Translations under genes and position numbers: made by a program
The notes under the pieces: model-generated
The model's input: only the letters and a program-made list of their open reading frames with translations
Told to the model about the DNA's origin: nothing
Databases searched by the model: none
Part shown: piece by piece, positions 1 through 54,781 of the stretch
Position numbering within the stretch: the first letter of the stretch is position 1
How the letters are laid out: the number at the start of each line of letters is the position of its first letter
Origin: Erysipelotrichaceae bacterium
GTDB lineage: Bacteria > Bacillota_I > Bacilli_A > Erysipelotrichales > Erysipelotrichaceae
NCBI GenBank assembly: GCA_009773735.1
Contig: WSYG01000003.1
Location: 1-54,781 of the forward strand
Length of the DNA: 54,781 nt
Direction of reading: 5' to 3'

Positions 1-96
1 TTTTAAACATCTCTTCACCCATAATATACACCTGGATGACATTTTTTTCAAAAGTTAAGATGTCCATGATTAACTCTTAATTTCAATATACGAAAT

Positions 97-249
97 GACC
101 ATACAAAATGTAAAAGCCGGGAAACAATGGGAAAGGAATGGCTAGAATGTTCTTGAAAAATCGGCTTTTGAAGGATTGGTAAAGCCCTAACTCTCATCTC
201 ATGTCCTCCGCCATAGTGAACAAAGCTCTGATAGATTCAGAGCTTTTTT
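97..249 (+). repeat. Att-like site A: arm motif, tRNA-end-like core, hairpin
   Basis: The core TCTCATGTCCTCCGCCA lies at 197-213 and reads like the 3' end of a tRNA or tmRNA gene, including CCA. A GACCATAC motif lies 100 bases upstream (97-104). A hairpin with stem AAAGCTCTG and a T-run follows at 222-249. The same core recurs at 2444, 5325 and 21500, and in diverged form at 24443. No tRNA body precedes it. The likely meaning is an attachment-site remnant of a tyrosine-recombinase element. Bases 1-96 hold nothing I recognise. Confidence 0.55.
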
Positions 250-381
250 ATGTCTAGAATTGATTTGCGTAAAAATCAAAATATACACTTTAGGATTTTC
301 ATGTATAAATATACCCATGTTATACAAAGACGTCTTTGAATATGACTATTATTGTTACTTGCTCATCTCAATAATAAAGCG

Positions 382-837
382 TTAATCGATTTTGTTGACA
401 TAATCAAGAAAGTAATTTACATCAGCTTTTTGAACTTGATAGAGTTTGTATTTGTTTTCATTTTGATCGAATAAAACCAAAGAGGAAATGTAAACACTCT
501 CACCTTCGATCAGGATATATATTTCTGTTAAAGGTAATGAAGTCCCGTTGAACCTAATCTGATAAGTGAAAGTTTTCGGTCCTCCCATTAGATCACCAGC
601 TTCTCTTTTCTTTTCGACACTAAATGAATTGTTTATGATTCTGGTCAACTTCACTATGTCGTCAACGTTGACAATGTTGCTTCTATGTTTTGGTAAAGAA
701 CTATAATAAATTGGAAGATACTCAAAAATTGCTATTTCAGAAATAACGACAGATTTGCTGAATACATTATAGAGTTTCTGTGACGAACAAGATGTCATCA
801 ATACTACTGTGATAAAGGCCATCATTATTCTTTTCAT
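382..837 (-). CDS. Small lipoprotein, BlaI-type operator upstream
   Basis: No family recognised. The protein is about 151 residues. The ATG at 837 is chosen because GGAG lies six bases before it and a lipoprotein signal follows directly (MKRIMMAF..., lipobox ending TSC). A longer reading to 903 would run through the promoter. The mature part is a small soluble domain, presumably anchored on the outer face of the membrane. Its promoter has the same layout as the blaI-like promoter at 2206-2234, including an almost identical palindrome in the spacer, so it is probably a target of the neighbouring repressor. It follows the blaR1-like gene on the same strand, but with its own promoter. Confidence 0.75.
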   Translation of the reverse strand: MKRIMMAFITVVLMTSCSSQKLYNVFSKSVVISEIAIFEYLPIYYSSLPKHRSNIVNVDDIVKLTRIINNSFSVEKKREAGDLMGGPKTFTYQIRFNGTSLPLTEIYILIEGESVYISSLVLFDQNENKYKLYQVQKADVNYFLDYVNKID

Positions 838-874
838 GTAGATCTCCGTACGAAATATTACTATTTCTATAATT

Positions 875-903
875 ATCGTACTATTATAATAGTATATTGT
901 CAA
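875..903 (-). promoter_or_regulatory. Promoter with BlaI-type operator for the lipoprotein gene
   Basis: Read leftward, -35 TTGACA (898-903), a 17-base spacer and -10 TACGAT (875-880). The spacer contains a perfect 16-base palindrome, TACTATTATAATAGTA (879-894). The promoter at 2206-2234 has the same geometry and a near-identical palindrome, which suggests one repressor for both. Confidence 0.7.
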
Positions 904-910
904 ATTGAAT

Positions 911-1837
911 TTACAAATTTGCTAAAAGAACAAAATAAGATACAAATATTAGGATGCATACTGCCCAAAATGTATACATTATGCTAGGTTTATAATTTAA
1001 CTGAGTCTTAATCCGACGGAACAATGGATGATCTGAAAATCCAGAACCTAGTTGGTGTCCAACATCTTGATAAAGAAAAACCACTGTTTCAAAATACTTC
1101 TTTTGGTTTTGGTTTCCAATCCAGTCAATTGCTTTTCGATCTGCTTCAATTTCCATATCCTCCATGAAAAGTTTAAAACATATCCAAACCAAAGGATTAA
1201 ACCAGTGAATTGAACAAACAATCAACCCTAGAAGTCTTTTGGGATTATCGAAATTAGCCCAATGAGCTTTCTCGTGTTGAATGACAGCCTCTATATAATC
1301 GTTATTGAACTCTTTGGGTAAAAGCACTACTGGTTTGAATAAACCAAACAGGAATGGACTTGCTACTTTACTATTTTCATATACATTTAAACCACTTAAT
1401 ATACCAAGATACTTAGAATGCTTGATTAATTTTCGTAAATTTAATGTTGATATGACATATGAGCCTAAAATGCCAATTGTTCCTGCGATCCATAGAAGTG
1501 ACACAATTTTAAATATCACTAGAATCAGATTAGACTTGAATGTCAGCGGGTGATAATCCAGTACCTGACTAATCACATTTGAAAAGTAAAACGGATTTAG
1601 CCCTTGAGTAGAAGTGATATTGATTCCTAACAGCTTATAAAAACTGATTATACTGAATGAAGTCACATATGATGCTGGAATTAACAATCTCACAGCAAGT
1701 ACAAACCATAACAAGTTATTGATGATTGGATTGTAGCGACTAAACTTGCGATAGAGCAGAATTAAAACAGCAACGAGGCTGCTTATTAGAGAAATATTGA
1801 TTGTCCAATAACTCCATTCAACCAACATGACTAACAC
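911..1837 (-). CDS. BlaR1-like M56 membrane metalloprotease without sensor domain
   Basis: Integral-membrane peptidase of family M56, the protease part of BlaR1/MecR1 antirepressors. Several membrane segments are visible in the first 130 residues. The zinc motif HEKAH is at 188-192 and the distal ligand region EIEADRKA near 229-236. One more membrane helix ends the protein at residue 308. BlaR1 and MecR1 are usually close to 600 residues, with a C-terminal penicillin-binding sensor domain that is absent here. The start is GTG, with AAGGA seven bases upstream. The blaI-like gene lies immediately upstream, so the pair is one operon. The presumed role is to cleave or inactivate that repressor after an envelope signal; the signal is unknown. 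Confidence 0.85.
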   Translation of the reverse strand: MLVMLVEWSYWTINISLISSLVAVLILLYRKFSRYNPIINNLLWFVLAVRLLIPASYVTSFSIISFYKLLGINITSTQGLNPFYFSNVISQVLDYHPLTFKSNLILVIFKIVSLLWIAGTIGILGSYVISTLNLRKLIKHSKYLGILSGLNVYENSKVASPFLFGLFKPVVLLPKEFNNDYIEAVIQHEKAHWANFDNPKRLLGLIVCSIHWFNPLVWICFKLFMEDMEIEADRKAIDWIGNQNQKKYFETVVFLYQDVGHQLGSGFSDHPLFRRIKTQLNYKPSIMYTFWAVCILIFVSYFVLLANL

Positions 1838-1840
1838 TAA

Positions 1841-2194
1841 TTAATCCTTCGAGTCTCTAATAATATTGAGGATTTTATCTTTGTCCTCTTTACTTAATTT
1901 TTGATTGTTTACAAAATGAGAAAAGAAAGTGGCTGCTGAACCCTTATAAAGCCGATCGATCAGAGACTGAGTTGCATCCAATTGTTCTTTATCTCTGAAA
2001 ACCATTGCTGAGCAAAAAAACTTCGGATCTGTTCTTTTAATATATTGCTTTTCAATTAACTTTTTAATGACCGTATAGGTTGTGTTCTTATTCCACCCAT
2101 AGTGTTCCATCGCCTTCTTAGCAAGCTCGGACGCATAGGAGTCCCCAATTGACCAAAGTAATTCCATGACTTTCAATTCGCTTTCATAGAGCAT
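1841..2194 (-). CDS. BlaI/MecI/CopY-family winged-helix repressor
   Basis: A 117-residue repressor with the BlaI layout: an N-terminal winged helix (LKVMELLW, then WNKNTTYTVIKKLIEK as the recognition region) and a helical dimerisation tail. The family binds TACN-type palindromes and is cleaved after signalling by a BlaR1-type protease. ATG at 2194 is preferred over GTG at 2203, because AGGTGA sits about six bases upstream of the ATG. The promoter just upstream carries a TACTATC/GATAGTA palindrome, so autorepression is likely. No beta-lactamase or PBP gene is nearby. The visible candidate target is the lipoprotein gene at 382-837. Confidence 0.88.
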   Translation of the reverse strand: MLYESELKVMELLWSIGDSYASELAKKAMEHYGWNKNTTYTVIKKLIEKQYIKRTDPKFFCSAMVFRDKEQLDATQSLIDRLYKGSAATFFSHFVNNQKLSKEDKDKILNIIRDSKD

Positions 2195-2205
2195 CGTGTT
2201 CACCT

Positions 2206-2234
2206 ATATCTATACTATCACGATAGTATATTAA
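2206..2234 (-). promoter_or_regulatory. Promoter with BlaI-type operator for blaI-blaR1
   Basis: Read leftward, -35 TTGTTA, a 17-base spacer and -10 TATAGA. The spacer holds TACTATC-GT-GATAGTA (inverted repeat at 2213-2228). The spacer begins ATATACTAT and ends ATAG, as it does at the lipoprotein promoter at 875-903. The transcript leader would be very short. Confidence 0.7.
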
Positions 2235-2443
2235 CAACAAGAGAAACCTCAGATATAAAGATATTTAGTGACCAATTAATAATATTCTTTATATCGATTG
2301 AAGTATAGTTTAAAATTTCCTGTCTAAAAATTAAGTTTAAATGGACGAATAATCAGAAAGATCTAGAAAGAATTAGAAATCAAAACCCTTATAGAATAAG
2401 GAAAAAGAAGAGATGGAAAGGTTAAGAAACCATTTAGATCCTC

Positions 2444-2490
2444 TCTCATGTCCTCCGCCACAGTGATTAAAGCCCTTATAGAAAAAGGAC
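2444..2490 (+). repeat. Att-like site B core and hairpin
   Basis: Core TCTCATGTCCTCCGCCA at 2444-2460, identical to site A. The preceding 100 bases contain AGAAA-rich repeats (CAGAAAGAT, TAGAAAGAA, TTAGAAAT) like those before sites C and D. A weaker hairpin follows (AAAGCCCTT paired with AAGGACTTT, about 2468-2492). GACCATAC occurs 53 bases after the core, the same spacing as at site D. Interpreted as an attachment-site remnant. Confidence 0.5.
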
Positions 2491-2504
2491 TTTTGATGGT
2501 TTAT

Positions 2505-2660
2505 CTCGTTTGTGACCATACTATGAACACACAAATCTTAATTACATTAAACCAGAGTTATCCTAATGTATCCGATGAAGGGAATAAATTAATTCCTTGC
2601 TTCAGCTTTCCTGGTTTTCAAACACCCCAAAAATCAACAAATTCCAGTCTTAGAAATCTT
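2505..2660. repeat. Degenerate repeat, one of three copies
   Basis: This stretch starts near GTGACCATAC and ends near AAATCAACAAAT. It resembles 21560-21690 and 22805-22940 in order: GACCATAC, then CTTT-C-GG-TTTCAA, then AAATCAA-AAAT. All three lie in the accessory zone; the first two follow an att-like core. It may be a shared element arm or relics of one gene; no intact reading frame is convincing. Confidence 0.4.
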
Positions 2661-2820
2661 TGTTTAGCCAATAAAGAATTACAGTCAGGGCAATAATGTC
2701 TCCAACAATGGACTTAAAACGGATTGGTCCAAGTTCTATGGATGTGTGCGAATTTCATAATTGCACTATGTAATCGTTTCGTTTTCTTACTTAAATCTCT
2801 GCACTCTATTATCAGAACGT

Positions 2821-2926
2821 ACCACGGTCTTCGTATTCGCTCCTGGTGGAGCATTCTCCACATTCTAGTATAAACTGCTTAGGCACATCCAATCGTGTAC
2901 CACAGCGAGTTTGTCAAGACCGTGGT
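2821..2926. repeat. Widely spaced inverted repeat
   Basis: ACCACGGTCTT at 2821-2831 is matched perfectly by AAGACCGTGGT at 2916-2926, 84 bases apart. It lies in the gene-free stretch 2661-2980 downstream of the GGDEF/HD-GYP gene. It could be the end of a decayed insertion or an RNA stem. I recognise nothing else in this stretch. Confidence 0.4.
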
Positions 2927-2980
2927 CTGATCCAACTTTTCTAAAAAAAATTGGGGCACATATAAAAAGGTGCGATAAAT

Positions 2981-4912
2981 TTACACCAGTGTATTCAGAA
3001 ATATTGTAACCACTTCAGGATCAAAGTGTGTCCCAGAACAACGCGTTAACTCATCGATCGCTTCTTGTTGACTTCGTATTATTCCGTAGGTTCTTTTTGA
3101 GGTCATCGCATCATAGGCATCAGCCACCGCAATAATCCGAGATTCAATTCTGATTTGATCGCCTTTAAGCCCTTGAGGATAACCAGTCCCGTCCCATTTT
3201 TCATGATGCTCCAAAACGAAATTTGCGATTTCGGAAAATTCATTGACGGCACTTAAAATACGATAACCAATTTCAGGATGTTTTTTAATTTCTTGATATT
3301 CTAACCCATCCAACTTACCATCCTTGTTTAAGATTTTATCTGATACCCCAATTTTACCAATATCATGCAAGAGTCCAGCAATTTTCATTCGATTGATGTT
3401 TTCTTGATTGAATCCAATTTTCGCAGACAATTGAACACACAATTGACTAACTTTGCTCGAATGGGCTAATTCTCGACTACTTTTCGCAAATAAAGCACTG
3501 GTAATTAAATCAATCGTCTTACTCTTAATGCTTGCACTATCATAGATCTTATGTTGATACATTAAATCCTCAGTTATTTTAAAAAGTTCTTTGAAGGATT
3601 GGTTTTCAGTTATTTTCGTTGCACTTCCGAAAGATAGCGAAATTTCTAGTTCATTAACTTTCTCTCTTTTCAAGTGATCTTTTATGCGTTCTAAGATATA
3701 TTGAGTAGCTTCAGCGTTTGTTTTAGGAAGGACCATAACAAACTCATCGCCGTCATAACGAGCCAGTAGATCGCTTTCTCTACAGACGTGTTGAATCGCT
3801 TTAGCAGCAATGATGAGCATTTTATCACCAATCTCATGCCCAAATGAATCATTGATTAGTTTTAAGCCATTGAGATCACCGATGATGAGACTCAGCGGTA
3901 GATTTTCTTTAATATCAAACTTAGATATTTCCTCTTCATATGAACGTCGATCAAGCAAACCAGTTAAATGATCATATCGACTTAAATACAACAACTCTTT
4001 TGTCTGGTCGGAGATTTTTCGATGATCAGCTTGAATCCTCTTTTTTAGGTAATTAATATACAGACGTAGACCAAGCAGTAAGATAACGACACCGAATAGT
4101 ATTTTAATGATTGTATAGATATTGTTACTGTTATTCTTGTCGAAATATATCTTTGAATGAGCTGAAAAGTGTTTGATATATAAGATTTCATATTCTCCGG
4201 AAGCAATAATTTCTTTTAAACGTTTATTAATCGTAACGAGTAAATCCACTCGATCTTTTGCGACCCCAAACCGGGCATCATTAGAAAATATTCCATCTTC
4301 TTGCAAAATAATTTGATCTCCTAGATTCTTTTGCCGGATATAGAATTTAATACTTTCAATGGCATCGACAACCACGGTAATCTGATGGTTTGCCAACGCA
4401 ATCATCAACTCATCATAACTATCGAAAAAAACAATGTCCTTGGCTTTGATGATGTCTTTGGCAATCGTTGCCCCATAATAGCCTTTAACTACGCCAATTT
4501 TATATTGACCAAAGTCTTTCATAGTCAAAACACCGGTATCTATAGTGCTAAATACCCCATAGTATCGAGAATAAACAACATTCGTTAATAACAAATCATT
4601 TTCAGTTTCTGGTGTCGCCACCAAAGGTCCGCAGATATCGAGTTCACCATTTTTGGTTCGCTCAACTACATCTGTCCATGTATAATCCATATTAAAATTC
4701 AAAACCACCTCTTCTTTAGAAAAAAGAAGCTTAATTAGATCATTTTCAGAGCCTTTTATATTATCATTTTCAACATAAGAAAACGGCGCAAAGTATTTAT
4801 CATTCCCATATTCAACGATGCCTTGAGCGGCATAAGTAGCATGAGAAAAAATAAAACTAGAAATCATCAGCATAGTAAGGAATAAGTACGTTATTTGTCT
4901 AACTTTCTTCAT
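2981..4912 (-). CDS. Solute-binding-domain GGDEF/HD-GYP c-di-GMP signalling protein
   Basis: Membrane-anchored receptor of 643 residues. In order: signal peptide (about 1-28), family-3 solute-binding domain as in amino-acid ABC receptors (about 30-250), one membrane helix (about 265-287), GGDEF domain (about 310-460) and HD-GYP domain (about 475-640). The HD-GYP part keeps its metal residues (H516 D517) and the motif GTGYP near 576-579, so it should hydrolyse c-di-GMP. The GGDEF signature is DGDEF (387-391), with the first Gly replaced, so synthase activity is uncertain. GGAG precedes the start. The extracellular domain probably binds an amino acid or similar ligand and tunes turnover. It is the only gene between att-like sites B and C. 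Confidence 0.9.
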   Translation of the reverse strand: MKKVRQITYLFLTMLMISSFIFSHATYAAQGIVEYGNDKYFAPFSYVENDNIKGSENDLIKLLFSKEEVVLNFNMDYTWTDVVERTKNGELDICGPLVATPETENDLLLTNVVYSRYYGVFSTIDTGVLTMKDFGQYKIGVVKGYYGATIAKDIIKAKDIVFFDSYDELMIALANHQITVVVDAIESIKFYIRQKNLGDQIILQEDGIFSNDARFGVAKDRVDLLVTINKRLKEIIASGEYEILYIKHFSAHSKIYFDKNNSNNIYTIIKILFGVVILLLGLRLYINYLKKRIQADHRKISDQTKELLYLSRYDHLTGLLDRRSYEEEISKFDIKENLPLSLIIGDLNGLKLINDSFGHEIGDKMLIIAAKAIQHVCRESDLLARYDGDEFVMVLPKTNAEATQYILERIKDHLKREKVNELEISLSFGSATKITENQSFKELFKITEDLMYQHKIYDSASIKSKTIDLITSALFAKSSRELAHSSKVSQLCVQLSAKIGFNQENINRMKIAGLLHDIGKIGVSDKILNKDGKLDGLEYQEIKKHPEIGYRILSAVNEFSEIANFVLEHHEKWDGTGYPQGLKGDQIRIESRIIAVADAYDAMTSKRTYGIIRSQQEAIDELTRCSGTHFDPEVVTIFLNTLV

Positions 4913-5210
4913 TTCTAAGCTCCGTTCTTATTTCCCAATTTAAAGATTAGTGAACTAGAATTAACACAATAACAAGTATTATTTCAAGGGACACGAATGA
5001 ACCTCTATTTATTTTTTATTATACATTGATTGACATATTGTTGTCCATAATTCAAAACTTTCTTTTCACAAAGAGAACATGGATTGGCTACACTAAACTG
5101 GATAGATTTTTCAGGAGATTTCATACCACTTCCAAAACTATCTAGTTTACTTTTTAAAATCAAATTAACACATTAGTAACAATCAACTACACATGTTAAA
5201 ATAGTAAAGT

Positions 5211-5343
5211 GGGTATAAGAATGGGTACAATTTGAGAAACAAATAGAAACGATCAGAAAGCATAAACCCTGGATTTATATGGATTAGAACGAGTTAGAAA
5301 CGATTAGAAATACTTTTGAGAGTATCTCATGTCCTTCGCCATA
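5211..5343 (+). repeat. Att-like direct repeat C, left border of the sulfoquinovose island
   Basis: These 133 bases match 21386-21518 without gaps at 121 positions (about 91%). The unit holds GGGTACAA, iterated GAAACGAT-AGAAA motifs, and ends in the core TCTCATGTCCTTCGCCA (5325-5341). The identity covers the left arm and core and stops after the core, as expected for attR-type ends of related integrative elements. The preceding 4913-5210 is AT-rich with no gene seen. Confidence 0.7.
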
Positions 5344-5350
5344 AGTACGC

Positions 5351-5409
5351 AAAACCCTGATTCTATCAGGGTTTCAGACTGTCGACAAAAAAAGTCGACA
5401 GTTTTTTTA
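5351..5409 (+). terminator. Two hairpins after core C
   Basis: AAACCCTGAT pairs with ATCAGGGTTT (5352-5374). A second hairpin, CTGTCGAC with GTCGACAG followed by seven T, lies at 5379-5408. Sites A and D also have terminator-like hairpins just after the core, as if replacing the terminator of a tRNA gene. Confidence 0.7.
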
Positions 5410-5469
5410 TGGGAAAGGTTAAGCTTTAAGGAAAAGCTGAAAAATGATAAAATAGAGGTAATAAACGAG

Positions 5470-5661
5470 AAAAAAGTCATCGATTTATTCAAAATCATAG
5501 AATATCGACACAACCGAAACTCTACGATCTTCTGTTCACAATACGACCCTGTAGAGTGGCATCGAAGACTGGGTGGTGATCCTTTGGCAGAATCCATCAT
5601 CGATCGCATCATTTCCAACTTTCACAAAATGATTCTTTTGGGAGATCCTCTTCGCCTATAA
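5470..5661 (+). pseudogene. istB: IS21-family IstB-like ATPase, C-terminal fragment
   Basis: The frame ending at 5661 encodes an IstB-like C-terminus: RHNRNSTIFCSQ, then WHRRLGGDPLAESIIDRI and a final LGDPLRL. The Walker A region and the istA transposase are missing. Bases 5662-5780 (TTTGGCAC...AAATGGCACAACTCAAG) look like the typical IS21 end region. Only the tail of an insertion is left, between core C and the operon end. The remaining stretch to 6018 shows nothing I can name. Confidence 0.75.
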
Positions 5662-6018
5662 CCCCAACAAGAAAAAGTTCCAGTTCCAATCTAGGATTTG
5701 GCACTTTTTAGCGAATCAAATGGCACAACTCAAGCGAAACGAGCGGCTCAAATTTGACGCCGTAATCAATTGACAAGTTCTGTACTAAACACTCTATAGA
5801 TAGTTCGTTGAGCTCGAAGGTATCCGTCACAGAAAAAAATCAATATGTCTTTTAAAATAGATCGGTAGCAAGATATATAAAGTCATGTACTCTAAAAATT
5901 GTGATTAAGACAAAATGCTATATCTTTGTAGATTGTTAGGTAAAATAATCGCATAAACCAAGATTATCCTGAGTTCATCTTTATGTGTGTTGAACATTTT
6001 TAAAGTATGAAATTTCGA

Positions 6019-6909
6019 CTATTTTTTAGAAACGTTTAACTGTTCCAATAATATCCCGACATTGCTTGGCCGATCCGCAACCAAGGCTCCAGCCTTCGTC
6101 AACGCTTCGATTTTATCTTCCACAGCGCCTTTACCACCTGTGATGATCGCGCCGGCATGACCCATCTTCTGTCCTTTGGGAGCCGTTCTGCCACCGAGAA
6201 ATGCGACTAACGGTTTGGTAAAAATCCCTTTTTCCATCGCATCCGCAACCTCTTCTTCCATCGTCCCGCCTAACTCGCCGATGATGACCACGGCTTCGGT
6301 TTGTTCATCCTGCTGATAATATGGTAGCATTTCCGAAAATCTGGTTGCGGGAACCGGATCTCCACCTACGCCGATAAGCGTCGAAACGCCGTATCCTCGT
6401 TTTACGATCATTGCAGTTACTTCGTTGGTCAATGAACCGCTGCGTGTCATGACACCGATATTGCCGCGTTTATATACGCGTTGGATCCAATAGGGGAAAC
6501 TGCCCATCATCGCTTCTTCCGGCGATATGACTCCGGAGGTGTTTCCGCCGATGACCAGTGCATTATGCTCGAGTGCTGCATGGCGTATAGCAACCATATC
6601 AAAAAGCGGTATGCCATCAGCCATCGTAACGATCTTCTTGATTCCGTTGGCAAGAGCTTCAAATACGGCGTCTTTCGTGAGTTTCGGGGGTACGAAAATC
6701 ATGGATGCATCGACTACATGATTTCTTAATGCCCGCTCAACCGAATGGTAAACCGGTATATCATGGATGGTTTGACCTTCTTTTGCAGGGGTAACACCAC
6801 AGATGACCTGGGTCCCCAAATCAATCATGTGCTTTGTCCAAAAGCTACCCTCTGAACCGGTGATTCCTTGAACTAAAACGCGTGTATTTCGATCGATGAA
6901 AATACTCAT
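6019..6909 (-). CDS. ADP-forming acyl-CoA ligase alpha subunit (sulfoacetate-CoA ligase)
   Basis: SucD homolog of normal size (296 residues). The N-terminal CoA-binding Rossmann domain carries VQGITGSEG (13-21). The ligase domain carries the phospho-histidine in GHAGAIITGGKG (H251). In the succinyl-CoA synthetase family this subunit cleaves the acyl-CoA thioester via acyl phosphate and phosphohistidine. Here, paired with the SucC-like gene and directly downstream of an acylating aldehyde dehydrogenase, the inferred reaction is sulfoacetyl-CoA + ADP + Pi to sulfoacetate + CoA + ATP. It starts in a four-base ATGA overlap with the beta subunit and is the last gene of the operon. It corresponds to one half of the ligase named SqwKL; I am unsure which letter applies. 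Confidence 0.88.
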   Translation of the reverse strand: MSIFIDRNTRVLVQGITGSEGSFWTKHMIDLGTQVICGVTPAKEGQTIHDIPVYHSVERALRNHVVDASMIFVPPKLTKDAVFEALANGIKKIVTMADGIPLFDMVAIRHAALEHNALVIGGNTSGVISPEEAMMGSFPYWIQRVYKRGNIGVMTRSGSLTNEVTAMIVKRGYGVSTLIGVGGDPVPATRFSEMLPYYQQDEQTEAVVIIGELGGTMEEEVADAMEKGIFTKPLVAFLGGRTAPKGQKMGHAGAIITGGKGAVEDKIEALTKAGALVADRPSNVGILLEQLNVSKK

Positions 6910-8030
6910 ATCTTCGTCTCCTTCGCTAAGGCAACCGCCAAGCGAACCGCTTCTTCCGTATCAAAAAGTGGATTCAATCCGGCTTTTCGCAGAGTTTCGA
7001 CAGCTTCAACTTCATTGGTTCCACGGATACAAGTCACGATTGGACGATCCGGTTTTAATTTACTGATGGCTTCAACGATGCCTTGTGCCATAACATCGGC
7101 ACGGGCGATCGTTCCAAATGTCACAATCAAGATGACTTTCGATGGAACTTTTAAACAGATTTCCATGGCTTTCATCGCTTTTTTATAGTGAGGTCCGCCA
7201 AATTCCAGATAATTCGCAATCGTTCCACCTTCATAGTGAACTAAGTCGTAAACGGTCGTGGTCAATCCAGCTCCTGCGCACATCAAACTGATGTCGCCAT
7301 CAAACTGAATAAACGGTATGCCTTCTTCCGCCGCTAAGCGCTCTGCTTCGTTTTCAATATCCCCCAGCGGTATGGAAATGTCTTCATGTCGAAACATGGA
7401 GTTGTCATCAATCGAACACTTCCCATCCCCGGCAACCAACTCATTTGATTTGGTTATAAAAAGTGGATTGATTTCCAATAACTCACAATCATACTGAACA
7501 AACAGACGATACAGTTTAAGCAGTAATTGTGTAAATTTCTTTGCTGTTTCAGGATCAAATCCACATTCATAAGCGATGTGGTTGGCTTGATATGCTTGTA
7601 ACCCGAGGTTCATATCGATTTTTGTCTGAAGGATCTTATGTGGCTGTTCAATGGCCAACGTTTCAATATCGACACCGCCGGCAGCGCTGACGATGGATAG
7701 GGCTGATCCACTGAGTGGATCAATCGTAAATGAAGCATAGACTTCATGGGCAATATCTACGGCTTCTTCGATGAGCAGGGATGATATTTTTTGAGGCAGG
7801 GCAAACAGTCGGGTGACTTCTTCCATCCCTTTACCCTCATTTTTTACAAACTGAATCAATCCGGCTTTGCCACGTCCGCCACTCAAAACCTGAGACTTGA
7901 TAACACAGGGAAACCCGATTTGAACAAACGCTTCAGACGCTTGATCGACACGATGAATCAACTGACTTTTCGGAATGGCGATACCCGCAGTATTAAACAA
8001 GTCTTTTACTTGATATTCAAAAAGTTTCAT
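6906..8030 (-). CDS. ADP-forming acyl-CoA ligase beta subunit (sulfoacetate-CoA ligase)
   Basis: SucC homolog (374 residues). The ATP-grasp N-terminal half carries VIKSQVLSGGRGKAG and the metal/ATP segment ELLEINPLF. The C-terminal CoA-ligase half carries GAGLTTTVYDLVHYEGG. It should bind ADP and accept the phosphate from H251 of the alpha subunit, giving the pathway its substrate-level phosphorylation. The start overlaps the stop of the dehydrogenase gene by one base (TGATG) and AGGA lies upstream. Succinate or another acid cannot be excluded from sequence alone. The sulfonate assignment rests on the operon. Confidence 0.88.
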   Translation of the reverse strand: MKLFEYQVKDLFNTAGIAIPKSQLIHRVDQASEAFVQIGFPCVIKSQVLSGGRGKAGLIQFVKNEGKGMEEVTRLFALPQKISSLLIEEAVDIAHEVYASFTIDPLSGSALSIVSAAGGVDIETLAIEQPHKILQTKIDMNLGLQAYQANHIAYECGFDPETAKKFTQLLLKLYRLFVQYDCELLEINPLFITKSNELVAGDGKCSIDDNSMFRHEDISIPLGDIENEAERLAAEEGIPFIQFDGDISLMCAGAGLTTTVYDLVHYEGGTIANYLEFGGPHYKKAMKAMEICLKVPSKVILIVTFGTIARADVMAQGIVEAISKLKPDRPIVTCIRGTNEVEAVETLRKAGLNPLFDTEEAVRLAVALAKETKI

Positions 8031-9439
8031 CAGCGATCCTTCTTCCCGCTGGCGAAATAGGCTCCAAATATTTCTTCATCACTCGGACGGACTGGCGGAA
8101 AGAATTCGGAAACCCAGGTCGTGTTGATGAAATGTTTGTACGTGATATTTTCCGAGGTGATGTTTCCGCCCCAACTGCCACATCCTAAGGATACGGTCGA
8201 TGGCATGCCGTTAAAGAATGCACCACCATTCCCTGCGGCTTGCGCCTGATTGACAAGCACCCGGCTGCTACGGATTTTTGATCCGATATGCTTAACATAA
8301 TCATCGTTGAATGTGTGTATTCCACAGGAATGTCCGGTACCGTAATTATCGGTTAGTCTTTCGAGAATGCGATAACCTTCTTCAAAGGTTGCGTACTTAA
8401 AGATCGTCAATACAGGGGACAGTTTTTCTTGAGAGAAAAAATCGGATTCGATATCTTCTCTACCTTCAACGAGCAAAACTTTCACAGAATTGTTCACCGT
8501 CATCATGGCTCCTTGAGCAATGGACTGTGCGGACTGAGCAATGATTTTAGGGTTGATTGAGCGATATCCTTTATCGTTTAAGGGCCACATATGCATCGAC
8601 AACTGTTCGCGCATGTCTTCGGAAACAAGGTAGGCACCCTGTGAAATCAACTGCTCAATCATTTGATCATAAATCGACTCATGAATAATGATGGAATTTT
8701 CACTTGAACACGATGTCGCATGATCAAATGCTTTACTGCTCATGATTTTCGTGGCAGCGTCTCTAACATTGGCATCTTCGGCGACGATGGATACTGAATT
8801 ACCGGGTCCGACACCATAGGCCGGTTTACCGGATGAGTATGCGGCTTTAACCATCGCTCCACCTCCGGTCGCAAGTACGACATCGACTTGTTTCATGAGT
8901 TCTTCTGTGACATCGATGGATGGTTCATCAATGACTTGAATGAGATCTTCCGGAGCATTGACCTTGCGAAGTCCGTCTCTCATAAATTGCACGGCCATGG
9001 CCGTCGCTTTTTTGGATCTCGGATGCGGCGCAAAGATAACGGCGTTTCTGCCTTTTAAAATCGTGATACCATTGCTGGCAGGTGTCGCTGTCGGATTGGT
9101 TACCGGAGTCAATGCGCCGACAACGCCAACCGGTTTGGCGAATTTCCTGATTTTCTTTTCCTCGTCCACTTCAATGCAACCCACGGACTTGGCATGTTGG
9201 ACATCTTTTAAAACACCGAGCACTTTATTTTTGTGTTTAGTGATTTTGTCTTGAACATTTCCCATCTTCGTTTCTTCGACCGCAAGTTTAGCCAGTATTT
9301 CAATGTTGTGATCATTGTATACTTCCCAACCGATCGCTACACAAACTTCATCGATTTGCTCTTGGGTGTAAAATTGGATTTGTTTCTGTGCAGCTTTCGC
9401 CCTTTTTACGTAGGACGACACATACTCTTTCGAACTCAT
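8030..9439 (-). CDS. sqwD: CoA-acylating sulfoacetaldehyde dehydrogenase
   Basis: Acylating aldehyde dehydrogenase of the EutE/AdhE-N type (469 residues). The N-terminal coenzyme-binding region has PVGVVGALTPVTNP (103-116) and a glycine-rich TGGGAMVKAAYSSGKPAYGVG. The catalytic cysteine is C244 in HATSCSSENS. Inferred reaction: sulfoacetaldehyde + CoA + NAD(P)+ to sulfoacetyl-CoA. AAAGGAG precedes the start. The following SucC/SucD pair would convert the product to sulfoacetate. EutE-like enzymes of ethanolamine or propanediol microcompartments are the main alternative, but no shell genes or lyases are present. The symbol follows my memory of the Acholeplasma variant pathway. Confidence 0.85.
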   Translation of the reverse strand: MSSKEYVSSYVKRAKAAQKQIQFYTQEQIDEVCVAIGWEVYNDHNIEILAKLAVEETKMGNVQDKITKHKNKVLGVLKDVQHAKSVGCIEVDEEKKIRKFAKPVGVVGALTPVTNPTATPASNGITILKGRNAVIFAPHPRSKKATAMAVQFMRDGLRKVNAPEDLIQVIDEPSIDVTEELMKQVDVVLATGGGAMVKAAYSSGKPAYGVGPGNSVSIVAEDANVRDAATKIMSSKAFDHATSCSSENSIIIHESIYDQMIEQLISQGAYLVSEDMREQLSMHMWPLNDKGYRSINPKIIAQSAQSIAQGAMMTVNNSVKVLLVEGREDIESDFFSQEKLSPVLTIFKYATFEEGYRILERLTDNYGTGHSCGIHTFNDDYVKHIGSKIRSSRVLVNQAQAAGNGGAFFNGMPSTVSLGCGSWGGNITSENITYKHFINTTWVSEFFPPVRPSDEEIFGAYFASGKKDR

Positions 9440-9449
9440 ATTTTCTCCT

Positions 9450-10691
9450 TTATTTTATAATGCCTAGCTGGTGAATCAGTCCTAAGAAAGTGGACACGAA
9501 GGCTAAGGCAATAAATGCTACGATATACATTTTTTTGAAAAGCTTCTTCTCATCTACTCCTGTGGGTAAGCTGCCCAAAGCTAGGGCTCCCATGACGGAT
9601 AGCGGACTCATGGTGGTCATATGCGAGGCGACCGCTATGGTCATCGTCAGGACTGCCGGACTCACCGCAAAGTTTAAACTTTCTGATAAGGCGACTGTTG
9701 TGGGTATCAGCGTCGGCATGACCACGCCTACTGCCGAAGCGAAGGTCGCCATGGTTCCGGAAAGAATCGATATGATAAAAACTGCGGTTTGACCATTCGT
9801 TATCTTTGCTAGAAAATCGGTCATCATTTGAATGCCGCCGAGTTCACCGACAACACTGATCAAAACGGCTGCTCCGCAAATTTGCAGAATGGTTGTCCAC
9901 GGAACTTGTTGAACGGCTTGTTGCTGATTGCCGGCTTTGAGAAAGAAGAGTCCGACTGCGAGGGTAAATCCAGCGAAACCGACATGGACTTTCCCGAAGA
10001 TGACCCATAAAATCAAGACCAGAATACTAAGCAATGTAAGTTTTTGCTCATAGGTGAAGGGTAAAGGTGGTGAAACTTCCGTTTTCTGACCATTCATCCT
10101 ATAGCCTTTCATCGCTATAAAAAAGAGCGTTGAAAAGATGATGATGCTGATCATATTTAGCAGGTAAATTGATATTCCGAGTTCTCCCACATTGTTTAAT
10201 CGAGCCAGTTCCAAGGCGACGATCCCATTGGGGGCAATGGGAGACAAGCCGCCGGCGATGGATCCTTGAATGATTAGGACGCTCATCAACAGTAAGGACA
10301 TATTGGATTGATAGGCAATGGCTAACCCAATGGGTAAAAGCAGGGCTGCTGCTGAAATATTCCCGGGTCCGATGGAAGCAAGTCCCAATGACAGTACAAA
10401 GAAAATAATCTGGATCTTGATTTTACTGCCCTTGCTGCGATATATGATCATGGTTGACAGGTTTTCAAGGGTTCCGTTGATTTTCGCAATACTGAAAAAT
10501 AATGTGACTCCTACCGTGGTGAAGAATAGGTTTAACGGCCAAAATCCAATGATCGTATTGGGACTTAATCCACCTAGTGTCGTCCCTAGGAAGAAAGCAA
10601 ATACTAGTGCAATAAAACCTACGTTAATATTCTTGGCTATGCCAATGATAATTGCGACTAAAATTGACAGTAGCGATACTATTTCAATCAT
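9450..10691 (-). CDS. Membrane carrier, candidate sulfoacetate exporter
   Basis: Polytopic protein of 413 residues with about ten to twelve hydrophobic segments. It resembles the ion-transporter superfamily of anion carriers (MatC/CitM-like), with the re-entrant-type motifs SIGPGNISAAALLLPIG and GVVMPTLIPT in the two halves. It sits between the RpiB-like gene and the sulfoacetaldehyde dehydrogenase gene, with 12 bases to the former. The pathway ends in an anion that must leave the cell and no other exporter is encoded, so sulfoacetate export is the best guess. Uptake of an organic acid is possible. The ribosome site (AGAAGAA) is weak, suggesting low expression. Confidence 0.7.
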   Translation of the reverse strand: MIEIVSLLSILVAIIIGIAKNINVGFIALVFAFFLGTTLGGLSPNTIIGFWPLNLFFTTVGVTLFFSIAKINGTLENLSTMIIYRSKGSKIKIQIIFFVLSLGLASIGPGNISAAALLLPIGLAIAYQSNMSLLLMSVLIIQGSIAGGLSPIAPNGIVALELARLNNVGELGISIYLLNMISIIIFSTLFFIAMKGYRMNGQKTEVSPPLPFTYEQKLTLLSILVLILWVIFGKVHVGFAGFTLAVGLFFLKAGNQQQAVQQVPWTTILQICGAAVLISVVGELGGIQMMTDFLAKITNGQTAVFIISILSGTMATFASAVGVVMPTLIPTTVALSESLNFAVSPAVLTMTIAVASHMTTMSPLSVMGALALGSLPTGVDEKKLFKKMYIVAFIALAFVSTFLGLIHQLGIIK

Positions 10692-10703
10692 ACATATTTC
10701 TTC

Positions 10704-11186
10704 TTACTGACGATGAAAGCTTTCTTTCTCAATTTTGGCTACAGCTTCCTTGGCTTTAACTAAGTTTTTAGCCCTCCATTCTTCCAGATTTTGGGTAAAT
10801 TCGGTATTTAAGAAGGTCTTGGTCATTTCGACACCCATGATCGGCGCAATGATCCATCCACCCATACATAGAATATTGGCGTCATTGATGGCACGGCATT
10901 TCTCGGCTGCATATACGGATTCGCAGGCTGCCCCGAATACACCTTCATGCTTGTTGGCGACGATGGACATGCCCATGCCGGTTCCGCAAATCAAGATGCC
11001 TCTTGTGTATTCTTTGGATTGAATTTTCAGTGCGCCTTTTAACGCAACATCGAAGAAAGGCGCAGGTTTCTCTTCATCGGTAGTGCCGATGTCCTCGACT
11101 TCATAGGCTTCGCCAAGTAAATATTGTTTAATGGCTTCTTTCAATGCAAACCCGGATTTGTCCGAGCCGATAAAGATTTTTTTCAT
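10704..11186 (-). CDS. sqwI: RpiB/LacAB-family isomerase, 4-deoxy-4-sulfoerythrose isomerase
   Basis: RpiB-fold protein of 160 residues. The catalytic cysteine motif GILICGTGMGMSI is intact (C68 by my count). Two positions usually His in RpiB differ: the first motif is GSDKSG rather than GSDHAG, and the INDAN segment has Ile where HND is usual. The C-terminal phosphate-binding Arg pair is also not evident (WRAKNLVKAK). These changes fit a substrate whose terminal group is a sulfonate. Inferred reaction: 4-deoxy-4-sulfoerythrose to 4-deoxy-4-sulfoerythrulose, which lets the transketolase act a second time. It starts right after the transketolase C-terminal subunit gene. Confidence 0.8.
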   Translation of the reverse strand: MKKIFIGSDKSGFALKEAIKQYLLGEAYEVEDIGTTDEEKPAPFFDVALKGALKIQSKEYTRGILICGTGMGMSIVANKHEGVFGAACESVYAAEKCRAINDANILCMGGWIIAPIMGVEMTKTFLNTEFTQNLEEWRAKNLVKAKEAVAKIEKESFHRQ

Positions 11187-11187
11187 A

Positions 11188-12135
11188 TTACAACCCTTTT
11201 CTTTCTAGAACACGATGCACAGCGTCGACGATGTTATGTGCTTTGAGCCCGAATTTCTCCATTAAGAAGTCTTTCTTGCCGACTTCGCCAAAATGATCTT
11301 TGGTTCCGACGCGTTCCATAACGACCGGATAATTTTCAACAAGAACTTCAGCGACCGCACTGCCCAACCCATTGATGATGTTATGGTTTTCGGCGGTAAC
11401 AATTGCCCGGGTCTTCTTCGCCTCAGAAATAATCGCTTCTCTATCGATCGGTTTAACTGTGTGAATATTGACGACGCTCGCGGATATGCCTTCTTCGGCT
11501 AGGATTTTGCGTGCTTCTAGTGCTTCTACCACCATAATCCCCGTCGCAAAGATACTGACATCGGTTCCTTCTTCAAGTTTGATCGCTTTACCTAAGGTAA
11601 ATTGTGTTCCATCTGCGAAGACTGATGGAAATTCCTGGCGAAGAAGTCGGATATATACCGGACCGTAGTGTTCGATAATCTGATCAAACATGCCGGCTAG
11701 CTGTACGCCATCGACCGGTTCAAAGATGGTCATGGTCGGAATGGTTCTCATGATTCCGACGTCTTCAAATGACATGTGCGTGCCACCATTTAAGGTAGCC
11801 ATGATTCCTGGATCTGATCCCACCATTTTGACATTGAGTTGAGCATAGGCGACCGATAGCATGACTTGGTCAAAACAGCGGCGTGTAGCAAACGGTGTGA
11901 AGGTGTGCGTGAATGGCAGTTTCCCCATGTTGCTTAACCCGGCTGCGACGCCGATCATATTGGCTTCAGCAACACCGACATTGATGGTTCTTTCCGGGAA
12001 TACATCCGCAAAGCCAGTGGTTTTCGCTGCTTTCATTAAGTCAGCTTCAACGATGACCAGATTCGGATGTTTTTTTGCGGCTTCAATAAGTAAATCTACG
12101 TAAATATCTCTTAATTGTCGATCGTGTAATTTCAT
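11188..12135 (-). CDS. Transketolase C-terminal subunit (sulfo-transketolase)
   Basis: Pyrimidine-binding and C-terminal domains of a split transketolase (315 residues). The thiamine-activating glutamate is E57 in INVGVAEANM. The phenylalanine-rich FTHTFTPFATRR segment follows, and the transketolase C-terminal domain begins near residue 190. With the N-terminal subunit (overlap ATGA) it should move two-carbon units from 6-deoxy-6-sulfofructose, then from sulfoerythrulose, to glyceraldehyde 3-phosphate. That releases sulfoerythrose and then sulfoacetaldehyde, with xylulose 5-phosphate as co-product. This corresponds to one half of SqwGH. A housekeeping or DXS-type role is less likely given the operon. 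Confidence 0.85.
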   Translation of the reverse strand: MKLHDRQLRDIYVDLLIEAAKKHPNLVIVEADLMKAAKTTGFADVFPERTINVGVAEANMIGVAAGLSNMGKLPFTHTFTPFATRRCFDQVMLSVAYAQLNVKMVGSDPGIMATLNGGTHMSFEDVGIMRTIPTMTIFEPVDGVQLAGMFDQIIEHYGPVYIRLLRQEFPSVFADGTQFTLGKAIKLEEGTDVSIFATGIMVVEALEARKILAEEGISASVVNIHTVKPIDREAIISEAKKTRAIVTAENHNIINGLGSAVAEVLVENYPVVMERVGTKDHFGEVGKKDFLMEKFGLKAHNIVDAVHRVLERKGL

Positions 12136-12950
12136 TTTGTTTCCAACCTCTCAATCGCTTCGTTTGCTTGTTCCATGGTTACAGGCATATTGTGTGAGCC
12201 GGCTTGTCCTTCACAGAAGAAAGCACCTTTTCCTTTAATGGTGTTCAGTATGATCATCGAAGGTTTCCCTTTGACTTCTTTTGCATGATCGATCGCTTCC
12301 GAAATGGCTAGCACATCATGCCCGTCAATGACTTGTACGTGCCAGTTGAATGCTTCCCATTTCTTGTCGAGCGGGGCAACATCATTGATATCACTAACGG
12401 CACCGTCGATTTGTAATTTGTTATAGTCAGTAAAGGCGATCAATGTGTCCAGTCCGCGACTTCCGGCGAACATAGCGGATTCCCAAATCTGACCTTCTTG
12501 GCTTTCGCCATCACCGATGATTGCGTAAACTGTTAATAGGGACCCATCCAACTGAGCCGCAGTGGCCATACCTACCGCAGCGGAGAATCCTTGTCCTAAG
12601 GATCCGGTGGTCATATCAACGCCGATGGTCTTGTTTTTATCGGTATGACTCGGTAAGGTGGTGTTTGACTGATTAAGTGTCAATAGCAGTGACTTGTCAA
12701 AGTACCCCTTGATTGCCAATGCTGCATATACGGCCGGTCCACCGTGGCCTTTAGATAAAACAAATCGATCACGGCTCAATAAGCCCGGATTCTTTGGGTC
12801 AATGTTCATTTTTTCGAAATATAGTACAGCTAAAACATCGGCGATTGACAGGCTTCCGCCGATATGACCGACGCCCAATGTACCGATGCACCGCAAGGTT
12901 TCTTGGCGGATTTCCTTCGCCTTTTCTTCTAAATACGCTCTTTTTTCCAT
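12132..12950 (-). CDS. Transketolase N-terminal subunit (sulfo-transketolase)
   Basis: Thiamine-diphosphate-binding half of a split transketolase (272 residues). GVGHIGGSLSIADVL and the SKGHGGPAVYAAL loop are typical. The ThDP/metal motif runs from GDGESQEGQIWE (146-157) to the NKLQIDG segment. AAGGAG precedes the start and the C-terminal subunit overlaps the end. Split transketolases occur in many anaerobes for pentose metabolism. Here the pairing with an RpiB-like isomerase and a sulfoquinovosidase in one transcript points to SF/SEu cleavage (SqwGH). Confidence 0.85.
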   Translation of the reverse strand: MEKRAYLEEKAKEIRQETLRCIGTLGVGHIGGSLSIADVLAVLYFEKMNIDPKNPGLLSRDRFVLSKGHGGPAVYAALAIKGYFDKSLLLTLNQSNTTLPSHTDKNKTIGVDMTTGSLGQGFSAAVGMATAAQLDGSLLTVYAIIGDGESQEGQIWESAMFAGSRGLDTLIAFTDYNKLQIDGAVSDINDVAPLDKKWEAFNWHVQVIDGHDVLAISEAIDHAKEVKGKPSMIILNTIKGKGAFFCEGQAGSHNMPVTMEQANEAIERLETK

Positions 12951-12961
12951 CTTTTTTCTCC

Positions 12962-14302
12962 TTAGTATTTTACTACTTCACAAGCGAATAATTGAGCCAA
13001 TATTTCTAGTTCTTCCTTGATATCCCCATAAACAACGACAAAGTGTGGTTCCCATCCATCTTGTACCATGTTCGTGATCAGCAGATTCACTTTAGGTTCT
13101 ACTTCAACAACGACACTGGTTCCTAAGAATTGTTGGGGCTTGTCCAATACTTTTCCATCGAGGATTAAAAATCTGAATGTCCCATCCGGTTTACGACCGA
13201 TTCGGAATATTGTGGCTTCTTTACATTCTTTAAGTCCAAACTCCATGGTTGGTCCGATTTTTCGATTGGGATGAACACCCACGGTTGCGCCGGTATCTTT
13301 TCTTGCCAATCCGCAGGCAGCAGTTCCACAATGCCAGAACGTAATGGTGTTTTCTTCTTCATCGATAGAGACGGGATCACCTAGATAGGTTGGCGATTTC
13401 GAGAGTTGTTGTCCGATATACATACTCAATGCGCCATAAGCATCGGCTTCACAGGCAGCCGCAACGTTTTGATCGTTGAGCATGGCCAGCACACTGCATA
13501 CCGGGGTTCCGTAATCCGTAAAGAAGTCCGGCCAGCAGCGCGAAGCAATGGCTTTGATTTGGTTTTTATCGATATAGTCTTGATAAGCTTTGTACAGTTT
13601 GACAAAGTCGACACGGTTTTTGGTTACGGTTTTATCTAATCCGACCATCCGCCGACCAATTTCATTTTCTTCATTTTTTGCATCTTCTATCTTCATTTCC
13701 TGTGCAATCTTGGTCAGTTCTCGTGATTCAATGGCGAGAAGATTGACGCCGAAGGTCGAGGCCATTTCGAGATCTAAAGCACGGCCAAAGCCGAATCCCT
13801 GCGGGGTGTGTCCAATCATCAGAAGATTAGCGTTTTTCATTTCGTGTTTCAGCTTCGTAGCACGAATAATTTTTTTCAGTCTGTTTTGAATGCTATCTTC
13901 GCTGGGTGATCCATAAATGTAGAAAATTTTGTCTGTTCTCATTGCTTTGTAGGCATACCCTGCTGAGAATGCTCCGGTTAATGAGTTAAGTCTGAGTCTT
14001 CCGCCATCAATGACAGGTTCACGTAGCGTCCACAACAATACTGGTGCAGATATACGTTTCAATACTTCTGTTGCATAAGCAGAGTTGGCAAAGGTTACAT
14101 TCTGTAAAATCACTAAGTCGGGATTCTTCCCATCAATATACTTAAGTAGCGTTTCGATAGACAATAGCATTTCACTGCTAACGGTAATCGTTTCGTCAAT
14201 GCTCTTGAGCAAACTGATTGAATCCTCATATGCTTTTTGGGCGGATTCTAAGTGAAATGTCGAAACACCAATTGGTACATATAGACATTCAAACGGTTTC
14301 AT
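12962..14302 (-). CDS. L-fucose-isomerase-like protein, candidate sulfoquinovose isomerase
   Basis: Protein of 446 residues of the L-fucose/L-arabinose isomerase-like superfamily. The N-terminal domain contains DLVILQNVTFAN and LWTLREP. A middle region follows with RVDFVKLYKAYQDYI and ASRCWPDFFTDYGTPVC. The C-terminal domain carries FWHCGTAACGLAR. The family isomerises aldoses to ketoses with a bound metal. Here the inferred step is sulfoquinovose to 6-deoxy-6-sulfofructose, the entry reaction before transketolase. AGGA lies five bases before the start, and a hairpin separates it from the binding-protein gene upstream. Confidence 0.78.
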   Translation of the reverse strand: MKPFECLYVPIGVSTFHLESAQKAYEDSISLLKSIDETITVSSEMLLSIETLLKYIDGKNPDLVILQNVTFANSAYATEVLKRISAPVLLWTLREPVIDGGRLRLNSLTGAFSAGYAYKAMRTDKIFYIYGSPSEDSIQNRLKKIIRATKLKHEMKNANLLMIGHTPQGFGFGRALDLEMASTFGVNLLAIESRELTKIAQEMKIEDAKNEENEIGRRMVGLDKTVTKNRVDFVKLYKAYQDYIDKNQIKAIASRCWPDFFTDYGTPVCSVLAMLNDQNVAAACEADAYGALSMYIGQQLSKSPTYLGDPVSIDEEENTITFWHCGTAACGLARKDTGATVGVHPNRKIGPTMEFGLKECKEATIFRIGRKPDGTFRFLILDGKVLDKPQQFLGTSVVVEVEPKVNLLITNMVQDGWEPHFVVVYGDIKEELEILAQLFACEVVKY

Positions 14303-14327
14303 ATGTGTCCTGCTTTCTTAAGAATTA

Positions 14328-14353
14328 GGGTGCTACAAACTTTTATAGCACCC
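14328..14353 (-). promoter_or_regulatory. Intercistronic hairpin after the binding-protein gene
   Basis: GGGTGCTA pairs perfectly with TAGCACCC across a ten-base loop, with no T-run after it. It lies between the solute-binding-protein and isomerase genes. Such stems often stabilise the 3' end of binding-protein mRNA, or attenuate, so that this gene is expressed above its neighbours. Confidence 0.6.
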
Positions 14354-14362
14354 TGTATTGTA

Positions 14363-15571
14363 TTATTTCTTAGCGTCTTTAAGTTTGGTTTCTAGTTCTT
14401 TTAATGCTTCCAACGGCGTTGCTTCTTTAGCAACAGCTTTACGGATGGCTTCGTTGATCATCGGATACATTCCCGGAACCATGACTTGAGTTAACCAGTC
14501 TTGAACATAGGATGCATCGGTTGCGGCGATTTCATCAAGGAATATAGCATACTCATCTTTGAATTTGCCATAGTCAACTTCTGCGCCTAAACGTGGTGTC
14601 AAGTAAGGAACTCCACCGGTATATCTGTCATGGTTTTCGCCTTTGGCTAACCAAGCAATGAATTTCTTGGCTGCTTTCGGAGCGTTGGAGTCCATAAACG
14701 CTGCGATGGACTTACCGCCAAGAATGGTTGCGCGGTTTGTTTCTTTCGGCATTGGGACGACAGTCCAGTCAAATGTCAAATTCTGATAACTGCTGACATT
14801 CCAGTTGCCTGACATATGGAAGCCGTATGCGCCTGTTCTAAACAGAGCGGCGGCTGCCGAACCGGCATAAACGGCATCGTCAACTAAACCACTTTCATAG
14901 AAACCGACGAGTCTGGTCAATGCTTTGACAGCTGCGGTTCCAGTTAAATTACTGGCAGTGTACGGTGTACTCCAGATTTTTGTTCCGTGTTGATAAACCA
15001 TCGGGAAAAAACGGTGTGCTTGAGGATCGAAGACGCCTGGGAAGTTAACATCGGCACCGACACCGGCACGAAGTTTATTTACTTCGGTCTCGAATTGGTC
15101 CCATGTCCAGACGGCATCGCCTGGTTTCGGATAGTTTACACCATATTTTTTCATCAAATCAACATTGATGAATAATCCGTTGGCCGTAATGTCCATAGGT
15201 AGTGAAATAACTTCTTTTGCATCATTATAGAATAAGTTGGTGAATCCAGCACTGTCATAGACACCTTTTAAACTCTGAATTTTTCCTTTGAAGTTATTCA
15301 GATGTCCTTCGGTGACGCGTGCGAGTGCAGGAGCTTCTCCGCCACTGATCATGGTTGCTAAACGTGCTTCATAATCAGCGTAAGGAATTACGACTAATTC
15401 AATCTTAACACCTGTTTTAGTTTCGTATTCTGTAAGCAATGTTTGCATGACCGCACCTTCGGTGCCGTCGCTCCACCACAGCATTTGCAGTTCTTTAGGT
15501 TCTTGCTTAGCGCAAGCACTAAAGCCGGAGATAACTAATAAGATTAATAGTAGACTAAGTATTCTTTTCAT
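14363..15571 (-). CDS. ABC sugar-importer lipoprotein binding protein
   Basis: Family-1 extracellular solute-binding lipoprotein (402 residues): charged n-region, hydrophobic stretch, and a lipobox ending FSAC near residue 20. The mature part begins with the usual ELQMLWWSDG strand, and an SGGEAPALARV segment follows. GGGAGGG precedes the start. The two permease genes immediately upstream complete an importer lacking its ATPase. The substrate is inferred to be sulfoquinovose or its glycosides (sulfoquinovosyl glycerol) from the operon. Sequence alone says only oligosaccharide or sugar. Confidence 0.88.
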   Translation of the reverse strand: MKRILSLLLILLVISGFSACAKQEPKELQMLWWSDGTEGAVMQTLLTEYETKTGVKIELVVIPYADYEARLATMISGGEAPALARVTEGHLNNFKGKIQSLKGVYDSAGFTNLFYNDAKEVISLPMDITANGLFINVDLMKKYGVNYPKPGDAVWTWDQFETEVNKLRAGVGADVNFPGVFDPQAHRFFPMVYQHGTKIWSTPYTASNLTGTAAVKALTRLVGFYESGLVDDAVYAGSAAAALFRTGAYGFHMSGNWNVSSYQNLTFDWTVVPMPKETNRATILGGKSIAAFMDSNAPKAAKKFIAWLAKGENHDRYTGGVPYLTPRLGAEVDYGKFKDEYAIFLDEIAATDASYVQDWLTQVMVPGMYPMINEAIRKAVAKEATPLEALKELETKLKDAKK

Positions 15572-15616
15572 AGACCCTCCCTTTCTTTATATTAATGTTA
15601 ATTAATACCTGTGTTA

Positions 15617-16432
15617 TTAACCCTTCATTCCGCTATCAACCGTTCCTTGAACGAATTGACGTTGGAATATCAAGAAGACGATGAGCATCGGAATCATGGC
15701 TAATGCACTCATCGCAATGACAGAGTTGTAGTCGATACCGAATTCACCCGAGAAATTAGCGATTGCCAATTGAAGGGTATATTTTTTTGGCGAGTTGATC
15801 GCAATCAGTGGCCAGACGTAGTCATTCCAGCGCCACATAAATGAGAAGATGGCGAGGGTGGCGATGGCTGGTTTGGCGTTGGGTAAGATGATGTTCCAGA
15901 AGATCCGCCATTCCGATGCGCCGTCGATGCGGGCCGCTTGAATGACTTCATCCGGAATGGTCAACAAGTATTGTCTCATTAAGAATATGCCGGTCGGTGT
16001 TGCGGCCGGGGGTATGATCAAGGCCCATAAAGAGTTGTACAGTCCGAAGAACCGTAAAACTGAGAAGATGGGGACCATGATGACTTCCAGTGGCAACATG
16101 ATGGTTGACAGTATCAATAACATGATGACATTCTCACCTTTGAAGCGGAATTTGGACAATGCGTATCCGGCCATGGTGTTAATGATGACCGCGATGATCG
16201 TGCTGGATATCGCCACTAAGAAGGTATTGAAGATATACAATGAGAAGTTGCCTTTGCTTAGTGCGATGGTGAAGTTTTCCAGGGTCCAATTTTTGGGTAT
16301 AAACGTCGGATTGGCGGAGAACAGCTCGGCTGATGGTTTAAAGGCGGAGAAGATGATGTAGATGACTGGGAGTATGAAGATTAAAGCAACCACGATCGAG
16401 ATGACATAGGTTAAGAGGCTAGCCTTTTTCAT
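15617..16432 (-). CDS. ABC sugar-importer permease, MalG type
   Basis: Inner-membrane permease of the carbohydrate-uptake-1 family (271 residues, about six membrane helices). The EAA loop IQAARIDGASEWRIFWNIILP docks the ATPase. The C-terminus is the typical FQRQFVQGTVDSGMKG. It overlaps the MalF-type gene by four bases and is translated from GAGGTGA. It works with the adjacent MalF-like permease and lipoprotein to import the operon's sugar. No ATP-binding protein is encoded in the operon, so a shared MsmK/MsiK-like ATPase elsewhere is expected. Confidence 0.9.
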   Translation of the reverse strand: MKKASLLTYVISIVVALIFILPVIYIIFSAFKPSAELFSANPTFIPKNWTLENFTIALSKGNFSLYIFNTFLVAISSTIIAVIINTMAGYALSKFRFKGENVIMLLILSTIMLPLEVIMVPIFSVLRFFGLYNSLWALIIPPAATPTGIFLMRQYLLTIPDEVIQAARIDGASEWRIFWNIILPNAKPAIATLAIFSFMWRWNDYVWPLIAINSPKKYTLQLAIANFSGEFGIDYNSVIAMSALAMIPMLIVFLIFQRQFVQGTVDSGMKG

Positions 16433-17331
16433 ACATTCTCACCTCTTTTTGATAAAAAGAAGTTTGCTGCCGTGAAGATGGTGACGATCAATAACACGAC
16501 CATGGACATTGCACTGGCAGATCCGACTTGATATTCTTTAAATGCTACTTCATAAACGTATTGAACTGTGAAATAAGTAGCACGGTGCGGCCCGCCGCCG
16601 GTCAAGGTTGTGACCAGTGGATATACTTTGAAGATTTCCATGGTCGTCAAGATAAATACCATCAGACGTGCCGGCCGAATGGCCGGATAGGTGATGTACA
16701 TGAATTTTTGTAACTTGCTGGCTCCGTCCATATCGGCGGCTTCGTAGAGGGGTTCCGGAATGCTAAGCAGGGCGGCCATAAAGATAATCATGTAGTAACC
16801 CGCTCTTGACCATACGAGTGCGAAGACGACGGACCACCAGGCAAACGTCGGGTCTGTGAGTGTCTTTAAAGATTGAATGCCGAGAGACTTTGCGAATGCA
16901 TTGAAGATACTGAAATTCCCGGCCAATATCCAGTTCCACATAATACCGATTACAATGGCGGATATCATGACCGGCCAGTAATAGACGGCGCGAAACAGTC
17001 CTCTGGCTTTGAGCGGCTGGACGATGAGTATGGCCATTGTCAAGGATGCAAGGTACATGATCGGAACCACGACGATGACAAGCTTTATTGTATTCACAAA
17101 GGCTTTGATAAAGTATTCGTTGTCGATCAGTTTGATGTAATTTTTCAATCCGATGAAATTGAAGCCGTCGAAGGTAAACAGGGTAACATCGGTGAATGAA
17201 TAATACAGTCCGATGAGCGCTGGCAGTATGATGAAAATTGAAAATATGAGCAAATTGGGTGCGAGGAACATATAGGGAACAATTTTTTGTTTGAATTCCA
17301 CGCCACGCTCTTTTTTCTTCATTTTTGCCAT
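16429..17331 (-). CDS. ABC sugar-importer permease, MalF type
   Basis: Permease of the carbohydrate-uptake-1 family (300 residues). A cytoplasmic Lys-rich start is followed by about six helices. The EAA loop EPLYEAADMDGASKLQKF is present, as is the hallmark TGGGPHRATYFTVQYVYEVAF near the C-terminus. AAAGGAGG precedes the start, and only three bases separate it from the sulfoquinovosidase gene. It forms the heterodimeric channel with the MalG-type neighbour. Confidence 0.9.
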   Translation of the reverse strand: MAKMKKKERGVEFKQKIVPYMFLAPNLLIFSIFIILPALIGLYYSFTDVTLFTFDGFNFIGLKNYIKLIDNEYFIKAFVNTIKLVIVVVPIMYLASLTMAILIVQPLKARGLFRAVYYWPVMISAIVIGIMWNWILAGNFSIFNAFAKSLGIQSLKTLTDPTFAWWSVVFALVWSRAGYYMIIFMAALLSIPEPLYEAADMDGASKLQKFMYITYPAIRPARLMVFILTTMEIFKVYPLVTTLTGGGPHRATYFTVQYVYEVAFKEYQVGSASAMSMVVLLIVTIFTAANFFLSKRGENV

Positions 17332-17334
17332 CGT

Positions 17335-19341
17335 TTAGCCTCCTTTCCCATACTTCTTATAAATATCTTCGAATAAAGTTCGATAGGTTGATTGTTTTCG
17401 GTAAAATACCGGCGGATATCCGATGGGTGCATCAACCGTGATCTCTCCACCATCAAATTCTGATCCTGTCCATAAGTGAATCCAGGCATCAGATGGTAGA
17501 TAACATGTCTGAGAAAGTTGAGACGCTCTGACGATCGGTTTTACATACAAATCCTGTCCAAAAAGGTATTCGTACTGTAGATCAAACACTTTCTCGTCTT
17601 CTGGATAATGCAAGAATAATGGTCGTTGCAACGGATAGCCAAGTTGTGTCGCTTCTTCAACCAAACTCAAAAAATACGGTTTCAGGTCGACTTTAATATT
17701 CGAGCATCGAGCCATGTGTTTCATGGTATCCACATCGTTGTAAAATTGGAAGTTCTGACTCGGACGATTTCCTTCGTGGCTTCTCATGTAAGAGGAGAAT
17801 ATGTTCATTTCACACCAGCGGTCAAACAACTCTTTGGTTCGGATGTTTCCGTGTAAGCTGGTATATCCGCCGATATCGCTGTGTGTATAGGGGTTTCCGA
17901 TGATGCCGGTGGATAGTGCGGATGGAATGACGGAGGCAATTCCGTCATGAGTTTCCCAATTGACGCTTTGATCTCCTGCCCACATCGATGTGCAGTACTT
18001 TTGTGAACCAAAGCCACCGGCTCTCATAAAGTAGAAGACTTTCCCCAAATTCCCAGATTCCTTAACGGCTTCGTAATTACACTTCGCCCATAATACCGGC
18101 CAGGCGTTGTGCATGATTTTCGCACTTACGCCGTTATGTAGGACACAGTCGATGGGTAAATATTCCCCAAAGTCTGCCATCCAGCCTTTGATGCCCAAGG
18201 ACAGAATATTCTTTTTAATAACATTTTTATACCACTCGAATCCCAGAGGATTTGTCAAATCGACAATACCGCAATAGAATTCGCCGAAATCTTCGAGATA
18301 GGGATTCCCCTCAACATCAAGGGCAAGATATCCAAACGATTTAGCTTCGTTGAACAGCGTTTCGTTTTCCAGTAAGAATGGGCAGATATAGGTCAGAAAG
18401 GCGATGTTTTCCTTATTTAGCTCAGCGATCTCATCCTTTAAATTGGGGTATAGTTTCTCATTGAGCACCCAGTTCCAGTACAATCGCTTTCCAAAAGTGG
18501 TAAAGCGGTGTCCGACCCAGTCTTGAACCCAAAGGCCGTTGACTTTAATACCATTTTCAAGAGCAAGGTCTTTGTATTTGCGTACGGTTTCCATGCCGCC
18601 TTGAACACCTAGGATGATACCATCGTGTAAGAAGTCAGGCAGCATCGGCGGTCGTCCTGTAAACTCGGTCAGGTCAGTCAAGAGTTCAAGGTAACTATCA
18701 CTAAAATTTAGTGTCAGTTCACAGGGAACTTCCCAAAACATCAATTCATGAAAATCCGGTGATCGAAAATCAAACTCAGCATAGGCTGTCGATTCCACAT
18801 GTAACCAGTATTTCCGGGTAGATACGAAGGTTGGTTCCGGATAATAGGTCGTGTAGTAGTCCCCACCGGCCTTATCCACTTTATCCGCATAGAATGTAGT
18901 CAGTGATGATTTATCGCGTCCAACGCCAGGCTCAGAGGTCCAGAGCGGATATTTTCTGTTTCTTAAGTTGAAGTAGGAGGCTTGTTCTCCACACCCGTAT
19001 ACTTTTTCACTGGCATCTGCTTTCATTCGGATCCAGAAGCGATTGACGTCGGCTTTGTTGCATGAGAATTTCATGGTCAACCGTTGACTCACAATGAGGA
19101 ATTCAACGGTCAGAGACACTCCATGACTTGAGAATACACAACTGTTTTCAATTATCTGTGTTTCTGTCAGTGGAATCCGACTCTCTAATCGGTCTTCGAT
19201 TTGATAGTTGCCACGATAGCTTTCAATTGTTTCATTTCCTCGCCCAACAAATACAAACGGTTGATCATTTGAATGTTCAAGGATGCACTCATCTTTGAAC
19301 ATCACACTCAACCGATCTTTATTCTTTTCAAGTATTAACAT
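17335..19341 (-). CDS. Sulfoquinovosidase, GH31 (YihQ type)
   Basis: Glycoside hydrolase family 31, closely following E. coli YihQ. It releases sulfoquinovose from sulfoquinovosyl glycerol or lipid. Numbering from the longer in-frame ATG at 19353, the nucleophile is D394 (WMADFGEYLP) and the acid/base D461 (WAGDQSVNW). The sulfonate-binding set is Q251, Q277, R290, W293 and Y497. As I recall YihQ numbering (Q262, Q288, R301, W304, D405, D472, Y508), every residue is offset by exactly eleven. The ATG at 19341 is preferred: GGAGG lies five bases before it, whereas the ATG at 19353 has no ribosome site. There is no signal peptide, so hydrolysis is cytoplasmic, after import. Confidence 0.95.
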   Translation of the reverse strand: MLILEKNKDRLSVMFKDECILEHSNDQPFVFVGRGNETIESYRGNYQIEDRLESRIPLTETQIIENSCVFSSHGVSLTVEFLIVSQRLTMKFSCNKADVNRFWIRMKADASEKVYGCGEQASYFNLRNRKYPLWTSEPGVGRDKSSLTTFYADKVDKAGGDYYTTYYPEPTFVSTRKYWLHVESTAYAEFDFRSPDFHELMFWEVPCELTLNFSDSYLELLTDLTEFTGRPPMLPDFLHDGIILGVQGGMETVRKYKDLALENGIKVNGLWVQDWVGHRFTTFGKRLYWNWVLNEKLYPNLKDEIAELNKENIAFLTYICPFLLENETLFNEAKSFGYLALDVEGNPYLEDFGEFYCGIVDLTNPLGFEWYKNVIKKNILSLGIKGWMADFGEYLPIDCVLHNGVSAKIMHNAWPVLWAKCNYEAVKESGNLGKVFYFMRAGGFGSQKYCTSMWAGDQSVNWETHDGIASVIPSALSTGIIGNPYTHSDIGGYTSLHGNIRTKELFDRWCEMNIFSSYMRSHEGNRPSQNFQFYNDVDTMKHMARCSNIKVDLKPYFLSLVEEATQLGYPLQRPLFLHYPEDEKVFDLQYEYLFGQDLYVKPIVRASQLSQTCYLPSDAWIHLWTGSEFDGGEITVDAPIGYPPVFYRKQSTYRTLFEDIYKKYGKGG

Positions 19342-19352
19342 GTCTTCCTCCA

Positions 19353-20030
19353 TTAATAGTAGATTTCAATGTTTTCCCCATGTATCGCGCTGATTGCATT
19401 GAGTTCAACCATTCGAGTGTTTTCCGGGTGATTTAGCAGCCATTTGTTTGTCTTAAATAGAAACTTACTATATTTTCCTTGATTGCCTTTGGCACTAACA
19501 AATTCCATATTGGTCCCATAAGGTAGAATGACCGCGCACTTAAACCCTGAATCAATTACTTTACAAGGAGAGAAGTGCAAAGTCGTTGAATAAACTTCGA
19601 TTGCTGTATTTTGGGGAATATAGAATGCGGTCACTTTAGAGGAGTGAAAACTCGAATCATCAATATCCTCTATATGAGCAAGCAGTAATACAAGCGGTGT
19701 GACACATACATTGATTTCAGAACTTTTGTGGAATTCAAGGGCATTGAGTTTGGAGTTGTTCCCGTTGACGTAGCCGTATTCTAACGGCACCCTCCCGAAG
19801 GTGTTGTGTATGACGGAGATATCAGAAACTATATCTCCCAATTCAGCCCGATGCGGTACATATTCATTGCCCACACTAGGCACAGTTGTGTGTAACTCTA
19901 AATATCTAATCAAATCACCAAATTCACTGACATCCAGTACTTCCCCAAATCGATTAAACTCAGGATCGTATACGGAATGGATTTGGATGTGGGGGTTCTT
20001 GACCCGAAGATTCTCTAGTATTTCATTCAT
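19353..20030 (-). CDS. Conserved protein, DUF4867-like, first gene of the sulfoquinovose operon
   Basis: Protein of 225 residues with no signal peptide, mostly beta-strand by appearance, with a cupin-like feel. It begins ENLRVKNPHIQIHSVYDPEFNRFG and contains EVYSTTLHFSPC (about 155-166). It resembles the uncharacterised family I recall as DUF4867, which is often found beside sugar-isomerase and tagatose-type genes. The reaction is unknown. A mutarotase or sugar-binding role for sulfoquinovose, or a second isomerase, would fit, but nothing in the sequence decides. Its stop overlaps the alternative ATG of the sulfoquinovosidase gene. An AAAGGATG ribosome site lies about 13 bases upstream, with an operator-like palindrome between. 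Confidence 0.7.
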   Translation of the reverse strand: MNEILENLRVKNPHIQIHSVYDPEFNRFGEVLDVSEFGDLIRYLELHTTVPSVGNEYVPHRAELGDIVSDISVIHNTFGRVPLEYGYVNGNNSKLNALEFHKSSEINVCVTPLVLLLAHIEDIDDSSFHSSKVTAFYIPQNTAIEVYSTTLHFSPCKVIDSGFKCAVILPYGTNMEFVSAKGNQGKYSKFLFKTNKWLLNHPENTRMVELNAISAIHGENIEIYY

Positions 20031-20031
20031 A

Positions 20032-20045
20032 TGTTAGCGCTTACA
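20032..20045. promoter_or_regulatory. LacI/cre-type operator in the operon leader
   Basis: TGTTAGCGCTTACA, a near-perfect palindrome with the CG centre typical of LacI-family (CcpA cre or sugar repressor) sites. It lies between the ribosome site and start codon of the first operon gene, downstream of the promoter at 20145-20173. It would act as a roadblock or loop with the copy at 20387. Confidence 0.7.
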
Positions 20046-20144
20046 TCCTTTCCAAAAAAAATTTTCGGTCGATTGTGTAACAAGGTACCGATAAGTTAAT
20101 GTATGTAGTAATTAATATCCTATTAAACTAATTGCATTAAATAC

Positions 20145-20173
20145 ATTATATATTTTCATATTCACTGAGTCAA
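20145..20173 (-). promoter_or_regulatory. Sigma-70-type promoter of the sulfoquinovose operon
   Basis: Read leftward: -35 TTGACT (20168-20173), exactly 17 bases, -10 TATAAT (20145-20150). The start point would fall near 20138, giving a leader of about 108 bases before the first gene. It is the only strong promoter I see upstream of the 13-gene run. Confidence 0.75.
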
Positions 20174-20386
20174 TGAGTTACGACTCTTAACAAAGGAGAT
20201 TTCTTGCATGTCAAGTATAGCTCAAGAAATGAATTTTCGTCTCTTTCGTTAGTCAATGCTTGAATCTTCCTCATTATGATGTTATTCCTCCCTAAGTCCG
20301 CTGTAAACAAACAATAAAAAAGCAATCATACTTCCTTGCCTGTTTCTCTGTTTCTTTACAGTCTTATTAACTTTGATTCAAGTTTA

Positions 20387-20400
20387 TCATAGCGCTTACA
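20387..20400. promoter_or_regulatory. Second LacI/cre-type operator
   Basis: TCATAGCGCTTACA matches the operator at 20032-20045 at 12 of 14 positions, including the full TAGCGCTTACA half. It lies 355 bases from the first site and about 214 bases upstream of the -35 element, so DNA looping around the promoter is plausible. Bases 20174-20386 show nothing else I can name. Confidence 0.6.
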
Positions 20401-20458
20401 TATGCGCAATATAATAATGAGATTAATTCTTGATTGGTTGTAAATCGATATAAAACAA

Positions 20459-21251
20459 GGCGTTACTTAACAGAATAAGACCTGAATCGTTAATGTCCTA
20501 TTTGGCGGACAGTGATTTGAGGAAATTCAGTTAATAATGAACCAAGCACATGAGGTTCACATGATAAATCAAGACATTACATCCCGAATCATTAACTTAC
20601 TTCCTTTCAAAAAGAGAAACGTTACCGTGAAATCCTCGATTTCATTCAATTCAATGAACACGTTTCTAACAGTTATAAAGGGATTAAACGAACCGAAGGA
20701 CGAAAAGCACGTAAACATGGTGAATCCGCCGAGAAAAGTGGGTTGTCCGAAGAGAAACTGTGTATCTTCATGGGAACCAATCGGATCGGCAGCGAAGTAG
20801 CGCAATGCAGCAACCGGGCGAAACCCAGTTCACAGGAAGTGATTGAAGTATGATGGCTCTTCCATCAAAGAGAAATCGATGTTAATCAACGATGGACTCT
20901 TCTCAAACTATAAACTGATTAAACAGCATCAATTGACGAGCATGATCGTCTCGGATCACCATGAATATACAGAGGTACTTCATCTGAATACTGTGAACAA
21001 TATGCATTCTGGATTCAAAAACTTATATCGATTTTATCGAGTGTTTCCTCGAAATATCTGAATCGCTATCTCGCACTCTATCTGTTCATGCGGCGTTTCA
21101 TTGGGATGGATAACCAAGAAAAACTGATGGTATTCCTTCAGAAGACGAAAACCACGATTGCATCATTCACGAACCAAAACGTGAAAACGCAGAAACTGCT
21201 TATGATATAAAGGTTTGTGATCCATCAGGTCCTATTCTGTTAAGTAACGCC
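20459..21251 (+). mobile_element. IS1595 (ISXO2-like) insertion remnant
   Basis: About 793 bases bounded by imperfect inverted repeats of roughly 26 bases: GGCGTTACTTAACAGAATA at the left and its complement at the right end. The transposase is broken in several frames. Recognisable pieces include SGLSEEKLCIFMGTNR, then MIVSDHHEY, then LNTVNNMHSGFKNLYRFYR, the latter typical of ISXO2-like DDE transposases. It is shorter than an intact element. No 8-base target duplication is visible. It lies directly upstream of the operon's distal operator and inside island border D. Confidence 0.8.
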
Positions 21252-21385
21252 ATTATTTTTAAAAAACTCCATTCTTTTCTATATCTCTCAAATAATGGAA
21301 TATGTCCACTTTTGTAGAGTCACAATTTAATAGTTGTATAAGTACAATGATCAATCCGTCCACATCTTTATGCATAGTGTTTATT

Positions 21386-21518
21386 GGGTATAATAATGGG
21401 TACAATTCGAGAAACAAATAGAAACGATTAGAAAGCATATACCCTGATTTTATATGGATTAGAACGAGTTTGAAACGATTAGAAATGATATTGAGAGTAT
21501 CTCATGTCCTCCGCCACA
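21386..21518 (+). repeat. Att-like direct repeat D, right border of the sulfoquinovose island
   Basis: Gap-free match to 5211-5343 at 121 of 133 positions. It contains GGGTACAA, two copies of GAAACGATTAGAAA, and the core TCTCATGTCCTCCGCCA (21500-21516). A hairpin (AACCCG-TTAATAAG-CGGGTT) follows, and GACCATAC lies 52 bases after the core (21568-21575), as at site B. Confidence 0.7.
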
Positions 21519-21522
21519 GTTA

Positions 21523-21548
21523 ACAAACCCGTTAATAAGCGGGTTTTC
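21523..21548 (+). terminator. Hairpin after core D
   Basis: AACAAACCCG and CGGGTTTTCTT form a stem around TTAATAAG, positioned as after the other cores. From here to 21788 there is a degenerate repeat (21560-21690, like 2505-2660) and otherwise AT-rich sequence with no gene seen. Confidence 0.6.
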
Positions 21549-21788
21549 TTATGTTTTAGAGTGTTTTGACCATACGTTGAACATAAATATCTAAATTATA
21601 TAAACAGATTAATCCGATTGTATCAGGAATTAGTTGATTTTCCCAACTTTTTCAGGCTTTCAAGTATTGAAAATCAATAAATCCCATCAATCCTTCTATA
21701 GGAATAGTTCCAAATGTGTAGAGTCACTATTCCGCTCCTATATGTGAACTATGTCACCCCTCTATTAGATCTTCCCTAGATGATTAAT

Positions 21789-22660
21789 TTATCCAATGAT
21801 AACTAAGATCAGGTTGATAAGCAGTTCTTTGTCCTTTGGATCATATGCTGCGATTAGAATGGTCAATGCTACATGTGATTCTTTGTGATCAAATAAAGCA
21901 GATTTACCGCTTTCAATTCTAAAGTCGGATATAGTTCCTTCCCATCGAAAGTTTGATAGATTGTAGATATACTTGAGTTAAAAGACTGATCGCGTTCTCT
22001 AGCAAAATTATCACTTTTCCCAGAAAATTTGCTTCGATGAATGATATCGAGACATTCGATGTAATTGATCAGATAGGTATCATGAATTCCTTCAGGTGTT
22101 TCAAATGTCCGATGATCATAATCATCAAGAATAGAAAGACCTCTATTGTAGGCGATTAGGAATTGTAGGACATCATTCCAGCTTAATGGTAAATCACCAT
22201 CAAATTGTCGGTGCACATCCAACATTTGAGTGATCTCGGCAAAATTAGGAATCCTAATCTTGGATTGGTTAATAATGTATCTTTTTGTAGGTAGACAGAT
22301 AATATCCCGTTGGTCCATTTTCTAAATTTTGTTGCTTGCTTCGATTTTACTCGATAACCGACAGACAAAATGGCGTCCAAGTTATAGTGCTTTATCTGTC
22401 TCTTGACCTTTCTGGATCCTTCGTTTCGAACTACCGAGAAATCCTCGGTAGTTGAATACTCATCTAGTCAGCTTCATCAAAAATGTTTTTTAGGTAAAGC
22501 CCGACATTATCAATGCTTGTTTCAAAAAGATCAGCAATTTGCGTCTGCGTCAACCAAACTGTTTCATGAGCAGGATCAAAATTTACATCTAAGCTTTCGT
22601 GACCATCTTCACTTTTAAATCTAACTAGAATATTGTCAATAACGGGTTCTTTTATGTGTT
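21789..22660 (-). pseudogene. RhuM family protein (Fic/DOC-type C-terminus), degenerate
   Basis: Leftward remains of a RhuM-type gene. The N-terminal part reads ETVWLTQTQIADLF (about 22580), then a stop. It continues as VRNEGSRKVKRQIKHYNLDAILSVGYR (about 22430-22360), shifts frame, and resumes as NYIECLDIIHRSKFSGKSDNF and ELYPTLELKAVNLLYLITKNH. The Fic motif expected right after that (H-F-DGNKR) is deleted, and the reading resumes as LTILIAAYDPKDKELLINLI. At least three lesions leave no functional protein. RhuM genes are common cargo of mobile DNA. Confidence 0.8.
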
Positions 22661-23061
22661 TATTATAACAATCAAGATTTGAGGAATATCGTACACATTA
22701 TGTATTATACAGATTATTGGACATCTTCATTTCCTTAAGTTTAATTGAAATTGTGGTTTGTTTTCCCGTCTTGTGGAATAATTTTGGTATTAACTAAATA
22801 GATTCGTTGACCATACAAATGGTCATACAAACTTAAATGCAAAAAGAAGAGCAATCCAGATGGATCAAGTGAGGGATTGAATTATTTAATCTCTCCAGCT
22901 TTTCCTGCCTTCAAGTACATTTTAAATCAACAAATATAATCAACTTCTTTATCATCTTAAACGTCTTGTATAATCGGAGTATTGCTGAAATTAAGGTGAT
23001 AGTCTACCACTATGACATTTTACAAAGGGAGTCCCATTTTCTCAACATACTCCTAATCTGA
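22661..23061. other. Gene-free stretch with a third copy of the degenerate repeat
   Basis: At 22809-22828 GACCATAC and GGTCATAC occur in tandem. The stretch to about 22940 shares landmarks with 2505-2660 and 21560-21690. No att core, RNA gene or open frame is convincing here. Confidence 0.4.
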
Positions 23062-24087
23062 TTAGTTTATCTGAAAAATCTTTTCTGCATTTTCTCTTTC
23101 GATTTTTTTTAAAATATCAGGTGGTAATTGGCTTAGCAGTTTGAGGTGGTCTTTAACAAAAGTGAATTCATCTTCTCTAATACCAGCTTTGATATCACTT
23201 CCAATCATAAAGCGGTCTGGGTATTTCTTAAAAAGCGATATCCATTCAGGTGTTATTTGTTTATCACTATTAAAAATGCTGACATTGGAAGGTGTAGTTT
23301 TATCCTTTCTAATTTTAATGCTTGAGTACAAGTTAGGATATTTTTCCATCAGTTGACTAATCAATTGAGGAGTTGCCATATCTGTATTTCCCCAACCAGC
23401 ATGATCCCATATAATAATCGTATTTTTGTTGTGAGCAAGAAGACTTTCCAGCCCCTTTACTGTTTCAGTCGTTGCTTCCATATGTACATCGATAGGCACA
23501 TTATACTTGGCCGCAATATCACTCATAATAAACATCCAAGGATGATCACCAGAGATTGTTAAGTCGATAGCATCGCTTTCGTTTTTGGGAATAAAGTGCC
23601 GTAATCCGATTTCTCCGATACCTTTATAATTTCCCGAACTCATTGCCTGTTCCAATAATGAAGCAAACCTCTTTTCCTCAGCTTTGGTGTACTTACCAGT
23701 TGTTGCAGCTGTCTCAAGCATAGTAATTGCTTCACCACCATATAACACTATAAATCTATCAGGGTATTTTTCAGCTGCCTCTGGTACCCCATAATGCTCC
23801 TGGGTATCATTTTTACCTGCCGGAACACTCATTACTACCATTTTATCTATCCCTTCAGTATCCATATTCTTAATTATTTGCTCAAAAGACATGCCTGTAG
23901 GTGAAATATGGGTGTGTACATCTATATATTTACCTTCAAACTTGACAATTACATCGGGATCTTCTATGGGATCATCGATGTCCGATTCTTTTGGTACCTT
24001 TGAGCATCCTGTTATAGTAAAAGCCATAATGAAAAGAATGGTTACCATGACACAAAGTGTCATTCTTCCGATGGTATGATTCTTCAC
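23062..24087 (-). CDS. Surface-anchored amidohydrolase (Amidohydro_2-like lipoprotein)
   Basis: Metal-dependent hydrolase of the amidohydrolase-2/TatD-like group, 341 residues. The start is GTG at 24087: AGGAGG lies five bases upstream, and it gives a clean lipoprotein signal (MKNHTIGRM..., lipobox ITGC). The barrel motifs are DVHTH (metal pair), GEIGLRH, a DVHME strand, WDHAGW and GSDI as the final aspartate. Such enzymes act on decarboxylation or lactone/amide substrates and are mostly cytoplasmic, so a lipid anchor is unusual. The substrate is unknown. It stands alone between att-like sites D and E. Confidence 0.82.
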   Translation of the reverse strand: MKNHTIGRMTLCVMVTILFIMAFTITGCSKVPKESDIDDPIEDPDVIVKFEGKYIDVHTHISPTGMSFEQIIKNMDTEGIDKMVVMSVPAGKNDTQEHYGVPEAAEKYPDRFIVLYGGEAITMLETAATTGKYTKAEEKRFASLLEQAMSSGNYKGIGEIGLRHFIPKNESDAIDLTISGDHPWMFIMSDIAAKYNVPIDVHMEATTETVKGLESLLAHNKNTIIIWDHAGWGNTDMATPQLISQLMEKYPNLYSSIKIRKDKTTPSNVSIFNSDKQITPEWISLFKKYPDRFMIGSDIKAGIREDEFTFVKDHLKLLSQLPPDILKKIERENAEKIFQIN

Positions 24088-24340
24088 AGTATCCTCCTTT
24101 TTGCCTAATATGTGATAATTAATACCACGTGCATTTGTATTAGCAACAAAGATCACCTTTACGAAGAATATAGTCTATCTTTGAACATCTTAACATGTCT
24201 GTAGCAGGCATACAATTGCTTTTGATAAACGATTTTTTTGAGTTATTGAGATAAATGTATAATATACATAAGAATTATCAAATCGTAGGCTAAAATTGAT
24301 ATTAAATCCTATTTACAGAGGAGATTTTAATCAATTCTAT

Positions 24341-24459
24341 GACCATACAAATAACAACATAAAGTGAAAGAGACGGGAAATAAAGGAACAAAACACCCTT
24401 GAAACACTGGATCTTGAAGGTATTGGAAGTCCATAACTCACATCTCAGGTTCTTCGCCT
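24341..24459 (+). repeat. Att-like site E, diverged
   Basis: GACCATAC (24341-24348) lies 102 bases before the core-like TCTCAGGTTCTTCGCCT (24443-24459), which matches the consensus core at 13 of 17 positions. The arm parallels site A (GACCATACAAA, GGGAAA, CTTGAA, GAAGG-ATTGG in order). No clear hairpin follows directly. It seems to be the right edge of the accessory zone. Confidence 0.45.
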
Positions 24460-24548
24460 TGGTACAAATACCCGCCAAGTCTAAACTATTCCCATTTAAA
24501 GACGAATTGTAATTTAAACCTAACTTATTTCTCTTGAAGTATTGAAAC

Positions 24549-24597
24549 GAGAAAAAAGGATTCGATATTTTTCGAGAAAATCGAATCCTTTTTTCTC
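24549..24597 (-). terminator. Strong intrinsic terminator of the PocR-GGDEF gene
   Basis: A perfect 18-base stem (GAGAAAAAAGGATTCGAT and its complement) with a 13-base loop. The stem's own T-run serves transcripts from either side. Confidence 0.85.
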
Positions 24598-24668
24598 ACA
24601 TATTTCAGTAATCATTGACTCTGTTATTCCTCGTTTCGACTCCATTCATTGATAAGGCTCAAACTTCT

Positions 24669-27600
24669 TTACCATTCAGCATTCAAAACTTTTTCAATAA
24701 AAACCCTTGCAACTTTCGGGTCAAACTGAGTGCCGGCGTTTTTCTTGATCTCATTGATCGCATCATCTATACTCATTGATTTTTTGTACGCTCTATAGGG
24801 TCGCTCAGAGATCATCGCATCGAAAGCATCAGCTATTGTGATTACTCGGGCAAAAATAGATATTGATTCACCTTTTATTCCACGTGGATAGCCTTTGCCA
24901 TCCCAACGCTCATGATGAGAGTAAACGGCTTCTGCGATATCCAAAAATTCCGGAGCGGAGTTCAATATTCTAAATCCGATTTCACTGTGCTTTTTCACCT
25001 CTTTCCACTCATCATTAGATAATATAGTTTTACTATTTAAAATACTCTCATCAATCCCAATTTTCCCAATATCGTGCATTAGCCCTGCTGTTTTAATGTG
25101 ATTGATCTCATCTTTCCCAAACCTCATAGCCGATGCAATTTCAACACAGATAGAACTTACTCGTTCAGAGTGCTTCTGTTCCCGTATGTTCTTTTCAAGC
25201 AATGTAGCCATGATCCGATTGATGGTCTTATATCGCAGACTAGCACTATCATTCAGTTTATGACGATACATGTGATCTTCTGTTTTCTTTATGAGTTTGT
25301 CGATGCTTTGTTCTGCTTCATATTTTGTCTCATAGCCGATTGAAACTGAAATATCCAACGGGCCAATTTTCTCAAGTGATAAATATCCGTTTATTCTTTG
25401 GATGATCTTTTCTGCATCTGCTTCGTCAGTTTTTGGTAAGAGAACAGAGAATTCATCACCACCCATACGAGCAATGATGTCATCCTCTCTACATGCTTTC
25501 CTAAGTACTTCTGCAACTTTAATCAATAATTGATCACCTATTTGATGTCCAAAGGAGTCATTAACCAACTTTAATCCGTTGACATCCCCCATCGCAATGG
25601 TTAATGGTAAATTTCTTGAGGTGTCAAGCCTCAGCAATTCTTCTTCAAAAAAACGACGATTATACAGACCCGTCAATTGATCATGGTAACTCAAATATTC
25701 AATTTTCTTCTCTTTAATTTTGATTTCTGAAATGTCCTGCGAAATGATCTGAACTCCTTTTACATTTCCATCGACATCCAGAATACAGGTATAAGTGCTA
25801 AAAAACCATAGGTCCCCGGTGGGAAGCTTAACCAGATCATCATAATTTTGAGGAGTCTCTGAAGAAATACATTTCTTAATTCTTTCAAGATAGTGATCCG
25901 CAGTTTCTTTAGGAAAAAGGTCAAATAAACTTTTTCCAACATACACATCACTTGAACCGCCCATATTTGCGGCAGCTTTTTGATTGTACGAAATAACATG
26001 ACCATCGCTAGTATAATATACGATCCCTACACCGGAGAATTCATGCAACGCTTTATAGGTCTGTTCACTTTCAACAATTTTCTCCTCAGTCATTTTTTTC
26101 TCAGTGATGTCTTGAAGAATACAATGGGTTTTTTCAAAACTTCCATCTGATTTATAGCCAATTCTTCCTTCGAAACTGATAACCCTAAACGTGCCATCTT
26201 TATGTTTCATGATAAATTCAGAATGAATCTTACCTAAGCTTTTAAAAAGCGGAAATCTTTCTCTAAAGGGTTCAACATATGCGTCCGCAAGAAAATCACC
26301 AAACCATTTTCCGATAACCTCATCAAATTCATAGCCAAGGGTTGATAACCAAGCCTCATTCACTTCCAAGAAATTCCCATTTTCATCCAGTGATTGATAT
26401 CCAAGTGGAGCTCTTTTGAATAAATTAGCAAACTTTTCCTCACTGTTAATTAACTGAATTTCCATTTCTTTTCGTTTTGTAATATCTGTAAAGGTTACAA
26501 GACTAGCCCAAGGTTTGGACTTATCGTCTAGTATTGATGTGCCGAATACCTCTAACAGTATTTCTGACCCATCAGGGCGTTCAACCACCATATCATCGAT
26601 ATATGAATCTGTGCCTTTCATCCCCTTTATTATGGGCATCTCTTCAATGGGATATGGATCTTTGTGCCCTTTCTTGTGTGACTTATAGACTTCAGAAAGG
26701 TTTTGTTGATTGGCATCAAAGAGGACTCCTCTTCCAAGCAATTCCTTCGCTTTTTCGTTGGCGAGAAATGGTTTACCATCAACAGCATCCACCATAAAAA
26801 CACCCACAGGAAGGACTCTTAATAATGAAGACATTATCTCATTTTGCTTTCTAATATTTTCCTCGTTTTGTTTTTTTACGGTAATATCTTGGGCAGCACC
26901 CCGAAGTTCTGTGATTCTACCTGTTGAATCTTTAACAGCCTCACCACGCACCCACATCCATCCTGAAGGTTTACCTTTTATCGCCATTTCGAGTTCTAGT
27001 TCGTATGGGATTCCCGTTGTTCTGGTTTGCTCTAGGGAGGAAGAAAGTTTCTCCCAGCTTTGTGGAGTGAATATCTTCATGTGTTCCGTGTAGGGTGGTG
27101 GTGGGAAGGTTGGATCAAACCCTTGCATTTTATAAAGTTCATCCGACCACACAACCCGATTCGTCGCTAGATCCAACCTCCATGTTCCCAAATGGGCAAG
27201 TTGCTGTGATTCTAATAGATCATCCACAGTCTGCTTTAGTTGACTTTGACTCTCAAGAAGAGCTGCTTCTCTTTCTTTTATCATTTCTGTGAGCTCTAAT
27301 TGATCTAATTTTTCAGCGGTCATCTCAATTATCAATTGTGTTATGTCTTTCAAAAAATTCATGGCAAATTCAACTTTTTCTTTTGAAACTACAGGTACTT
27401 CCTTAAGAGCCTTAAGATAAGGCCTCTCATCAAATCCGTTTCGTTTGGCTTGATCCTTAAAGAAAGAAATATCAGGCTCTTCAAAAAAGAATTGACCAGT
27501 AAAAAGATTAGCAATATGCTCTCCTCTTATGACTATAGGGATTGCGACATCAATCAATCCATTATGACACTTGTAAAAATGATATTTTTCACCTAGTAAC

Positions 27601-27818
27601 ATCTTGTTGGCTAATATCGTATCGCTTGCTATGCAACTCACAGCAGTTTTTGGATTCTTGCGATGAAATTCAGTGCAGATTTGTCTCCATCCTGATTTCG
27701 ACAATACATTCCCATCAAGATCTAGAATGGCAGTTACAAAACCTGTTGATTTATTGAAACCTTCAAGTAAATCATTTGCCTTTTCAAAATCGACATAATC
27801 TAGAATTTTGGATCTCAT
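24669..27818 (-). CDS. PocR-PAS-GGDEF/HD-GYP c-di-GMP sensor protein
   Basis: Cytoplasmic sensor of 1049 residues. A PocR ligand-binding domain comes first (about 1-170, with CIASD and FYKCHNGL cysteines). About four PAS repeats follow (about 200-700), each ending in a TDITKRK- or QDITEKK-like linker. Next are a GGDEF domain (about 710-870, intact RMGGDEF) and an HD-GYP domain (about 880-1045, MHDIGKIGI and KGYPRGIKGE). Both synthesis and hydrolysis motifs are complete. No membrane segment is seen. The catalytic half is clearly related to that of the gene at 2981-4912 (shared NGLKL-NDSFGH-IGD and H-GYP context). AAAGGA precedes the ATG. Confidence 0.92.
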   Translation of the reverse strand: MRSKILDYVDFEKANDLLEGFNKSTGFVTAILDLDGNVLSKSGWRQICTEFHRKNPKTAVSCIASDTILANKMLLGEKYHFYKCHNGLIDVAIPIVIRGEHIANLFTGQFFFEEPDISFFKDQAKRNGFDERPYLKALKEVPVVSKEKVEFAMNFLKDITQLIIEMTAEKLDQLELTEMIKEREAALLESQSQLKQTVDDLLESQQLAHLGTWRLDLATNRVVWSDELYKMQGFDPTFPPPPYTEHMKIFTPQSWEKLSSSLEQTRTTGIPYELELEMAIKGKPSGWMWVRGEAVKDSTGRITELRGAAQDITVKKQNEENIRKQNEIMSSLLRVLPVGVFMVDAVDGKPFLANEKAKELLGRGVLFDANQQNLSEVYKSHKKGHKDPYPIEEMPIIKGMKGTDSYIDDMVVERPDGSEILLEVFGTSILDDKSKPWASLVTFTDITKRKEMEIQLINSEEKFANLFKRAPLGYQSLDENGNFLEVNEAWLSTLGYEFDEVIGKWFGDFLADAYVEPFRERFPLFKSLGKIHSEFIMKHKDGTFRVISFEGRIGYKSDGSFEKTHCILQDITEKKMTEEKIVESEQTYKALHEFSGVGIVYYTSDGHVISYNQKAAANMGGSSDVYVGKSLFDLFPKETADHYLERIKKCISSETPQNYDDLVKLPTGDLWFFSTYTCILDVDGNVKGVQIISQDISEIKIKEKKIEYLSYHDQLTGLYNRRFFEEELLRLDTSRNLPLTIAMGDVNGLKLVNDSFGHQIGDQLLIKVAEVLRKACREDDIIARMGGDEFSVLLPKTDEADAEKIIQRINGYLSLEKIGPLDISVSIGYETKYEAEQSIDKLIKKTEDHMYRHKLNDSASLRYKTINRIMATLLEKNIREQKHSERVSSICVEIASAMRFGKDEINHIKTAGLMHDIGKIGIDESILNSKTILSNDEWKEVKKHSEIGFRILNSAPEFLDIAEAVYSHHERWDGKGYPRGIKGESISIFARVITIADAFDAMISERPYRAYKKSMSIDDAINEIKKNAGTQFDPKVARVFIEKVLNAEW

Positions 27819-28138
27819 TTACTATTTCCTTTCATCAATTATGGTTCGAGATCGATATTCTCGGATGATTGCTTATCCGATCTAAAGGTATTACTTCTGT
27901 ACATTATTTGCACAGAAATCGATCCATCCAATTAACTTTCATTTATAACATTCGAAATATGTCTTGAAATAACCAACGCTACTTCAATTCCACATCATTA
28001 TTTTTAAATACTATGACATCAACCTTAGCCATTAAGAACCGACCTATATTTTAATATACTATATCAATTAAAGATAACAGTCCAATCATATTCATATCAA
28101 ATAATGAATGAGAAAGTAATCATTCGTTTTAAGTCACC
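27819..28138. other. Gene-free AT-rich intergenic region
   Basis: About 320 bases between the PocR-GGDEF start and the manA stop. No hairpin, repeat or open frame stands out. It must carry the promoter for the leftward sensor gene, but I cannot place it with confidence. Confidence 0.5.
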
Positions 28139-29083
28139 CTAAAGTAAGATTTCACCAGGTGTGCTAATCAACGCAATCCCATGTCCATTAAGGATGATGT
28201 GGCGTGTATCATGAGTGATGATCGCATGTTCACCTTTGCTAAAAAGAATGTCATTGATGGTCAATTCCCCTTCTATACATCCAACAAGTGAAAACTCTCC
28301 TTCAAGTTCGTAATCTAACAAACCACGGTTCTCAATTTTCGTTAATGAGAAATACTTGCTTTTTACTAAAGTTGTAATTGTAGCAGAAGGAAGTTGTTTA
28401 ATATCTGGTACAGGTTTGATTTGAGACTTATTTGATTGAATTACGTCCAATCCTTTTTCTAAATGAAGTTGACGAGGATTGCCTTGTATATCCACGCGTT
28501 CATAATCATATAAACGATACGTCACATCTGAATTCTGCTGAACTTCATACAAAATAGTATTGGCACAAATCGCATGGATCGTTCCAGCGGGAATAAAAAA
28601 GAAATCGCCCTTTTCTATCTCAATGACACTCAGTTTATCTAAGATCGATCCATTGTGCGCTGCATCAACCAATTCTTGATGATTTTCTGCATGATGGTCA
28701 ATGATCAATGGTGTTTTTGGTGGACAATCCAAAATAAACCAGCATTCTGTTTTACCGTAAGATTGTTCATGAAGCAAAGCATACTCATCATCAGGATGAA
28801 CTTGGATGCTAAGATTCTGGTTTGCATCAATGATCTTGACCAACAATGGAAACTTCATGTTGTCCCCATGGCCAAAAAGTTTGCGATTTTGTTTATAAAC
28901 TTCAGATAAAGCTTGCCCGGTAAATTCACCTGTGGTAAACAAACAATCTCCGTTTTGATGAGCACTAATGACCCATGCTTCCCCTATTTGATTGGATGTG
29001 AAAGAAAACTCGAAATCAGTCTTCAGTTTACTTCCTCCCCAAATCATTTCTTTGAATACTGGAGCCAATTTATAGAGTGCCAT
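28139..29083 (-). CDS. manA: Mannose-6-phosphate isomerase, class I
   Basis: Zinc cupin enzyme of 314 residues interconverting mannose 6-phosphate and fructose 6-phosphate. Metal ligands are visible in SIQVHPDDEYA, GKTECWFIL and IPAGTIHAI. EVQQNSDVTYRLYDY is the class I signature region. The size is that of the short Bacillus-type enzymes. ATG at 29083 is chosen because GAGGAG lies five to six bases upstream; an earlier in-frame ATG at 29104 has no such site. It appears monocistronic. Confidence 0.93.
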   Translation of the reverse strand: MALYKLAPVFKEMIWGGSKLKTDFEFSFTSNQIGEAWVISAHQNGDCLFTTGEFTGQALSEVYKQNRKLFGHGDNMKFPLLVKIIDANQNLSIQVHPDDEYALLHEQSYGKTECWFILDCPPKTPLIIDHHAENHQELVDAAHNGSILDKLSVIEIEKGDFFFIPAGTIHAICANTILYEVQQNSDVTYRLYDYERVDIQGNPRQLHLEKGLDVIQSNKSQIKPVPDIKQLPSATITTLVKSKYFSLTKIENRGLLDYELEGEFSLVGCIEGELTINDILFSKGEHAIITHDTRHIILNGHGIALISTPGEILL

Positions 29084-29287
29084 TGTTTCTCCTCGATGAA
29101 GCATTCGTCTTATCTAAACAAACCTGATAAGACAGTTATTTCTGATATCAAAATTATAGCATGTTAGATACTTTCACTAATGATGAAGTTTTGTATGCAT
29201 ATTAAAACATCCGAGATTTTACTTATAGTCAATTTACTTGGAGAAACCTACTTTATCGCATAAACTAATCGTAGAGGAGGCATATTT

Positions 29288-30097
29288 ATGAACACAATCA
29301 CATTAAACACTGGAATAAAGATCCCATTGGTAGGATCAGGAACCAATACCTTTGGTAAAGAAAACCATGATTTTAAAGGTGCCATCAACAATGATACAAC
29401 AGAATTAGAAAGCGCATTACGCGTAGGTTATAGTTTACTAGATACGGCTGTCGCTTATCGAAATGAAAGCGTCATTGGCTTAGCAGTTAAAAGATCAGGA
29501 CTAGATCGTTCACAAGTATTTTTGACCTCTAAGATCCCTGGTTCGCCTGAATATACTGAAACAGACCAAAAGGTCGAAGAAACGATTCATGCAAGCTTAA
29601 AAGCACTGGATACAGATTATATCGACCTCTATTTGATTCATCATCCTTGGGACAATCTTGAGGATATCGTGCGAGTTTGGAAGGTATTAGAAAACTATGT
29701 TGATAAAGGAATATTGAAAGCCATTGGTGTATCCAACTTCAAAGTTGAACACTTAGCTTATCTTCTAGAACACAGTCGCATCAAACCAGCCATCAATCAG
29801 ATCGAATCTCACCCTAGTCTTTGGCAAGATGAATTGATTAAATACTGTCAGAAAAATAACGTCGTTGTTCAAGCTTGGAGCCCAATAAAAAAAGTATCTG
29901 AAGAAGCCAAAGCACAACTTGAAAAGATCGGTGCCCAATACAACAAAACCTGGGCACAAGTCGTATTGGGGTATCAAGTTCAAAGAAATGTCGTGGTCAT
30001 CCCTAAATCAACCGATCCAATTCGACAAAAGCAAAATCTCGAACTCTTTGATTTTACGCTTAGTGAAGCTGATAAAGCCATCATTAAGACGCTATGA
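29288..30097 (+). CDS. Aldo/keto reductase
   Basis: NADPH-dependent reductase of the AKR5-type bacterial group (269 residues). The catalytic tetrad is recognisable: Asp and Tyr in LDTAVAYRNE, Lys in TSKIPG, His in LYLIHHPWD. The cofactor-binding end reads VVIPKSTDPIRQKQNL. AGGAGG precedes the start and a strong terminator follows, so it is a single gene. The substrate is probably a small aldehyde or keto sugar and cannot be specified. Confidence 0.92.
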   Translation: MNTITLNTGIKIPLVGSGTNTFGKENHDFKGAINNDTTELESALRVGYSLLDTAVAYRNESVIGLAVKRSGLDRSQVFLTSKIPGSPEYTETDQKVEETIHASLKALDTDYIDLYLIHHPWDNLEDIVRVWKVLENYVDKGILKAIGVSNFKVEHLAYLLEHSRIKPAINQIESHPSLWQDELIKYCQKNNVVVQAWSPIKKVSEEAKAQLEKIGAQYNKTWAQVVLGYQVQRNVVVIPKSTDPIRQKQNLELFDFTLSEADKAIIKTL

Positions 30098-30117
30098 AAC
30101 CTAAAACCTAGATTCCT

Positions 30118-30173
30118 AAATAAAGACCCATTCACACAATTAAGTGGTATATTTGGTGTACGGGTCTTTATTT
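30118..30173 (+). terminator. Intrinsic terminator after the aldo/keto reductase
   Basis: AAATAAAGACCC pairs perfectly with GGGTCTTTATTT over a 32-base loop that may hold inner structure. The TTTATTT tail completes it. Confidence 0.75.
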
Positions 30174-30219
30174 ATTGAGAGTATTCTCTTATAGAATGCA
30201 TAAACAAAGCGAGGTCCTA

Positions 30220-30570
30220 ATGGATAAACTAAAAGTAGTATTTCATATCGACGAGATGACCAAATGGAAGTTGACATTAGGTAATGTGAGCAATTTACTA
30301 GCAGCACTTGAAGATCAATCCATCACGATTGAAGTTGTTGCAAACGCAGAAGCTGTTTTAGCTTATGTCAATAAGCCAAATAATGCAGAAAATCTGGATA
30401 AAATGGATACTCTGATTCAAAGAAAGGTATTATTTGTTGCCTGTAATAATGCACTGATTGCCTTTCAGATTGATCCAATATCTCTTTTTACAAAAATTCA
30501 GATCGTCAAAGCTGGTGTAGAAGAGCTTGTGATTCGCCAACACGAAGGATATGCCTACATTAAGCCATAA
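30220..30570 (+). CDS. DsrE-like small protein
   Basis: A 116-residue protein with an alternating alpha/beta pattern like DsrE/DsrF-like folds: KVVFHIDEMTKW, then a helix, then ITIEVVANAEAV, then VLFVACNNAL, where the cysteine sits in the usual place. It ends VIRQHEGYAYIKP. Start ATG at 30220 follows GAGG at five to six bases. DsrE-like proteins take part in sulfur relay or are uncharacterised; here no sulfur-relay partner is adjacent, so no role is assigned. Confidence 0.8.
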   Translation: MDKLKVVFHIDEMTKWKLTLGNVSNLLAALEDQSITIEVVANAEAVLAYVNKPNNAENLDKMDTLIQRKVLFVACNNALIAFQIDPISLFTKIQIVKAGVEELVIRQHEGYAYIKP

Positions 30571-30715
30571 GGAGAAACATTACTCTTTTTTATGTCAATC
30601 TGCGAATCGTTTATTCTGAGTTACATTAGATGTAAGTACTACTTTACATCACCCGTTTGATGGAATGTTTGATTTATCTTTTTATTCCCAAATCTCAAAC
30701 TCAATAGGAGAAACC

Positions 30716-32320
30716 ATGAGACAACTACTTTATAACGGTCATATTTATCAACAAAGAGGACAATTTACTTCTGCACTTTTGATTGAAGATGGCTACATTC
30801 TAAAATGTGGTTCAGATCAAGAACTTCTGGCTCACCAAGATCAAGATGTCACATTGATCGATCTACAAGGTAAGACCGTTTTACCAGGGTTCAATGATTC
30901 ACATCTCCATTTCTACATGAGTTCGGTTGCCTTTCAAACCGTTGAACTCTATGGTGCAACATCAATCGACATGATCATTGAACGTGCTCAACAGTTCATC
31001 AATAATCATCCTGAAGCCCAAGGTAAAGCTTTGTTTGGGAGGGGCTGGAATCAAGATTATTTTGAAACGGAACCACGTTTGATCAACCGTCTTGATCTTG
31101 ATCGCATCAGCACAGACTTCCCTATCGTCTTCTCAAGGGCTTGTGGACATGTGGTATCCGTAAATTCAAAAACACTTGAAATCTTAGGCATCCATGCCTT
31201 GACCCCTCAAGTTGACGGTGGACAATTCGATCTAGATGCACAAGGTCAACCTAATGGTGTCTTCAGAGAAAATGCAATCGACTTATTATCATCTTTGCGT
31301 GAGCCTTTATCCAGCCAAGATCGTTTAAATTTACTGACCAGTATCAGTCAAATCGCCAATCAATACGGCATCACTTCTGTTCAAACCAACGATATCACAG
31401 TCGGGTCAGAAGAAGGCAGTGCCATTGAAGAAACTTATCGGCACTATTCTGCATTAAATCCAACGGTTCGTATTTATCATCAGCTTTGTTTCACAGATAT
31501 TGATACCTTATATGCAAGAATTCAAAGTGGTTATCATCAAGGTGAAAATCAATTCAATCGTTATGGTCCACTAAAAATATTTATCGATGGTTCTTTAGGT
31601 GCTCGTACTGCTAAAATGCGTCAACCTTATCATGATGATCCATCAACTCGAGGCATTGAATGCATGACCTCAAGTGTTTTGGATGAATTTATTAATCTAG
31701 CAGATCAAAACAACATTCAAGTCGCAATCCATGCAATTGGTGATGGAGCCATAACACAAGTCTTAAACAGCTATCAAAACGTCATACAAACAGAAAACAA
31801 AAACAGACATGGTATCATCCATTGTCAGATCACAGACATGCCCATTTTAAATCGATTCAAGGCACTTGATATCTTAGCCTATGTTCAACCCATCTTTTTA
31901 CATTACGACATGCATATCGTAGAAGATCGGGTAGGACAAGGTCTTGCATCAACCTCATATGCGTTTGGGACCATGGAAGAATTGGGATTGCATGTGGCCT
32001 ATGGAACCGATTCACCAGTTGAGGGTCTCAATGTCTTTAACAACATCCATTGTGCCATCAATCGCCAAGACCTAAAATCTTTCCCTGAAAATGGATTCTA
32101 CCCTAATGAAAAAGTCGACTTAGAAACCGCAATTGACAACTTAACCATTGGTGGTGCATATGCAAGTTTTGAAGAAGATCATAAGGGCAGACTGCTTCCT
32201 GGATATATGGCTGACTTAATTGTCATCGATCAACCCATCTTCCAACAAGACTATGCTCAGATCAAAGATGTTCAAGTCACGATGACCATGGTCAATGGAA
32301 AAGTCGTTTATACACGATAA
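30716..32320 (+). CDS. YtcJ-like amidohydrolase
   Basis: Metal-dependent hydrolase of the Amidohydro_3 group (534 residues). The N-terminal beta-sandwich begins QLLYNGHIY and TVLPGFNDSHLHF carries the metal-binding His pair. IHAIGDGA supplies the barrel histidine, YGTDSPVE the distal aspartate, and MADLIVIDQPI the closing sandwich. YtcJ-type proteins have mostly unknown substrates, amide or N-acyl compounds being usual. The start ATG at 30716 follows AGGAG; an upstream in-frame ATG at 30665 lacks one. No signal peptide, so cytoplasmic. Confidence 0.9.
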   Translation: MRQLLYNGHIYQQRGQFTSALLIEDGYILKCGSDQELLAHQDQDVTLIDLQGKTVLPGFNDSHLHFYMSSVAFQTVELYGATSIDMIIERAQQFINNHPEAQGKALFGRGWNQDYFETEPRLINRLDLDRISTDFPIVFSRACGHVVSVNSKTLEILGIHALTPQVDGGQFDLDAQGQPNGVFRENAIDLLSSLREPLSSQDRLNLLTSISQIANQYGITSVQTNDITVGSEEGSAIEETYRHYSALNPTVRIYHQLCFTDIDTLYARIQSGYHQGENQFNRYGPLKIFIDGSLGARTAKMRQPYHDDPSTRGIECMTSSVLDEFINLADQNNIQVAIHAIGDGAITQVLNSYQNVIQTENKNRHGIIHCQITDMPILNRFKALDILAYVQPIFLHYDMHIVEDRVGQGLASTSYAFGTMEELGLHVAYGTDSPVEGLNVFNNIHCAINRQDLKSFPENGFYPNEKVDLETAIDNLTIGGAYASFEEDHKGRLLPGYMADLIVIDQPIFQQDYAQIKDVQVTMTMVNGKVVYTR

Positions 32321-32333
32321 ATTACACTCAAAA

Positions 32334-32365
32334 GCCCAGATCATTTTCAAAGATTTGGGTTTTTT
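32334..32365 (+). terminator. Intrinsic terminator after the YtcJ-like gene
   Basis: GCCCAGATC and GATTTGGGT form a stem with one wobble, followed by six T. Confidence 0.8.
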
Positions 32366-32471
32366 AATGGATTGATACAAAAAGATAAGTCTTGCCTAAT
32401 TGGTTTCATAAGAAAACAATGCTAAAATGATGGTGTCAAGATTATTCTTTACTTTATCATTAAGGAGCCAT

Positions 32472-33677
32472 ATGAAATTTATTACTAAAGTTGGCATTGT
32501 CTTGGTTGCTTTAGCACTTGCAACAGGAACATATGCCTATTATGAATATAATCAAATCATTAAAAGTGAACCTTCGATTCAGGTTTTTACATTTAATGAT
32601 CAAGCAATAGAATATAAAACCGCTACTGTTGAATACTCTGTCCTTGGTGGACTGATACCTTTTGATCATAAGTATAATCAAGACGAGGTTTTAACGTTTA
32701 ATACCGATCAAATCGTAAATAACTTGCTTGTCAATCCAGAAACGAACGTCAAAGTGACGACACCAAGTCAAAAAGTAATCGTCTCCAGAGGCAGTCAAAC
32801 CTTAGTTTTTGATGAAGATGGCAAATATAAAGTCGAAATCGATGAAAAACTAGACTGGTCAATTGCTCATTATGAATTCTTCGTAGATGTTAATAATCTG
32901 CCCAACATCACCATCAGTAATCTAACGCCTTATCAAGGAGAAGTATTGATCATCGATATCTCTAACATCAAACAAAACAGTACCATCGAAGTACAGAATC
33001 AATTTAGCCCTTCTGTGATATTACAACAAACTTATACAGCACGATTTTATCTACCAATGGAATTCAAAACTGAGGCAAAATCATATCCCTTAACCATTAC
33101 CATCAACAACAAAACATATGTGTATACGCTTGATGTTAAAGCATATGATTTTAATAAACAATATTTCTCAATCGACGCTACAATCATTAAAAATACGACA
33201 GGTAATCCAGTCGCAATCAATGAATTCAGAGCCACGATCCATCCTTTGTATGCAACTGCTGAACCTGTTGAATACTGGCAAGGCAACTTCATCGTCCCGG
33301 TCATCAATGCGCGCATTTCCTCAAATTTCGGTGACATGCGTTTCATAAATGGGGCTAAAACTCCATCAAGACATAGCGGTATCGATTATGCGATCAGTTG
33401 TGGAACAGATGTTTCTGCCAGTAATTCTGGTAAAGTAGATTATGCAGGATTTTTGATTTTAACTGGAAATACGGTAGTCATTGATCATGGATTAGGATTA
33501 AAAACAACGTATCTGCATATGAAGGATCTTACTGTTAAAACAGGAGATAAGGTCAATAAAGGACAACTCATTGGTCATGTTGGAACAACTGGTGTTTCAA
33601 CTGGGTGTCATCTACATTTTCAAGCCATGATAAAAACACAACAGTTTAATCCAAATTCTCTTTATCATATTGAATAA
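32472..33677 (+). CDS. M23 (LytM-type) metallopeptidase, membrane-anchored
   Basis: Exported protein of 401 residues. An N-terminal membrane anchor or signal (about 5-25) is followed by roughly 260 residues of beta-rich extracellular sequence. The C-terminal M23 domain has HSGIDYA (zinc His and Asp), then YLHMKDL and GCHLHFQ with the paired histidines. M23 enzymes cut peptide cross-bridges of the wall or of other bacteria's walls. AAGGAG precedes the ATG at 32472. It is monocistronic between two terminators. The zinc site is complete, so it should be active rather than a scaffold. Confidence 0.9.
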   Translation: MKFITKVGIVLVALALATGTYAYYEYNQIIKSEPSIQVFTFNDQAIEYKTATVEYSVLGGLIPFDHKYNQDEVLTFNTDQIVNNLLVNPETNVKVTTPSQKVIVSRGSQTLVFDEDGKYKVEIDEKLDWSIAHYEFFVDVNNLPNITISNLTPYQGEVLIIDISNIKQNSTIEVQNQFSPSVILQQTYTARFYLPMEFKTEAKSYPLTITINNKTYVYTLDVKAYDFNKQYFSIDATIIKNTTGNPVAINEFRATIHPLYATAEPVEYWQGNFIVPVINARISSNFGDMRFINGAKTPSRHSGIDYAISCGTDVSASNSGKVDYAGFLILTGNTVVIDHGLGLKTTYLHMKDLTVKTGDKVNKGQLIGHVGTTGVSTGCHLHFQAMIKTQQFNPNSLYHIE

Positions 33678-33697
33678 GAAAAATGAATGTCATTTAA

Positions 33698-33725
33698 AGA
33701 GAAACCTGTGATGGTTTCTCTTTTT
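33698..33725. terminator. Bidirectional terminator between convergent genes
   Basis: AGAGAAACC pairs perfectly with GGTTTCTCT over a six-base loop, followed by TTTT. It serves the M23 gene from the left and probably the DUF1294 gene from the right. Confidence 0.85.
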
Positions 33726-34005
33726 AGCCTAGTTTTGAAGTGATAAATACTCCTAGCATAAATATATTGATGATGATCATCACAGGAACTCCTTGATTGA
33801 ATAAGGGCTTCTTAGTTTTATGATGGAAATGCATCATTCCTAGATAAACACCGATGGCTCCTCCAAACAATGCGATTAGTAAAAGCGTCTTTTCAGATAT
33901 CCTGTATGACTGTTTTTGAGCATAACTTTTATCCATACCCATTAAGGTATATCCTAACAAGTTGATCAAAACAAAGAATAAGATGATTAGAATTAAGTCT
34001 TGCAT
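33724..34005 (-). CDS. DUF1294 small membrane protein
   Basis: Protein of 93 residues with about three hydrophobic helices. The family pattern is clear: GMDKSYAQKQSYRISEKTLL, then FGGAIGVYLGM, then HFHHKTKKPLF. The start at 34005 follows GAGG; the longer reading to 34041 has no ribosome site. The function of the family is not established. Confidence 0.85.
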   Translation of the reverse strand: MQDLILIILFFVLINLLGYTLMGMDKSYAQKQSYRISEKTLLLIALFGGAIGVYLGMMHFHHKTKKPLFNQGVPVMIIINIFMLGVFITSKLG

Positions 34006-34063
34006 GTGTACCCTCGATATCATTAAAACAAAACCAGACAAGATTGATATCCTTTATAAATTT

Positions 34064-35338
34064 TTATCTTCCAAAAATCTTCTTCCACAATTGTTCGACT
34101 TTACCATGTCTTTTTTCGAGTTCTTGAATTGCTTGCATATCCCCTTCATAATACTTCATCATCCATTGTCCTTCTTCATAACACAGAGCGTCATGAAGCG
34201 GGAATACTTCACGTGTCAAATACAGAGTATACATCACCAGTTCAAAGGGACCCACAGGTCTGATTGATTCATTTGGTATGTTTTCTACAGCAACACTAAG
34301 ACAAGACTTAATAGCCTCGATAACGTCATCACGTTTGTTTGATTTAGCGAATACGACAGTATAAAACCATCCAAAAAGTTCATTAAAACAGCCATGGGCA
34401 TCAGATACTCCCACAATTGGAACAGTTTTTCCTTTCGCTCTTTCTTCATGGTATCGGGCAATTTGAAGGGTGTTTGATTCTTCTTCATAGGGACGATAGC
34501 CCCCAATGACTTCTAAGGCATCATAAGGTTGATGATCCATCATATAGGTATTGACTGCTTCTGATATGTAATACCCTGAATTAATCTGCCAATATGGATG
34601 ACAAAAAATGGCCAAACCATGGCCTTCACGTATCTTATCGAATATGATTTCACTACATGCGATCTCAAAACGAGATTTTTCATCACCCACATTAGTGATC
34701 TTTGCCATCTTGGATTCAATCAATTCATTGAGTGTTTCTTGATGATCATGCATCCACTCGTTAACACTAAAATCTCCACCGAAATTGATGATGTGAACAG
34801 AATTGTTTTTGCCGTGAACTTCTTCTCCAGATTCAATCGACATGTCCAGTTTCAAACCATGAAAAGCAGCTTTAGCTTCTAAGGAAGGTGCATACTGACC
34901 ATGATCTGTGATTGCCATAAAATCAAGACCGATCTTTCGACACATGGCTGTTACGAATGCTGGCTCTTCACGTCCATCAGAGCGTGTCGTATGCATATGT
35001 AAATCTCCTTTATAAGGAGTCAGTTTCCACAAATCTTCTGAAACAGAGTACAATCTAAATTCTATGGTTTCTTGCTTAGGGATGATCATTTCTATTTTGT
35101 GTTCTTGTTGATCTTTAAAAAATAATGTAAATGAAATGCTGCCTGATTTTGGATAACCCATTTGATCCACACAAGACTCATAGGCACCCATATTGGATAT
35201 TCTTCTTAGTGGAGTATGACGAATCAAAACAAGTTCATCGTCTTTAAGCATAAAATCATTGTTTATGGATTTTATCGTAATTGAGGTTGAAGTATTGCTG
35301 ATGATGATTTTGGGAAATATTTCAAAACTTTGATTCAT
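34064..35338 (-). CDS. PHP-domain metal-dependent phosphoesterase
   Basis: Protein of 424 residues. About 110 residues of N-terminal beta-rich sequence come first, then a PHP domain opening with DLHMHTTRSDG and AITDHGQYA. Later metal-ligand segments are IFCHPYWQ and GVSDAHGCF. PHP enzymes hydrolyse phosphoesters or phosphates, and the N-terminal domain is typical of the extended PHP/CehA-type group. The start at 35338 is chosen for GAGGTC five bases upstream. Cytoplasmic; substrate unknown. It stands between convergent and divergent neighbours. Confidence 0.85.
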   Translation of the reverse strand: MNQSFEIFPKIIISNTSTSITIKSINNDFMLKDDELVLIRHTPLRRISNMGAYESCVDQMGYPKSGSISFTLFFKDQQEHKIEMIIPKQETIEFRLYSVSEDLWKLTPYKGDLHMHTTRSDGREEPAFVTAMCRKIGLDFMAITDHGQYAPSLEAKAAFHGLKLDMSIESGEEVHGKNNSVHIINFGGDFSVNEWMHDHQETLNELIESKMAKITNVGDEKSRFEIACSEIIFDKIREGHGLAIFCHPYWQINSGYYISEAVNTYMMDHQPYDALEVIGGYRPYEEESNTLQIARYHEERAKGKTVPIVGVSDAHGCFNELFGWFYTVVFAKSNKRDDVIEAIKSCLSVAVENIPNESIRPVGPFELVMYTLYLTREVFPLHDALCYEEGQWMMKYYEGDMQAIQELEKRHGKVEQLWKKIFGR

Positions 35339-35445
35339 ACTTGACCTCATTATTTTGACTTTATTATACCATGACCTTATGACTTCATTTGTCGCCAACA
35401 AACTAGAATGTTATAATCGAGAAGGACAACTTAAAGGAAACTTGT

Positions 35446-36306
35446 ATGAATGAACCACAATATCTGACTCCTGCAGAAATTACTGAGACTACAATTCAAA
35501 TCGGTATTAAGAAGACACAGTATTCTGCCCTAAATTTATTCCTATTGGGCATTTTAGCGGGTGTGTTTATTGCTTTTGCATCTGAAGGATCAAATATGGC
35601 TGCTTTCAATTTGTTTGCTAAACCTGAAACTTATGGCTTAGGTAAAGCTTTGGCTGGAGCGATATTTGGGACAGGTTTGATGTTGGTTGTGATTGCAGGC
35701 GGTGAACTCTTTACAGGCAATACGTTAATATTTGCAGGTGTTTTAGCAAAACGAATCAAACTTAAAGCGATGCTGAGAAATTGGTTCTTTGTATATTTAG
35801 GCAACTTTGTTGGTTCAGTCCTGATTGCTTATATGATGAATGAATCTGGTTTGTTTAACAGTGGGGCCAATGATTTAGGAGCCATCACCATCAAGATCGC
35901 GTCCTATAAAGTAGGCTTAAGTTTTTCTCAAGCATTCTATTTAGGAATCATGTGTAATTGGTTGGTCTGTTTGGCGGTATGGATGGCAACTGGAGCCAAA
36001 GACATCTCCGGTAAGATCTGGGCTATCTTCTTTCCTATTTGGTTGTTTATTACTTCAGGTTTTGAACACAGTATTGCCAATATGTATTATATCCCAGCTG
36101 GAATATTCGCAAAAGGCAATCCACAATGGGCTCAAGCTGCAATGGATCTTGGGGTAAGTGCTGAAAAACTAGCAGCCTTGAATTGGAATTCGTTCTTGAT
36201 CCAGAATTTATTGCCTGTAACCTTAGGTAATATCGTAGGTGGAGCTGTGTTTGTTGGAGGTGTATATTGGTTTGTATATCTTAGAAACTCAACTAAAAAG
36301 AATTGA
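35446..36306 (+). CDS. Formate/nitrite transporter family channel
   Basis: FNT-family pentameric anion channel (286 residues, six helices). Family landmarks are the GGELFTGNTL loop and the central histidine H208 in SGFEHSIANMY. It conducts formate, nitrite, lactate or hydrosulfide in different members; the sequence does not say which. AAAGGAAA precedes the ATG and a terminator follows. A formate-exporting role would suit a fermentative organism using pyruvate formate-lyase, but that gene is not in view. Confidence 0.92.
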   Translation: MNEPQYLTPAEITETTIQIGIKKTQYSALNLFLLGILAGVFIAFASEGSNMAAFNLFAKPETYGLGKALAGAIFGTGLMLVVIAGGELFTGNTLIFAGVLAKRIKLKAMLRNWFFVYLGNFVGSVLIAYMMNESGLFNSGANDLGAITIKIASYKVGLSFSQAFYLGIMCNWLVCLAVWMATGAKDISGKIWAIFFPIWLFITSGFEHSIANMYYIPAGIFAKGNPQWAQAAMDLGVSAEKLAALNWNSFLIQNLLPVTLGNIVGGAVFVGGVYWFVYLRNSTKKN

Positions 36307-36310
36307 CTTG

Positions 36311-36335
36311 ACCCTTCATAAACAGAAGGGTTTTT
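36311..36335 (+). terminator. Intrinsic terminator after the FNT gene
   Basis: ACCCTTC, a seven-base loop, GAAGGGT and TTTTT. Confidence 0.85.
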
Positions 36336-36416
36336 ATGAGTTTATTTCTAAATGTCTGTCTTATTTAGATAAGTGATAGAATAGAGATAGAAAGATAGGT
36401 TTCTTGAGGTAAATAT

Positions 36417-37277
36417 ATGCGAACGAGTGGTAGAGCCACAAGTAGGAATGTTCAAACACGAGGGGGTTCTGGAGGTATGGTTGCGGGAGGCGGCATGGGT
36501 TTAGTCGTCGTCTTGGTGATTGCCTTTTTGACCGGAGATCCAACCATCTTGATAAATAGTATGTTGGGAGGCCAAGGTCAGGCAAGTTCACTCAGTAAAG
36601 AACGGGTTGCTGAGCTCACTGAGTTTGTATCGGTTGTTATGGCAGATACGGAAACCGTTTGGAATGAAATCTTTAGTACCTATGGTGAAGACTATAAAGA
36701 GCCACAATTAATCATATACAGCGGTTCTGTTCAGTCCGCCTGCGGTAATGCGACATCTGATGTTGGACCATTCTATTGTTCTGAAGATGAGTCTGTATAT
36801 ATCGATTTAATTTTCTTTGATGAATTGGAACTGAGATTTAAAGCCCCAGGAGACTTTGCGATGGCTTATGTCATTGCGCATGAAGTAGGACACCATGTTC
36901 AAAATCAATTGGGTATCCTACAAGAAGTTCATACTTTACAATCCAAAGTCAGTCAGACTGAAGCCAATGAATTGTCAGTAAGACTAGAATTACAAGCTGA
37001 TTATTTAGCAGGTGTATGGGCACATTATGTCCAAGGCTATGGCTATTTAGAAGCTGGTGACGTTGAGGAAGCTCTGGCAGCAGCATCTGCGATCGGTGAT
37101 GATCGATTGCAACAGCAAGGTCAAGGTTATGTCAATCCAGATACTTTTACCCACGGAACATCTGCTCAACGTTCGAAATGGTTTAACTTAGGCTTGACTC
37201 ATGGTGATTTAGAACATGGAGATACCTTTGAAGCCAAAACATTATTCACCCCTGTTGTCATAATCTTTAGAGCATAA
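36417..37277 (+). CDS. YpfJ-type neutral zinc metallopeptidase
   Basis: Protein of 286 residues. A short Gly/Arg-rich cytoplasmic start (residues 1-28) is followed by one membrane helix (about 28-40) and an extracytoplasmic domain. The zinc motif is HEVGHH (155-160), and the family segment LQADYLAGVWAHY supplies the distal ligand. Cys109 and Cys121 could form a disulfide. GAGGT precedes the start; the next gene is 14 bases downstream, so they may be co-transcribed. The physiological substrate of this family is not known. Confidence 0.9.
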   Translation: MRTSGRATSRNVQTRGGSGGMVAGGGMGLVVVLVIAFLTGDPTILINSMLGGQGQASSLSKERVAELTEFVSVVMADTETVWNEIFSTYGEDYKEPQLIIYSGSVQSACGNATSDVGPFYCSEDESVYIDLIFFDELELRFKAPGDFAMAYVIAHEVGHHVQNQLGILQEVHTLQSKVSQTEANELSVRLELQADYLAGVWAHYVQGYGYLEAGDVEEALAAASAIGDDRLQQQGQGYVNPDTFTHGTSAQRSKWFNLGLTHGDLEHGDTFEAKTLFTPVVIIFRA

Positions 37278-37291
37278 ATTAAGGAGCACCT

Positions 37292-38146
37292 ATGAAGAAA
37301 ATCACTTGGATAGGAACTGGAGTGATGGGACATGCGATGGTCACCCATTTGATCAACGCTGGATATCCGATCACCATTTATACACGCAGTAAACAAAAAG
37401 CACTGGATTTAGCTGATAAAGCCAGACTCGTCGATTCGATCGAAGAAGCAGTTAAAGAGGCGGATGTCGTCATGATGATGGTTGGTTATCCAAGCGATGT
37501 AGAGTCTGTAGCCCAACAAATTTTTATGTTTGCCCCAAAAGGAACACTCATCATCGACATGACCACTTCTTCCCCTTCTTTAGCAATTTCTTTATATCAG
37601 CAAGCGAAAGCCGCTAAAATGAGTATGCTTGATGCCCCTGTTTCTGGTGGTGATATCGGTGCTAAAAACGCTTCATTGACCATCATGGTTGGTGGCGATG
37701 AATCAGATTTTAGTGAAGCCTCTGACATCTTAAAACACCTCGGTAAATCGATCAATCTTATCGGATCGGCGGGTTTTGGGCAACATTGTAAAATGGCCAA
37801 TCAAATCGTTGTGGCAGGTAACACTGTCGCCATAAGTGAAGCCATTCATTATATGCTTTCTACTGGTCTTGATCCTATAAAAACATTGAATGCATTGGGA
37901 GGAGGAGCTGCCAGTTCGTGGCAACTGCTCAACAACGGTCCAAAAATGATCAACAAGAATTTTGAACCAGGATTCTATGTTCATCACTTCGTAAAAGATT
38001 TGGAGCTGATCGAAGAAGAAGCTCGTCAAGCGAGTATTGATTTACCTATGGTTCATCAAGTCCTAAATCTATATCGCCGTTTGATTGAAGATGGAGATCG
38101 TGAATTAGGAACCCAAGCCCTTATTAGAGCTTATCGAAAAGACTAA
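37292..38146 (+). CDS. 3-hydroxyisobutyrate dehydrogenase-family NAD(P) oxidoreductase
   Basis: Beta-hydroxyacid dehydrogenase of 284 residues. Rossmann motif IGTGVMGHAM (7-16), substrate signature LDAPVSGG (113-120) and catalytic lysine K167 in GQHCKMANQ. Members reduce or oxidise 3-hydroxyisobutyrate, tartronate semialdehyde, succinic semialdehyde or sulfolactaldehyde. The last raises interest given the sulfonate operon, but this gene is 17 kb away outside the island and there is no evidence for that substrate. AAGGAG precedes the ATG and a terminator follows. Confidence 0.9.
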   Translation: MKKITWIGTGVMGHAMVTHLINAGYPITIYTRSKQKALDLADKARLVDSIEEAVKEADVVMMMVGYPSDVESVAQQIFMFAPKGTLIIDMTTSSPSLAISLYQQAKAAKMSMLDAPVSGGDIGAKNASLTIMVGGDESDFSEASDILKHLGKSINLIGSAGFGQHCKMANQIVVAGNTVAISEAIHYMLSTGLDPIKTLNALGGGAASSWQLLNNGPKMINKNFEPGFYVHHFVKDLELIEEEARQASIDLPMVHQVLNLYRRLIEDGDRELGTQALIRAYRKD

Positions 38147-38167
38147 AGAAGCAATTGCTTCTTTTTT
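38146..38167 (+). terminator. Terminator after the hydroxyacid dehydrogenase gene
   Basis: AAAGAAGCAATTGCTTCTTTTTT: a self-complementary stem with essentially no extra loop, followed by a T-run. Confidence 0.7.
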
Positions 38168-38178
38168 AATTCATCGCT

Positions 38179-39246
38179 TTACTTAACGGATGTTATTTTG
38201 CTCAACATGACCCATTTTCTTAACCATGGTTGATACATAAAAGGCAATTTCATGAGTTTCAACGCAATTGAGAAACGCAATTTCATACATTTAAGATCAT
38301 AGACCTTCAATGCTTTTTCTGTTGCGCCATATCGCAGTAAACTTTCTGATAAGTAACGGGCACTTCTAAACGCATAACTAAAGCCTTCTGCAGATGTTGG
38401 ACTGATGGTTCCCGATGCTTCCCCAATCAATGCAGCTTGACCACAATGATAATTCAATTCCTTGATTGATCTAGGGCGTAGCACTATGGCCCCTTCTGTT
38501 GACTTCAATTCATGGAGTTGTAGATTGGTGTTTTGTTTGAGTTTCGTTTTAAAAGTATCAAAATTTTGATGAACCTGTTTATCTATGCATAAAGCAGAGC
38601 CAATAATGATCGTCTTGTCTTTTTGTAATGCCCATGAATAATAATCGGTGATCGATTCATCAAAGATCCCATAATAAGAGGTTTGGACTTCTGAAGTAAG
38701 ATAGTGTTCTTGCATACAAACATAACGTTGCGCATGTTGTCGTTGTGTAAACAAGGTTCTAGATACAATGGAATCTGCTCCGTCTGCTCCAATCAAGATC
38801 TTGCACTCTAACATTGACTTTTGTTTGTTATGAATCATTTCTAAGCGAAAACCTTGCTGTGTTTTTTTGATCGTTAACACTTGGGTTGAGTATAGTAGAG
38901 TTACGTTTTTTGGTATTAAACTAATCAACCAATTTTCGAATTTCCTGCGATCCATATTGATATAGGATCGTGGATAAAAGCGATGCAAGTGATTGCTAAA
39001 ATCAGAGGTATTGACCTTATTGAGTTGAGGTTCAACTTTAATATCATCTGGTATGATTATGCCTTCTTGTCGAAGTGCTTTTTGAGCATGACTCGATAAA
39101 AGACCCCCACAAGCCTTGTGAGATCGATCTTGTACATTAAAATCACGGGCATCGATTACTGCCACCTCTAATTGTTTTTGTTGACCTAAATGCTTAGCAC
39201 AGTGTGCACCAGAAGGTCCAGATCCTATAATAATCACATCAAACAT
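38179..39246 (-). CDS. FAD-dependent oxidoreductase, geranylgeranyl-reductase type
   Basis: Flavoprotein of 355 residues. The FAD-binding motif is DVIIIGSGPSGAHCA at the N-terminus, GADGADSIVSR lies mid-protein, and a LIGEASGTISPTSAEGF segment contacts the flavin. It resembles prenyl-reductase/halogenase-like monooxygenases. The role in a fermentative bacterium is uncertain; reduction of polyprenyl chains is the usual family suggestion. The start at 39246 follows AAGGAG by five bases; the in-frame ATG at 39264 has no ribosome site. Confidence 0.85.
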   Translation of the reverse strand: MFDVIIIGSGPSGAHCAKHLGQQKQLEVAVIDARDFNVQDRSHKACGGLLSSHAQKALRQEGIIIPDDIKVEPQLNKVNTSDFSNHLHRFYPRSYINMDRRKFENWLISLIPKNVTLLYSTQVLTIKKTQQGFRLEMIHNKQKSMLECKILIGADGADSIVSRTLFTQRQHAQRYVCMQEHYLTSEVQTSYYGIFDESITDYYSWALQKDKTIIIGSALCIDKQVHQNFDTFKTKLKQNTNLQLHELKSTEGAIVLRPRSIKELNYHCGQAALIGEASGTISPTSAEGFSYAFRSARYLSESLLRYGATEKALKVYDLKCMKLRFSIALKLMKLPFMYQPWLRKWVMLSKITSVK

Positions 39247-39340
39247 AACTTCTCCTTGGCCCAACAGCCTGCGATTATTATCCCATACTCTAAGAATCTA
39301 TGCCTTTTAAGATGTATAAATCATCAATGATCAAGCAAAT

Positions 39341-39361
39341 AAAAAGCCCACAAGTGGGCTA
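39341..39361 (-). terminator. Terminator at the end of the PAS-GGDEF gene
   Basis: AGCCCAC and GTGGGCT with a two-base loop (39345-39360), followed in leftward reading by TTTTTATTT. It overlaps the stop codon of the gene it ends. Confidence 0.85.
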
Positions 39362-40234
39362 GATTTCTTGAGATTTCTGAGTTTTTCGACTTCTTTTCTT
39401 TTCATAGAGTCGCTTATCTGCCGCAATCAAAATCTTTTCGAAATTTTCTTCTTGATCGAGTTGAGAAATTCCAAAGCTTGCTGAAACCAAGATGGCTTGT
39501 TTCTCAAACACAAGTTTGAGATCTTTGAAGGCTCCTTCAAGTCGATCTACTAAAGATTGTGCGTTTTCCATTTTTGTATTGGGCATCATGATGACAAATT
39601 CATCGCCACCAAAACGAGCCAATATGTCAAATTCTCGGACATTCTTCGAAAGCACAGACGCTACTTCTTTTAAAACATAATCCCCTGCGATATGACCATA
39701 AGTATCATTGATATTCTTAAAATCATCGATATCGATCATCATCAAACTGAGATCTGTATTGTATCGCTTAGCACGTTGAAATTCCATTTGTCCCAATCGT
39801 TCAAAATGTTGACGATTAAAGATTTTAGTTAAACCATCTTTTTCTGCCCATTCACGCATTCTTTGACCTTCAATTTTATCGGTCACGTCAATGCAACTTC
39901 CAATATAGCCAGCAAACACATTGTCATCTAGAAACACGGGTGATCCAAGATCATTGATCCAACGATATTCGCCATCATGGCGTTTTAAGCGATATTCCAT
40001 TTCAAATGGCACCCTAAGCGCAAAAGCATCCAGATAAATCTTTAAACAACGCTCAAAATCATCAGGATGTACACCTGTGGCCCAACCATTCCCCATCTCT
40101 TCTGATGTTGTTCGACCTGTAAACTTAAGCCACGTCGCATTAAAATAGTTACACAAAGCATCTGTTCCAGCTCTCCAAATCATATTAGGAGATGCTTCTA
40201 CGATTATTTCGTATTCACTGGTACTTAGATTCAT
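39359..40234 (-). CDS. PAS-GGDEF diguanylate cyclase
   Basis: Soluble protein of 291 residues: one PAS/PAC domain (about 5-125; NMIWRAGTD, then YRLKRHDGEYRWI and GSCIDVTD), then a GGDEF domain (about 130-285) with intact FGGDEF. It should make c-di-GMP in response to a cofactor or ligand bound by the PAS fold. It is the third GGDEF protein in the window. It lacks an HD-GYP part, so it may be the net synthase partner for the two HD-GYP proteins. AAAGGAG precedes the ATG. Confidence 0.92.
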   Translation of the reverse strand: MNLSTSEYEIIVEASPNMIWRAGTDALCNYFNATWLKFTGRTTSEEMGNGWATGVHPDDFERCLKIYLDAFALRVPFEMEYRLKRHDGEYRWINDLGSPVFLDDNVFAGYIGSCIDVTDKIEGQRMREWAEKDGLTKIFNRQHFERLGQMEFQRAKRYNTDLSLMMIDIDDFKNINDTYGHIAGDYVLKEVASVLSKNVREFDILARFGGDEFVIMMPNTKMENAQSLVDRLEGAFKDLKLVFEKQAILVSASFGISQLDQEENFEKILIAADKRLYEKKRSRKTQKSQEI

Positions 40235-40399
40235 GATTCTCCTTTATTGTTAAAAAAACATTATTATCAACATTGTAACATTACTTTTATATTTTAATTA
40301 TGAAAATATAACCGGCAATAATAATTTTTGAATGGGCACTTCAACTGAACTTATGGATTTGATTGTGTATACTGTGCTTAATAAGAAATGAGGACTATT

Positions 40400-40783
40400 A
40401 TGCTCCAAGAATATGTTAAAGCGACAAATAAAACATTTGAGTTGACATTATCTGATCTTAAAGACAGACTCGCCGAAAGAAAATTTGGTGTATTAGCTGC
40501 TATTTCACTCTCTGATAAATTCAAAGACAAAGGTATCGAATACTTAGGACAGTTGACCATTTTAGAGGTCTGTAATCCTTTTGAAGCTGCAGCTGCTTTA
40601 GCGATCAATCCTGTTGCTGCATATTTTCTGCCCTGTAAAATATTGGTCAGAGAAGTCAACGGCTGTACCTTGATCGAAATGGCGAAACCATCTTCTCTAA
40701 TTGAAATTCTTCATGAGCCTAAATTAATTGATTTTGCCCGTAAAATCGAAGATCTCTTGATTGAAGCTGCAGACGCTGTTTGA
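40400..40783 (+). CDS. DUF302-like protein
   Basis: Protein of 127 residues resembling the DUF302 fold. FGVLAAISLSDKFKDKGIEY in the first half is followed by ILEVCNPFEAAAAL and then LPCKILVREVNGCTLIEM. In DUF302 proteins the second motif carries a conserved Cys-Asn-Pro, which is present here. The function is unknown; some members bind metals or take part in redox roles. The start at 40400 is set by GAGG six bases upstream. Confidence 0.8.
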   Translation: MLQEYVKATNKTFELTLSDLKDRLAERKFGVLAAISLSDKFKDKGIEYLGQLTILEVCNPFEAAAALAINPVAAYFLPCKILVREVNGCTLIEMAKPSSLIEILHEPKLIDFARKIEDLLIEAADAV

Positions 40784-40872
40784 TTATTAGAGTTTAACGA
40801 CTTATGTATCTCAAAATCCCTTCTAAATAGTATAATGAAATTGAGGTATGTGGTTTCATGAAGGAGGACCTT

Positions 40873-41334
40873 ATGGGATACGAAATTAAATCCGCCTATG
40901 ACCGACTCGATGAAGTCAAAACTTTATTTAAAGAGTACCATAAGATGCTTGGGGTTGATTTGTGCTTCCAGGATTTTGAAGAGGAACTGCTTACATTGCC
41001 TGGTAAGTATGCAACACCTGATGGTCGGCTTTATGTGATCACCCTAGAAGGAAAGCTTGCTGGATGTATTGGGCTTCGGCGATATGATGAAACGCGCTGT
41101 GAGATGAAGCGACTTTTTGTTAGACCGCAGTTTAGAGGACTGCGTTTAGGACAAATTCTTGCTGAAAAGATCATCCAAGATGCCAGAGACATCGGTTATG
41201 AAGAAATGGTATTGGATACTTTATCTTCACTTGAAAGTGCTGTCTTTATGTATCGAAAGATGGGCTTTGAAGAAGTTGAACCCTATTATGATAATCCACT
41301 AAAAGATGTCTTATACTTCAAATTAAAACTTTGA
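40873..41334 (+). CDS. GNAT acetyltransferase
   Basis: GNAT-fold protein of 153 residues. The acetyl-CoA loop appears as QFRGLRLGQILAEKII after the beta-4 strand EMKRLFVRP. A C-terminal MYRKMGFEEVEPYYDNP resembles small-molecule acetyltransferases such as those acting on amino acids. ATG at 40873 follows a full AAGGAGG. Closed by a terminator at 41357. Confidence 0.88.
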   Translation: MGYEIKSAYDRLDEVKTLFKEYHKMLGVDLCFQDFEEELLTLPGKYATPDGRLYVITLEGKLAGCIGLRRYDETRCEMKRLFVRPQFRGLRLGQILAEKIIQDARDIGYEEMVLDTLSSLESAVFMYRKMGFEEVEPYYDNPLKDVLYFKLKL

Positions 41335-41356
41335 ATAACCAAAAAACTTTGATACT

Positions 41357-41390
41357 GATGCTTTGGAAATAAATCTAAAGCATCTTTTTT
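41357..41390 (+). terminator. Terminator after the GNAT gene
   Basis: GATGCTTT and AAAGCATC around an internal loop, followed by six T. Confidence 0.8.
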
Positions 41391-41507
41391 AGTTGGCCAA
41401 CTTGTTTATCGTATTATGTACCTCTCAAGAAGTTTCATCAAATTCACACGCACCACAACTGGATAAACGCTATCCTTAAACCTATACTTAACTTAAGAGG
41501 AGATCTT

Positions 41508-41912
41508 ATGAAAAAAGCCATATACATCCTTATTGTGACTTTAATCTGTTTCTGGTTGATCAATTATGGCATGACCCTTGAAGCAGAACCTTCTTTGATC
41601 AATGGGATCTATGCCTTGGAATTTGTCATTCCTGGATTTGCGATTTTCGTAACCAATATTTTCGCATTGATGTTTGAAAAAGAAAATCAACCTTGGATCA
41701 TCTTCATGATCAGTATGGCTGTCTGCTTGATCGGAGAATTGATTGCCTTGAGTTATTATCAATATAATGATCAATTATTGACACTGACACTGAAACTATT
41801 GACTTTAGCTCTGATCGTCAGCATGATCAACATCGTTTTATTGCGTTGCTTAAGATGGTGGATAAAAGGATTCCCAAAACCTTCTCAAAACATCAACAAG
41901 AATAACATCTAG
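41508..41912 (+). CDS. Small four-helix membrane protein, unknown
   Basis: Protein of 134 residues that is almost entirely hydrophobic, with about four membrane segments and short charged loops, ending in a Lys/Asn-rich cytoplasmic tail. No family recognised. GAGGAG precedes the ATG. It stands alone and shares a terminator with the convergent cupin gene. Confidence 0.75.
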   Translation: MKKAIYILIVTLICFWLINYGMTLEAEPSLINGIYALEFVIPGFAIFVTNIFALMFEKENQPWIIFMISMAVCLIGELIALSYYQYNDQLLTLTLKLLTLALIVSMINIVLLRCLRWWIKGFPKPSQNINKNNI

Positions 41913-41929
41913 TAAACATCACTCACAAA

Positions 41930-41951
41930 AAATCAACCCTTGGGTTGATTT
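41930..41951. terminator. Bidirectional terminator
   Basis: AAATCAACCC-TT-GGGTTGATTT, a perfect stem between convergent genes with A-rich and T-rich flanks. Confidence 0.8.
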
Positions 41952-41955
41952 GCGC

Positions 41956-42300
41956 TTATTTATGACCTTCTATAGGTACGATACAAATGAATTTGAAAGG
42001 TGTATCTCCTACATTTTTAAACTGATGGAGTTCACCCCCAGGAACAAATGCATAACCACCTGCTTCTACATTGTTTTCGATCCCATTAAGAAATAATGTC
42101 CCTTGACCTTCAAGGATCACGTTGATGTGTGGCCAATCATGAGCATGTTTAGGGGTAAAACCTGAAGGTGCAAGTTCAAAGACACGCATGACATGAGTAT
42201 CCCAACCTTCTTGAGGTCCGACTAAAACTTTCATCATTGCGTTGTGAGCCAATGGGTTGGTAACGACTTGTCCTGTAATTTCTTTAAAGTTTCCTAACAT
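41956..42300 (-). CDS. Small cupin-domain protein
   Basis: Single-cupin protein of 114 residues. Motif 1 is HAHDWPHINVILEGQG with metal-type histidines, and motif 2 is AFVPGGELHQF. The ATG at 42300 follows AAAGGA; the longer in-frame reading to 42405 runs into the ybaK gene and lacks a ribosome site. Cupins of this size bind a metal and a small ligand. The substrate is unknown. Confidence 0.85.
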   Translation of the reverse strand: MLGNFKEITGQVVTNPLAHNAMMKVLVGPQEGWDTHVMRVFELAPSGFTPKHAHDWPHINVILEGQGTLFLNGIENNVEAGGYAFVPGGELHQFKNVGDTPFKFICIVPIEGHK

Positions 42301-42358
42301 AATGTTTCCTTTTGACCACTTTAGGTCATTTCTCGAATAAAGTATATCATGGATTTTT

Positions 42359-42841
42359 CTAGGAAACCTTGGCTTTGACCAAGTCTGCCAAATGTCCTTG
42401 CACAATGCGAATCAATGCATCCACTTCAATTTCCATCTGTTGACCAATTCTGCCTGCAGAAACCAAAACAGTTTCCATATGAGCAATTTTCTGATCAAAA
42501 AAAGTTACATAGTTTTTCTTCATGCCTATGGGACTGCAGCCTCCTCTGACATAGCCTGTCACACTTAACAATTCTGAAACAGGAATCATTTCAATGTTTT
42601 TTTCATGAAGATGGACTGCTGCCTTTTTAAGATCGATTTCATCAGCACCATTGATGACCAGTACGTAATACATATGGCTTGCCCCAATAACGATAAGAGT
42701 CTTATAGACCTTATCTATGGGTTGATGTAGACGTTGCGCAACTTCAATCGCATCAAGTGCCATCCCATCAGATTCATAAGTATGGATAATTGTTGGGATC
42801 TTAGCTTTATCCAAGATCCTTAAAGCATTGGTCTTTTCCAT
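42359..42841 (-). CDS. ybaK: YbaK/EbsC-family Cys-tRNA(Pro) deacylase
   Basis: Trans-editing enzyme of 160 residues. Family features are YKTLIV with the conserved lysine, and GYVRGGCSPIGMKK. It removes cysteine (or other small amino acids) mischarged on tRNA-Pro. The start codon abuts the end of the peptidase gene upstream, so the two are probably co-transcribed. Confidence 0.9.
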   Translation of the reverse strand: MEKTNALRILDKAKIPTIIHTYESDGMALDAIEVAQRLHQPIDKVYKTLIVIGASHMYYVLVINGADEIDLKKAAVHLHEKNIEMIPVSELLSVTGYVRGGCSPIGMKKNYVTFFDQKIAHMETVLVSAGRIGQQMEIEVDALIRIVQGHLADLVKAKVS

Positions 42842-43773
42842 TAAGGTTTCAAGTTCTTAAGACTCAGGTCGATTTGTTCAATCAAAGCCTTGATGGTTGG
42901 ATTTGAGGCATCGACTCCTGTAGACCAAGGTTTAGTTATGTTGATCTGACTAGAAAAATACAGTGCTTTCAAAATAATCTCAGGTCGGTATTCATAGTGA
43001 ACCGTATCAAAATGATTCCACTTACCTCCCCAAATAAACATATTTTCTTCATATGCATGAACGATGGACTTTGGATAATTGATGATGCGTTCTTTAGCTT
43101 TGATAGGATCAGCCCATTGCCAGTAATCTTGTGCATTGTAATGCATATCCAAAGCGATCCCATAAGAATGCATACTTAATATTTGAGTTCCAGAAATGAC
43201 TCGATAATTATACGTTCCACTTGATGGTGATATATAATCCAACAGACTTACATCTGATTTTGCCAAACCAAAAACACGATCAGCTGCTGCTTTGAAAGTA
43301 AGATCAGCTTGATTGATCTTAGTGAATCTTAAAGACTGTGTCCCATATGTTACTTTAACAGTATTGGCATAAGTAAGTTCTTTTGTATCACCATATACAT
43401 CACTAAAAAAAGCATAAGATCTATACCGACCCGGATCAACATCTTTCTCCATGATTCCAGTAACGTCGCTCATCGGATAGATTTGACTAAGCATATCTTG
43501 TATATCTGCATTTTCTAGTTTTTGATCCGGTGTTTTAACCAATGCATCATCATATAGGATCTTTAATCCTGATTTCATGATCAAATAAGGTTCGGATTCA
43601 ATCAATTCTACTCCTTTGACAAACTCAGGATATGCCAACATCATGATCAGCACATCTCTTTTTAAAGACACGGAATATTCCGTTTCTGGTTTTTGTTTTT
43701 CTGGAGTCGGTTTTACAATGCAACTTGACAAGATGATCACCAATGTTACACTGATCAGCATTCTTTTTTTCAT
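42841..43773 (-). CDS. M15-type D-Ala-D-Ala carboxypeptidase lipoprotein
   Basis: Exported lipoprotein of 310 residues. The signal has a lipobox ending LSSC, preceded by MMKKRMLISV. The start at 43773 is chosen because GAGGAA lies just upstream. The C-terminal M15 zinc site is visible as SYGIALDMHY (Asp ligand, His nearby) and HFDTVHYEYRPE. Such enzymes trim peptidoglycan stem peptides or cross-bridges. Together with the M23 protein it suggests that wall material is met or made by this organism, which matters if it is a Mollicute relative. Confidence 0.83.
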   Translation of the reverse strand: MKKRMLISVTLVIILSSCIVKPTPEKQKPETEYSVSLKRDVLIMMLAYPEFVKGVELIESEPYLIMKSGLKILYDDALVKTPDQKLENADIQDMLSQIYPMSDVTGIMEKDVDPGRYRSYAFFSDVYGDTKELTYANTVKVTYGTQSLRFTKINQADLTFKAAADRVFGLAKSDVSLLDYISPSSGTYNYRVISGTQILSMHSYGIALDMHYNAQDYWQWADPIKAKERIINYPKSIVHAYEENMFIWGGKWNHFDTVHYEYRPEIILKALYFSSQINITKPWSTGVDASNPTIKALIEQIDLSLKNLKP

Positions 43774-43938
43774 CATTTCCTCATTAAGTGTAACTAAACA
43801 AAGAGAAGGCAAACTTCCCTTCTCCATTATAGGTCATTTATGATATAAAACAGGCAATATCTTAACTGATGGGCGATAAAATGGGTCTTTAGGATCAATG
43901 GAACTAAGCCCCAAAATAAGATTTATATAAGATCATTT

Positions 43939-44517
43939 CTAATCGGTTAAGCATGTACCACAATCCTTTCTTAGCAGCGTCATATGATTTCGCTGTTCTA
44001 TGATTTTGAATCCAAGTTCTAAATACATACTGGTAAAACCTCGATAGGCTTTTTCTGGTGCTTGAGAGTTTTCAAATGGTAAGCCCAATACCGCTTCATA
44101 ACCTTCTTCAATAAATCTATTTACGGCATGACTTAACAGTTTACTGGCAATCCCTTGATGACGATATTCAGGATGAATCACGAAGCATACAACACAACCC
44201 GTCTTCTTCGATGTTAAGTATGGCTTTATAAATGAAGTCAAACGTGGATAGGTATCTACATGATTCGCATTGATCCAACCGACCACTTTATCTTGATCAT
44301 AAGCAAGATAGCCTTTCATTAAACCATGTTCAATGGCTTTGAGTGCTTCTGCTTTATTCTCTGCGGCATTTCGTTTTTTCCACTGGGCATCTGAACAATC
44401 ATTATGATAGTATCTACAGAAACATCCTGCCCAATCAGGAGCATGATGAAAATCCATCTTTTCTAAATATTCTAAATATGCTGATGCATTTAGTGGACTC
44501 AAAGCTTCTATGTTCAT
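43939..44517 (-). CDS. GNAT acetyltransferase
   Basis: GNAT protein of 192 residues. VVCFVIHPEYRHQGIASKLLSHAV is the acetyl-CoA-binding core. The N-terminal part has a Cys-containing DWAGCFCRYYHNDC cluster, and a GTCLTD tail adds another Cys. The cluster recurs in a GNAT subgroup and may be structural or metal-binding. GGAG precedes the ATG. Substrate unknown. Confidence 0.87.
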   Translation of the reverse strand: MNIEALSPLNASAYLEYLEKMDFHHAPDWAGCFCRYYHNDCSDAQWKKRNAAENKAEALKAIEHGLMKGYLAYDQDKVVGWINANHVDTYPRLTSFIKPYLTSKKTGCVVCFVIHPEYRHQGIASKLLSHAVNRFIEEGYEAVLGLPFENSQAPEKAYRGFTSMYLELGFKIIEQRNHMTLLRKDCGTCLTD

Positions 44518-44756
44518 ATTGGCTCCATAATTATAATCTTACTTACATTATACAAGACTTCACACATTACAAGCATCAACTCTAGGTGTCGATTTAATCA
44601 AATAAAACCAAAAGCACAATACATATCCTTAGTGTAAAATCTGAATTACGAAATACCTAGCCATATGCCCAAAGCTTATCACATCATTTCCCAAACCATT
44701 TTGCTTTACTTTACACTCAGTAAGGTTTATATTAATTAAGTGTCTTAATGATTAAC

Positions 44757-44771
44757 CAACTTAACAAGTTG
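44757..44771. promoter_or_regulatory. Probable MarR operator
   Basis: CAACTT-AAC-AAGTTG, a perfect inverted repeat ending just before the GGAG ribosome site of the marR-like gene. A second imperfect repeat (TTAAT...ATTAA) lies just upstream. This position is typical for MarR autorepression. Confidence 0.5.
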
Positions 44772-44781
44772 AAGGAGATTT

Positions 44782-45249
44782 ATGGAAGCCAGCAAACAAG
44801 AACGATATCATGACTTCATGGAAAAATACATGAATCTTCAAAGAATCATGCGTCGACATCAAAAGAATAAACAAAGATGCAATGCCTGGCTCTTGGTCGC
44901 CATTCATTCGATCAGTCAAGGACAAGCTGTCATGATTTCTCAAATCAGTTCTAAACTTGAAATCAGCAATGCAGCTACGACTCAAATGATCGACACTTTA
45001 GAAATTCAAGGCTTCGTTGAACGACAATATGATGATTCAGATCGCAGAATCACCTTAGTCAAATTGACTAAAGACGGAGAAGCTGCTTTGAAATTCGCCT
45101 TCATGCAAACTACCATTTATTTAGATGGTTTGTTTGATTACCTCGGTGAAAAAGATACGAATAATCTAATAAGACTGATCGATAAGATGATGGAATATAC
45201 GCTTAAGACTATGGAACCTAGTCAAGAAAAGAAAAAGGAAACCCTATGA
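44782..45249 (+). CDS. MarR-family repressor of the ABC exporter
   Basis: Winged-helix regulator of 155 residues. The recognition helix region is ISNAATTQMIDTLEIQGFVER and the wing is the typical DDSDRRITLVKLTKDG. GGAG precedes the ATG, and the end overlaps the first exporter gene by four bases. In this family such an operon is usually repressed until the exported drug or metabolite binds the regulator. Confidence 0.92.
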   Translation: MEASKQERYHDFMEKYMNLQRIMRRHQKNKQRCNAWLLVAIHSISQGQAVMISQISSKLEISNAATTQMIDTLEIQGFVERQYDDSDRRITLVKLTKDGEAALKFAFMQTTIYLDGLFDYLGEKDTNNLIRLIDKMMEYTLKTMEPSQEKKKETL

Positions 45250-47453
45250 TCCGTTTAAAAAAGTATTTAAAGCCTTTTATCGCAGCCATTGGTTTGGCCA
45301 TTGGTTTGTTGTTTGTTCAAGCCTCAGCTGACTTGAATTTACCAAAGTATATGTCTAATATCGTATCTATTGGGATCCAACAAAAAGGGGTTGCCAATGC
45401 ATCTCCTGAGGCATTAAGTCTAAGTGGATATGACCTTATTTATACGTTAGCGACTGCTGCTCAAAAGGAAACACTGAATTCATCTTATACCTTGATTTCG
45501 GATCCTAGCCAAGAGAATCTCAAGAAATATCCAAACATTGCTGGCAAAGACTTTTATCTGCTCAATAGTAACATCACAAAGCTTCAACGTGAAGCATTAG
45601 ATGTAACTTTTGGCCAAGCAGTTTGGACCTTGATTTCACTAAACTCTGGACAGGGCAGTAATGGTGGACCGATGTCTATAGGCAGTTTAGACATCACGAA
45701 GTTATATCAAGCCATCCCTGGTTTAAAAATGCTACCTGCTGCTGTTTTAGGAGCTGCTCAAAGTTCTTCTTCCGACATCAGTGATACTTTGAAGAAACAA
45801 ACGGGAGTCGTACTCGCTCAAGCTTTCTATACCGATTTGGGTGTCGATCTTGAATCGATGCAGATGAAATATATATTTAACACGGGACTAATGATGCTGC
45901 TGATTACTTTGATCGGTGCAGTCGCAATGATCTTGGTGGTCTTCTTATCTTCACGCATCGGTGCTGCTTTATCGCGCAACTTAAGAAAAGACATCTTTAA
46001 AAAGGTCGAGTCCTTCTCAAATGAAGAATTCGATACTTTCGCTTCATCTTCCTTGATCACTCGAACAACCAACGATGTGACGCAAGTCCAAATGTTGATC
46101 ACCATTGGTATTCGTATCTTGTTTTATGCCCCAATCTTAGCCATTGGTGGGATTTATATGATCCTACAAACCAATGTATCTATGGTTTGGATCATTGCCT
46201 TGGCTGTCGTCTTATTGCTCATGATGATTGCTGGTATCTTTACAGTTGCTGTCCCAAAATTTAAGTTGACTCAGAAACTGATCGATCGCCTAAACTTGGT
46301 TGCCCGAGAAGGTTTAAGCGGACTCATGGTCGTACGTGCTTTTGGAAATCAAAAATTTGAAGCGAAACGTTTTGATAAAGCCAATCGAAATTTGGCTGAT
46401 ACCTTACTCTTTGTCAATCGAGTCATGAATCTCTTGATGCCTTTTATGATGTTGATCATGAATCTTACGGTTGTGTTGATAGTTTGGGTTGGAGCTCATC
46501 AAATCGCTGATTCCAATCTACAAATCGGAGATATGTTGGCTTTCATGCAATATGCGATGCAAGTCATCATGGGCTTCCTTATGATCTCTATGGTTTTCAT
46601 CATCTTCCCTCGTGCTCAAGTGTCTGCTGTACGTATTGCGGATGTCTTGGCAGTTGAAAACAAAATCGTTGATCTAAAAGATCCAAAACACTTTGATGCT
46701 GCTCAAACAGGCGTCGTAGAATTTAAAAATGTTTCTTTCAAATATGCCAATGCTGTAGAAGATGTCCTCCACAATGTTAGCTTTAAAGCTCTCCCAGGAC
46801 AAACAACCGCCTTTATCGGTTCTACAGGTTCAGGTAAAAGTACATTAATCAACTTGATCCCACGTTTCTATGATGTTACTGAAGGATCAATTACGGTCAA
46901 TGGGGTCGATGTAAGACATGTAACTCAACACGATCTACATGACACCATCAGTTATATCCCACAAAAAGGCATGTTGCTTTCAGGTTCAGTCAACTTTAAC
47001 CTAAAGTATGGTAAACGTGATGCGACTGAAGAAGAAGTCCTCAAAGCGGCTTCAATCGCTCAAGCTGTGGATTTCATCTCGCAAAAAGAAGAAGGTTTTG
47101 AATCCAACATCGCTCAAGCTGGAGCCAATGTCTCCGGTGGTCAAAAACAGAGACTATCGATTGCCAGAGCTTTGGTCAAGAATGCTCCCATCATTATTTT
47201 TGATGATAGTTTTTCAGCCCTAGATTTTAAAACAGATCAACGATTACGCGAAGCCCTTCATAAAGAACTTCGTCAATCAACCTTGTTGATCGTTGCTCAA
47301 CGTGTATCAACCATCATGAATGCTGATCAAATCATCGTTTTAGAAGATGGTAAAATTGTTGGACAAGGTACACATCGTGAACTCTTAACAACTTGTCCTA
47401 TTTATTATGAAATCGCATCTTCGCAGTTATCTCAGGAGGAATTGGCGTTATGA
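45246..47453 (+). CDS. Heterodimeric ABC exporter subunit 1 (degenerate ATPase site)
   Basis: Half-transporter of 735 residues. The first membrane helix (about 12-30) is followed by an unusually long extracytoplasmic loop (about 40-205), then five more helices, then an ATPase domain (about 490-725). Walker A is GSTGSGKST, the signature VSGGQKQR, and Walker B IIIFDDSFSALD, where Asp replaces the catalytic Glu. That pattern is typical of the non-consensus partner in heterodimeric exporters such as TM287/288 or BmrCD. It overlaps both neighbours by four bases. Confidence 0.92.
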   Translation: MIRLKKYLKPFIAAIGLAIGLLFVQASADLNLPKYMSNIVSIGIQQKGVANASPEALSLSGYDLIYTLATAAQKETLNSSYTLISDPSQENLKKYPNIAGKDFYLLNSNITKLQREALDVTFGQAVWTLISLNSGQGSNGGPMSIGSLDITKLYQAIPGLKMLPAAVLGAAQSSSSDISDTLKKQTGVVLAQAFYTDLGVDLESMQMKYIFNTGLMMLLITLIGAVAMILVVFLSSRIGAALSRNLRKDIFKKVESFSNEEFDTFASSSLITRTTNDVTQVQMLITIGIRILFYAPILAIGGIYMILQTNVSMVWIIALAVVLLLMMIAGIFTVAVPKFKLTQKLIDRLNLVAREGLSGLMVVRAFGNQKFEAKRFDKANRNLADTLLFVNRVMNLLMPFMMLIMNLTVVLIVWVGAHQIADSNLQIGDMLAFMQYAMQVIMGFLMISMVFIIFPRAQVSAVRIADVLAVENKIVDLKDPKHFDAAQTGVVEFKNVSFKYANAVEDVLHNVSFKALPGQTTAFIGSTGSGKSTLINLIPRFYDVTEGSITVNGVDVRHVTQHDLHDTISYIPQKGMLLSGSVNFNLKYGKRDATEEEVLKAASIAQAVDFISQKEEGFESNIAQAGANVSGGQKQRLSIARALVKNAPIIIFDDSFSALDFKTDQRLREALHKELRQSTLLIVAQRVSTIMNADQIIVLEDGKIVGQGTHRELLTTCPIYYEIASSQLSQEELAL

Positions 47454-49324
47454 GTCAAAACACACAGAATCAAGCCCCTAAGCGTCAAGGTCCTGCAGGA
47501 GGACCAATGGGGGGTCCTATGGGAATGGGCGCACCTGAAAAAGCCAAAGACATTAAAGGAACACTTAAAAAACTACTTAAATTATTGAGTCCTTACTCTG
47601 TTGCGCTGTTCTTTGTCTTATTGTTTGCGATTGCTTCGACCATATTTACTGTCGTTGGTCCTAAGATCTTAGGAGAAGCCACGACGATTTTGGTTACTGG
47701 CATGATGAAACAGATTACCAATACCGGATCTATTGACTTTGATGGGATTGGAAACATCATTCTACTTTTACTTACTTTATATGTGATCAGTGCTTTGTTT
47801 ATGTATATCCAGGGCTATATCATGAGCAAAGTTGCCAACGACATTACCTACAAACTGCGTAAAGATCTCAACAGTAAGATCGAACGTTTACCTTTAGCCT
47901 ACTTTGATAAGCATAATTATGGTCAAGTTTTATCCCACATCACCAATGATGTGGATGCGGTCAACAGTTCCTTGTCTCAAGGAATAACACAACTGATCAC
48001 ATCAGGAACATCCATCATTGGGATCCTATACATGATGTTTTCCATCAATTGGCAAATGTCGATCGTCGGTTTATTGGTATTACCAGTCTCTGTTTTATTG
48101 ATTGGTTTGATCATGAAATTCTCACAACGATTCTTCAAGGATCAACAAAAATACTTAGGTATGGTCAATGGCCAAGTCGAAGAAATGTATTCCAATCATG
48201 TCATCGTCAAAGCCTTTAACGGAGAAGCACAGGCCGTTGAAAATTTTACCCAATACAACGATGAACTTTATGACTCAGCTTGGAAGTCACAATTCTTTTC
48301 AGGGATGATGCAACCGATCATGGGTTTCATCGGTAACTTAGGGTATGTGGTTATCGCGATCTTAGGCGGTTATTTCGCTGCTCAAGGCACACTGACCATC
48401 GGTGCAATTCAGTCTTTCATTCAGTATATGCGTTCATTCACACAACCCATTGCCCAGATCGCAGCACAATCCAATGCTCTTCAATCCACCATAGCGGCCA
48501 GTGAAAAGATATTCCTATTGCTTGAAGAACCCGAAGAAGCACCAGATACAGAAAATGCACTGCCCATCGATGATATTCAAGGCGATGTTGGTTTTGCCCA
48601 TGTTAAGTTTGGTTATAATCCAGAAAAGATCGTCATCAATGACTTTAGAGCCAATATCTCTGCTGGTCAAAAAATAGCCATCGTTGGTCCTACCGGAGCT
48701 GGTAAAACCACCATGGTCAAACTGTTGATGCGTTTCTATGATGTAACTGAAGGTGCAATCTTAGTCGATGGTCTAGATATTCGTCAATTCAAACGCAATG
48801 ACCTTAGAACCTTGTTTGGGATGGTTTTACAAGACACTTGGTTATACAATGACACCATCCGTGAAAACATACGCTATGGACGTCTAGAAGCCACAGATGA
48901 AGAAGTGCTTCAAGCCGCTAAAATGGCTCAAGTAGACCACTTCGTTCAAACTTTGCCTAATGGTTACGATATGATCCTTAATGAAGATTCCTCCAACATC
49001 TCAACTGGTCAAAAACAGTTGATGACCATCGCCAGAGCCATCTTAGCCAATCCCAAAGTCTTGATCCTAGATGAGGCAACCTCTTCAGTCGATACCAGAA
49101 CAGAAATCCTGATTCAAAAAGCCATGGATATCTTGATGGAAGGCAGGACCAGTTTCATCATTGCCCATCGTTTATCCACCATCCGTAATGCAGATCTCAT
49201 CTTGGTCATGAACTTAGGCGACATCGTAGAATCTGGTACCCATGATGAACTGTTGGCCAAAGGCGGTTTCTATGCCAACCTATACAACAGTCAATTCGAA
49301 GCCGGAGAAGAAGAATTCGCATAA
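47450..49324 (+). CDS. Heterodimeric ABC exporter subunit 2
   Basis: Half-transporter of 624 residues. A Gly/Pro/Met-rich cytoplasmic start (1-30) precedes six helices (about 50-350) and the ATPase domain (about 375-615). Walker A is GPTGAGKTT and Walker B LILDEATSSVD with the catalytic Glu. The signature is ISTGQKQLM rather than the usual SGGQ, so the degenerate site would combine this signature with the other subunit's Asp Walker B. AGGAGG precedes the start. Substrate unknown; multidrug export is the usual role. Confidence 0.92.
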   Translation: MSQNTQNQAPKRQGPAGGPMGGPMGMGAPEKAKDIKGTLKKLLKLLSPYSVALFFVLLFAIASTIFTVVGPKILGEATTILVTGMMKQITNTGSIDFDGIGNIILLLLTLYVISALFMYIQGYIMSKVANDITYKLRKDLNSKIERLPLAYFDKHNYGQVLSHITNDVDAVNSSLSQGITQLITSGTSIIGILYMMFSINWQMSIVGLLVLPVSVLLIGLIMKFSQRFFKDQQKYLGMVNGQVEEMYSNHVIVKAFNGEAQAVENFTQYNDELYDSAWKSQFFSGMMQPIMGFIGNLGYVVIAILGGYFAAQGTLTIGAIQSFIQYMRSFTQPIAQIAAQSNALQSTIAASEKIFLLLEEPEEAPDTENALPIDDIQGDVGFAHVKFGYNPEKIVINDFRANISAGQKIAIVGPTGAGKTTMVKLLMRFYDVTEGAILVDGLDIRQFKRNDLRTLFGMVLQDTWLYNDTIRENIRYGRLEATDEEVLQAAKMAQVDHFVQTLPNGYDMILNEDSSNISTGQKQLMTIARAILANPKVLILDEATSSVDTRTEILIQKAMDILMEGRTSFIIAHRLSTIRNADLILVMNLGDIVESGTHDELLAKGGFYANLYNSQFEAGEEEFA

Positions 49325-49331
49325 ACCTAAG

Positions 49332-49363
49332 GGATGGATTTCAAGTGAATCCATCCTTTTTTT
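49332..49363 (+). terminator. Terminator of the marR-ABC operon
   Basis: GGATGGATT and AATCCATCC around a short loop, followed by seven T. Confidence 0.9.
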
Positions 49364-49391
49364 ATGGGTTGTGGTATGATTTTAAGGAACT

Positions 49392-50102
49392 ATGGAAAGA
49401 CTCAACGTACTTATCTCAAGAACCGGTTTGTGCTCTAGACGCCAAGCTGATACCTACATCACAGAAAAGCGAGTCACTGTCAACGGTGAAATCGCTGTTT
49501 TAGGCATGCAGATCTCAGAAAACGATCTTGTCTGTATTGATGGATCAGTTCTAGGAAAGAAAGCACCTCATGTGTTATTGGCGTATCATAAACCTAAAGG
49601 CATCACCTGTACCACCGATACTGCCATTGAAGGCAACATCATCGATGCGATCAAATATCCTATTCGTATCTTCCCTATTGGTCGCTTGGATAAAGATTCA
49701 GAAGGATTGATCCTTTTAACATCAGATGGAGACATCGTCAATAAGATCCTTAGGGCAGAAAATGATCATGAGAAAGAATATTATGTCAAAGTCAATGCCC
49801 CTTTGATGGGAGATTTTAAAGAAATCATGGAAGAAGGTGTTGAAATCTTCAACCCGGTTAAAAATCAAAATACCGTGACTTTACCATGTAAAGTCAAAGT
49901 CATCAATGAACAGTCTTTCTACATCACCCTCAGTCAAGGTCTCAATCGTCAGATACGAAGAATGGTCGCAACTTTAGGATATCGTGTTGTTTATCTAAAA
50001 AGGGTACGGATCATGCATATTCATCTTGATAATCTGCCTAAAGGTGAATATAGGTTGCTTAGCGAATCTGAAACAGAAATCTTATACAAATCCATACAAT
50101 AG
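49392..50102 (+). CDS. RsuA/RluF-family pseudouridine synthase
   Basis: RNA-modifying enzyme of 236 residues: an S4 RNA-binding domain (about 1-60; LISRTGLCSRRQADTYI) followed by the RsuA-type catalytic domain with the aspartate in IGRLDKDSEGLILLTSDG. The C-terminal SQGLNRQIRRMV is standard. RluF (23S rRNA) and RsuA (16S rRNA) are hard to tell apart here; RluF seems closer from KPKGITCTTD and the short C-terminus. AAGGA precedes the ATG. Confidence 0.9.
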   Translation: MERLNVLISRTGLCSRRQADTYITEKRVTVNGEIAVLGMQISENDLVCIDGSVLGKKAPHVLLAYHKPKGITCTTDTAIEGNIIDAIKYPIRIFPIGRLDKDSEGLILLTSDGDIVNKILRAENDHEKEYYVKVNAPLMGDFKEIMEEGVEIFNPVKNQNTVTLPCKVKVINEQSFYITLSQGLNRQIRRMVATLGYRVVYLKRVRIMHIHLDNLPKGEYRLLSESETEILYKSIQ

Positions 50103-50124
50103 AAAAGGAGCCCTGCTCCTTTTA
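50102..50124. terminator. Bidirectional terminator
   Basis: AAAAGGAGC-CCT-GCTCCTTTT between two convergent genes, overlapping the end of both frames. Confidence 0.85.
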
Positions 50125-50793
50125 AAATCCTCTGTTTTGGCCTCGATAAGGCGCTTCTTTTTTGGCCATATATTCATCGATGCCCGGACCTTGAAGTGTT
50201 TTCAAGCGCCATATCCCATAAATATAACTTAAGACTAAAACGATGATCGTGATGGGTAAACCCATCAGTGTATTGGCCCAACCCAATTGACTCACATCAT
50301 TTCGAGAATACAAAGTCAACTGAATCAGGGTTCTCATCAAGAAAAATGCAGTCCAGATCCATGTCACTTCTCGATAAGCCGGTTTAATGGATTTCAACCA
50401 GAACCAATCTATTTTCCAACCTCGACTGATATGACTCGCATAAGCAGCCATCGGTTTATCGATCAACAATGAGCCAATCGCCAACACTAAAATGAAGGCA
50501 TTACTGATGATGCCTGGTAGAAAATAATTGGTCGCATTATCCGCAATCAAAGCCATACTACCAGCCAAAATAACGCTTACCAAACCACCAAAGGCATAGG
50601 CAAAACTTTGTTTACGCAAGATGCGCATGACCCCAAAAGAAAATGCAGCTATCCCTGCCCCAATCACCGCAACACTTAAACCGAACTGCCCATTCAGAAT
50701 TACAAACAACAATGCAGGCAATACCGCATCCAATATTTTGCCCGATAAAACAGTTTTTAACTCTTGAAATATTTCTAGACCCAATTTTCTCAT
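50122..50793 (-). CDS. DUF3159-like membrane protein
   Basis: Protein of 223 residues with about six hydrophobic helices. It resembles DUF3159 from the order LLIDKPMAAY, WTAFFLMRTLIQLTLY and a final helix with YGIWRLKTL. The function of the family is unknown. The ribosome site is weak. It is divergent from nothing obvious and ends at a shared terminator. Confidence 0.7.
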   Translation of the reverse strand: MRKLGLEIFQELKTVLSGKILDAVLPALLFVILNGQFGLSVAVIGAGIAAFSFGVMRILRKQSFAYAFGGLVSVILAGSMALIADNATNYFLPGIISNAFILVLAIGSLLIDKPMAAYASHISRGWKIDWFWLKSIKPAYREVTWIWTAFFLMRTLIQLTLYSRNDVSQLGWANTLMGLPITIIVLVLSYIYGIWRLKTLQGPGIDEYMAKKEAPYRGQNRGF

Positions 50794-50870
50794 ATATCTC
50801 TTTTCTTAATCACGATGTCTATACTCTAAATAATTAATCTTGCCTATTCAACCATAACGACCATACTTGA

Positions 50871-51710
50871 TTATATCCAAGAGATTTGAAAGAAAAGCAA
50901 GATGAGACCTAAAGCGAAACTGGCCATATTGGCTACCAAAGCATAAATGATCCTTCGACTTGTTTTCTTTTTCTTATCAAAGAAGATCCAACAGATTAAA
51001 ACTTCAAACAGCCATATAAAGCCCTCACATAAAATTAAAACGAAGATGGCGCTGATTAAGCCAGCATTGATTAGTGTGGTTCCTAGTACAGTGGTCAAAG
51101 CAATTTGAGTCACAAGATTCATGACCAAGAATACCTTAAAATTGTGTTTCGTAAACAAACCAAACAGTAGCAAGATCAACCCTTCCAAAATCAAAGTAGG
51201 AATCAATGTGCTGATAAACTGTAATCCATAAACCACGACCAGATTTGGTTTGGTGATCTTACCACTTTCCGCATCAAACTGAATCGACATATAGAAAGAA
51301 TCCATCGTTAAAGTTTCACTGATGGTGATCTTTCCATTTTGGGTAACCATAATGATCCTAAATTGATCTGGGATCCGATAACCAAACTGATGAACCATTT
51401 TCTTATCTTTTAGATCGCCAATCAAATCACCAAATAAAGGTACAGAGGTCCCATTAACCAAAGCAGGATACCAACCCTGTTCTTCAAGAGATTTCAAATC
51501 CTCAATCATGCTTTGATTAAATTCATCGAGATCTTTGTCATGTTGACCAAGATAAGACGATCTAACTAAAAGGTCCAAATAATAGAGCTCATCCGGGGCA
51601 TGATTGACTGTAATTCTTAGTTCTGGTTTTGGGCCAGCATCTGCATAGACAAAGGTTGTTGAACCCATTAGGAAAATAAATATTCCACACATGATCCACA
51701 GTTTTTTCAT
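50871..51710 (-). CDS. Exported membrane protein, unknown
   Basis: Protein of 279 residues. The signal peptide (1-24, ending YADAG) is followed by about 135 extracytoplasmic residues (with KPELRITVNHAPDELYYLDLL) and then four C-terminal helices (about 160-275). No family recognised with confidence. GAGG precedes the ATG. The layout of a secreted sensor-like domain joined to a four-helix bundle suggests an envelope role, but no function is claimed. Confidence 0.75.
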   Translation of the reverse strand: MKKLWIMCGIFIFLMGSTTFVYADAGPKPELRITVNHAPDELYYLDLLVRSSYLGQHDKDLDEFNQSMIEDLKSLEEQGWYPALVNGTSVPLFGDLIGDLKDKKMVHQFGYRIPDQFRIIMVTQNGKITISETLTMDSFYMSIQFDAESGKITKPNLVVVYGLQFISTLIPTLILEGLILLLFGLFTKHNFKVFLVMNLVTQIALTTVLGTTLINAGLISAIFVLILCEGFIWLFEVLICWIFFDKKKKTSRRIIYALVANMASFALGLILLFFQISWI

Positions 51711-51743
51711 CGTTTGCCTCTTTTGCGTTTACGCAATTAAAAA

Positions 51744-52145
51744 CTACAACGATTCTTCAAACAATACATCCCATTCTATCCCAAATTCATCAAACACATG
51801 ACCCATGAGTGATCCCCAAGGTGTTGCGCTTAATGGTCTTTTTATGATTCCGTTCAACTTTAATCCATCAAAGATATCTTGGGCTTGTTTTAAACTGTCG
51901 GCTTCAAAAGTTAGATGTAGGTTTTGGGCAAGAGGTTCCAGTGGTTTATCCAAATCACACATGTATAAATAGAATGAACCGATCTGAAGTTCCGCATGCA
52001 TGACTTTACCCAACAGCTTTTCATTGGGACAATCTTTATCATCGATCCTCCATAATAAAAGTTTCTTTGCAGAGAAAATTTCCGCATAACGTTCATATGC
52101 TTGTTCACAATTCCCATCAAATTGAATGTAGGTTGCTAGTTTCAT
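51744..52145 (-). CDS. PhnB-like VOC-superfamily protein
   Basis: Glyoxalase-fold protein of 133 residues, PhnB/3-demethylubiquinone-methyltransferase-like subgroup. ATYIQFDGNCEQAYERYAEIF is the diagnostic N-terminus, followed by KVMHAELQIGSFYLYMCD and SLMGHVFDEFGIEWDV. The start at 52145 is preferred by the alignment; an in-frame ATG at 52166 adds seven residues. The role of these proteins is generally unknown. Confidence 0.85.
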   Translation of the reverse strand: MKLATYIQFDGNCEQAYERYAEIFSAKKLLLWRIDDKDCPNEKLLGKVMHAELQIGSFYLYMCDLDKPLEPLAQNLHLTFEADSLKQAQDIFDGLKLNGIIKRPLSATPWGSLMGHVFDEFGIEWDVLFEESL

Positions 52146-52270
52146 AATGATCCATCGATGTTTCATGCATATCTAGTTTTAGTTTAACATGAGATAAAGT
52201 TGTTGTCCCTTGTTTTTACCCCTTTTCAATCTCTTTCACCTAGCATATAATGGTAAAAACGGAGAAATCT

Positions 52271-52978
52271 ATGAAAAATCATTATCTTAAGCCCAAGCTG
52301 TTTGCATTAGCGTTGTTGGTGATATCTTTAGGCATGATTTTTGGGGGATTTTTTATGGAAAGCGAAACCTTCGACACGAATTATTTTGGGGTTGCTTTCG
52401 TGGGGATCTTTTTATTTATTATGGCTTTTGTGACCTTTTTTGTGTATAACGGACTTCAGCGCAAACTCAATGACTTACTGGATGCAACACCTTTGATGGC
52501 CTTTGTTTTAACAGAGCAGCAAGCTCAAAGAGCCATTGAAGAAAACAACACAGCGCTAAAAAGTTACAACAAGCAGATCTGGTTGATCATTGTGTTTTTC
52601 TGCTTCTTGTTTGCAGTGACTGGACCTTTGTTTGTGGAAGACTGGGCTTTATGGGCAATGATTTGTTTGGCCATCGCTGTCTTTTTCACCTTTGTTTTTC
52701 TTATTGCGACAGCCTATCGTGTCAATCGATTTAAGAAAGCAGATCTTAATGTTGTTCTTAATGATAAAGGAATCTATTTTATGGGCCAATTTTATACCTT
52801 TAAAATGCCTAGTGTATGGCTATCCCAAGCTGAGTATGATCCTGAAAAAGCACTATTGACTTTGATGGTTACTGCTGCTACAACAGCTGGTCCAGCTGAT
52901 TCAACTGTAATTATTCCGATTCCTGATGCGTATAAAAATAAGATCGAAACAATCTTAGCTGAATTACCAACTGTTTAA
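52271..52978 (+). CDS. Four-helix membrane protein, unknown
   Basis: Protein of 235 residues. Two N-terminal helices, a soluble stretch of about 40 residues, two more helices (about 100-160), and a C-terminal beta-rich cytoplasmic domain that could be PH-like (DLNVVLNDKGIYFMGQFYTF...). No family recognised. GGAG precedes the ATG and a terminator follows. Confidence 0.75.
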   Translation: MKNHYLKPKLFALALLVISLGMIFGGFFMESETFDTNYFGVAFVGIFLFIMAFVTFFVYNGLQRKLNDLLDATPLMAFVLTEQQAQRAIEENNTALKSYNKQIWLIIVFFCFLFAVTGPLFVEDWALWAMICLAIAVFFTFVFLIATAYRVNRFKKADLNVVLNDKGIYFMGQFYTFKMPSVWLSQAEYDPEKALLTLMVTAATTAGPADSTVIIPIPDAYKNKIETILAELPTV

Positions 52979-53032
52979 TAATCATAAGTAAATCAGTGAT
53001 GGATTTGATTTCTGAATCAAAACTCTTCAGTA

Positions 53033-53060
53033 AAAAACCAAGGCCTTAACTTGGTTTTTT
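53033..53060. terminator. Bidirectional terminator
   Basis: AAAAAACCAAG and CTTGGTTTTTT around a six-base loop, between convergent genes. Confidence 0.85.
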
Positions 53061-53069
53061 ATTATTTTT

Positions 53070-53744
53070 TTATCTGCTGAACCAATTGTGTTCAAGTTGA
53101 GGATTAAACAAGTAAACAAATAAACCTAATCCAATATACGCTAGTCCAATTACTTCCCACACTACATAACTCATCGACAATACGACCAAAGTCGCGATTA
53201 ACCCTCCAAAGAAGTAAACCAAGATCGATACCATATACCATTGTACTTTCCACAATTCATCTTTATTGCCTTTTAAAACAGCTCCTAAACTAAATGCAGC
53301 ATCGGTCAAATAACCTGTCATATGGGTTGTTCGAATCAAGATGCCTTTTACTTTAAAGTAGGTTCCATTTTGAAGTCCCATCCCAAAGGCAATAACGAAT
53401 AAAACAATTTCATGTGAAGCATCCATGATATAAGCAAGCGTCAAACTTAACCCTAAAAAGATGGGAAGTAGTGTATATAGAACTTTTAAATGATGAGTTC
53501 GTTTATAAAACAAAAAACCAGCAATGACTGAACCCAAACCAAATAATCCAATAAAAAGAAGTAATACTGAAAATGGACGTAACTGTCCTGATGCGATCGC
53601 CACTGCCGCATGACTGATGTTTCCAGTATGATTGGTAATGGTCGTATCATACAACATGATTGCAGAAACGCTAGTAGCACCTCCCAAGAATGTCAAGCTT
53701 GTGATCCATATCAAGGTAAATATTCGATGTTTCGTTATTTTCAC
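53070..53744 (-). CDS. YoaK-type DUF1275 membrane protein
   Basis: Protein of 224 residues with about six helices in the DUF1275 arrangement. A TFLGGATSVSAIMLYDTTITNHTGNISHAA start gives the family signature, followed by FGMGLQNGTYFKVKGILIRTTHMTGYLTDAAF. The start is GTG. Function unknown, membrane located. Confidence 0.88.
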   Translation of the reverse strand: MKITKHRIFTLIWITSLTFLGGATSVSAIMLYDTTITNHTGNISHAAVAIASGQLRPFSVLLLFIGLFGLGSVIAGFLFYKRTHHLKVLYTLLPIFLGLSLTLAYIMDASHEIVLFVIAFGMGLQNGTYFKVKGILIRTTHMTGYLTDAAFSLGAVLKGNKDELWKVQWYMVSILVYFFGGLIATLVVLSMSYVVWEVIGLAYIGLGLFVYLFNPQLEHNWFSR

Positions 53745-53928
53745 AGAGATTCTTCTTTCAGTTTTTTATGTTTCAATGAAACCTTTATTCCGACGAAAAG
53801 TATAGCACAGGTGTCTGTGACTTAACAGTGCAGACTTACTGATACAGCATCATAAACTCAGTCAATCTTTACCTTTACTAAAAAAGAACTGATAAAATCA
53901 GCTTAGCAATAACTAAAGAGGTCAAGGT

Positions 53929-54621
53929 ATGAAGAAATGGATTAAACGCATTGGACTTGGTTTATTGGCGATCATGATCATCGCTGGTGCTGGTTTTTAT
54001 GTGTATACCCTAGATTATTCAAAAGCAGATGCTCAAGCGAAAGAAGCATTTGCACAATCTGTTGAACAAAGTAAAACCATCCATGCTTATCTGACAAATA
54101 AATCTGATGTTGGCATCATATTTTATCCAGGTGGAAAAGTTGAAGCCATGGCATATTCTGTTTTAGGATTAGAACTTAGTGAACAAGGCTTCTCCACATT
54201 CATTGTTGATATGCCATTTAATTTGGCAGTATTTGATATCGATGCGGCAAATCGCGTACGTAAACTCAATCCCCAAATCAAAACATGGTTTATTATGGGT
54301 CATTCCTTGGGAGGAGCGATGGCTTTTTCCCATTATGATGCCAATACTGAAAAATATGCTGGATTGATCTTATTGGCCGCCTATCCTTTAAAAATCACTT
54401 CTAAACCAATTTTGATCCTTGCAGGATCAAACGACAAAGTACTGGATTCTTCAAATTTGGATGTTTTTGAGACAACTTGGATACAAGGTGGCAATCATGC
54501 TCAGTTTGGTAATTATGGCCTTCAAAAGGGTGATGGGGCTGCCACCCTCTCAGCGCGTGAACAAAGAGCGATAACCATTGAATCCATTTCAGATTTCATT
54601 CAAGTCTCCCTGTTTTCATAA
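53929..54621 (+). CDS. Membrane-anchored alpha/beta hydrolase
   Basis: Protein of 230 residues. An N-terminal anchor (about 8-28) is followed by a compact alpha/beta-hydrolase domain. The nucleophile elbow is MGHSLGGAM with Ser near residue 126. The acid residue is probably in ILAGSNDKV, and the histidine in GGNHAQFGNYG. It resembles the DUF-type dienelactone/YqiA-like hydrolases of PF12695. GAGGT precedes the ATG. Substrate unknown. Bases 54622-54781 show no gene I can call. Confidence 0.88.
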   Translation: MKKWIKRIGLGLLAIMIIAGAGFYVYTLDYSKADAQAKEAFAQSVEQSKTIHAYLTNKSDVGIIFYPGGKVEAMAYSVLGLELSEQGFSTFIVDMPFNLAVFDIDAANRVRKLNPQIKTWFIMGHSLGGAMAFSHYDANTEKYAGLILLAAYPLKITSKPILILAGSNDKVLDSSNLDVFETTWIQGGNHAQFGNYGLQKGDGAATLSAREQRAITIESISDFIQVSLFS

Positions 54622-54781
54622 AAAACAGATAAATAGTTTTATAATTTTTAATATATATTATATTAGTTCATATATAGACTGTTTGGTAGTATAAAATATC
54701 TTGTGTAAACGTACAAAGTAGAAAAGGACGAAATTTCTATGAATAGAGGAAGCACTCCGTGTAAAATATTGGTGTCAAATC

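Follow-up and report, generated by a model that had tools for sequence, protein, structure and literature searches.

The 54,781-nucleotide window analysed here, the entire contig WSYG01000003.1 (C54) of the 1.94-Mb, 99% complete assembly GCA_009773735.1 of an Erysipelotrichaceae bacterium, carries a BlaI-family repressor gene, a gene for a sensor-less M56 (BlaR1-like) protease and a lipoprotein gene. Judged from its sequence, the repressor-protease pair is a member of a distinct, widespread and little-studied sensor-less M56/BlaI class and not a truncated BlaR1, and we consider it rather probable that the three genes together form an envelope-signalling module of this class.

Gene order and coding sequences

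The genes lie in a row on the minus strand in the order blaI, M56, lipoprotein, with the positions given by the initial annotation (Table 1). The pair comprises the sole M56 gene and the sole BlaI-family gene of the whole genome, and a search for M56 in seven other genomes of the genus found none. The lipoprotein start was set at the ATG at 837; an alternative TTG upstream at 903 is an unlikely start because it falls inside the promoter. The claim that neither a beta-lactamase nor a PBP gene is near agrees with the result of family searches, which gave no match among the window proteins scanned (a subset of the ORFs).

Table 1. Features of the locus, copies of the tRNA-Ser(GGA) 3' end and loci of the polytopic neighbour family
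Feature	Coordinates or loci	Strand	Remarks
tRNA-Ser(GGA) 3' end copy, left cassette edge	197..219	+	
Lipoprotein, 151 aa	382..837	-	lipobox MTSC; relatives in genome G002 and genus g75; model pLDDT 81.8
Second operator of the lipoprotein promoter, ATTATAGAAATAGT	860..873	-	one mismatch; 20 bases downstream of the first
Lipoprotein promoter TTGACA-17-TACGAT	875..903	-	exact operator TACTATTATAATAGTA at 879-894; read from sequence; genome scan
Sensor-less M56 (BlaR1-like) protease, 305 aa	911..1828	-	HEKAH; self-cleavage-like LGSG/F
BlaI-family repressor, 117 aa	1841..2194	-	ATG at 2194 with AGGTG upstream; GTG at 2203 possible
blaI promoter TTGTTA-17-TATAGA	2209..2237	-	exact operator TACTATCACGATAGTA at 2213-2228; read from sequence; genome scan
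tRNA-Ser(GGA) 3' end copy, right cassette edge	2444..2466	+	type C arm upstream
Further copies in the window	5325, 21500, perhaps 24443		5325 degenerate; 24443 a remnant
Copies beyond the window (contigs C8, C50)	L054 8950, 10481, 12349, 19701; L055 677		
Polytopic family downstream of M56	L136, L138, L143-L146, L153, L154, L165		

The M56 protease and the BlaI repressor

The M56 protein was matched to Pfam PF05569 (E 6.5e-30, 104.7 bits against a cut-off of 31) with its HEKAH motif intact, and the chain stops at the last hydrophobic helix, 121 residues after HExxH. The penicillin-binding sensor domain of BlaR1 and MecR1 is missing, as first proposed, and the NCBIfam model blaR1_generic scored 73 bits against a cut-off of 400. 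On alignment, LGSG/F falls on the self-cleavage Ser283/Phe284 of Staphylococcus aureus BlaR1 (PMC9834060); the residues of the BlaR1/MecR1 self-cleavage loop Leu-x-x-x/Phe are present, the cleavage itself being predicted. The repressor was matched to PF03965 (Penicillinase_R; E 9.5e-19, 68.3 bits against a cut-off of 22.6) and could be aligned along its length with MecI and BlaI structures, its SH/FV falling on the cleavage site Asn101/Phe102 of S. aureus BlaI (PMC9834060). Most other class members carry Leu at the cleavage position where the window protein has Phe, indicating that the cleavage site varies across the class.

Because the catalytic and cleavage-site residues are kept, the activated M56, an intact membrane protease, would probably cleave BlaI as BlaR1 does. 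The pair resembles the BlaR1-BlaI systems of S. aureus and Bacillus licheniformis in having an M56 membrane protease beside BlaI, with aligned HExxH, self-cleavage and BlaI-cleavage positions, and differs from them in the lack of a penicillin-binding sensor, in that no beta-lactamase or PBP target was found, in the operator ACTATN4ATAGT and in a lipoprotein placed under its own operator. An intracellular input, with BlaI released by a ligand in the cytoplasm, for instance a muropeptide, and M56 playing a minor or turnover role, would accord with one report, according to which a fragment of peptidoglycan induces the BlaI-controlled resistance of B. licheniformis (PMC3305447), but a bystander protease would not need the protease, self-cleavage-like and BlaI cleavage-site residues that are kept here, and we regard this input as unlikely.

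Operators and promoters

A perfect TACTATN4ATAGTA palindrome lies inside the 17-base spacer between the -35 and -10 elements of both the blaI and the lipoprotein promoter, which bears out the initial claim that one promoter-operator design precedes both genes. Exact copies of this palindrome number two in the genome, both in the window, against 0.077 expected under a first-order Markov model. Four genome sites were found for the looser ACTATN4ATAGT, about what chance would give (1.7 expected); the two outside the window, on contigs C38 and C69, were considered as extra operators and rejected, one lying within xerD and the other having no promoter around it, so that neither is promoter-placed. 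Exact sites alone were taken as informative because one-mismatch sites are fewer genome-wide than those of a reversed control pattern. No second operator was found at the blaI promoter within three mismatches. AT-rich composition is the one point in favour of a chance likeness of the two promoters, which the two exact copies, both in promoter spacers, and the recurrence of the operator in sister loci effectively refute, leaving it a negligible probability.

That the pair controls the lipoprotein, as the initial annotation had proposed, is strongly supported by the class comparison given below and by the operator that both promoters share and that occurs in exact form nowhere else; we consider it very probable that the lipoprotein gene is under BlaI control. 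Given the identity and position of the operators and the published binding of a Clostridium (Acetivibrio) thermocellum BlaI to GACTAT, BlaI dimers would be expected to sit between -35 and -10 of the blaI-M56 and lipoprotein promoters and to repress both. The C. thermocellum protein, BlaI_1845, binds GACTAT repeats in vitro at two inverted-repeat pairs, its operon comprises blaI, blaR1 and two hypothetical genes downstream of the operators, and its authors read the system as a beta-lactam response (PMC8457756). The likeness of that operon to the window locus is drawn on operator and operon genes.

The sensor-less M56/BlaI class

Membership of the class was defined by an M56 tail of 115-125 aa after HExxH, ACTATN4ATAGT at blaI, an exported neighbour and a loop with N, Y and P, all of which the window pair has. 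An initial scan of genome contigs with a single M56 as query returned no matches; a profile search then yielded 80 loci, to which four more were added, the window pair and three short pairs from its family. Sensor-less pairs numbered 34, with M56 proteins ending 116-124 residues past HExxH and mostly from Lachnospiraceae and Oscillospiraceae, and the window pair is not the lone oddity it had seemed when the class was overlooked.

ACTATN4ATAGT was present at the blaI promoter of all 30 short pairs with a readable blaI (27 exact, three with one mismatch) and of none of the 38 fused-M56 pairs whose blaI could be read, and no exact copy occurred in 319 kb of fused loci. An inverted-repeat operator, which BlaI is predicted to bind, is present at the blaI promoter of the window and conserved in the class. 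Many members have two operators 18-36 bases apart, corresponding to the four-protomer arrangement described for BlaI_1845 (PMC8457756). Within the TM2-TM3 loop, which is extracytoplasmic in BlaR1, N, Y and P are kept at at least 95% across 32 short M56 proteins and are not in the fused consensus. Fused M56 proteins with a C-terminal DUF4362 or DUF4825 share the M56 core and the neighbouring BlaI with the window pair, and differ from it in having their extracytoplasmic domain fused and no ACTATN4ATAGT operator.

In trees of both proteins the window grouped with the three short same-family pairs (support 97/95 for M56 and 100/100 for BlaI), a position that is less sure than the support implies because the window branch is long (2.2-2.5). 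In a tree of 105 M56 proteins, in which the window is again a long branch of uncertain exact place, the 32 full-length short ones all fall to the same side of a single branch, and the split into short and fused proteins takes 1 change against 27.6 when shuffled; the branch itself has 67% SH-aLRT support, or 97% with one fused row added.

Exported neighbours of the class

Among the short loci, 30 of 34 have a same-strand ORF with a hydrophobic N-terminus directly after M56, compared with 6 of the 44 fused loci (p 1.7e-11). By eye, these neighbours are mostly lipoproteins, with a polytopic membrane protein instead in about a quarter of the class, and the third genes of the class fall into several unrelated families. 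The polytopic family (YPLYMGI...YPKYIIPYTPI; Table 1) has no Pfam match; many sensor-less blaI-M56 operons include it, either by itself or following the lipoprotein gene.

Two short loci are without a downstream ORF. In Acetivibrio alkalicellulosi (L139, 3922-5560) a convergent lipoprotein gene has its own promoter with two exact BlaI-type operators, and in L140 a lipoprotein gene is divergent from the pair across one shared operator, indicating that the window arrangement, in which the lipoprotein gene carries an operator of its own, is found independently elsewhere. The A. alkalicellulosi locus shares with the window a sensor-less M56, the same operator and a lipoprotein with operators of its own; unlike in the window, its lipoprotein has 475 aa and is convergent with the pair, and the two lipoproteins have no sequence kinship.

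The C-terminal domain of four DUF4362-bearing M56 proteins was compared with the lipoproteins of ten sensor-less operons using hhalign, giving a probability of 95.9% and an E value of 5.5e-9 over 100 columns; a weaker first comparison of the fused domain with the sister lipoproteins had given E 5e-4. This relation points to a common extracytoplasmic domain that is joined to M56 in the fused class and encoded by its own gene in the sensor-less class, and makes a receptor split over two genes plausible. Fused-tail sequences searched against the PDB gave nothing useful.

The window lipoprotein

No homology of the window lipoprotein was found to Pfam, NCBIfam, PDB sequences, fused M56 tails or sister lipoproteins; against the DUF4362-like lipoproteins of the sister operons, hhalign aligned the signal peptides only and hmmsearch gave no link. 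Its relatives in G002 and genus g75 are without an adjacent BlaI or M56. In G002, one relative (L078, 57-700) lies directly downstream of tRNA-Leu(CAA). An earlier structure model built from two sequences was discarded as too poor (pLDDT 49). The model used here (pLDDT 81.8) matched 4q0y, a C. sporogenes protein (Z 8.8), 4r7r, a putative C. perfringens lipoprotein (Z 7.1), 2mct, a R. gnavus protein (Z 7.0), and, weakly, YycH (2fgt, Z 4.9), where values of Z below 8 may reflect merely a common arrangement; the best Foldseek E value was 2.7e-3. YycH is an extracytoplasmic partner of the WalK kinase.

The initial suggestion that sensing perhaps proceeds through the lipoprotein stands in part: indirectly, it gains from the relation between the lipoprotein domain of the ten sister operons and the fused M56 domain, and it is weakened by the window lipoprotein being unrelated in sequence to those sisters, with relatives that occur without BlaI or M56. 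For these last reasons the window lipoprotein may be output only, a BlaI-controlled effector serving for example in envelope protection, with M56 sensing alone via its helices and extracytoplasmic loop. That several unrelated families supply the third genes and that the loop is conserved in the class would fit an effector of this kind, whereas the domain shared by ten sister lipoproteins and the fused M56 C-terminus is as expected for part of a receptor; we take the output-only role to be possible, at clearly less than even confidence. That the window lipoprotein belongs to the signal input, and not just to the output, is close to an even call, falling slightly short of it.

A tRNA-Ser-bounded cassette

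The three genes form one cassette lying exactly between copies of the tRNA-Ser(GGA) 3' end (Table 1), within a tRNA-Ser-bounded array that the initial annotation had missed. The array copies consist of the tRNA-Ser(GGA) 3' end plus a terminator, with upstream sequence in three classes, and the cargo between them comprises blaI-M56-lipoprotein, a GGDEF-HD protein, a sulfosugar cluster, pdxST with ECF transporters, PadR with a membrane protein, and a lipoprotein. The order of the units is provisional because the assembly does not link contigs C8 and C54. An array of this type, carrying different cargo, is present in genome G002, and in G006 the tRNA-Ser gene is directly followed by a relative of window positions 32427-33677, a configuration that resembles an empty site.

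Among the array units examined, none was found to hold an integrase, the tyrosine and serine recombinases of the genome lying elsewhere, and none of the genome's recombinases was identified as a tRNA-Ser(GGA) integrase. The cassette has att borders and no recombinase inside, as in a CIME; excision by a helper is predicted at most. The serine recombinases on C4 (beside tmRNA) and C18 were considered as array helpers, and no link was shown. The serine recombinase gene on C4 (L218, 2448-4354) overlaps the 3' side of the tmRNA gene, an ssrA-type integration site. The array resembles the cis-mobilizable elements and tandem ssrA islands of Dehalococcoides (PMC3146451) in its tandem cargo units, some of them integrase-less, between copies of an RNA-gene 3' end; it differs in using tRNA-Ser(GGA), in its three flanking-arm classes and in that none of the examined units yielded an integrase.

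Two further features of the window were recorded. Inside one array unit, positions 6019-20030 hold a sulfoquinovose cluster of the sulfo-transketolase type (PMC9594981), with a sulfoquinovose isomerase-like gene, a split transketolase, an RpiB-like isomerase, an acylating sulfoacetaldehyde dehydrogenase-like gene, a succinyl-CoA-ligase-like pair, GH31 and an ABC transporter. Positions 20452-21259 hold an insertion sequence remnant in which inverted repeats (20452-20485 and 21225-21259) flank a broken sequence that by eye is transposase-like.

The cassette borders, and the lack of M56/BlaI in the seven congeneric genomes in which M56 was sought, are what would be expected of a decayed beta-lactam receptor, a BlaR1 that had lost its sensor and was carried as a passenger on a mobile cassette. 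However, the sensor-less M56 proteins make up a single class in which length, loop, operator and neighbour are all conserved, both operators in the window are perfect, and the trees, by grouping the short M56 proteins, disfavour truncation or decay; we regard this origin as very improbable.

Proposed mechanism and implications

What is said here of BlaI binding and cleavage, of the signal and of the lipoprotein's role is inference from the sequence. Because there is no C-terminal sensor, input would have to reach M56 by way of its class-specific, extracytoplasmic loop between TM2 and TM3, a partner in trans, or both. Among possible partners the co-regulated lipoprotein is the best candidate, and it would give a split receptor with feedback on its own antenna. 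More generally, we tentatively suggest, with confidence somewhat below even, that there are BlaR1-type receptors split over two genes, in which a sensor-less M56 uses a BlaI-controlled lipoprotein as an exchangeable antenna and the signal is changed by gene swap. In the literature searched, no description of a sensor-less M56 paired with a lipoprotein was found.

With its defining operator, conserved extracytoplasmic loop and constant exported partner, the class makes regulons predictable and bears on the signals to which BlaR1-like proteins lacking a penicillin sensor respond. An exchangeable antenna, should there be one, would explain how one protease-repressor core may serve many signals in gut Clostridia and Erysipelotrichia.
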